A stretch of DNA of 27,657 bases from positions 6,531,482 to 6,559,138 of the forward strand of contig CP070771.1 of assembly GCA_020345785.1 (NCBI GenBank), read 5' to 3'. This document shows, in pieces, positions 1 through 27,657 of the stretch (the first letter of the stretch is position 1; each line of letters begins with the position of its first letter). The notes under the pieces were generated by a model, which was not told the DNA's origin, ran no database searches, and saw nothing but the letters and a program-made list of their open reading frames with translations. Origin of the DNA: Desulfobacterales bacterium. Its GTDB lineage: Bacteria > Desulfobacterota > Desulfobacteria > Desulfobacterales > JAFDCJ01. The translations under genes were made by a program, and so were the position numbers.

Positions 1-641
1 TGCTGGATCACACCGAGGCGCATGACTAGAATTTTGTCGGCCATGGTCATTGCCTCGACCTGATCGTGGGTAACATAAATGGTCGTTGCGCCGAGCTTAT
101 TGTGCAAAGAACGCACTTCAAAGCGCATATGTTCCCTTAATTTGGCGTCCAGGTTGGACAGCGGTTCATCAAATAAAAAGACTTTCGGGTCGCGTACGAT
201 CGCCCGCCCCATGGCAACCCTTTGCGCCTGGCCGCCGGAAAGCTGGCCCGGATAGCGGTCGAGCAGTTCTTCGATATTTAAGATTTTCGCCGCCCATTGA
301 ACGCGCTCGGCAATTTCAGATTTATTTACTTTTTTTACCTGCAGGCTGAAGGCAATATTGTCGTAGATTTTCATCTGCGGATACAGCGCATAATTCTGAA
401 AGACCATTGCAATGTCGCGGTCTCGGGGATGAACCCTGTTGACCAGTTTGCCGTCGATGAAGAGATTGCCGGATGAGATGGCCTCCAAACCCGCCGTCAA
501 CCGCAGCAAGGTTGATTTACCACAGCCGGAGGGTCCCAACAAAGCGACGAATTCCCCGTCTTTAACTTCGACATTAATGTCTTGCAGCGCCTGCACTTTC
601 CCAAAATTTTTGTTGATACCTTCGTAGACAACTGTTGCCAT
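1..641 (-). CDS. Sugar/polyol ABC importer ATP-binding protein (MalK/UgpC type), partial
   Basis: This is the cytoplasmic ATPase subunit that powers a carbohydrate-type ABC importer. The gene is cut by the window start, so 213 residues of a family that usually has about 350-370 are seen, and the C-terminal regulatory (TOBE/OB) domain is missing. Visible motifs are Walker A GPSGCGKS (36-43), Q-loop Gln82, signature LSGGQ (134-138), Walker B VFLFDEP (154-160), D-loop SNLD (162-165) and switch His192. I read the start as the ATG at 641-639, preceded by an AGGA-type ribosome binding site. It lies 142 bases downstream of the dehydrogenase gene on the same strand and is the probable last visible member of the operon that contains the two permeases and the binding protein. 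The family is certain; the transported substrate is not readable from the sequence. Confidence 0.95.
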
Positions 642-662
642 GAAATTTCCTGCCAATATAAG

Positions 663-682
663 TTATTCGTTATTCGTTATTT
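663..682. repeat. Short tandem word repeat TTATTCG
   Basis: The 7-mer TTATTCG is repeated about 2.7 times in the 142-base AT-rich gap between the ATPase and the dehydrogenase genes. The same gap holds ACCAATAACTAATAAC at 760-775, which resembles the sequence at 7606-7630. These look like members of a dispersed intergenic repeat type rather than regulatory sites. Confidence 0.5.
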
Positions 683-783
683 AATTTTGATGATCGCCTA
701 ATTTTAGATTTTATGATTGATGAAAGATAACAATGGATTTTACTCAGCTTAAACTATTAACCAATAACTAATAACGTACTATT

Positions 784-2097
784 TTACCTGCACTCGTCAG
801 CGAACCCTTCAAGCATACCCGAATCTGCTGCCAAATCGAGCATGGTGAACCTGTCCCGCACTTCCCGGGAATGAAGCACAATTTCCCGATAAAAGCTTTG
901 GGGAAATCCGAGGTCACGGCCGGTTCGGGGTGCGCCAATCTCCTGCATCGCAGTCAACAACCTTGCGGTTGGAAGCATTACTGCGCGAAGTTGAGCCGCA
1001 AAGTTTTCCCAATTTTTCTTTAGATGGCGGTTGACCTTGTCGGCTTTTTCCTGATCCAGAGCCTTACGTTTTAATTCCTTGATACATTGTGGTCCAATTT
1101 TATTCCCATAGCGTTGATACATGCCGGCCTCATCGATCTGCGTCGGCGCTAAGCTGGGCGGGTTTTTTGCGCGTAAAATCCGGTTCTGCAGGCGGGACAT
1201 GGTCAGCGAGGCGACACCCACCTGCTCGCCGTGCAACGTGTTCGGATTTACATCATTGAAGAACATATCGATATAATGGGACATCATATGTTCTCCCATG
1301 CTGCCGGAATGGGTGGTGTTGGTAAAGCAGGTGCCCAGCCCCATGATCACACATGTTCTAACAAGCATGCCGAACGCGTCAAAATCACCTTCCTGCAATG
1401 CTTTGGCGTTGTCAAAAAGCCTGTCTTCGTCATAGGCCAATAAAATATAGGGTGCCTCATGGTATGGTGAACCGAACAGTAAATGCGACATCAACCAGTC
1501 GACCTGGGCGGTCGTTCTGCAAATGACATCGGCAAAAGCGCTGCGCGTCAGGCGGATCGGGCACTGGGAGACAACCGACAGGTCAAAAAAAACCCCTTGC
1601 GCCGGCCGGGCAATTATCGATTTTTTGAATCCGCCAAATGAAATCGATGCCGTGGCGGTTGAGTACGCCAGCTGCGGAGAGGTTGGAAAAACCGAATAGT
1701 GTTTTTGATCCAAAAAAGCGGCATATTTGACGCTGTCGTTAATCGTTCCGGATCCCACGGCGATCAGTCCCTCACAATGCCGGGTGAGGTGTCTCAGTTC
1801 CGCTGCTCTCTCGTTGTCAGCATGGGGTTTTTTCCAAACAATTTCTTCGACGGCAAAACCCTCCGAACGCAGGGCCGACGAAATTCGTCGGCCGAGTACT
1901 TCATACGTATACCTGTCAGAAACGACACCCAGTTTTTCGTTTTTATGCAGCGGGGCAATCAGATCCCCTTCCATTCCAGCCAGGGTTTCTTTAATGACGA
2001 TTGATCGAATGTTGATGGGTACCGACTGGCCGGTTTGCGGATGCTTCCATTCACCGGCAACCAGTTCATTAACGACACCGCCATAATCTTTTGTCAT
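784..2097 (-). CDS. Glycerol-1-phosphate dehydrogenase-like enzyme (AraM/EgsA family, iron-type alcohol dehydrogenase superfamily)
   Basis: A 437-residue member of the metal-dependent dehydrogenase superfamily, closest in appearance to sn-glycerol-1-phosphate dehydrogenases (AraM/EgsA), which interconvert dihydroxyacetone phosphate and glycerol-1-phosphate with NAD(P)H. The nucleotide-binding motif GSGTIND is at 115-121. Candidate metal ligands are Asp190 (SAFADV), His270 or His274 (GEHMMSHYID) and His289 (LHGEQVG), matching the Asp/His/His set of the family. Its ATG overlaps the end of the FGGY kinase by 4 bases (ATGA), so the two are translationally coupled. In bacteria such genes often sit in carbohydrate ABC transporter operons, where the true substrate may be another polyol phosphate. 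The superfamily is secure; the exact substrate is inferred. Confidence 0.85.
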   Translation of the reverse strand: MTKDYGGVVNELVAGEWKHPQTGQSVPINIRSIVIKETLAGMEGDLIAPLHKNEKLGVVSDRYTYEVLGRRISSALRSEGFAVEEIVWKKPHADNERAAELRHLTRHCEGLIAVGSGTINDSVKYAAFLDQKHYSVFPTSPQLAYSTATASISFGGFKKSIIARPAQGVFFDLSVVSQCPIRLTRSAFADVICRTTAQVDWLMSHLLFGSPYHEAPYILLAYDEDRLFDNAKALQEGDFDAFGMLVRTCVIMGLGTCFTNTTHSGSMGEHMMSHYIDMFFNDVNPNTLHGEQVGVASLTMSRLQNRILRAKNPPSLAPTQIDEAGMYQRYGNKIGPQCIKELKRKALDQEKADKVNRHLKKNWENFAAQLRAVMLPTARLLTAMQEIGAPRTGRDLGFPQSFYREIVLHSREVRDRFTMLDLAADSGMLEGFADECR

Positions 2098-3626
2098 TTT
2101 CCAGTTTCTTTCGAAGACGTAACGGCAAATTGAACCAGGTCATTGAATGTTTGTTCATTATTCGGAAAAAGCCGACGATATATTCCCAGCAGCTCATCCC
2201 ACAGGGGTCGGACTTTCGGGTCCGGTGTTACGACATTTGTATTGCCGCTCATTGCCTGGGCAGCATCGTTGAAAGATGAAAACCAGCCGGCGCCGTATGC
2301 TGCAATGACAGCCGCACCCAACGCGGATGCCTCCATGGTATCGGAGACGGCGACCTCTTTGCCGGTCGAATCCGCCAGCATTTGCGTCCACAAGGGACTC
2401 GAGGCGCCTCCGCCAATGGCGACAAATTTTTCAACCCGCAGTCCCGTTTCTTTTTCCACTCCACTGGTGGCCTGAGCCTGGTCAAGGCACATACCTTCCA
2501 GGATGGATCGGTACAGGTGGACGGGTTTATGTCCGCCGGATAAACCGATAAAACAGCCTCTACCATTTGGATTCCAGTGAGGATTCATAACCCCGGACCA
2601 GTAAGGCAGGGTAATGAGGCCGTCCGATCCGATCGGTATTTTCTCTGCCTCTTGCTCCAGCTTTTTGAAAAAGTTTTTTTCATTTCTGTCCCCCGGCAAA
2701 AACTGGTCCACAAACCAGTTGATCAGGAAAGCCCCCGATCTCAAGCAGGTTTCCAGGATGTATCCATCCCCGGTGGGAGAGATTTCTGTTCTCCAGGCCT
2801 TACTGTTTAAGCATTGTGGTGACCAAACGCCGGAGACGACCGCCGTTCCAAGATTAATATAGGCCTGGTCTGAAGTAATGCAGGCCGTGCCCAAGCCGGC
2901 GCATTGGCCGTCTCCACCGCCGGCAAAAATTCTTGTTTCAGGTAACAGGCCGGTTGACCTGGCCGCCGCTTCCGTAATGCTTCCGATTTCGGTCCCGGGC
3001 GCAAATGCCGGCGGAAAGCGATCGGCTGACAGCCCGAGATACTTCAATAGTTTTTGTGAATATTGCTTTTTGCGTATATCGAAATATCCCATCGGGTCGG
3101 CGCTGAACCATCCGGTTTTCCATTGTCCGGTTAACTTGTAAACGAGGTATGCCTGGACATCAACAAAAAGTCTTGTTTTTTCAAAGGCTTGAGGCTCGTT
3201 TTCCCTGAGCCAAACCAGCCGGTAAAGGACGGGCGTAATATCAACCGGTCGCCCGGTGATGTCGTGGATGATTTCCGCGCCGATCCGGGATGATAATTCT
3301 TCCACCTGCTTGCGCGAACGCTCATCGAGCCAGACCATCGACGGCCGAATATCATTTCCAACTTCGTCCACAAATGCCACCGTTTCTCTCTGGTTGGAGA
3401 TTGCAATACCGGCGACTCTTTCGGGTTTTACCTGTTTTGTTAACTGCTGCAGGGCAACCTGGCAGGAATGCCACCAGTCCCGGCTGTTTTGTTCGAACCA
3501 ATACAACCGAGGATTTTGAAGCTTAATTGGACTTCTGCCCTCCGCTACCGATTCGCCGGTTTTGGTCCAGGCGATCGCTTTCGTGGATTGGGTGCTGCTG
3601 TCAATGCCGACCACCAAATCTTTCAT
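2094..3626 (-). CDS. FGGY-family carbohydrate kinase
   Basis: A full-length (510 aa) cytoplasmic sugar or polyol kinase of the FGGY family, which includes xylulokinase and glycerol kinase. The N-terminal phosphate-binding motif IDSSTQSTK is at residues 8-16. A substrate-side motif WLDERSR is at 99-105. The catalytic-base region AGGGDGQCAG places the general base at Asp239. The C-terminal adenosine motif IGGGASSPLW is at 404-413. It is expected to phosphorylate the compound brought in by the transporter, giving the substrate of the overlapping dehydrogenase. The ATG at 3626 has a modest AGGG upstream. It is separated from the binding-protein gene by 144 bases that hold a strong stem-loop. Substrate specificity cannot be read from the sequence; xylulose, glycerol and other polyols are all possible. 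Confidence 0.93.
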   Translation of the reverse strand: MKDLVVGIDSSTQSTKAIAWTKTGESVAEGRSPIKLQNPRLYWFEQNSRDWWHSCQVALQQLTKQVKPERVAGIAISNQRETVAFVDEVGNDIRPSMVWLDERSRKQVEELSSRIGAEIIHDITGRPVDITPVLYRLVWLRENEPQAFEKTRLFVDVQAYLVYKLTGQWKTGWFSADPMGYFDIRKKQYSQKLLKYLGLSADRFPPAFAPGTEIGSITEAAARSTGLLPETRIFAGGGDGQCAGLGTACITSDQAYINLGTAVVSGVWSPQCLNSKAWRTEISPTGDGYILETCLRSGAFLINWFVDQFLPGDRNEKNFFKKLEQEAEKIPIGSDGLITLPYWSGVMNPHWNPNGRGCFIGLSGGHKPVHLYRSILEGMCLDQAQATSGVEKETGLRVEKFVAIGGGASSPLWTQMLADSTGKEVAVSDTMEASALGAAVIAAYGAGWFSSFNDAAQAMSGNTNVVTPDPKVRPLWDELLGIYRRLFPNNEQTFNDLVQFAVTSSKETGK

Positions 3627-3675
3627 TTCGGTCCCTATCCTGCTCTGTTCGAGCCTTTTTCAATCGGGGTGGTAG

Positions 3676-3709
3676 ACCCGGCGGACTCCTTAGAGGGAAT
3701 CCACCGGGT
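3676..3709 (-). other. Intercistronic RNA stem-loop (14-bp stem, 6-base loop)
   Basis: On the minus-strand transcript ACCCGGTGGATTCC pairs with GGAGTCCGCCGGGT over 14 positions, closed by the loop CTCTAA. Two of the pairs are G-U, which are allowed in the minus-strand RNA but would be A-C mismatches in the plus-strand RNA, so the structure fits the operon transcript. No T-run follows, so it is not a classic terminator. It lies between the binding-protein gene and the kinase gene, where such hairpins often protect the upstream mRNA. Confidence 0.75.
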
Positions 3710-3727
3710 TGCTGTCATTTTATACCC

Positions 3728-3752
3728 TTTGAACCTTGAACCCAGAACCTGG
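3728..3752. repeat. TTGAACC-type intergenic word repeat
   Basis: The stretch TTTGAACCTTGAACCCAGAACC is an imperfect tandem of a TTGAACC word, just downstream of the binding-protein gene. A related run in opposite orientation, GTTCAGGGTTCCGGGTTCAG, begins at 23983. Function is unknown; it looks like a dispersed repeat. Confidence 0.45.
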
Positions 3753-3770
3753 ACCCCACCAATTCAGGCG

Positions 3771-5277
3771 CTATTTCCCTATGGTTTTGTTCACCTGTTT
3801 GGCAATAATATCCATGGTCTGTTTCGGGGATTTATATTCGCCGGCAAAAAAGCGGCCAAGTTCCACCGGAATGATATTGTTCGAAATTTCGGCCCACTCG
3901 GGCAAATCCGGTTCCGATCCCATGTAATTTTCAATGGTCTCTTTCTGAACCGGGAAGTGCCGGGTGGTGCCCGCGCCGACTTTGGCGGCTGCCAGAACAT
4001 CCGGGTGATTGAAAGTACTGTGGCGCATCGGGCTGGAGCCACCGCCCAGAACCGAGATCCTGGCTTGCGTGTCCGGACTGGTTGCCCATTGCATAAAAAT
4101 CCAGGCCGGGTCCTTGACGCTGGAGTATTTGGACAAACCAAGGGCGCTGCCACCTTGGTGACCGACATTGGGAATTTCACCGTAGCCGCATTGGTCGAGG
4201 GGGCGAAGTTTATTGGCTTTGGGCGGAATGGCCACTCCGAGCAGTCCCGAAACTTTGGAGCTTTTCGGGTCGTCGCAGCTGGGTAAAAACTCACCCCAGC
4301 TCAGTACCTGCCCGGCGAGCCCCTGAGCCACCGACTGGAACTCACCGTCCCAGGTCCAGGTGTCGACACCGGGAGGCATGTTTTCTTTGAGCTTGACCCA
4401 GTAATCCATGGCCTCTAGCCCCTCGGCATCGTTGCCCGAAAAGGTGCCGTCTGCGCGGAAGACCGAGCCGCCGTGACCCCACAGCCAGGCCGTCCAGTCG
4501 CAATTGAGGCTGTAATGGCCGGATTTCATCTGGCCGGTGGTGCCGTAAATACCCTGGCTTTTCTTCTTTTCGGTGATAATTTGAGCGTTTTTCAAATACT
4601 GGTCCATGGTGGTGGCAACTTTCAGGCCCAGATCATCGTAAACGTCCATACGATACATCTGGATAAAAATGGGGATGTCATAGGGCACCCCCACCATTTT
4701 GCCCTTGTACATACTGATGCCGTCCACCAGTGGTTTTAGAAAATCATCGAAGTTGTAGTCAGGATAGGCCAGTTCCTTGTTGGACGCGTAAAGCTCGCGC
4801 GGATCGATGGTGTCATTGCTGAAACTGGCCATCCAGCTTTGATCCATGTAGTAAAGATCATAAAGTGCTGGTGCCGGAGGCGACATCCAGGGTCAATTTC
4901 TGCAACACCTGTTCGAGGGGCAGCACTTCGATTTCGACCCTGATGCCGGTGGCCGGCGTAAACTCAGATTTAACCAGCTCGGCGATGCCCTTGCTGGGCG
5001 GGGTTGATTCGGTGGCCATGCGGACGGTTTTACCGCTGAAGGGTTTGCCCACATCCTTAACCCAGTTCATCAAATCTTTTGACGGTTCGGTTGCCGCGAG
5101 CGCCTCTTTTTGAATTCCGAGGCGTCCCCTGAACGGCAGATGGGAAAGCGCCCCCAGAGCCGACACGCTCAACCCCACTTTGGCGGCCCGGCTTAAAAAA
5201 TCCCGCCGAGTGATTTTGCCCTTGGCCAACTTGTCGGCTAACTTTGCCAGATAATGCTTTTGGTCCCTTTCTTTCAT
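3771..5277 (-). pseudogene. Tat-exported ABC substrate-binding protein, interrupted by a single-base frameshift
   Basis: This encodes the periplasmic solute-binding protein of the adjacent sugar/polyol importer. The N-terminal part (5277 down to 4858, 139 codons) carries a twin-arginine signal: ITRRDFLSRAAKVG at residues 22-35 followed by a hydrophobic stretch. Its frame ends in ...SGTSTL then TGA. The rest of the protein continues in another frame, starting around LYDLYYMDQSW and running to 3771. Deleting one A from the AAA at 4862-4864 restores SGTSTYDLYYMDQSW and gives one protein of 501 residues, a normal length for this family. The gene is therefore intact except for one base. A sequencing or assembly error is at least as likely as a real mutation. 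A GGGAGGG ribosome binding site precedes the ATG at 5277. Confidence 0.88.
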
Positions 5278-5443
5278 GATTTTCCCTCCCTTCAGTTAGA
5301 CCTATGCTATTAATTACCGCAAAAAAGAGCCCTTGCCTCATTCATGCGCCCTGAAAAACGGTACATTCAGGGTTGTGAAATGTTATTTGAAAACTTAAGA
5401 AGGTCATTAAATCGAAGGCCCGGCGGATTAATTCCAAACGGGA

Positions 5444-6331
5444 TCAGTGTTTTAACGATCCCATGGTCAAGCCGCGGACCAGATTTTTCTGCACCAGCAG
5501 GATAAAAATAAACGCGGGAATCAAGGCAGCCACCCCCAGGGCTGCCAGACTTCCCCACTGGGTGCCGGTGGAAGTTACAAAGGTGGAGGTTGCCACCGGT
5601 ACGGTTTTGAGTTTGGTAGCCGTCAGCATCAGCACAAAAAGAAACTCGGTCCAGCTGAAGATAAAACACAGCACGGCCGTTGCCGCTATGCCCGTGCGCA
5701 TCGTCGGCAGAATGATGCGGCGGAAAATCTGCCAGTACGTTGCACCGTCAATGAGTGCCGCTTCATCGATCTCCAAAGGAACGTCGTCAAAAAAACTTTT
5801 CAGAAGCAGCACGGCCAGCGGAATATTCATCATGGTATGGGCCAGAATGACGCCGATGTGTGTATCGTAAAGCCCGATGGATTTATAGGTCAAAAACAGC
5901 GGAATGGCTACGGCCACCGGCGGCAGCATGCGGGTAGATAAAACGATGTAGACGAAGTGGTGCTGGGCCCGAAACCGGAGGCGGGACAGGGCAAAAGCGG
6001 CCAGGGTGGCTATCGCCACCACCAGAACGGTGGAACTTACGGCAATAATGATACTGTCGACCAAACGCGGAACCATATAGGAAATCCCGCCGCCGGAAAA
6101 TCCCAAAGAGCCCCGCGACTCGATGGACTGTTGATCCGGAGAAATATCCAGCAGGACGGCTTTAAAATAATCCGCCGTCATCTCAAAGTTAAATAATTTC
6201 GGCGGCAAGGTGAAAACGTCCTTGTCCCGCTTAACGGACACCGTCACCCAGTAATAAATCGGCAGCACCATGATCAGCGTCACGATCCAGGCCACTGCGA
6301 TGCGCAGCACTCTTGCTTTCAAAGAATACAC
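5444..6331 (-). CDS. Carbohydrate ABC transporter permease (MalG/UgpE type)
   Basis: A 295-residue inner-membrane permease with about six hydrophobic segments, the first at residues 10-30. The coupling (EAA) loop that contacts the ATPase is visible as EIDEAALIDGATYWQIFRRI followed by ILP, around residues 187-210. It starts with GTG at 6331, only 4 bases after the stop of the MalF-type permease gene, so the pair is translationally coupled. It forms the transmembrane pore together with the 294-aa permease. The 166 bases down to the binding-protein gene contain a weak hairpin (CCCTGA/TCAGGG, 5351-5374) and no gene. Confidence 0.95.
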   Translation of the reverse strand: MYSLKARVLRIAVAWIVTLIMVLPIYYWVTVSVKRDKDVFTLPPKLFNFEMTADYFKAVLLDISPDQQSIESRGSLGFSGGGISYMVPRLVDSIIIAVSSTVLVVAIATLAAFALSRLRFRAQHHFVYIVLSTRMLPPVAVAIPLFLTYKSIGLYDTHIGVILAHTMMNIPLAVLLLKSFFDDVPLEIDEAALIDGATYWQIFRRIILPTMRTGIAATAVLCFIFSWTEFLFVLMLTATKLKTVPVATSTFVTSTGTQWGSLAALGVAALIPAFIFILLVQKNLVRGLTMGSLKH

Positions 6332-6335
6332 GGCT

Positions 6336-7220
6336 TTACCATCTGATTTTAGCGAATTTGATTAATAGGTTGGCGGCCACATTGATGATGATGAGCGCCA
6401 GTAGACTCAAGGTCGCGCCGTAACCCCATTTCAACGACGCCGCAAACTGTTTCCAGGTATAAAAACTCAACGTATAGGTTTGAATGCCCGGGCCCCCGGA
6501 GGTCATCACGAAGATATAGTCGAACGTGCGGAAAAGATCGATACCGCGTATCAGCACGATCACGGCAATCACCTTACTCAACATGGGTATCGTAAATCTG
6601 GTGGTGATGGTCCATTGGGAGGCGCCGTCGATCATTGCGCTTTCAAAAGGCTCCTTCGGCAGTCCCCGCAAACCTGCCAGAAAAATCAGCGTGACAAAGG
6701 GGGTCCATTGCCAGATATCGGCAACCATGACACCGATTAACGCCAGTTTCGGTGTTGCCAGAATCGGCACATCGCGCGATAACAGGTTGAACTGTTCCAG
6801 CAGCCAGGCGACCATGCCAAACTGCGGGTCTTCCAGCAGTTTGAAGAGCATGCCGGTTATGGCAGGGGGTATCACCAGCGCCAGTGAAAACAACGCACGC
6901 AACACCCCGAAACCTTTTTCGTCGGTATCCAGCAGCATGGCGATCAGAAATCCAAGCACAAGTTGAAACGTCAGGCAGACAATCGTGTAGATGATGTTGA
7001 TGAACAGAGCGTTGTTTAAGCGGGTATCATTAAATAATTTTAGCCAATTATCCCAGCCAACGTAAACCAGGGACCGCTTGAAAATGGCGAATTCGTGAAA
7101 GCTGAGATAAATATTGTAAGCCAACGGGAAGACGGCAAAGGCGAGCAGCATCGCAATCAAAGGAAGGAGCCAAGGAAACGGATGCTCAGAAATCATAAAA
7201 CGCGGCATGGCTAGACGCAT
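6336..7220 (-). CDS. Carbohydrate ABC transporter permease (MalF/UgpA type)
   Basis: A 294-residue inner-membrane permease, the first gene of the minus-strand transporter operon. Hydrophobic segments begin at residues 15-35 (FPWLLPLIAMLLAFAVFPLA), and the family's cytoplasmic coupling loop is seen as PKEPFESAMIDGASQW around residues 190-205. The ATG at 7220 has an AGCAGGG sequence just upstream. Internal ATGs at codons 5 and 9 are possible but lack better sites. It pairs with the MalG-type permease that starts 4 bases after its stop. As the operon-leading gene, its upstream region (7221-7668) should hold the operon promoter and any operator. Confidence 0.95.
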   Translation of the reverse strand: MRLAMPRFMISEHPFPWLLPLIAMLLAFAVFPLAYNIYLSFHEFAIFKRSLVYVGWDNWLKLFNDTRLNNALFINIIYTIVCLTFQLVLGFLIAMLLDTDEKGFGVLRALFSLALVIPPAITGMLFKLLEDPQFGMVAWLLEQFNLLSRDVPILATPKLALIGVMVADIWQWTPFVTLIFLAGLRGLPKEPFESAMIDGASQWTITTRFTIPMLSKVIAVIVLIRGIDLFRTFDYIFVMTSGGPGIQTYTLSFYTWKQFAASLKWGYGATLSLLALIIINVAANLLIKFAKIRW

Positions 7221-7668
7221 GATACCCTGCTCTATATATGATTATGTTTCTGACGATACCGGGCGGGAGGGAAACCTCAGGTTCTTCTTTAAGCCTGATA
7301 TTCGACTCCATCTGGGCTAGCATTTCAATAGAGATGAGGATTTGTTTAGCAGGTGTAACAGCCGATGTCAACTCACTAATTTCGTTGGAATCATCACATC
7401 CGTTTTTTTTCGTTTGGCAATCAATCCCTGGATGTTGTATTAACCTTTTGGAACTAAAGCGGATTAAATTTCTTGGCATAATAAATGCTTTTAATGTCTG
7501 TTGTCCGTTGTCTGTAGTTTGTGGTTTGTTGTATAAAGAAGCACCACAGTTTTATTCCCTATTCAATCCACAACTGACAACTAACAATCTGCGCTTTAAT
7601 GAAGGACCAATAACCAATAGCTAATAACTACTATCTGCAAGCTGTTCGCAGGAGGCATCGAGACAACA
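7221..7668. other. Divergent intergenic region between the sugar transporter operon and the gpsA-like gene
   Basis: No convincing gene was found in these 448 bases. On the minus strand TTGACA (complement of 7366-7371) is followed after 17 bases by TAAACA (complement of 7343-7348), a weak promoter candidate for the transporter operon. The last part (7500-7630) is rich in low-complexity words such as TGTCTGTTGTCCGTTGTCTG and ACCAATAACCAATAGC, similar to other gaps in the window. Open frames on both strands here have no recognisable similarity and no good start context. Confidence 0.5.
7606..7630. repeat. AT-rich word repeat (CCAATAAC type)
   Basis: ACCAATAACCAATAGCTAAT and the bases after it form an imperfect tandem of a CCAATARC/TAATAAC word. 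It resembles ACCAATAACTAATAAC at 760-775 in another gap of this window. It sits just before the gpsA-like gene's ribosome binding site. Confidence 0.45.
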
Positions 7669-8721
7669 ATGGCAAAAATAATTATACTGGGGGCAGGGGT
7701 TATGGGCAGTGCGTTTGCCCAGCTTCTGGCCGATGCGGAAAATGAGGTCATGCTGGTTGGAACCTTTCTGGACCAGGATATCATCGATAGCGTTCGCGCT
7801 GACGGCACCCATCCCAAGCTGAAGGTGAAGCTGCCGGAGAATGTCCGGGCGTTTTCCAATAAGCAACTGGAGGAAGTCATGGATGATCGCGTCCGGCTGA
7901 TTGTATTCGGCGTGAATTCGGCCGGCGTCGACTGGGCTGTGGCGCGCATCGGTCCCAACCTTAAGGCGCCTGTTCCTATCCTCATGCTGACTAAAGGGCT
8001 GGCCGTGCGAAACCATTCGATCGTAATTCTGCCGCGGGCCGTGGAAGAGGGCCTTTCACAATATGATTTCGGAGGGATGCCGGTGGCAGCCGTCGGCGGG
8101 CCTTGCATTGCGGGTGAACTGGCGGCGCGCCGCGAAAGCAGTGTCGTCGTTGCCCATCCGGATTCCAAACTGCTTCATTGGCTTTTAAGTATTGTCGCTG
8201 CCCCTTACTATCATGCGCGAGGCAGCACGGATCTGATCGGGGTCGAATTATGTGCGGCCCTCAAAAACTTTTACACCCTGGCGGTCGGCTATGCGGCCGG
8301 TCAATTGGAGAAAAAAGGCCAAGCTGAAAACGATGCCCTGATGCACAATCTTGCCGCCGGCCTGTTTACCCAGGCCCTGGCGGAGATATGCTATTTCGTA
8401 AATTTTTTCGGCGGCCAACGTGACAGCGTACTCGGTCTGGCAGGTGTCGGTGATCTTTATGTAACCTGTCAGGCCGGACGCAACGGCCGCATGGGCAAGC
8501 TACTCGGCTCCGGCCTGCTGTACCGTGAGGCCAAATCCAAACATATGCCGGATGATACCATCGAGGGGGCGGAACTGGCCCTCGTTATCGGCAAGACGAT
8601 TAAACAACTGCTCGAAAGAGGAAAAATGGACGACAATGCCGTTCCACTGGCTATCGCGATTATTGAGGCCATCTGTGAAAATCGTCCTATGCATATCCCC
8701 TGGGACAAGTTTTACCGCTGA
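7669..8721 (+). CDS. gpsA: NAD(P)-dependent glycerol-3-phosphate dehydrogenase-like protein (GpsA family)
   Basis: A 350-residue cytoplasmic dehydrogenase of the GpsA family, which interconverts dihydroxyacetone phosphate and sn-glycerol-3-phosphate. Seen in order: Rossmann motif GAGVMG (8-13), TKG with Lys109, GGPCIAGELAARRESS (143-158), the family block GVELCAALKN with the probable catalytic Lys199, GLAGVGDLYVTC (256-267) and GRNGRMGKLLGSG (270-282). It differs from textbook GpsA at several sites: Cys146 where a serine is usual and GRN in place of SRN, so it may be a specialised paralogue. Start ATG 7669 follows GGAGG with a fairly long spacer of about 13 bases. It is divergent from the transporter operon that carries the glycerol-1-phosphate dehydrogenase-like gene, so it may act on the same or a related polyol phosphate; this is inference. 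Confidence 0.85.
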   Translation: MAKIIILGAGVMGSAFAQLLADAENEVMLVGTFLDQDIIDSVRADGTHPKLKVKLPENVRAFSNKQLEEVMDDRVRLIVFGVNSAGVDWAVARIGPNLKAPVPILMLTKGLAVRNHSIVILPRAVEEGLSQYDFGGMPVAAVGGPCIAGELAARRESSVVVAHPDSKLLHWLLSIVAAPYYHARGSTDLIGVELCAALKNFYTLAVGYAAGQLEKKGQAENDALMHNLAAGLFTQALAEICYFVNFFGGQRDSVLGLAGVGDLYVTCQAGRNGRMGKLLGSGLLYREAKSKHMPDDTIEGAELALVIGKTIKQLLERGKMDDNAVPLAIAIIEAICENRPMHIPWDKFYR

Positions 8722-9264
8722 AATTGAAGCGATAACTCCATTCATAAGCAACCGGCTATACCGGTGAGAATTGAAAAGTTTTTACCGTTAGCGGGAGTAT
8801 GTGTCGGTGGTCCAAATTTAAACGATACCGGTGGCTTATGAATGGAGGTTCAATCGAGTGAACAATCGATTGGTATATAAAAAAATAATATGCCTGGGCC
8901 AATGCTCCCTTGCTGCGGTACCCCAGGTCCGAGACTTACAAGAACTTTTGGCACCTCAAGATCATTTTTAATTTCGAATAGCTCTTGAAAATAAATATTG
9001 CCCCACCCCTTGAAATGCCACATAGTGGCACTATACTCATCGTTATAAACGGCACATTTATTTGATACAAAAATTCAACTCTTCCTGGCACGCACGCTTA
9101 CAGCCCTCTGCAATTAACATGAGCGGCTCGAATTAAAATCTTTGACCGTGACCCGCTTTCTGCTCTTTTGACAATTTTTGCGCAGCCCCTGATACCGCAG
9201 ACAAATAGAATGTGCCTCGACGTGTCAATTAATATCAACTCTCAGGAAATCAGGAGGTACGACA
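8722..9264. other. Intergenic region with an inverted-repeat element and no gene
   Basis: These 543 bases hold no supported gene. The first part contains a 20-base inverted repeat (8736-8847). A TTGACA box lies at 9168-9173, but the hexamer 17 bases on (GATACC) is poor, so a promoter for the TPR gene is only possible. The TPR gene's ribosome binding site AGGAGG lies 7 bases before its ATG. Confidence 0.5.
8736..8847. repeat. 20-bp inverted repeat enclosing 72 bases (MITE-like or large hairpin)
   Basis: CTCCATTCATAAGCAACCGG (8736-8755) is matched in inverted orientation by CCGGTGGCTTATGAATGGAG (8828-8847), with one mismatch in 20. A smaller perfect hairpin, ACCGG CTATA CCGGT, lies at 8751-8765. 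The 112-base unit begins 15 bases after the gpsA-like stop. Size and symmetry resemble a miniature mobile element, but no target-site duplication was recognised. It could also end gpsA transcription, though no T-run follows. Confidence 0.65.
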
Positions 9265-11007
9265 ATGAAACTTCAATGGGATAAACCTTCCTATATATTT
9301 ATCACCTTAACCGCGGTTGTTGTGGCCGGTATCTTAGGCACCCTGCCGGCGGTATTCGCCACATCGGATTTCCAAAATGATGTTCAATCGACGGCCGTAC
9401 CGGGCCAAATTGCACCCCGGCTTCAGAACCTGGGGGATCACAAGTTTCCCGTTACGACCAATTCGCCCCGGGCCCAACTCTTCATCAACCAGGGCATGAT
9501 GCTGACCTATGGCTTTAACCATGCCGAGGCCGGCCGCTCTTTTAGCGAGGCGGCGCGTCTCGATCCTGATTGCGCCATGGCCTACTGGGGAATGGCGCTG
9601 GTGCTCGGCCCCAACATCAACATGGCGATGCCGCCCGAAGCCGAACCACAAGCCTACGAGTTGATCCAAAAAGCAATGGCGCTGAAAAAGAACGCCTCTG
9701 AAAAAGAGCAGGCTTATATCGATGCGCTGGCGCTGCGTTATTTCGGAGATGAAAAACCGGATCGCCACGCCCTGGACCGGGCCTATGTCAAAGCGATGCG
9801 TGACCTGCACAACCGTTACCCCGCCGACCTCGACGCGGCCACCCTTTACGCCGAGGCGGTCATGGATCTGCGGCCCTGGAATTACTGGACGCGCGATCTG
9901 CAGCCATATCCCGAAACAGAGGAGGTTTTGCGAGTGCTGGAGTCCGTGCTGGCGCGCAATCCGAACCATCCCGGGGCCATTCACCTCTACATCCACGCGG
10001 TCGAGCTGGCCCGGCCGGAGCTGGCCGAAGCCGGGGCTGAAAGGCTCTGGAACTTGGCGCCAGGCGCCGGCCACCTCGTTCATATGCCCTCTCATATCTT
10101 CCGCCGCATCGGCCGCTATAGTGATGCATCTCGAAGCAACCAGGACGCGGTCGCAGCCGACGAAGATTACATTACCCAGTGCCGAGCTCAGGGCGTCTAC
10201 CCGTTGGCCTATTACCCTCACAACATCCACTTCCTGTGGGACTCGGCCACGATGGAAGGTCGCAGCCGGGTAGCCATCGAGGCCGCCCGCAAGGCAGCGG
10301 CCAGCATCCCGGAGGACGCTTGGCGCGAGATACCGCTTTTGCATCAATTTCTGGTGGCGCCGCTTTTCGCATACACGCGGTTCGGGCAATGGGAGACGAT
10401 TTTAAACGAACCGAAGCCGCCAGAAGAAAGTCATTTCTGGACTGGTGTCTGGCACTTTGCGCGCGGGCTGGCCTTCACTGCCACAGGAAAATCGAATGAC
10501 GCCAGCCGGGAACTGGAACAACTGCGCCACATTGCAGCCCAAAAGTCCCTGGAAGATTACCGGGTGACGTTTTCCAGAAACGGGGCCCAGGCGATGCTCG
10601 AAATCGCAGTCGAGGTGCTGGCAGGTGAACTGGCCGCAAAGCGCGGAAACTACGACCAGGCAGTCGCCCGGCTTCACCGTGCGGCCCTGCTGGAGGATAA
10701 CCTGATCTACAACGAACCGCCCGACTGGCACGTGCCGGTGCGACAATCACTGGGCGCGGTGCTGCTGGCCGCCGGCAGGCCTGATGAAGCGGAGTCTATT
10801 TACTGGCAAGATTTGAGCCGGAATCGAGAAAACGGCTGGTCTTTGTTCGGTCTGCTGCAGAGCCTGCGCGCCCAGGGCAAGACCGAACAGGCTGCCGCGA
10901 TCGAAGAGCGGTTCCGCAAAGCTTGGAACCAGGCGGATGTGACGTTGACCGCCTCGCGTTTTATGGGTGAGTCGAACACCCGCTTGGCGGCAAGGTCAGG
11001 CAATTAG
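9265..11007 (+). CDS. Exported tetratricopeptide-repeat protein with histidine-rich conserved blocks
   Basis: A 580-residue protein with an N-terminal signal sequence: basic start, hydrophobic segment 11-27, and likely cleavage after AVFA at about residue 32. It is therefore periplasmic or anchored. TPR-like helical pairs run through the protein, for example ANHAEAGRSFSEAARLDP-like sequence at 84-101 and helices after residue 480. The middle holds unusually regular histidines: HPGAIHLYIHAVE (235-247), GHLVHMPSHIF (269-279) and YYPHNIHFLW (316-325). The same region has the TPR-like block RIGRYSDASRSNQDA. Such spacing could bind a metal, but no known enzyme is recognised. The start ATG has AGGAGG seven bases upstream. 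It stands alone and converges with the flotillin gene. Function unknown. Confidence 0.85.
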   Translation: MKLQWDKPSYIFITLTAVVVAGILGTLPAVFATSDFQNDVQSTAVPGQIAPRLQNLGDHKFPVTTNSPRAQLFINQGMMLTYGFNHAEAGRSFSEAARLDPDCAMAYWGMALVLGPNINMAMPPEAEPQAYELIQKAMALKKNASEKEQAYIDALALRYFGDEKPDRHALDRAYVKAMRDLHNRYPADLDAATLYAEAVMDLRPWNYWTRDLQPYPETEEVLRVLESVLARNPNHPGAIHLYIHAVELARPELAEAGAERLWNLAPGAGHLVHMPSHIFRRIGRYSDASRSNQDAVAADEDYITQCRAQGVYPLAYYPHNIHFLWDSATMEGRSRVAIEAARKAAASIPEDAWREIPLLHQFLVAPLFAYTRFGQWETILNEPKPPEESHFWTGVWHFARGLAFTATGKSNDASRELEQLRHIAAQKSLEDYRVTFSRNGAQAMLEIAVEVLAGELAAKRGNYDQAVARLHRAALLEDNLIYNEPPDWHVPVRQSLGAVLLAAGRPDEAESIYWQDLSRNRENGWSLFGLLQSLRAQGKTEQAAAIEERFRKAWNQADVTLTASRFMGESNTRLAARSGN

Positions 11008-11044
11008 ATCTTGAAACCGGGCTTCCGGTTCGATGGAATAAAAA

Positions 11045-11067
11045 AGGCTGGGACAGCTTCCCAGCCT
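11045..11067 (-). terminator. Rho-independent terminator of the flotillin gene
   Basis: AGGCTGGGA (11045-11053) pairs perfectly with TCCCAGCCT (11059-11067), a 9-bp stem with a 5-base loop. Read on the minus strand the hairpin is followed at once by TTTTTATT, as in a typical intrinsic terminator. It lies 46 bases beyond the flotillin stop. Read on the plus strand no T-run follows, so it serves mainly the minus-strand transcript. Confidence 0.85.
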
Positions 11068-11112
11068 GAAATTCTGACCATCGCAACGTTAACCATATTG
11101 GTTGAGTTTTTT

Positions 11113-12717
11113 CTAATCTTCGCCTTTCTTTTTGGCTCCTCCGCCACTCTTGGTCAACGCTCCGTCCAGGCTGATAATCTCCAGACCCAGCTCGCGCAGC
11201 AGGGAATCTATCAAAGGTGCCTTAGCCTTGAAGCGCAACGCACTGTCAAAAATGCCATCGGTTCCGGAGGCGGCTCCCCTTTCCCCCCACAGACCGTCGG
11301 CCTGCACGATCTTGATGCTGTCTATCTTCTCCATGGGTTTAACACTTTCACGGAGGATTTCAGGCATATGGTCGATGATGTAGCGGCGTATATCCGCCGC
11401 GATCTGCTCCGGAGTTAAAATGTTGCGGGCCTCGTTTATCGCCTGGGTTCCTTCGGCTTCCACTTTGTAGCGGATCTTTTGGCCTTCGGCTTCAATCTTT
11501 ATGGCTTCGGTTCGGTCTGAAGCGGCTGCCTTTTCCGCTTCGGCCATAATTTTAAGCTCGATGGCCTTGCGCTCGGCCTCACGGGAAGCCTCGATGAGTT
11601 CGATGGCCTTGCGGCGCTCGGCTGCCTCCTGCTCGCGGGCGGTGATCACTCTCTCCTCGGCGGCCACCAAGTCAGCCCGCGCACGTTCAGCCTCCGCTTT
11701 GGCCTGGGAAGTCTGCATGGAGTCCTGGGATATCGCCACTTCACGGGCCTGCTCGGCCAGTTTTAAATATTTTTCCTTTTCGATCTCCCGCTCTTTCAGG
11801 GCCCGCTCGCGATCCAGGCGCTCTTCCTCAATTTCACGTTCCGAAATAATCCTGGCAATTTCCACCTTCTGTTTGGCGAGGATTTCCGCCTGATCGGCCT
11901 CCTGCGACTGTTTGGCTCTTTGCCTGGCGATCTCGGCCATCTGCTCGGCCTTGCGGCTTTCAATCTCCTGTTGCAGTTCCAGGCGGGCATAATTCTCTTC
12001 GCGTTCCAACGCCAGGTTGAGTTTTTCCGTTTCCAGATTTTTTTTTCGTATCTGGATTTTGGTGTCCTGCTCAATATCATTGCGGGTTTTTTTTCGGCTT
12101 TCAATCTTTTCGGTAAGCTGTGTCAGACCCTCTGCATCAAAAACGTTGGAAGGGTTAAAATAGCTCATGTCTGTCTGATCCAACTGGGTCAGCGAGGCCG
12201 CCTCCAGTTCCAAACCATTGCGCGATAAGTCTTCTTCCACCGCCGCGCGTATTTTGCCGATAAACGCCTTACGTTGTTCGTGGAGTTCCTCCAGGGTCAT
12301 CTCGGCGGCGGTGGAGCGGATGGTGTCGATGAATTTGCCTTCCACGATCTCTTTCAGGTCTGCGGCACTTTTTGTTCGGGCGCCCAAGGTGCTTGCAGCT
12401 GTTGATATCGCGTTCAAGTCCGGGGCAACATGGACGTAAAACTCGGCGATTACATCCACCCGCATGCGATCCTTGGTGATAACCGACTGATCCTTAACGC
12501 GCTGTACCTCCAGTCGCAAGGTGTTCATATATACATCGATTACCTCGTGCAGTCCGGGAATGACTATCGCCCCGCCGGTTTTGGCTACCTTTTCCCCCCC
12601 TAATCCTGTGCGCACGAAGGCTATTTCTTTGCTGGCGCGCTTGTAAAAGATAAAGAAAAGGACGATCAATACGATCGCCAGCAGGATGAGAAAACTGATG
12701 AATGCTGACATAGACAT
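11113..12717 (-). CDS. Flotillin-like SPFH/band 7 membrane scaffold protein
   Basis: A 534-residue flotillin homologue (FloT/YqiK type). It has one N-terminal membrane segment (about 4-24) followed by basic YKR, an SPFH/band 7 domain (about 30-200, including VITKDRMRVDVIAEFYVHV), and a long Ala/Glu/Arg-rich coiled coil (about 205-450) typical of flotillins. The C-terminal part (to 534) ends in Gly/Lys-rich sequence. Flotillins oligomerise at the inner membrane and organise membrane microdomains, affecting the assembly of membrane complexes. The start is ATG 12717, with a second ATG two codons on (MSMSAF). The gene follows the SRPBCC gene by 44 bases on the same strand, and a strong terminator ends it. 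Confidence 0.95.
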   Translation of the reverse strand: MSMSAFISFLILLAIVLIVLFFIFYKRASKEIAFVRTGLGGEKVAKTGGAIVIPGLHEVIDVYMNTLRLEVQRVKDQSVITKDRMRVDVIAEFYVHVAPDLNAISTAASTLGARTKSAADLKEIVEGKFIDTIRSTAAEMTLEELHEQRKAFIGKIRAAVEEDLSRNGLELEAASLTQLDQTDMSYFNPSNVFDAEGLTQLTEKIESRKKTRNDIEQDTKIQIRKKNLETEKLNLALEREENYARLELQQEIESRKAEQMAEIARQRAKQSQEADQAEILAKQKVEIARIISEREIEEERLDRERALKEREIEKEKYLKLAEQAREVAISQDSMQTSQAKAEAERARADLVAAEERVITAREQEAAERRKAIELIEASREAERKAIELKIMAEAEKAAASDRTEAIKIEAEGQKIRYKVEAEGTQAINEARNILTPEQIAADIRRYIIDHMPEILRESVKPMEKIDSIKIVQADGLWGERGAASGTDGIFDSALRFKAKAPLIDSLLRELGLEIISLDGALTKSGGGAKKKGED

Positions 12718-12761
12718 TGCTAACCCCCTGTTTGTTTGCCGAATTCCTTCGTTTAGTGCAT

Positions 12762-13199
12762 TTAACCCGCAAAATGTTTCTTGAGTGCATCAAAGCCGGC
12801 CTGGAACACGCCGCTGCCGATCTGATCCGCCGTATCCTTTTCACTTCCCGGCGTGGTTTCAAATTCGGCCGTCCATTCGGCAAACGTGTGGTTGCCGTCC
12901 GTTATGGGAGTCAATTTGAGGCCGGCAATGTAATTTTTCACATCCAGTCCAGACTCGATAATCGCGTAGGAGAAGCTGTAGTCAAAGTCCGACAGGGACA
13001 ACAATTGTTCCCGCACCTGGATGCCGTCGGTCAGAGTGAGGAGACGGATACAGCCTATGGAATCGCTAGGCCTTCCGCCCTCAATAGTGCTGCGGGATAT
13101 CAGGGGGTGCCAATTCGGCATATCGTTAAAATCGCGCACCACCGCCCACACTTTTTCCGCCGGGGCCGGGATCACCGAACTAACAAAAACCTTGACCAT
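12762..13199 (-). CDS. SRPBCC-family (START-like lipid/ligand-binding) protein
   Basis: A 145-residue small cytoplasmic protein of the SRPBCC fold, seen from the typical opening VSSVIPAPAEKVWAVVRDFN (6-25), the NWHPLI block (29-34), the central SYAIIESGLDVKNYIAG strand region and the closing amphipathic helix GVFQAGFDALKKHF (129-142). Members of this fold (polyketide cyclase/dehydrase-like, PYR/PYL-like) hold a hydrophobic ligand in a deep pocket; individual roles vary widely. The ATG has GGAGG seven bases upstream. It lies 44 bases before the flotillin gene and 161 bases after the LivF-Tm-1 fusion on the same strand, so cotranscription with flotillin is likely and with the transporter possible. 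The ligand is unknown. Confidence 0.85.
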   Translation of the reverse strand: MVKVFVSSVIPAPAEKVWAVVRDFNDMPNWHPLISRSTIEGGRPSDSIGCIRLLTLTDGIQVREQLLSLSDFDYSFSYAIIESGLDVKNYIAGLKLTPITDGNHTFAEWTAEFETTPGSEKDTADQIGSGVFQAGFDALKKHFAG

Positions 13200-13219
13200 G
13201 TAGAGTCCTCCTTAATTCC

Positions 13220-13255
13220 ATTGAATATTGAAGATTGAAGATTGAATATTTGTGG
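13220..13255. repeat. 36-base intergenic repeat, copy 1 (ATTGAATATTGAAGATTG)
   Basis: The 36 bases starting ATTGAATATTGAAGATTG and ending ATTTGTGG match 21987-22022 at 33 of 36 positions in the same orientation. A shorter inverted relative, CAATTTTCAATATTCAATT, lies at 13342-13360 in the same 161-base gap, and a related stretch is at 19626-19657. These copies show a dispersed intergenic repeat family of unknown role. Confidence 0.7.
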
Positions 13256-13360
13256 TCTTCTATCTATTTTACTTTTGACTTTTGCATGAATACAATAAAA
13301 CAATCAATGAAATAGATTGAAATCCTTAATTATTCATTCTGCAATTTTCAATATTCAATT

Positions 13361-15595
13361 TCAGTGTCTAACGGCGATCTCATTAAAAGCCCTCACCAGG
13401 GCGTCGGCAAAAGCCGGATTGTTGATGTCATAAGGCAGACGCTCAAGGCGGCGCCGCTCATTCTGATTTACCGTCCTTTCAAGTGCCTCGAACAGGGCAG
13501 CGTCGGCATGGGCATCGTGGAAGACTGCTCCCGGAGTTTCAACCAGGGACATGCCGCCTTCGGGAATGAAAAATCGAACCTGGCCTTGCATTTGATTGAG
13601 CTTGTTTCCAATCCATTCGCCAATCTTCTTTGATTCCTCGGCCGTGATCCGAACGATGGTCACTTGCGGGTTGTGACGGTATATGTTGCGGCCCTGATAG
13701 CGCTCCGGTACCGTTTCAGGCGCACCGAAGTTGATCATCTCCAGGGCTCCGCATGCGCCGACATAAGGTACACCGGTTCGAATGATTGCGCCCATGCGGT
13801 CTTCTCCGGCGCTGAGCACTCCCCCCAGAAGATGATCGGTAACCTCTGATGTCGTAATGTCTATGACGCCTTCCAGGACACCCGAGTCCACCAATTTTTC
13901 CATGGAACGGCCTCCGGTGCCGGTGGCATGGAAAACCAAGCAGTCGTATTTGTGCTCCAGTTTTTTGACGACTGCCTGTACACAAGGTGTCGTCACTCCG
14001 AACATGGTCAAGCCGATGGCCGGCTTGTGTTGGACACCCTTTGGTTTCTCGCCGGACATCATCCCCACCAGGGCGTTGGCTGCATTCGCCAGCACGCGCT
14101 CCGATATGCGATTGATGCCGGCAACATCGGTGACCGAATAGAGCATACAAATATCCGATGCACCCACATAAGGCTTGACATTGCCGCTGGCCATGGTGGA
14201 GACCATGATTTTAGGTACGCCGACGTTCAAACTTTGCATGCCCGGAGTGGCCAAAGCGGTTCCACCCGAACCGCCCAGGGAAATTACGCCCCCCACATCC
14301 TTGCGCGAATCCAGAAAGCGTGCAAAAGCTTCTGACATGGCGGTTACGGCGGAGCCCCGGTCGCCGGTGAAGACTGCGCCGGATCCCTTGGGGTGATGGG
14401 CCGCTACATCGGACGGCTTCACGTCAGCCATCGATGGCTGGCCCGATGTGCTCAAATCCACGGTTTTCACCCGGATGTTCTGGGCGGCAATCAAATTGCC
14501 GACGAACATCAGTTCGCGCTGTTTGGTGTCAAAAGTTCCGACGACGTAGGCAACACCGTCCAGCTTCGGTACCGTGGAAGCCGCCGCCGGACCGGTTTTG
14601 GAACCTGGAGTCGGAAGATCCAAGGTTCGCCGGGCGGACAGATTGTCCACCCTACCCCAGCGGGTGATCTGTTGGGTAATACCGGTCCGAACTTTTTCGC
14701 TCAGGAAGCCCCGGGCAAGCGGGTTGCCGTGGGACCAGCGAGTCGCCACCCCCTCGCCGCTCGGTTGTAAACCGCTCGTCGCTGGGAGTCGGCGGGCAGT
14801 CGGAGGTGCGGAAGCCTCGGCGGCAGGTTGCGGCGCCTCTTGCACCGTTGCTTCCTCTTCCGAGCTGACTCCTAAGAGGCGCTGCTGAAGGGCGCGGTCG
14901 GCGGCCAGGGTAGCCGAGTCCAGTTCGGTCTCGATCCGGCCGTTGACCATGACGGCCAAACGCCTGGCCACTTTAGTGGCAACCCCAAGATTTTGCTCAA
15001 CCAATAAGACTGCCAGATCCTCCTCGCGCGCCAGCCGTATCAGCAGGTCTTCCACCTGCTTGACGATCTGGGGAGCCAGACCTTCGGTGGGCTCATCCAT
15101 AATCAGCAGCTTCGGGTTGGCCACTAGGGACCGGCCGATAGCGAGCATTTGCTGTTCACCGCCGGAGAGCTGGTTGCCCTCGTGCTGGCGGCGTTCGGCC
15201 AGGCGCGGGAATACCCTGTAGACACTTGCCGCATCCCAGGGACCGCTGCCCCTGGCCGCCACCCTTAAGTGCTCGTCGACGGTCAGAGAGGGCCACAGAC
15301 GGCGTCCTTGGGGCACATAGCCCGCCCCCTGGTCTACGATGCGGTACGGTTGCATGCCCAGCAGCTCCCGCCCGTCCAGCAGGACACTGCCGCCGCCTGA
15401 GCGCACCAGTCCCATGATGGCGTTGCAGAGGGTGGTTTTGCCCATTCCATTGCGGCCCACGATTCCCAGAACACCGTGATGTTCCAGCGAGAAGGATACC
15501 CCTTGCAGCACATGAATGTGCCCATAGTAAACATGCAGGTCGCTTACGGCTAAAATCGCCTTGCTATGGGTTGTCTTTTCAGCGATGGCTTTCAC
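13361..15595 (-). CDS. Fusion of a LivF-type ABC ATPase with a Tm-1-like (UPF0261) domain
   Basis: A 744-residue two-part protein. Residues 14-242 are a complete LivF-type ABC ATPase: Walker A GRNGMGKTT (47-55), signature LSGGEQQM (143-150), Walker B LLIMDEPTEGL (163-173), and LLVEQN, usual for LivF. Residues 243-345 are a Pro/Ala/Ser-rich then basic linker. Residues 347-742 are a Tm-1-like ATP-binding (UPF0261) domain with VGTFDTKQREL (352-362), the glycine-rich SLGGSGGTALATPG (439-452), FHATGTGGRSMEKL (555-568) and ITTSEVTDHLLGG (580-592). UPF0261 proteins usually stand alone at about 400 residues. The start is GTG 15595, overlapping the end of livG by 17 bases. The reading frame is continuous across the join, so this is a true fusion, not two genes. 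The fusion probably tethers a cytosolic enzyme to the importer; its reaction is unknown. Confidence 0.93.
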   Translation of the reverse strand: MKAIAEKTTHSKAILAVSDLHVYYGHIHVLQGVSFSLEHHGVLGIVGRNGMGKTTLCNAIMGLVRSGGGSVLLDGRELLGMQPYRIVDQGAGYVPQGRRLWPSLTVDEHLRVAARGSGPWDAASVYRVFPRLAERRQHEGNQLSGGEQQMLAIGRSLVANPKLLIMDEPTEGLAPQIVKQVEDLLIRLAREEDLAVLLVEQNLGVATKVARRLAVMVNGRIETELDSATLAADRALQQRLLGVSSEEEATVQEAPQPAAEASAPPTARRLPATSGLQPSGEGVATRWSHGNPLARGFLSEKVRTGITQQITRWGRVDNLSARRTLDLPTPGSKTGPAAASTVPKLDGVAYVVGTFDTKQRELMFVGNLIAAQNIRVKTVDLSTSGQPSMADVKPSDVAAHHPKGSGAVFTGDRGSAVTAMSEAFARFLDSRKDVGGVISLGGSGGTALATPGMQSLNVGVPKIMVSTMASGNVKPYVGASDICMLYSVTDVAGINRISERVLANAANALVGMMSGEKPKGVQHKPAIGLTMFGVTTPCVQAVVKKLEHKYDCLVFHATGTGGRSMEKLVDSGVLEGVIDITTSEVTDHLLGGVLSAGEDRMGAIIRTGVPYVGACGALEMINFGAPETVPERYQGRNIYRHNPQVTIVRITAEESKKIGEWIGNKLNQMQGQVRFFIPEGGMSLVETPGAVFHDAHADAALFEALERTVNQNERRRLERLPYDINNPAFADALVRAFNEIAVRH

Positions 15596-16364
15596 CCAGA
15601 TATATGCTTTGCACGTCGGGATCCTCCTGTACAGCTGAGGGCGAACCCTCTTTGAAAACAGTCCCGTTGTGCATAATGGTTACACTGTCAACGACTTTGA
15701 GGGCAACTTCCAAATCGTGTTCGATGATGATAAATCCAATGTGCCGCGGCAGGCCATTTAGCATCGAAACCAGACTCATTCGTTCGGCCGCTGAAAGTCC
15801 GGCGGCCGGTTCGTCCAAAAGAAGGAAGCGGGGAGCGCCCGCCAGGGCCATGCCGATCTCCAATTGGCGCTGCTGGCCGTGGGACAGTTCTCCCACCGGC
15901 CGATGCAGCACCTCATGCAAACCGACGAACCTTGCGGTCATCTCCGTCTGGTCCAACACCGTATCGTCCGGACCCGGGCGGCGAAATGAATAGCGCCGCC
16001 TGGCTACTCCCCGCAGTGCCAGAAACAGGTTGTCCCGCACCGAGAGCTTCATGAACAAAAGGGTCTGCTGATAGGTGCGTCTCAATCCCCGTCGAATGCG
16101 CTCATGAGTAGCCAAATGGGTTATGTCTTCACCAAAAAGCCGGATGCTGCCGCTGGTGGGCGGAAAATCACCGGTAATGGCGTTGAACAGGGTGGTCTTG
16201 CCTGCGCCATTGGCCCCCAACACGGCGCGCCGTTCGCCCGCGGCTATCTGCATGGATACATCCTTGATTGCCTCCAGGGCACCGAAGGTCCTCCCTACGC
16301 CCACGATCTCTAAGGCGAAGGGAGTTCCGACGGTATTCAACGGCGTGACATCCTGCTTGTCCAA
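15579..16364 (-). CDS. Branched-chain-amino-acid-type ABC transporter ATPase (LivG type)
   Basis: A 261-residue cytoplasmic ATPase of the Liv family, partner of the LivF-type ATPase fused to the Tm-1-like domain. Walker A GANGAGKTT is at 50-58, Gln99/Gln100 form the Q-loop region, the signature LSHGQQRQ is at 160-167, Walker B FLLLDEP at 180-186 and the switch His216 in EHD. The start appears to be TTG at 16364, with AAGGAG about 11 bases upstream; a second TTG at codon 9 is possible. It follows the binding-protein gene by 25 bases and overlaps the next gene by 17, so it is part of one operon. The substrate is not necessarily an amino acid; Liv-type importers also carry amides, urea and aromatic or other acids. 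Confidence 0.94.
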   Translation of the reverse strand: MDKQDVTPLNTVGTPFALEIVGVGRTFGALEAIKDVSMQIAAGERRAVLGANGAGKTTLFNAITGDFPPTSGSIRLFGEDITHLATHERIRRGLRRTYQQTLLFMKLSVRDNLFLALRGVARRRYSFRRPGPDDTVLDQTEMTARFVGLHEVLHRPVGELSHGQQRQLEIGMALAGAPRFLLLDEPAAGLSAAERMSLVSMLNGLPRHIGFIIIEHDLEVALKVVDSVTIMHNGTVFKEGSPSAVQEDPDVQSIYLGESHR

Positions 16365-16389
16365 TGAATCCTTATCTCCTTAAAACCGA

Positions 16390-17640
16390 TTAATCGCAGG
16401 GGGGGTTGTTGCGTCCCACCGGTCCCAGATCCAGAAACTTCTGGCGATCCCAGCCCATGACCTGGTTGACCATGGGGATTGTCTCAATCACCTTATTGTA
16501 AAGGTTGCCGTCTTCGCCAAGCACCACCTCGGTCAGGAATATATCGGCGATGGCCTGTCGGTTCTCGTCGAGCTTGATCAAGCCGCCTGGTGCCTGCAGC
16601 TCCAATTTGGCAAGAGCCTCGCGGAAGGCCTTTTGCCCGTTGGATAAATCCCCTTTTACCTGTTCCAGAGCCTCCAGTGCCGCCAAGGTCGCACAATAAT
16701 AACCATAGGTAAAAAGGGAAGGCGACGGAAATCCTTTCGGGTATTCCTTGCGGTAATCGGCAACATATTTCAACCAGGACGGCTTTTGCGAAGAGTCGGC
16801 AATGGGGCCGGCAGACGGCGTCCCGATGACGAAATCCCGGCGACGTCCCTTGGAACCGAGCACTGACTGATCCATGGTGATAGAGCCGCCGATCAGCGGT
16901 TTGTCGCCGCCGGCCATCTCGTATTGGCTCAGGAAGTTGACGGCATCGGCCCCGCCCAGGGCGACGTAGATAGCGTCGATGTCATCGGGTATCGATGCCA
17001 CGATGGTGCTGAAGTCCTTGTTGCCGATGGGCACCCAGAAACGATCGAGCACTTTGCCACCCGCTTCGCAATATCCCAGGAGAAATCCAAGCACTTGGGT
17101 GTAGGGAAAGGAGTAGTCCTCGGCGATTGTGACAATTTTCTTATATCCTTTGACGTTGTAAGCATACTCGCCCAGGCCGGCCATCCACTGGGCACCGTCG
17201 GTCTGCCAGCGGAAGAAGTTGGGGGCCGGATCGCGCAGGGTGGTGTCCTGGGCAGCCGAGGATCCGTTGAGGATGGTCACCTGGGGCTGGGTCTTGGCAT
17301 AATTCTTCAGTGCAATGCCTTCCGAACCCGAAAGCGGTCCGATCACCAGATCCACCTTGTCCTGTTCCACCAGCTTGCGTACGGCCCTGACCGCACTGTC
17401 CGGGCTTGCATCCGAAGACATGGTAATCATCTCAATTTTTTTCCCGGCTACCATGTAATTCCTCTCTTTAAGCGCCTGTTTGACGCCGCGGACACCGTCC
17501 TCGCCCAAGGCCGCAAAGGCCCCCTCCAGGGTGGCGATGACGCCGAACTTGAATTCGTCTTTGGCATGCGCTGCGACGGCAACGCCCAGGAATGCAACCA
17601 GAGCCAAAAAGATAAACAGCCGTGTCAGATTCTTTTTCAT
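16390..17640 (-). CDS. Liv-type ABC transporter periplasmic substrate-binding protein
   Basis: A 416-residue exported binding protein of the Leu/Ile/Val-binding (Peripla_BP_6) family. The signal peptide is residues 1-26 (MKKN... ending VAAHA, cleavage before KDEF). The mature start FKFGVIATLEGAFAALGEDG and the block DKVDLVIGPLSGSEGIALKN are typical of the first lobe; a second lobe follows with DIDAIYVALGGADAVNFL. An AGGAGG site precedes the ATG. The 91-base spacer to livM is the only sizeable gap inside the transporter block. It captures the substrate for the LivH/LivM permease pair. The ligand cannot be identified from the sequence; the neighbouring enzymes suggest an organic acid or similar small metabolite. 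Confidence 0.94.
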   Translation of the reverse strand: MKKNLTRLFIFLALVAFLGVAVAAHAKDEFKFGVIATLEGAFAALGEDGVRGVKQALKERNYMVAGKKIEMITMSSDASPDSAVRAVRKLVEQDKVDLVIGPLSGSEGIALKNYAKTQPQVTILNGSSAAQDTTLRDPAPNFFRWQTDGAQWMAGLGEYAYNVKGYKKIVTIAEDYSFPYTQVLGFLLGYCEAGGKVLDRFWVPIGNKDFSTIVASIPDDIDAIYVALGGADAVNFLSQYEMAGGDKPLIGGSITMDQSVLGSKGRRRDFVIGTPSAGPIADSSQKPSWLKYVADYRKEYPKGFPSPSLFTYGYYCATLAALEALEQVKGDLSNGQKAFREALAKLELQAPGGLIKLDENRQAIADIFLTEVVLGEDGNLYNKVIETIPMVNQVMGWDRQKFLDLGPVGRNNPPCD

Positions 17641-17731
17641 TTTTTCCTCCTTTTCTTGGTTGGGTTAGTCGTTGTCAACCAAACCTATCCTGTTCAATTT
17701 TCATTCCTCATTTTTTCTGTTCTTTCCAACG

Positions 17732-18730
17732 TCAACGCCGAACGATAGCCTCCTTTATCTTTTGCCACAACCCTAAGATGCCGTCCGGTGAAAAAAGCAC
17801 GATCGCCAAAAAAACGGTGCCGATCAGTAAATTGAAACGCTCACGGGCGATCAGGTCGATGGCGAAGTTTTCCAGCAGAATGTACAGCACTGCCCCGGCA
17901 AAGGCGCCGATGGGATGCCCCAATCCCCCCACAAACGCGATGATCAGGATATCTATGGTGACTCCGATGCCGACCGAGGCGGGATCGATGCGCCCGTTCA
18001 GCCAGACTGTCAGCACACCGCCCAATGAGGCAATCAGGGCGGCAATGGTATAGGCTAAAATGCGATGAGCGGTCACATTGAAGCCCAGAGCGTGCATGCG
18101 CCGGTCATTGTCGCGGATGCCTTGCAAAGACAATCCAAAGGTGGACCTGCCCAGATAGACAGTTGCGGCGTAGGCAATGGCGGCCGTGACCAGGCTCATA
18201 TAGTAGAACGGAATCGGATCGCGCAGGTTGACTCCTGCAATAGCCGGAGGTTTCAGGCCCGCAAATCCCGTCCAGCCGTTAAAAATTGGATAGTTCTGCC
18301 TGACGAAATAATAGAAACCCACACTGATTGCAAGTGTAATCATGATGGTGTAGATCCCCTCGGTGCGCACCGAGATCGCCCCGATCAAGGTTCCAAAGAT
18401 CACCGCGATCAGTACCGCCATCAAGATCGTTGGGAGCCAGGGCCAGCCCAGACCCATTTTTTGGTCGTTGAAGCCCCAAATCGCCACCATGTATCCGGCG
18501 CAGCCGGCCACGCTGAGCTGGGCCAGGGATACCATGCCCCCATAACCGGCCAGTAACGTCACGCTCAAGGCGATTACCCCCAGAATGAATGCCTGAGCCC
18601 CGATCTGCACCGTCCAGAAGGGCGAGGCGATCCAGGGATAGATCAACAGGAAAGCGCCCAGTAGAATATAACTCACTCCCGCAGCCCGGCTGTTGACGGT
18701 AGGGATTTGCGCCGAGCGGCCGGCCATCAT
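17732..18730 (-). CDS. Branched-chain-amino-acid-type ABC transporter permease (LivM type)
   Basis: A 332-residue polytopic inner-membrane permease with about nine hydrophobic segments. Family hallmarks are the cytoplasmic coupling block LQGIRDNDRRMHALGFNV and the late DILIIAFVGGLGHPIGAFAG segment. The ATG at 18730 overlaps the LivH stop as ATGA and is preceded by GGAGGAAGG, so translation is coupled. Together with LivH it forms the membrane channel. Confidence 0.95.
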   Translation of the reverse strand: MMAGRSAQIPTVNSRAAGVSYILLGAFLLIYPWIASPFWTVQIGAQAFILGVIALSVTLLAGYGGMVSLAQLSVAGCAGYMVAIWGFNDQKMGLGWPWLPTILMAVLIAVIFGTLIGAISVRTEGIYTIMITLAISVGFYYFVRQNYPIFNGWTGFAGLKPPAIAGVNLRDPIPFYYMSLVTAAIAYAATVYLGRSTFGLSLQGIRDNDRRMHALGFNVTAHRILAYTIAALIASLGGVLTVWLNGRIDPASVGIGVTIDILIIAFVGGLGHPIGAFAGAVLYILLENFAIDLIARERFNLLIGTVFLAIVLFSPDGILGLWQKIKEAIVRR

Positions 18731-19587
18731 ACCTTCCTCCCGAAAAAACCCTGGGGGCGGAAAGCCAGGGTAACCACCATGATTATAAACGTATAAACCA
18801 CGCCGTAGGTGGGTGAGTAGGCCAGGCCGAACTGTTCGGCCAATCCGATGAGCAGTGCCCCCAAGGCCGCCCCGCCCACACTGCCCATGCCCCCCACTAT
18901 GACGACAACCAGGGACGCCAGCAGATAGCGGACATCCTCGCCCGGAGCTATGGACAAGGCGCTTCCACCCACTACCCCGGCCAGACCGGCCAGACCGGCG
19001 CCGATGGCAAAGACAACGGCAAACACGCGGTGGACATTAACCCCGGTGGCGGCCAGCATATTTTTATCGTCCACTCCGGCCCTGATTTGCATGCCCACTT
19101 TGGTGCGGGTCAGAAAATACCACAGCGCCAGACCAATCACGATTGCCACCCCCAGGATGAACAGGCGGTAGGTCGTGTAAACCCGCACCAGCGGCAGACG
19201 GGTGATGCCGTAAAGCGCATCGGGAATTTCAAATTGATACGTCGTGCCGCCCCAGATGGCCAGCATCAGATCGGCTATGATGATGGAAATGCCGATGCTG
19301 ACCATGGTCTGACGGATATCCTGGCCTTCTATGTGGCGGAAGATGCACACCTGAAACAAAAGCCCCATGATGGCCATGGAGAGGAAGCCGGACGCCACCC
19401 CCAATATCCAGGAACCGGCCAGCTCATGAATGGAGAAACCGATGTAAGCGCCCAAAAGATAAAGCGAACCGTGTGCCAGATTTACATTCCGCATGAGTCC
19501 GAATACAAGGGTGAAGCCGCTTGCCACAAGAAAATAAAGGGCGGCGAGGGTGAGTCCATTCAGAATGGTCAAAACAAACAGTTTCAC
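18727..19587 (-). CDS. Branched-chain-amino-acid-type ABC transporter permease (LivH type)
   Basis: A 286-residue inner-membrane permease with about eight hydrophobic segments. It shows the LivH landmarks NVNLAHGSLYLLGAY near the N-terminus, the coupling loop GMQIRAGVDDKNMLAATGVN and the C-terminal VVIVGGMGSVGGAALGALL. I read the start as GTG at 19587, with only a weak GGTTAGG upstream. It is the first transporter gene after the SorC-type regulator, 79 bases downstream of it on the same strand. The gap contains the small palindrome TCCGCC-TGA-GGCGGA (19609-19623). Confidence 0.95.
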   Translation of the reverse strand: MKLFVLTILNGLTLAALYFLVASGFTLVFGLMRNVNLAHGSLYLLGAYIGFSIHELAGSWILGVASGFLSMAIMGLLFQVCIFRHIEGQDIRQTMVSIGISIIIADLMLAIWGGTTYQFEIPDALYGITRLPLVRVYTTYRLFILGVAIVIGLALWYFLTRTKVGMQIRAGVDDKNMLAATGVNVHRVFAVVFAIGAGLAGLAGVVGGSALSIAPGEDVRYLLASLVVVIVGGMGSVGGAALGALLIGLAEQFGLAYSPTYGVVYTFIIMVVTLAFRPQGFFGRKV

Positions 19588-19625
19588 TGAAAGTTTACCT
19601 AACCTGGATCCGCCTGAGGCGGAGA

Positions 19626-19657
19626 ATTGACTATTGAAAATCGAAAATATTCAATCC
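19626..19657. repeat. Intergenic repeat relative (ATTGACTATTGAAAATCG)
   Basis: This AT-rich stretch between the regulator and livH resembles the ATTGAATATTGAAGATTG family seen at 13220 and 21987, and ends in an inverted word (AATATTCAAT). It lies beside the palindrome TCCGCCTGAGGCGGA (19609-19623). No function is evident. Confidence 0.45.
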
Positions 19658-19666
19658 AAATCAGTG

Positions 19667-20629
19667 TCAGTTGATCATGCGCATTACTTCCATGGCATTG
19701 TCGGAATCAGTGATGAGTACGTGAATAACACCGGTATGCAGCGCCCCAAGAATCGCTTTTGATTTGCCCTTTTCGCTTACCACTGCGATGACGGTGCGGA
19801 TATGGCGCAAATCATCCAGAGTTAATCCCACAAGATGACCGTGCGTCTCGGGATTGATCAGGCGTCCCTCTAAATCGAAGTAGGTACCCAGCATGTCGCC
19901 GACAGCGCCGCTATGCGCCAGTTTTTTGGCCTCAGGCAACGAGATACAGTCCATGCGCACCAAAGTGGCGTCATCTGAGGGCGTGCCAATGCCGACAATG
20001 GCAATATCTGCCTTTCTGGCTTTGGTTAAGATTGGGCCGACTGCTTCCTGGGCGTACAGGATATCCCGGACCCTTTTACTTTCAACATAGGCTGGAGCAT
20101 GCAGATGAATTGCCCTTCCCCCCGAGTTGGCGGCTAACTTTTGACAGATATCGTTGGGATTAATCGACTCGCCGACATGCGGCGAGCTTCCCATGGCGCT
20201 GACAAAAGTGCAATTAATCCTGCTAGACGGATGGTAGAAATCCGGAATGCCGCCTGTGTTCCGACCCATGCCCACAGTCACGACCATGCCGTCGGACAAA
20301 TGGCGTTCGAGATAGCCGGCTGCTGCCCGGGTGACCGACCGCCTCCGTTCTTCTTCATCAGGGTACGAAGCCGCGACCAGTGCGTCACTTAAGTTGAATC
20401 TGCTTTTGAGTTTTTTTTCGAAATCCAGCGAGACCGCCGTCGAAGTTTTTATGTTGATTTCGACGATCCCTAACTCTCTTGCCTGGCTGAGCAGCCGCTG
20501 AACTTTTTGACGGGATATGCCTAAAGCACGAGCGACTTCTACCTGGGTCTTCCCTTCTAGATAATAGAGAGACGCCATCCTGGCCAGAAACTCGAGAAAA
20601 CTGCGATCTTCATCCGGGTATTGGAGCAT
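19667..20629 (-). CDS. SorC/DeoR-type sugar-binding transcriptional regulator
   Basis: A 320-residue regulator. Residues 26-55 form a helix-turn-helix (QVEVARALGISRQKVQRLLSQ within it), followed from about residue 60 by the SorC-type effector-binding domain, with VVTVGMGRNTGG, ADIAIVGIGTPS and the C-terminal LGALHTGVIHVLITD. Such proteins usually bind a phosphorylated sugar or similar metabolite through the C-terminal domain and control adjacent catabolic genes. It lies at the head of the minus-strand Liv transporter block and is divergent from the three TIM-barrel genes, so it probably controls both. The inverted repeat at 21010-21038 is the best candidate operator. Start ATG 20629 has a weak ribosome binding site. 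Confidence 0.9.
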   Translation of the reverse strand: MLQYPDEDRSFLEFLARMASLYYLEGKTQVEVARALGISRQKVQRLLSQARELGIVEINIKTSTAVSLDFEKKLKSRFNLSDALVAASYPDEEERRRSVTRAAAGYLERHLSDGMVVTVGMGRNTGGIPDFYHPSSRINCTFVSAMGSSPHVGESINPNDICQKLAANSGGRAIHLHAPAYVESKRVRDILYAQEAVGPILTKARKADIAIVGIGTPSDDATLVRMDCISLPEAKKLAHSGAVGDMLGTYFDLEGRLINPETHGHLVGLTLDDLRHIRTVIAVVSEKGKSKAILGALHTGVIHVLITDSDNAMEVMRMIN

Positions 20630-21009
20630 AGTTGCGTCTCGGAACTGCTACAACTTACTAAAGATATTCCAATAATATGAGAGTAATAGCAGAATGCGGA
20701 GGGTTTTGGATCCTTTTTTCGTCAGAGCCATCACAGCATTACTCCAGAACCCATGATTCCACTAATCCAGCATTCCAACATTCGCCCGCTGTAAAGCGGG
20801 ATGCGCGAAACGGACTGAGTGCTGCTCAATTGGGCATTTGCTCGCAAGGTGGACAACTTTGTATATATAAAGACATTCCGGCTGTCAAGAATTACTTGGA
20901 GATACTTTGTGATATCTAAAACCAGCATAAATTCATTGCCGTAACGCTAACCATCTGAATTAACAGTATCTGACTCATTATGCTCCATTAAGGGAATCAC
21001 CCGCGGCAT

Positions 21010-21038
21010 ATTCCGCAAATGGTTGAATTTTACGGAAT
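21010..21038. promoter_or_regulatory. Candidate operator: inverted repeat ATTCCGCAAAT...ATTTTACGGAAT
   Basis: ATTCCGCAAAT (21010-21020) and ATTTTACGGAAT (21027-21038) form a nearly perfect dyad with a 6-base spacer. It ends 6 bases before the -35 box of the promoter of the TIM-barrel genes. Position and symmetry fit a binding site for the divergent SorC-type regulator. Confidence 0.6.
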
Positions 21039-21044
21039 TTACTC

Positions 21045-21073
21045 TTGACTTGGGAGTAACAACTTTCTATTAT
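21045..21073 (+). promoter_or_regulatory. Sigma70-type promoter of the TIM-barrel gene cluster
   Basis: TTGACT (21045-21050) and TATTAT (21068-21073) are separated by exactly 17 bases, five of six matches at each box to the TTGACA/TATAAT consensus. Transcription would begin near 21080, about 65 bases before the first TIM-barrel start codon. Confidence 0.75.
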
Positions 21074-21143
21074 GCCTGGAAACCCAATATTTTGAGCAAA
21101 TGCCCACATTTAGTTTATCATACATTTATGAGGAGGCTGTCAA

Positions 21144-21971
21144 ATGGCTTTTACCAGAAAGCAAATATTGGAGCGCTTGCAAAAAAGCATCGATGCCCGT
21201 ATCCCGATTATCGGCGGCGGCGCGGGCACCGGCATCTCGGCCAAATTCGAGGAGGCCGGCGGCGTGGATCTTATGGTCATTTACAACTCCGGACGTTTCC
21301 GCATGGCCGGCCGCGGGTCGCTGGCGGGCTGCATGCCCTATGGAGACGCCAATGCAATCGTCATGGAAATGGCCGACGAAGTTCTACCGGTGGTGAAAAA
21401 CACGCCCGTCTTGGCCGGTGTCTGCGGAACCGATCCTTTCAGACTCATGGATAAGTTTCTCCAAAAAGTCAAAGATGCAGGATTTTCCGGGGTGCAGAAC
21501 TTTCCAACCGTAGGGTTGTATGACGGTCAGTTTCGACAGAATTTGGAGGAAACCGGCATGGGCTACGGGCTTGAAGTCGACATGATCGGCATGGCCCGCG
21601 ATCTGGATCTGTTTACGACGCCTTACGCCTTCAGCACGGATGAAGCCAAGGCCATGGCCGAGGCCGGCGCCGATGTGGTAGTCGCCCATTTAGGGCTTAC
21701 GACCAAGGGTTCCATCGGTGCGACCACCGCCGTGACCCTGGATCAGGCTCCAGCTAAAGTGCAGGAAATCGTAAATGCGGCCAAAAGTGTCAACCCCAAC
21801 ATCATCTGCCTTTGCCATGGCGGCCCCATTTCCATGCCCGAGGACGCGGAATACGTGCTCAAAAATACGGAGGGCGTCCACGGATTTTACGGCGCCTCCA
21901 GCATGGAGCGTCTACCGACGGAGGTGGCCATTACTGAACAGATGAAAAAATTCAAGGCAATCAGGTTCTAG
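21144..21971 (+). CDS. PEP-hydrolase-like TIM-barrel protein (PF09370 family), paralogue 1
   Basis: A 275-residue cytoplasmic TIM-barrel protein of the family annotated as phosphoenolpyruvate hydrolase-like, which is also the C-terminal domain of the tomato protein Tm-1. Blocks seen are GGGAGTG (24-30), IYNSGRFR (46-53), NFPTVGL (119-125), [13 protein letters not shown] (174-186), CHGGP (224-228) and [11 protein letters not shown] (250-260). The biochemical reaction of the family is poorly defined. The ATG at 21144 has AGGAGG upstream. It is the first of three tandem paralogues, behind a strong promoter, divergent from the regulator and from the transporter operon that carries the UPF0261 domain. 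It shares IYNSGRFR and NFPTVGL exactly with paralogue 2 but not with paralogue 3. Confidence 0.9.
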
Positions 21972-21986
21972 TCCGGACGAGCCGGG

Positions 21987-22022
21987 ATTGAATATTGAAG
22001 ATTGCAAATTGAATTTTTGTGG
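21987..22022. repeat. 36-base intergenic repeat, copy 2
   Basis: This 36-base stretch between TIM-barrel paralogues 1 and 2 starts ATTGAATATTGAAGATTG and ends TTTTTGTGG. It matches 13220-13255 at 33 of 36 positions in the same orientation, which is well beyond what AT-richness alone would give. Confidence 0.7.
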
Positions 22023-22163
22023 CTGTTGTATTTCTGCATTCCAGTTGAAATCAAAGGATAACTTAAATATTAAATCGCTGCAGGCTAGCCAAATTATCCC
22101 AATGTAGTTTTTTGGACCCAAAATGCAAGAAAACAACAATTATGGCAACCAGAGGAGGAAGAG

Positions 22164-23030
22164 ATGGCTAAGAAATATTCGCGCGCGGAAGTCAACGCCC
22201 GACTGAAAGAAACTTTGAAGCAGGGTAAGCCCATTATTATCGGCGGCGCAGGTGATGGATTTACCGCCAAGCTTGAGGAAAAGGGCGGCTTGGACATCAT
22301 CGGCATATACAACTCAGGACGGTTCCGGCACTTCGGAGCCGGTTCGCTGTCCGGTCTGATGCCGGTGGGGCGCAACCAGGACATGGTCATGGACTATGCC
22401 GCCGAGGTACTGTCCATGGTCAAGCATACGCCGGTGATAGCCGGTTTCTGTTCGCAGGACTCAAGAACCCTGTGGGAATACTGGTTTAATACCCTGACTG
22501 CCATGGGCGTTTCCGGGTTTATGAACTTCCCCACGGTTGGACTGATCGACGCCGACTCGCATTATCGCAAGAATCTGGAAGAATCCGGACTCGGTTACAG
22601 CAAGGAAATCGAAGTCCTGAAGCTGGCCCATGCGATGGACTTGTTTACGATCGGCTATTGCTTTACGCCTGAAGAAGCGGAAATGGTCGCCAAAGCAGGG
22701 GTGGACGTGGTCGCCTGTCATGTCGGCTTGACCGCAGGAGGCCTGATCGGCGCTGAGAGCGTCATGAGCCTGGAAGAAAGCGTGCGGGTGACAAACGACC
22801 TTATCAAAGCCGCCAGACGCGTCCGGCCGAAGGGGGATTTCTTTGCCATTACCCACGGCGGTCCAATGGAAGACCCCAAGAGCACTACCTATGTGATGGA
22901 GCATACCGAGGCGGTGGGCTACTTGGGCGCCTCCAGCATTGAACGGACTCCGGTTGAGCCGGCGGTGGTGAAGGTCTGCGAGGAATTTAAGAGCATGCCG
23001 GTGAACATACCGGAATGGTTGAAGCTCTAA
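22164..23030 (+). CDS. PEP-hydrolase-like TIM-barrel protein (PF09370 family), paralogue 2
   Basis: A 288-residue TIM-barrel protein, slightly longer than its neighbours through a C-terminal extension (NIPEWLKL). It keeps the family blocks IIIGGAGDG (24-32), IYNSGRFR (48-55), NFPTVGL (121-127), THGGP (230-234) and GASSIERTPVE (255-265). The ATG at 22164 follows the strong site GAGGAGGAAGAG. It lies 192 bases after paralogue 1 and 95 before paralogue 3, all on the same strand, so one transcript is likely. Paralogues 1 and 2 resemble each other more than paralogue 3 in the motif regions. Whether the three have different substrates or form a mixed complex cannot be decided from the sequence. Confidence 0.9.
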   Translation: MAKKYSRAEVNARLKETLKQGKPIIIGGAGDGFTAKLEEKGGLDIIGIYNSGRFRHFGAGSLSGLMPVGRNQDMVMDYAAEVLSMVKHTPVIAGFCSQDSRTLWEYWFNTLTAMGVSGFMNFPTVGLIDADSHYRKNLEESGLGYSKEIEVLKLAHAMDLFTIGYCFTPEEAEMVAKAGVDVVACHVGLTAGGLIGAESVMSLEESVRVTNDLIKAARRVRPKGDFFAITHGGPMEDPKSTTYVMEHTEAVGYLGASSIERTPVEPAVVKVCEEFKSMPVNIPEWLKL

Positions 23031-23125
23031 GTCGACCGAAAATTTTCAATTTTCCCGCGTTGCGCATTGATGGCATTGCTTGTTCAGAGTGTTCTCGTTT
23101 AACTCGTTTCCCATAAGGAGGTACC

Positions 23126-23968
23126 TTGGCCAGAAAATACACAAGAAAGCAAGTGCTGGAGCGATTGCATCGTCAAATTGAAGCACAAAAGCCTCTGCTC
23201 ATGTTCGGTGCGGGCATCGGTTTGACCGCCAAATGCGCCGAACTGGGCGGGGCGGACCTTATCGCCGTTTATTCCACCGCCATCTACCGTATGAAGGGCC
23301 AGCACACACTTATGGCTTTTCTGCCTTATTCCAATGCCAATGAGCATGTGGCCAAAATGGCTACCGAGATTCTGCCTGCCGTTAAGGAGACTCCCTGCAT
23401 CGTGGGCATCGGAGCCCATGATCCTGGCCTGGATCTGGAAAGTTTTCTGAATCGAATGATGGGTTTGGGCTTTTCCGGGGTGACCAACGAACCTTTTGCC
23501 GGGATTTACGGGCCGGCGTTTGCAGCTCAACTGGAACAAGCCGGATTGGGATTTTCCAGAGAAGTAGAGTTGATCGCTTTGGCCCATAAAAAGGACATCT
23601 TCACCTCCGGCTGGGCATTCAACCCGGATGAAGCCCGACGGATGGCAGAAGCCGGCGCCGATGTAATCGGCGCCCTGGTTGGGGTTACAGCCGGAGGACT
23701 GAGCGGGGCTTCGGAATCTCAAACATTGGAAGACGCCACCGAGACGGTCCGGGCCATTTGCCGGGCGGCCAAGGAAATAAATCCCCAGGTCATGATCTTA
23801 ACCCACGGCGGTCCTTTCAAAGATCCCGCCTCGGCGGAGTACTCGATAACAAATTCTGATGCAGTAGGGTATGCAGCCGGATCCAGCGGAGAACGGATGC
23901 CGACGGAAAAGGCGGTCATTGAGGTGACCAAATCCTATAAACGGATGAAACTTGTACATATGTCATGA
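23126..23968 (+). CDS. PEP-hydrolase-like TIM-barrel protein (PF09370 family), paralogue 3 (diverged motifs)
   Basis: A 280-residue TIM-barrel protein that starts at TTG 23126, behind AAGGAGG. The overall fold pattern and the blocks MFGAGIG (26-32), AGADVIGALVGVTAGG (176-191), THGGP (226-230) and GSSGERMPTE (252-261) are kept. At two places where paralogues 1 and 2 agree it differs: YSTAIYR (49-55) replaces YNSGRFR, and NEPFAGI (121-127) replaces NFPTVGL. Since these loops lie at strand ends of the barrel, where the active site is expected, this copy may use another substrate or have another role. The TTG start may lower its expression relative to the others. Downstream lie TTC-rich repeat words and then the flavoprotein gene. 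Confidence 0.88.
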   Translation: MARKYTRKQVLERLHRQIEAQKPLLMFGAGIGLTAKCAELGGADLIAVYSTAIYRMKGQHTLMAFLPYSNANEHVAKMATEILPAVKETPCIVGIGAHDPGLDLESFLNRMMGLGFSGVTNEPFAGIYGPAFAAQLEQAGLGFSREVELIALAHKKDIFTSGWAFNPDEARRMAEAGADVIGALVGVTAGGLSGASESQTLEDATETVRAICRAAKEINPQVMILTHGGPFKDPASAEYSITNSDAVGYAAGSSGERMPTEKAVIEVTKSYKRMKLVHMS

Positions 23969-23982
23969 GCCGGCCAGACCAT

Positions 23983-24012
23983 GTTCAGGGTTCCGGGTTC
24001 AGAGGTTCGGGG
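23983..24012. repeat. GTTCAGGGTTCCGGGTTC-type intergenic word repeat
   Basis: GTTCAGGGTTCCGGGTTCAG followed by AGGTTCGGGG is an imperfect tandem of a GGTTC word in the gap after paralogue 3. In the opposite strand it resembles the TTGAACC words at 3728-3752. No regulatory meaning is evident. Confidence 0.45.
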
Positions 24013-24152
24013 TAAAAAAGGAAGATCTATAGTTCCGCAAGTCGTGATGTGAAAAAAAGGCAAAGCCTTCAAGCCTCCTATGCTCCCGGCTCCCTCAGGG
24101 TTCAAGAAAGGTGGCCGGTGTGGTTGCGTTTATCAGAAAGGGTTACGAGCCT

Positions 24153-24728
24153 ATGAAGGTCGTGGCATTCAACGGCAGTGCCCGCCCGGACGGTAACTGC
24201 ACACTGTTGATCAAAGAGGTTTTCAGGCGACTGGAAGAGCACGATATTCAGACCGAACTTGTGCTGCTGAGCCGCAAAAAGATCAACCCCTGTACCGCCT
24301 GCTATAAGTGCCTTGAAAACAAGGACCAGCGCTGCGTCATTGAGGACGATGATCTTAACGCGTGCATCGCTAAAATGATGGACGCCCAGGGCATCATCCT
24401 GGCATCTCCCACCTATATCGGGGATGTCAGCTCGGTTACCAAAGCCTTGATTGACCGGGCAGGTTTCGTTGCCCGCTCCAACGGTAACATGTTCCGCAGG
24501 AAAGTCGGGGCGGCGTTGACCGCGGCCAGCTGGGGCGGCGCCATACACACCTTTGAAACCCTCAACCTATTTTTCCTTATCGGCGAGATGATTGTCGTGG
24601 GATCAAGTAATTGGAATCTGGGATTTGGAAGGGAAAAGGGACAGGTGCTCCAGGATCAAAAAGCCATGGAGACCATGCGCACCTTGGGTCACAACATGGC
24701 CTGGCTGATTAAAAAGTTGTACGCGTAA
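24153..24728 (+). CDS. Iron-sulfur flavoprotein / NADPH-dependent FMN reductase family protein
   Basis: A flavodoxin-fold redox protein of 191 residues from ATG 24153; an in-frame GTG at 24111 would add 14 residues, but the family N-terminus MKVVAFNGSARPDGN fits the ATG. The FMN-phosphate loop is GSARPDGN (8-15). The cysteines C47-x2-C50-x2-C53-x7-C61 match the compact motif of iron-sulfur flavoproteins (Isf), which ligate a [4Fe-4S] cluster. ASPTYIGDVSSVTK forms a second flavin loop. Such proteins move electrons between ferredoxins and small acceptors in anaerobes. It follows TIM-barrel paralogue 3 by 184 bases on the same strand and may be part of the same transcript. Its partner is unknown. 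Confidence 0.88.
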   Translation: MKVVAFNGSARPDGNCTLLIKEVFRRLEEHDIQTELVLLSRKKINPCTACYKCLENKDQRCVIEDDDLNACIAKMMDAQGIILASPTYIGDVSSVTKALIDRAGFVARSNGNMFRRKVGAALTAASWGGAIHTFETLNLFFLIGEMIVVGSSNWNLGFGREKGQVLQDQKAMETMRTLGHNMAWLIKKLYA

Positions 24729-25085
24729 TTTATCCGCCCTGGCAATATAAGGTTCGAGCGAATAAATCTTTTTTGGCTTTTGCTAGATGATGAAAATATT
24801 TGAAGATCGTATCGGACGGATAAATTGCCTGAATTATTTAGTAAAGTTAAAGTATACAGGCGATTGATTCTTCCCCACAAGCCACCTGCGCCGCAGGCGG
24901 TCGTGGACTGCGATCTTTTATTCTCCAGTCGGCGTAAGCTCAATTAAATAAGAGATTATGCAAAGCATAAAGTAATTAAGCCGCCGGAGATTCGGTAGAA
25001 CTAATAAGTTTCTGAATAGGTTAAATAATAATTTACAACCCAGAATGCTCCGTTTTCAGGCGGATTAATTAGCGGATTAATTACC
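24729..25085. other. AT-rich intergenic region before the RuBisCO-like gene
   Basis: These 357 bases hold no supported gene. A GC-rich palindromic patch, CCTGCGCCGCAGG (24886-24898), could form a short hairpin. A 12-base tandem repeat lies directly before the RuBisCO-like start codon. No good promoter hexamer pair was seen. Confidence 0.5.
25060..25083. repeat. Perfect 12-base tandem repeat GCGGATTAATTA before the RuBisCO-like gene
   Basis: GCGGATTAATTA occurs twice in direct tandem (25060-25071 and 25072-25083), ending 2 bases before the ATG at 25086. It occupies the position where a ribosome binding site is expected, and no clear AGGAGG is present. It may affect translation or bind a regulator, or may be a chance duplication. 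Confidence 0.6.
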
Positions 25086-26381
25086 ATGGATCAAAAAGAT
25101 AAGCAGGGTTTCTTTGCCGAGCACGCGGAACTGAATTCAGAAGACTATCTCATATTTGACTATTACTTCGAGTCGACGATTGCTCCCGAAGATGCAGCCG
25201 CACACCTGTGCCAGGAGCAGTCAACTGCACAATGGAAGCGGGTCGGTGTAGATGAAGATCTCCGCCGGCGGTTCGGCGCCAAGGTTATCGAGTTGATGGT
25301 CGAACGTGAGCTGGACCGACCATCCTATCCGTCGTTGGCGCCTTCAGCAGGGAAGGCGTACGGCTGCCGGGTCAAAATTGCTCACCCCCATGCCAATTTT
25401 GGCCCCAAACTGCCGAATATGTTGTCTGCGGCTTGCGGCGAGGGAACATTTTATTCAAAGGGGATTTCCGCTATTAAACTGTTTGATATTGAATTTCCCG
25501 ACAGCTTCCTGCAGCATTTCGAAGGCCCGAAATTCGGGATTGAGGGGTTGCGGGACTTGCTGCAGGTTTATGACCGGCCTTTGTTTTTCGGGGTGATAAA
25601 ACCTAATCTGGGCTTAAGTCCTGAACCCTTTGCAGAACTGGCGTACCAGGGCTGGTTGGGGGGGCTGGATATCGCCAAAGATGATGAGATGCTTTCGGAT
25701 GTCGCCTGGTCGCCCCTGCGACAGAGGGCCGCCCTTTTAGGGCAAGCCCGCTTGAAAAGTGAAAAAGAAACGGGGGAAAAGAAAATTTACCTGGCCAATA
25801 TTACCGATGAGGTCGATCGGTTAATTGAATTGCATGATATCGCCGTTGCGGGCGGTGCCAATGCCCTGTTGGTGAACGGGATGACCACGGGATTAAGTGC
25901 GGTGCGGATGCTCAGGAAACATTCCCAAGTGCCTCTGGTCGGCCATTTCCCGTTTATTGCACCTTTCACCCGCGCACCGTATTTAGGCGTCCACTCCAAG
26001 CTGATTACCAAATTGCAGCGCTTTGTCGGTTTTGATGTGGTCATCATGGCGGGATTCGGGGAAAGAATGAAAACGCCTGACAGCGAAGTACTGCTCAACG
26101 TTCAGGAATGTTTCAAGCCCCTGGGCCACCTTAAGAAAATTTTGCCGGTTCCGGCGGGCAGCCAATGGGCGGGGTCTGCCCCGGCCTTATATGAAAAATT
26201 GGGCACCATTGACTTCGGTATTGTACCGGGCAGAGGGGTATTCAGTCATCCCATGGGACCCAGAGCCGGTGCGGCAAGTCTGCGGCAGGCCTGGGATGCA
26301 CTGCAAAAGGGATTGACTCTTGAGGCCTATGCCCTTGACCACCCGGAGCTTAAGGCTGCGATAGAGGCGTTTGGTAAATGA
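25086..26381 (+). CDS. RuBisCO-like protein (form IV RuBisCO large-subunit homologue)
   Basis: A 431-residue homologue of the RuBisCO large subunit, spanning the N-terminal domain and the complete TIM barrel. The metal-site block [10 protein letters not shown] keeps Lys198, Asp200 and Glu201 (Lys201, Asp203 and Glu204 of plant RuBisCO), and Lys172 (Lys175) is kept in IKPNLGLS. However Lys177 is replaced by Asn174, the His327 region reads IMAGFGERM with Met321 at the His position, Lys334 is not aligned, and the SGG phosphate loop reads AGS. It is therefore a RuBisCO-like protein, not a carboxylase. Such proteins act as enolases or isomerases in methionine salvage, or as decarboxylases in apionate-type pathways. 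It is downstream of the flavoprotein on the same strand, after 357 bases. Its reaction is unknown. Confidence 0.93.
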
Positions 26382-26465
26382 GTAGCAAGTTAGGGCTGCC
26401 CCGATATCTTGAGAACCTTAAGTTCGTGCAACTGTATTTCGCTAAACCATAGAGATCCTGAACCT

Positions 26466-27125
26466 CTATCTGTACCACGCTACTATTTCATCCATGGACT
26501 GACGAGTTTTAGCGCCCGGCTCTGTTTTACGGTATCCGAAAGCTACCATACAGGCAATACCGAATTTGTCGGTATCAATTCCTAAATCTTTCTCCAGCAC
26601 CGCATTAATTTTTTCAGCATTAAATCCCTCCATCGGACAGGAATCAATTCCAATCATCGCTGCAGCCGTCATCATGTTGGCCAGACTGATATACGTCTGC
26701 CTGCAGGCCCAGTCAAAAATGGCTCTTTCGGATTCCAGAAGTTTAAAATCGTTTCTTTGAAAATTTTCAATATAACCGATTCTGGTTTTTATTACATCTT
26801 CGTTCATATGCTTTACGTTTTTCATAAAATCCTTCATGTATTGACTGTCGTATTTCATAAAATAGCCCTTACGGGCTAAAACCACCAGAAGGTGGCTCGA
26901 TGTCGGAATCTGTTTCTGCCCGCCCCAGGTATGTTCTTTTAGTTTTTCACGCAGTGCCTTGTTTTGGACAACTAAAAATTTCCAGGGCTCAAAACCGAAA
27001 GAACTCGGAGACAACCTGCCTGTTTCCAGAATGAATTTAAAATCTTGATCTGTTATTTTCTTTTCAGGGTTAAACTCTTTGCAGGCATGCCGATAATTAA
27101 AGGCTTTAATAATGGTTTCTTTCAT
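26466..27125 (-). CDS. Nitroreductase-family FMN-dependent oxidoreductase (NfsB/YfkO type)
   Basis: A 219-residue cytoplasmic flavoenzyme of the nitroreductase family, which reduces nitro compounds, quinones or similar acceptors with NAD(P)H. Seen are the N-terminal block NYRHACKEFNPEKKI (10-24), RLSPSSFGFEPWKFLVV (37-53) for FMN binding, and the C-terminal GIACMVAFGYRK (194-205). Length is normal for the family. The ATG is preceded by GGAGGAATAGC. It converges with the RuBisCO-like gene, with an 84-base gap containing a small hairpin (ATAGAG/CTCTAT, 26450-26470), and diverges from the ComB-like gene. Confidence 0.92.
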   Translation of the reverse strand: MKETIIKAFNYRHACKEFNPEKKITDQDFKFILETGRLSPSSFGFEPWKFLVVQNKALREKLKEHTWGGQKQIPTSSHLLVVLARKGYFMKYDSQYMKDFMKNVKHMNEDVIKTRIGYIENFQRNDFKLLESERAIFDWACRQTYISLANMMTAAAMIGIDSCPMEGFNAEKINAVLEKDLGIDTDKFGIACMVAFGYRKTEPGAKTRQSMDEIVAWYR

Positions 27126-27238
27126 GCTATTCCTCCAATTCTCAAAACTAGTGGATTTCTGATTTCAAGTGATAAATTTTCTGTAGTATACATTTTTAGA
27201 TGTTTCGGGGGAATTGGTCAATAGTTGCGGAGACTGAA

Positions 27239-27657
27239 ATGCAGATTGAAATTTTACAATTAATTGAGGGGGCAAAACAAGCGAAGGGTCTCACCGTCAT
27301 TATTGACGTGTTTCGTGCTTTTTCAACGGCGTGTTACGTTGTAAGAAACGGTGCCGCAGAGATTATTCCGGTGGGTGATGTCGATCTGGCCTACCAACTC
27401 AAGCAGCAAAACCCGGACTATATTCTGATGGGGGAGCGGCAGGGCAAAATGCTGCCGGGATTTGACTACGGCAACTCGCCGACGGACATTCAGGCCGTCG
27501 ATTTTTCGGGAAAAACCGTCATCCAGACGACCTCAGCGGGAACCCAGGGATTTGCCAATGCAAAGGAGGCCGAGGAGTTGATCACCGGCAGTTTTGTCAA
27601 CGCGGAGGCCATTGCCACCTACATTCGAAAGAAGTCGCCTGTCCAAGTGTCGCTGGT
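27239..27657 (+). CDS. comB: ComB-like 2-phosphosulfolactate phosphatase, partial
   Basis: The first 139 residues of a ComB-family protein, cut by the window end (complete members have about 230-250). Seen are IIDVFRAFSTAC (21-32) with Asp23 and Arg26, MGERQGKMLPGFDYGNSP (64-81) and the TTSAGTQG block (97-104), all typical of the family. In methanogens ComB removes phosphate from 2-phosphosulfolactate on the way to coenzyme M; in bacteria its substrate is often unproven. The ATG at 27239 has GGAG eight bases upstream. Confidence 0.88.
   Translation, partial: MQIEILQLIEGAKQAKGLTVIIDVFRAFSTACYVVRNGAAEIIPVGDVDLAYQLKQQNPDYILMGERQGKMLPGFDYGNSPTDIQAVDFSGKTVIQTTSAGTQGFANAKEAEELITGSFVNAEAIATYIRKKSPVQVSL

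What the first reader, a model, noticed from the sequence alone, without database searches (positions are those of the whole stretch)
13361..24728. Candidate uncharacterised uptake-and-catabolism system: SorC regulator, Liv importer with built-in Tm-1-like domain, TIM-barrel trio, iron-sulfur flavoprotein
The regulator and all five transporter genes run one way, and the TIM barrels and flavoprotein run the other way from the shared control region. UPF0261 and the TIM barrel are known as two halves of the tomato protein Tm-1, so finding them split across a divergent locus, one half on the transporter, argues that they work in sequence on the imported compound. A SorC-type sensor suggests that a phosphorylated sugar-like or acid intermediate is the signal. 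I infer an inducible pathway for an unknown small acidic or sugar-acid substrate.
Basis: inference. Interest (0 to 1): 0.85.

Follow-up and report, generated by a model that had tools for sequence, protein, structure and literature searches.

The report
Importer-fused kinase feeding a RuBisCO-like enzyme
A bacterial gene cluster looks like a pathway that imports a small molecule, phosphorylates it with a kinase-like domain built into the importer's own motor protein, and hands it to TIM-barrel enzymes and a RuBisCO relative of unknown job, which offers a way to find out what such RuBisCO relatives do.

Summary
In detail: SorC, LivH, LivM, binding protein, LivG and a LivF-UPF0261 fusion run one way; three PF09370 barrels and an iron-sulfur-type flavoprotein run the other.

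Best reading: UPF0261 is a small-molecule kinase. A solved bacterial relative, Saro_1862, holds acetovanillone, and its host is reported to start acetovanillone catabolism with a single-component kinase, MarK. UPF0261 sits beside RLP genes in several phyla. Of 24 RLP neighbourhoods without UPF0261, 15 hold an FGGY or DUF1537 kinase; of 12 with it, one does. PF09370 models resemble phosphate-binding barrels. So: import, phosphorylate, then C-C chemistry.

The arms co-occur: five other contigs appear to carry fusion, barrel and RLP (equal contig lengths; not read). UPF0261-PF09370 pairing was in print; my searches found no report of the RLP link or of the importer-kinase fusion. No activity was measured. 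Substrate open: sugar acid or aromatic.

The parts
19667..20629 (-). SorC-type regulator
   Evidence: PF04198 1.9e-68; below the NCBIfam DeoR and LsrR cut-offs
18727..19587 (-). LivH-type permease
   Evidence: PF02653 9.5e-35
17732..18730 (-). LivM-type permease
   Evidence: PF02653 2e-31
16390..17640 (-). Liv-type substrate-binding protein
   Evidence: PF13458 2.2e-54
15579..16364 (-). LivG-type ATPase
   Evidence: PF00005 8.4e-31, PF12399
13361..15595 (-). LivF-type ATPase fused to a complete UPF0261 (Tm-1 N-terminal-like) domain, proposed kinase
   Evidence: PF00005 30-170, PF06792 350-516, PF23189 524-740; relatives 3WRY and 9MPY; NF002673 606.6 bits, cut-off 520
12762..13199 (-).
   Evidence: PF10604 7e-25; recurs near the module in L001, L002, L004, L116, L117, L136, L141
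11113..12717 (-).
   Evidence: PF15975 6.4e-35, PF01145 3e-16; recurs behind the fusion in L001, L002, L136, L141
20630..21143 (.). Divergent control region, 514 bp
   Evidence: read; repeats; a promoter-like match at 21045-21073(+) (number of matches in the region is at the shuffled level)
21144..21971 (+). PF09370 TIM barrel 1
   Evidence: 3.9e-133; model and folds
22164..23030 (+). PF09370 TIM barrel 2
   Evidence: 3.2e-93; 45% identical to barrel 1
23126..23968 (+). PF09370 TIM barrel 3
   Evidence: 1.7e-96; 44% identical to barrel 1; conserved before flavoprotein and RLP in L005
24111..24728 (+). FMN flavoprotein with CX2CX2CX7C; the true start may be a downstream ATG
   Evidence: PF03358 1.9e-30; motif
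25086..26381 (+).
   Evidence: PF00016 1.6e-53; nearest PDB 1TEL, 1YKW, 2QYG; tree

Best explanation
The locus imports a small molecule, phosphorylates it and rearranges or cleaves it. The Liv importer brings it in. The UPF0261 domain carried on the importer's second ATPase is a small-molecule kinase that phosphorylates the compound at or just after entry. PF09370 barrels and the RuBisCO-like protein act on the phosphorylated product (C-C cleavage, enolisation or decarboxylation), the flavoprotein supplies or removes electrons, and SorC senses a phosphorylated intermediate and controls both arms. Shown here: gene content, intact ABC and UPF0261 motifs, homology of UPF0261 to Saro_1862, repeated UPF0261-PF09370 and UPF0261-RLP linkage, other kinases in many RLP clusters that lack UPF0261. 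Inferred: that this UPF0261 is an active kinase, that phosphorylation is coupled to uptake, the order of steps, joint regulation, and the substrate (a sugar acid, lactone or keto acid seems more likely than an aromatic).
For: UPF0261 relative Saro_1862 solved with bound acetovanillone; host's acetovanillone catabolism is started by single-component kinase MarK (PMC13101465 passages). UPF0261 beside RLP in Anaerolineae, Desulfobacterales and Spirochaetes, about 15 kb away in one cluster in three Chloroflexi, and in tandem beside another RLP group in five genomes (0.23 expected by chance). UPF0261 in 16 of 18 RLP genomes outside the Chlorobi/purple-bacteria clade, 0 of 9 inside it. FGGY or DUF1537 kinase in 15 of 24 RLP neighbourhoods without UPF0261, 1 of 12 with it (P 0.0035). 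Class II aldolase beside UPF0261 in L058 is nearest a sugar-acid-phosphate decarboxylase, below cut-off. PF09370 model resembles phosphate-binding TIM barrels. Arms share contig lengths.
Against: No activity measured. MarK = Saro_1862 is my inference; its paper is not held. The window's UPF0261 is NF002673-type, the five RLP-linked ones scanned are best with NF002674 (L119 twice, L058, L101; window differs). In G001 RLP and nearest UPF0261 are about 300 kb apart. In Desulfobacteria only 3 of 147 genomes have a RuBisCO-family hit and 2 of these lack UPF0261. Nine of 24 RLP neighbourhoods have none of the three kinases. PF09370-UPF0261 loci read on plasmids have no RLP. L003 carries a separate PEP-utilizing kinase-like pair beside UPF0261.
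Confidence: 0.55

Rival explanations
1. Aromatic reading: the imported compound is a phenol, other aromatic or heterocycle that UPF0261 phosphorylates on a ring hydroxyl, as MarK is thought to do; the RLP serves a side branch or is a lodger.
For: The only UPF0261 relative with a known ligand holds acetovanillone. Two fused relatives sit near aromatic dioxygenase or amidohydrolase genes (L001) or molybdenum hydroxylase genes (L002); unfused L003 also has a xanthine-dehydrogenase-type enzyme. Nitroreductase-like gene at 26466-27125.
Against: SorC sugar-binding domain; RLP, class II aldolase, RpiB and lactonase-like partners of other UPF0261 genes. No biotin carboxylase of the Hpe type among the window proteins scanned.
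Confidence: 0.22
2. Non-kinase reading: UPF0261 on the importer is an ATP-binding regulatory or scaffold domain that gates transport; PF09370 is its partner, as in plant Tm-1, and phosphorylation is done elsewhere or not at all.
For: Tm-1 binds and inhibits a viral replication protein rather than acting as a known enzyme (PMC5028733 passage). Fusion to an ABC ATPase fits regulation as well as catalysis.
Against: Residues invariant over distant UPF0261 proteins are kept in Saro_1862, whose host uses a single-component kinase for that ligand; kinase contrast in RLP clusters.
Confidence: 0.15
3. Unrelated neighbours: importer arm and barrel/RLP arm are separate systems that happen to be divergent.
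For: In G001 barrel 3, flavoprotein and RLP occur without the importer arm within 10 kb. The RLP gene is 357 bases behind the flavoprotein.
Against: Five other contig lengths are shared by fusion, barrel 2 and RLP relatives; elsewhere PF09370 lies directly behind the fusion.
Confidence: 0.04

Closest known systems
Saro_1862 (PDB 9MPY) of Novosphingobium aromaticivorans, very probably the kinase MarK
   Different: Stand-alone, 406 residues; the window's is fused to a Liv ATPase with PF09370 and RLP partners. About 30% identical.
Tomato Tm-1 (UPF0261 + PF09370 in one chain)
   Different: Split over two arms here; the UPF0261 half is on an importer; PF09370 in three copies; Tm-1 is known for blocking a virus (PMC5028733 passage)
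Fused Liv-UPF0261 operons of Variovorax, Yoonia and Desulfobacteria genome G299
   Same: LivH-LivM-binding protein-LivG-fusion-PF09370-flotillin-SRPBCC
   Different: No RLP, no PF09370 trio in the stretches read
Chlorobium tepidum RLP (1TEL, 1YKW) and R. palustris RLP2 (2QYG)
   Same: Nearest solved relatives over the full length
   Different: Those lineages lack UPF0261 in the 9 genomes tested and a purple-bacterial example lies in a photosynthesis cluster
D-apionate and tetronate pathways (OiaX RLP, DUF1537 kinase, OtnC; roles recalled)
   Same: RLP or class II aldolase paired with an acid-sugar kinase; L020 has RLP with DUF1537 and an FBP-type aldolase
   Different: UPF0261 stands where DUF1537 or FGGY would be; the window RLP is far below the OiaX cut-off (247.7 of 700 bits)
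HpeHI / AcvAB phenolic kinases
   Same: Phosphorylation as first catabolic step of hydroxyphenylethanones
   Different: ATP-grasp plus swivel domains (PMC12167813 abstract and passages), not UPF0261

Membership tests
UPF0261 (PF06792/PF23189) | Both Pfam domains above cut-off | tested here: met
   201.8 and 300.6 bits, cut-off 27 each
MarK / Saro_1862 kinase | Sequence homology and family-invariant residues | tested here: met
   E 6.2e-58; DTK, PK-ST-A-G, HxxGxGG, E, R, HN aligned by eye
MarK / Saro_1862 kinase | Phosphoryl transfer to a small molecule | not testable with these tools
   No assay; the MarK paper is not held
MarK / Hpe acetovanillone pathway | Biotin-dependent carboxylase and phosphatase genes nearby | tested here: not met
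   None among the 21 window proteins scanned with Pfam
Tm-1 | UPF0261 and PF09370 in one chain | tested here: not met
   Separate genes
PF09370 barrel (Mll9387-like) | PF09370 match and matching fold | tested here: met
RuBisCO (carboxylase) | K175, K177, K201, D203, E204, H294, H327, K334, S379 (spinach numbers recalled) | tested here: not met
   K172, K198, D200, E201, H287 kept; N174, I320, R327, A357 replace the rest (alignment with 2CWX); below all NCBIfam RuBisCO cut-offs listed
OiaX | NCBIfam NF042437 cut-off 700 bits | tested here: not met
   247.7 bits
DK-MTP-1-P enolase (MtnW) | NCBIfam TIGR03332 (513.6) and NF007095 (409) cut-offs | tested here: not met
   164.6 and 197.7 bits
Chlorobium-type RLP clade | Falls with 1TEL-type sequences in a tree | tested here: met
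   Window and L005 fall on the branch outside the 62-row Chlorobi/purple-bacteria clade (99/100) but within the 81-row group; root is midpoint only
Liv-type ABC importer | Two PF02653 permeases, PF13458 binding protein, two ABC ATPases | tested here: met
SorC regulator | N-terminal HTH and PF04198 sugar-binding domain | tested here: met
Iron-sulfur flavoprotein | FMN_red fold and compact CX2CX2CX4-7C (recalled) | tested here: met
   PF03358; motif at 61; the cluster itself is not testable here

The most novel reading that the evidence does not exclude
An ABC importer with a kinase built into its motor subunit that phosphorylates its cargo on entry (an ATP-driven counterpart of the PTS), with UPF0261 kinases acting as dedicated suppliers of phosphorylated substrate to RuBisCO-like proteins; this would give a handle on the substrate of the Chlorobium / R. 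palustris type RLPs.
Probability: 0.3. Interest if true: 0.87.

Novelty: new variant of a known kind. Interest (0 to 1): 0.64.

Why it matters
UPF0261 and PF09370 are widespread families with almost no literature; RLPs of the Chlorobium type have solved structures but, as I recall, no assigned reaction; and plant Tm-1 is a virus-resistance gene whose ancestral bacterial function is unclear. If UPF0261 is a general small-molecule kinase that feeds RLPs and PF09370 barrels, all three questions become testable with one assay: find the ligand of the binding protein, phosphorylate it with the UPF0261 domain, and offer the product to the barrels and the RLP.

Tried and rejected
UPF0261 + PF09370 = HpeHI/AcvAB: I recalled this as likely (note); the papers show HpeHI is an ATP-grasp/swivel dikinase, so it was dropped. 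RuBisCO activity: rejected on active-site residues. Virus-borne RLP: a viral-contig scan with the window protein found none (close relatives only). Rfam: nothing at gathering score in the window. Operator search between the arms: many short repeats, one perfect 13-nt inverted pair at 20831-20843 / 21094-21106, not pursued. Other kinase folds among the 50 rows listed for the UPF0261 model: none seen, which excludes nothing. Replication of the RLP-UPF0261 link in Desulfobacteria: uninformative.

Samples and dropped rows. One search returned 80 of 175 confirmed RLP loci; from 89 rows I removed near-duplicate entries of the same genes, leaving 86; the label 'UPF0261-linked' was set only where I had looked, so its 7 changes (5 forced by well-supported branches, gains or losses) do not rule out one old linkage with losses; 36 neighbourhoods, 12 with UPF0261 (among them three related Chloroflexi clusters and three near-copies), L020, L135, L139, L140, and 20 of the 42 places; of the other 22 places, five are L118-L122, one is L135, two belong to G006 and 14 lower-ranked ones were not fetched. 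Only FGGY, DUF1537 and UPF0261 were sought there, not other kinase families. The chance figure uses rounded genome sizes and hand-copied gene counts.
Full report
Anatomy. Left arm (-): SorC, LivH, LivM, binding protein, LivG, then a 744-residue protein in which a LivF-type ATPase (PF00005 at residues 30-170) is followed by a complete UPF0261 protein (350-740). LivH/LivM and LivG/fusion overlap by 4 and 17 bases. The arm goes on with an SRPBCC protein (12762-13199) and a flotillin (11113-12717), after gaps of 161 and 44 bases. Right arm (+): three PF09370 barrels (barrels 2 and 3 are 45% and 44% identical to barrel 1), an FMN flavoprotein with CX2CX2CX7C, and a RuBisCO-like protein, RLP (25086-26381). 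The last gap, 357 bases, is the widest, so the RLP may have its own promoter; in Desulfobacterales genome G001, however, barrel 3, flavoprotein and RLP keep the same order (L005).

Host. The window's proteins are recorded on a 7,205,039-base contig. No genome is held for it. The closest RLP in the genome collection is from a Desulfobacterales MAG (86%); a Thermodesulfobacteriota host is an inference.

Do the arms belong together? Relatives of the fusion, the RLP and barrel 2 were listed, 120 each, with the longest contig of each cluster. Lengths 24366, 25661, 26972, 28629 and 129086 occur in all three lists; 37177 and 136187 in fusion and RLP; 38447 and 34668 in fusion and barrel 2; 346931, 21264, 6206 and 4777 in RLP and barrel 2. 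I could not read those contigs. Equal lengths above 20 kb are unlikely to be chance (the two short ones might be), so the locus appears conserved. In fused loci elsewhere the order is LivH-LivM-binding protein-LivG-fusion-PF09370-flotillin-SRPBCC: Variovorax L001, Yoonia L002 (PF09370 matches there lie in two pieces), and Desulfobacteria genome G299 (L136). Shinella L141, a record without annotation, shows fusion, flotillin and SRPBCC. PF09370 lies next to UPF0261 in 8 of 8 plasmid loci read (L001-L004, L114-L117, and for L002); they were picked from the best hits. That the two families go together was in print: 491 of 504 bacterial genomes with the barrel domain also had UPF0261 (PMC5028733, passages). 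The fusion is common: the 120 listed relatives, which are ranked by full-length score, all show the three domains.

The RLP link. A genome scan with an RLP alignment (80 of 175 loci returned) and tblastn showed UPF0261 beside RLP in L008 (Anaerolineae), L018 (Desulfobacterales, UPF0261 cut by the contig end), L051 and L058 (Spirochaetes). Neighbours there: lactonase-like MBL, sugar importer, SorC or UTRA regulators, class II aldolase, RpiB, in varying sets. The L058 aldolase scores best with 3-oxo-tetronate 4-phosphate decarboxylase, below its cut-off (104.3 of 250 bits); its MBL scores best with AiiA lactonase, also below. In three related Chloroflexi (L101, L103, L104) class II aldolase and UPF0261 end a long divergent cluster about 15 kb from the RLP. 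UPF0261 is present in 16 of 18 RLP genomes outside the Chlorobi/purple-bacteria clade and in 0 of 9 tested inside it. In 100 genomes of the class of G006, RuBisCO-family genes occur in 38 and UPF0261 in 24, together in 17 and UPF0261 alone in 7 (Fisher P 2.4e-4; relatedness not removed). Five of the 100 have at least two UPF0261 genes within 10 kb of another RLP, nearest MtnW in NCBIfam but below its cut-offs (two scanned), with MBL, UTRA and URO-D-type genes (L118-L122). Expected by chance: 0.23 genomes. On the RLP tree the linked label needs 7 changes, at least 5 forced by well-supported branches; gains and losses are not told apart.

Kinase contrast. RLPs with known reactions act on phosphorylated substrates (recalled; their NCBIfam names say so), so a kinase is expected nearby. 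Of 36 RLP-family neighbourhoods, 12 have UPF0261, and one of these also has an FGGY kinase, on the other strand about 4 kb beyond the cluster (L058). Of 24 without UPF0261, 14 have FGGY, one has DUF1537 (L020) and nine have neither, four of these on stretches under 10 kb (L144, L155, L156) or just above (L154). 15/24 against 1/12 gives P 0.0035. The loci are related, 20 of the 24 were chosen as having no UPF0261 nearby, and only these kinase families were sought, so this is supportive, not decisive.

The RLP. It keeps K198, D200 and E201 (carbamate and metal ligands), K172 and H287, but has N174, I320, R327 and A357 where RuBisCO has K177, H327, K334 and S379 (alignment with 2CWX, by eye; spinach numbers recalled). 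It is not a RuBisCO carboxylase but could still enolise a substrate. It lies far below the OiaX and MtnW cut-offs.

Against the reading. No activity was measured. The window's UPF0261 passes the NF002673 cut-off (606.6 of 520 bits), whereas the four RLP-linked ones scanned score best with NF002674. RLP and the nearest UPF0261 are about 300 kb apart in G001. In Desulfobacteria 3 of 147 genomes have a RuBisCO-family hit, 25 have UPF0261, and only G001 has both. The plasmid UPF0261-PF09370 loci show no RLP, and two fused relatives (L001, L002) sit with aromatic-type or molybdenum-hydroxylase genes, which keeps an aromatic substrate open. Unfused L003 carries a PEP-utilizing pair of its own.

Verdict. 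A real and apparently conserved locus. Known: the two Tm-1 halves going together and, very probably, UPF0261 as kinase. Not found in print by searches (open-licence papers only): the UPF0261-RLP link across phyla and the importer-kinase fusion as a working unit.

Noticed in passing
window 784-7220 (-) and 7669-8721 (+): A second sugar or polyol uptake set: glycerol-1-phosphate dehydrogenase-like, FGGY kinase, extracellular binding protein, two permeases, and divergent GpsA-like dehydrogenase. The binding-protein region shows two overlapping ORFs (3771-4886, 4858-5277), the shorter without a Pfam match.
   Followed up: no
window 26466-27125 (-): Nitroreductase-like gene converging on the RLP; best NCBIfam match below cut-off (86.9 of 227 bits).
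   Followed up: no
window 9265-11007 (+): 580-residue protein with weak TPR matches only.
   Followed up: no
L162 8001-9314: A purple-bacterial RLP on a Thiodictyon plasmid lies inside a photosynthesis cluster (bchYZ, puf, idi), directly behind a YjbQ gene.
   Followed up: partly
L118-L122: Clusters with UTRA, MBL, UPF0261, URO-D-type, UPF0261, URO-D-type and an MtnW-like RLP; two of them add DeoC/LacD aldolase and BKACE.
   Followed up: partly
L003 12739-21905: In Thermomicrobium an unfused UPF0261-PF09370 pair lies near a PEP/pyruvate-binding protein and a PEP-utilizing enzyme, a combination that recalls phenolic dikinases.
   Followed up: no
L125 7270-9402 and L128 7003-9711: Long ORFs (710 and 902 residues) holding PF09370 or UPF0261 matches; L125 could be a bacterial Tm-1-like fusion, since a UPF0261 match lies in the same stretch.
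   Followed up: no
L004, L115, L116, L117: A longer protein annotated as PEP hydrolase family (about 580-620 residues) recurs near the UPF0261-PF09370 pair, in three of these four with a Gfo/Idh/MocA oxidoreductase.
   Followed up: no
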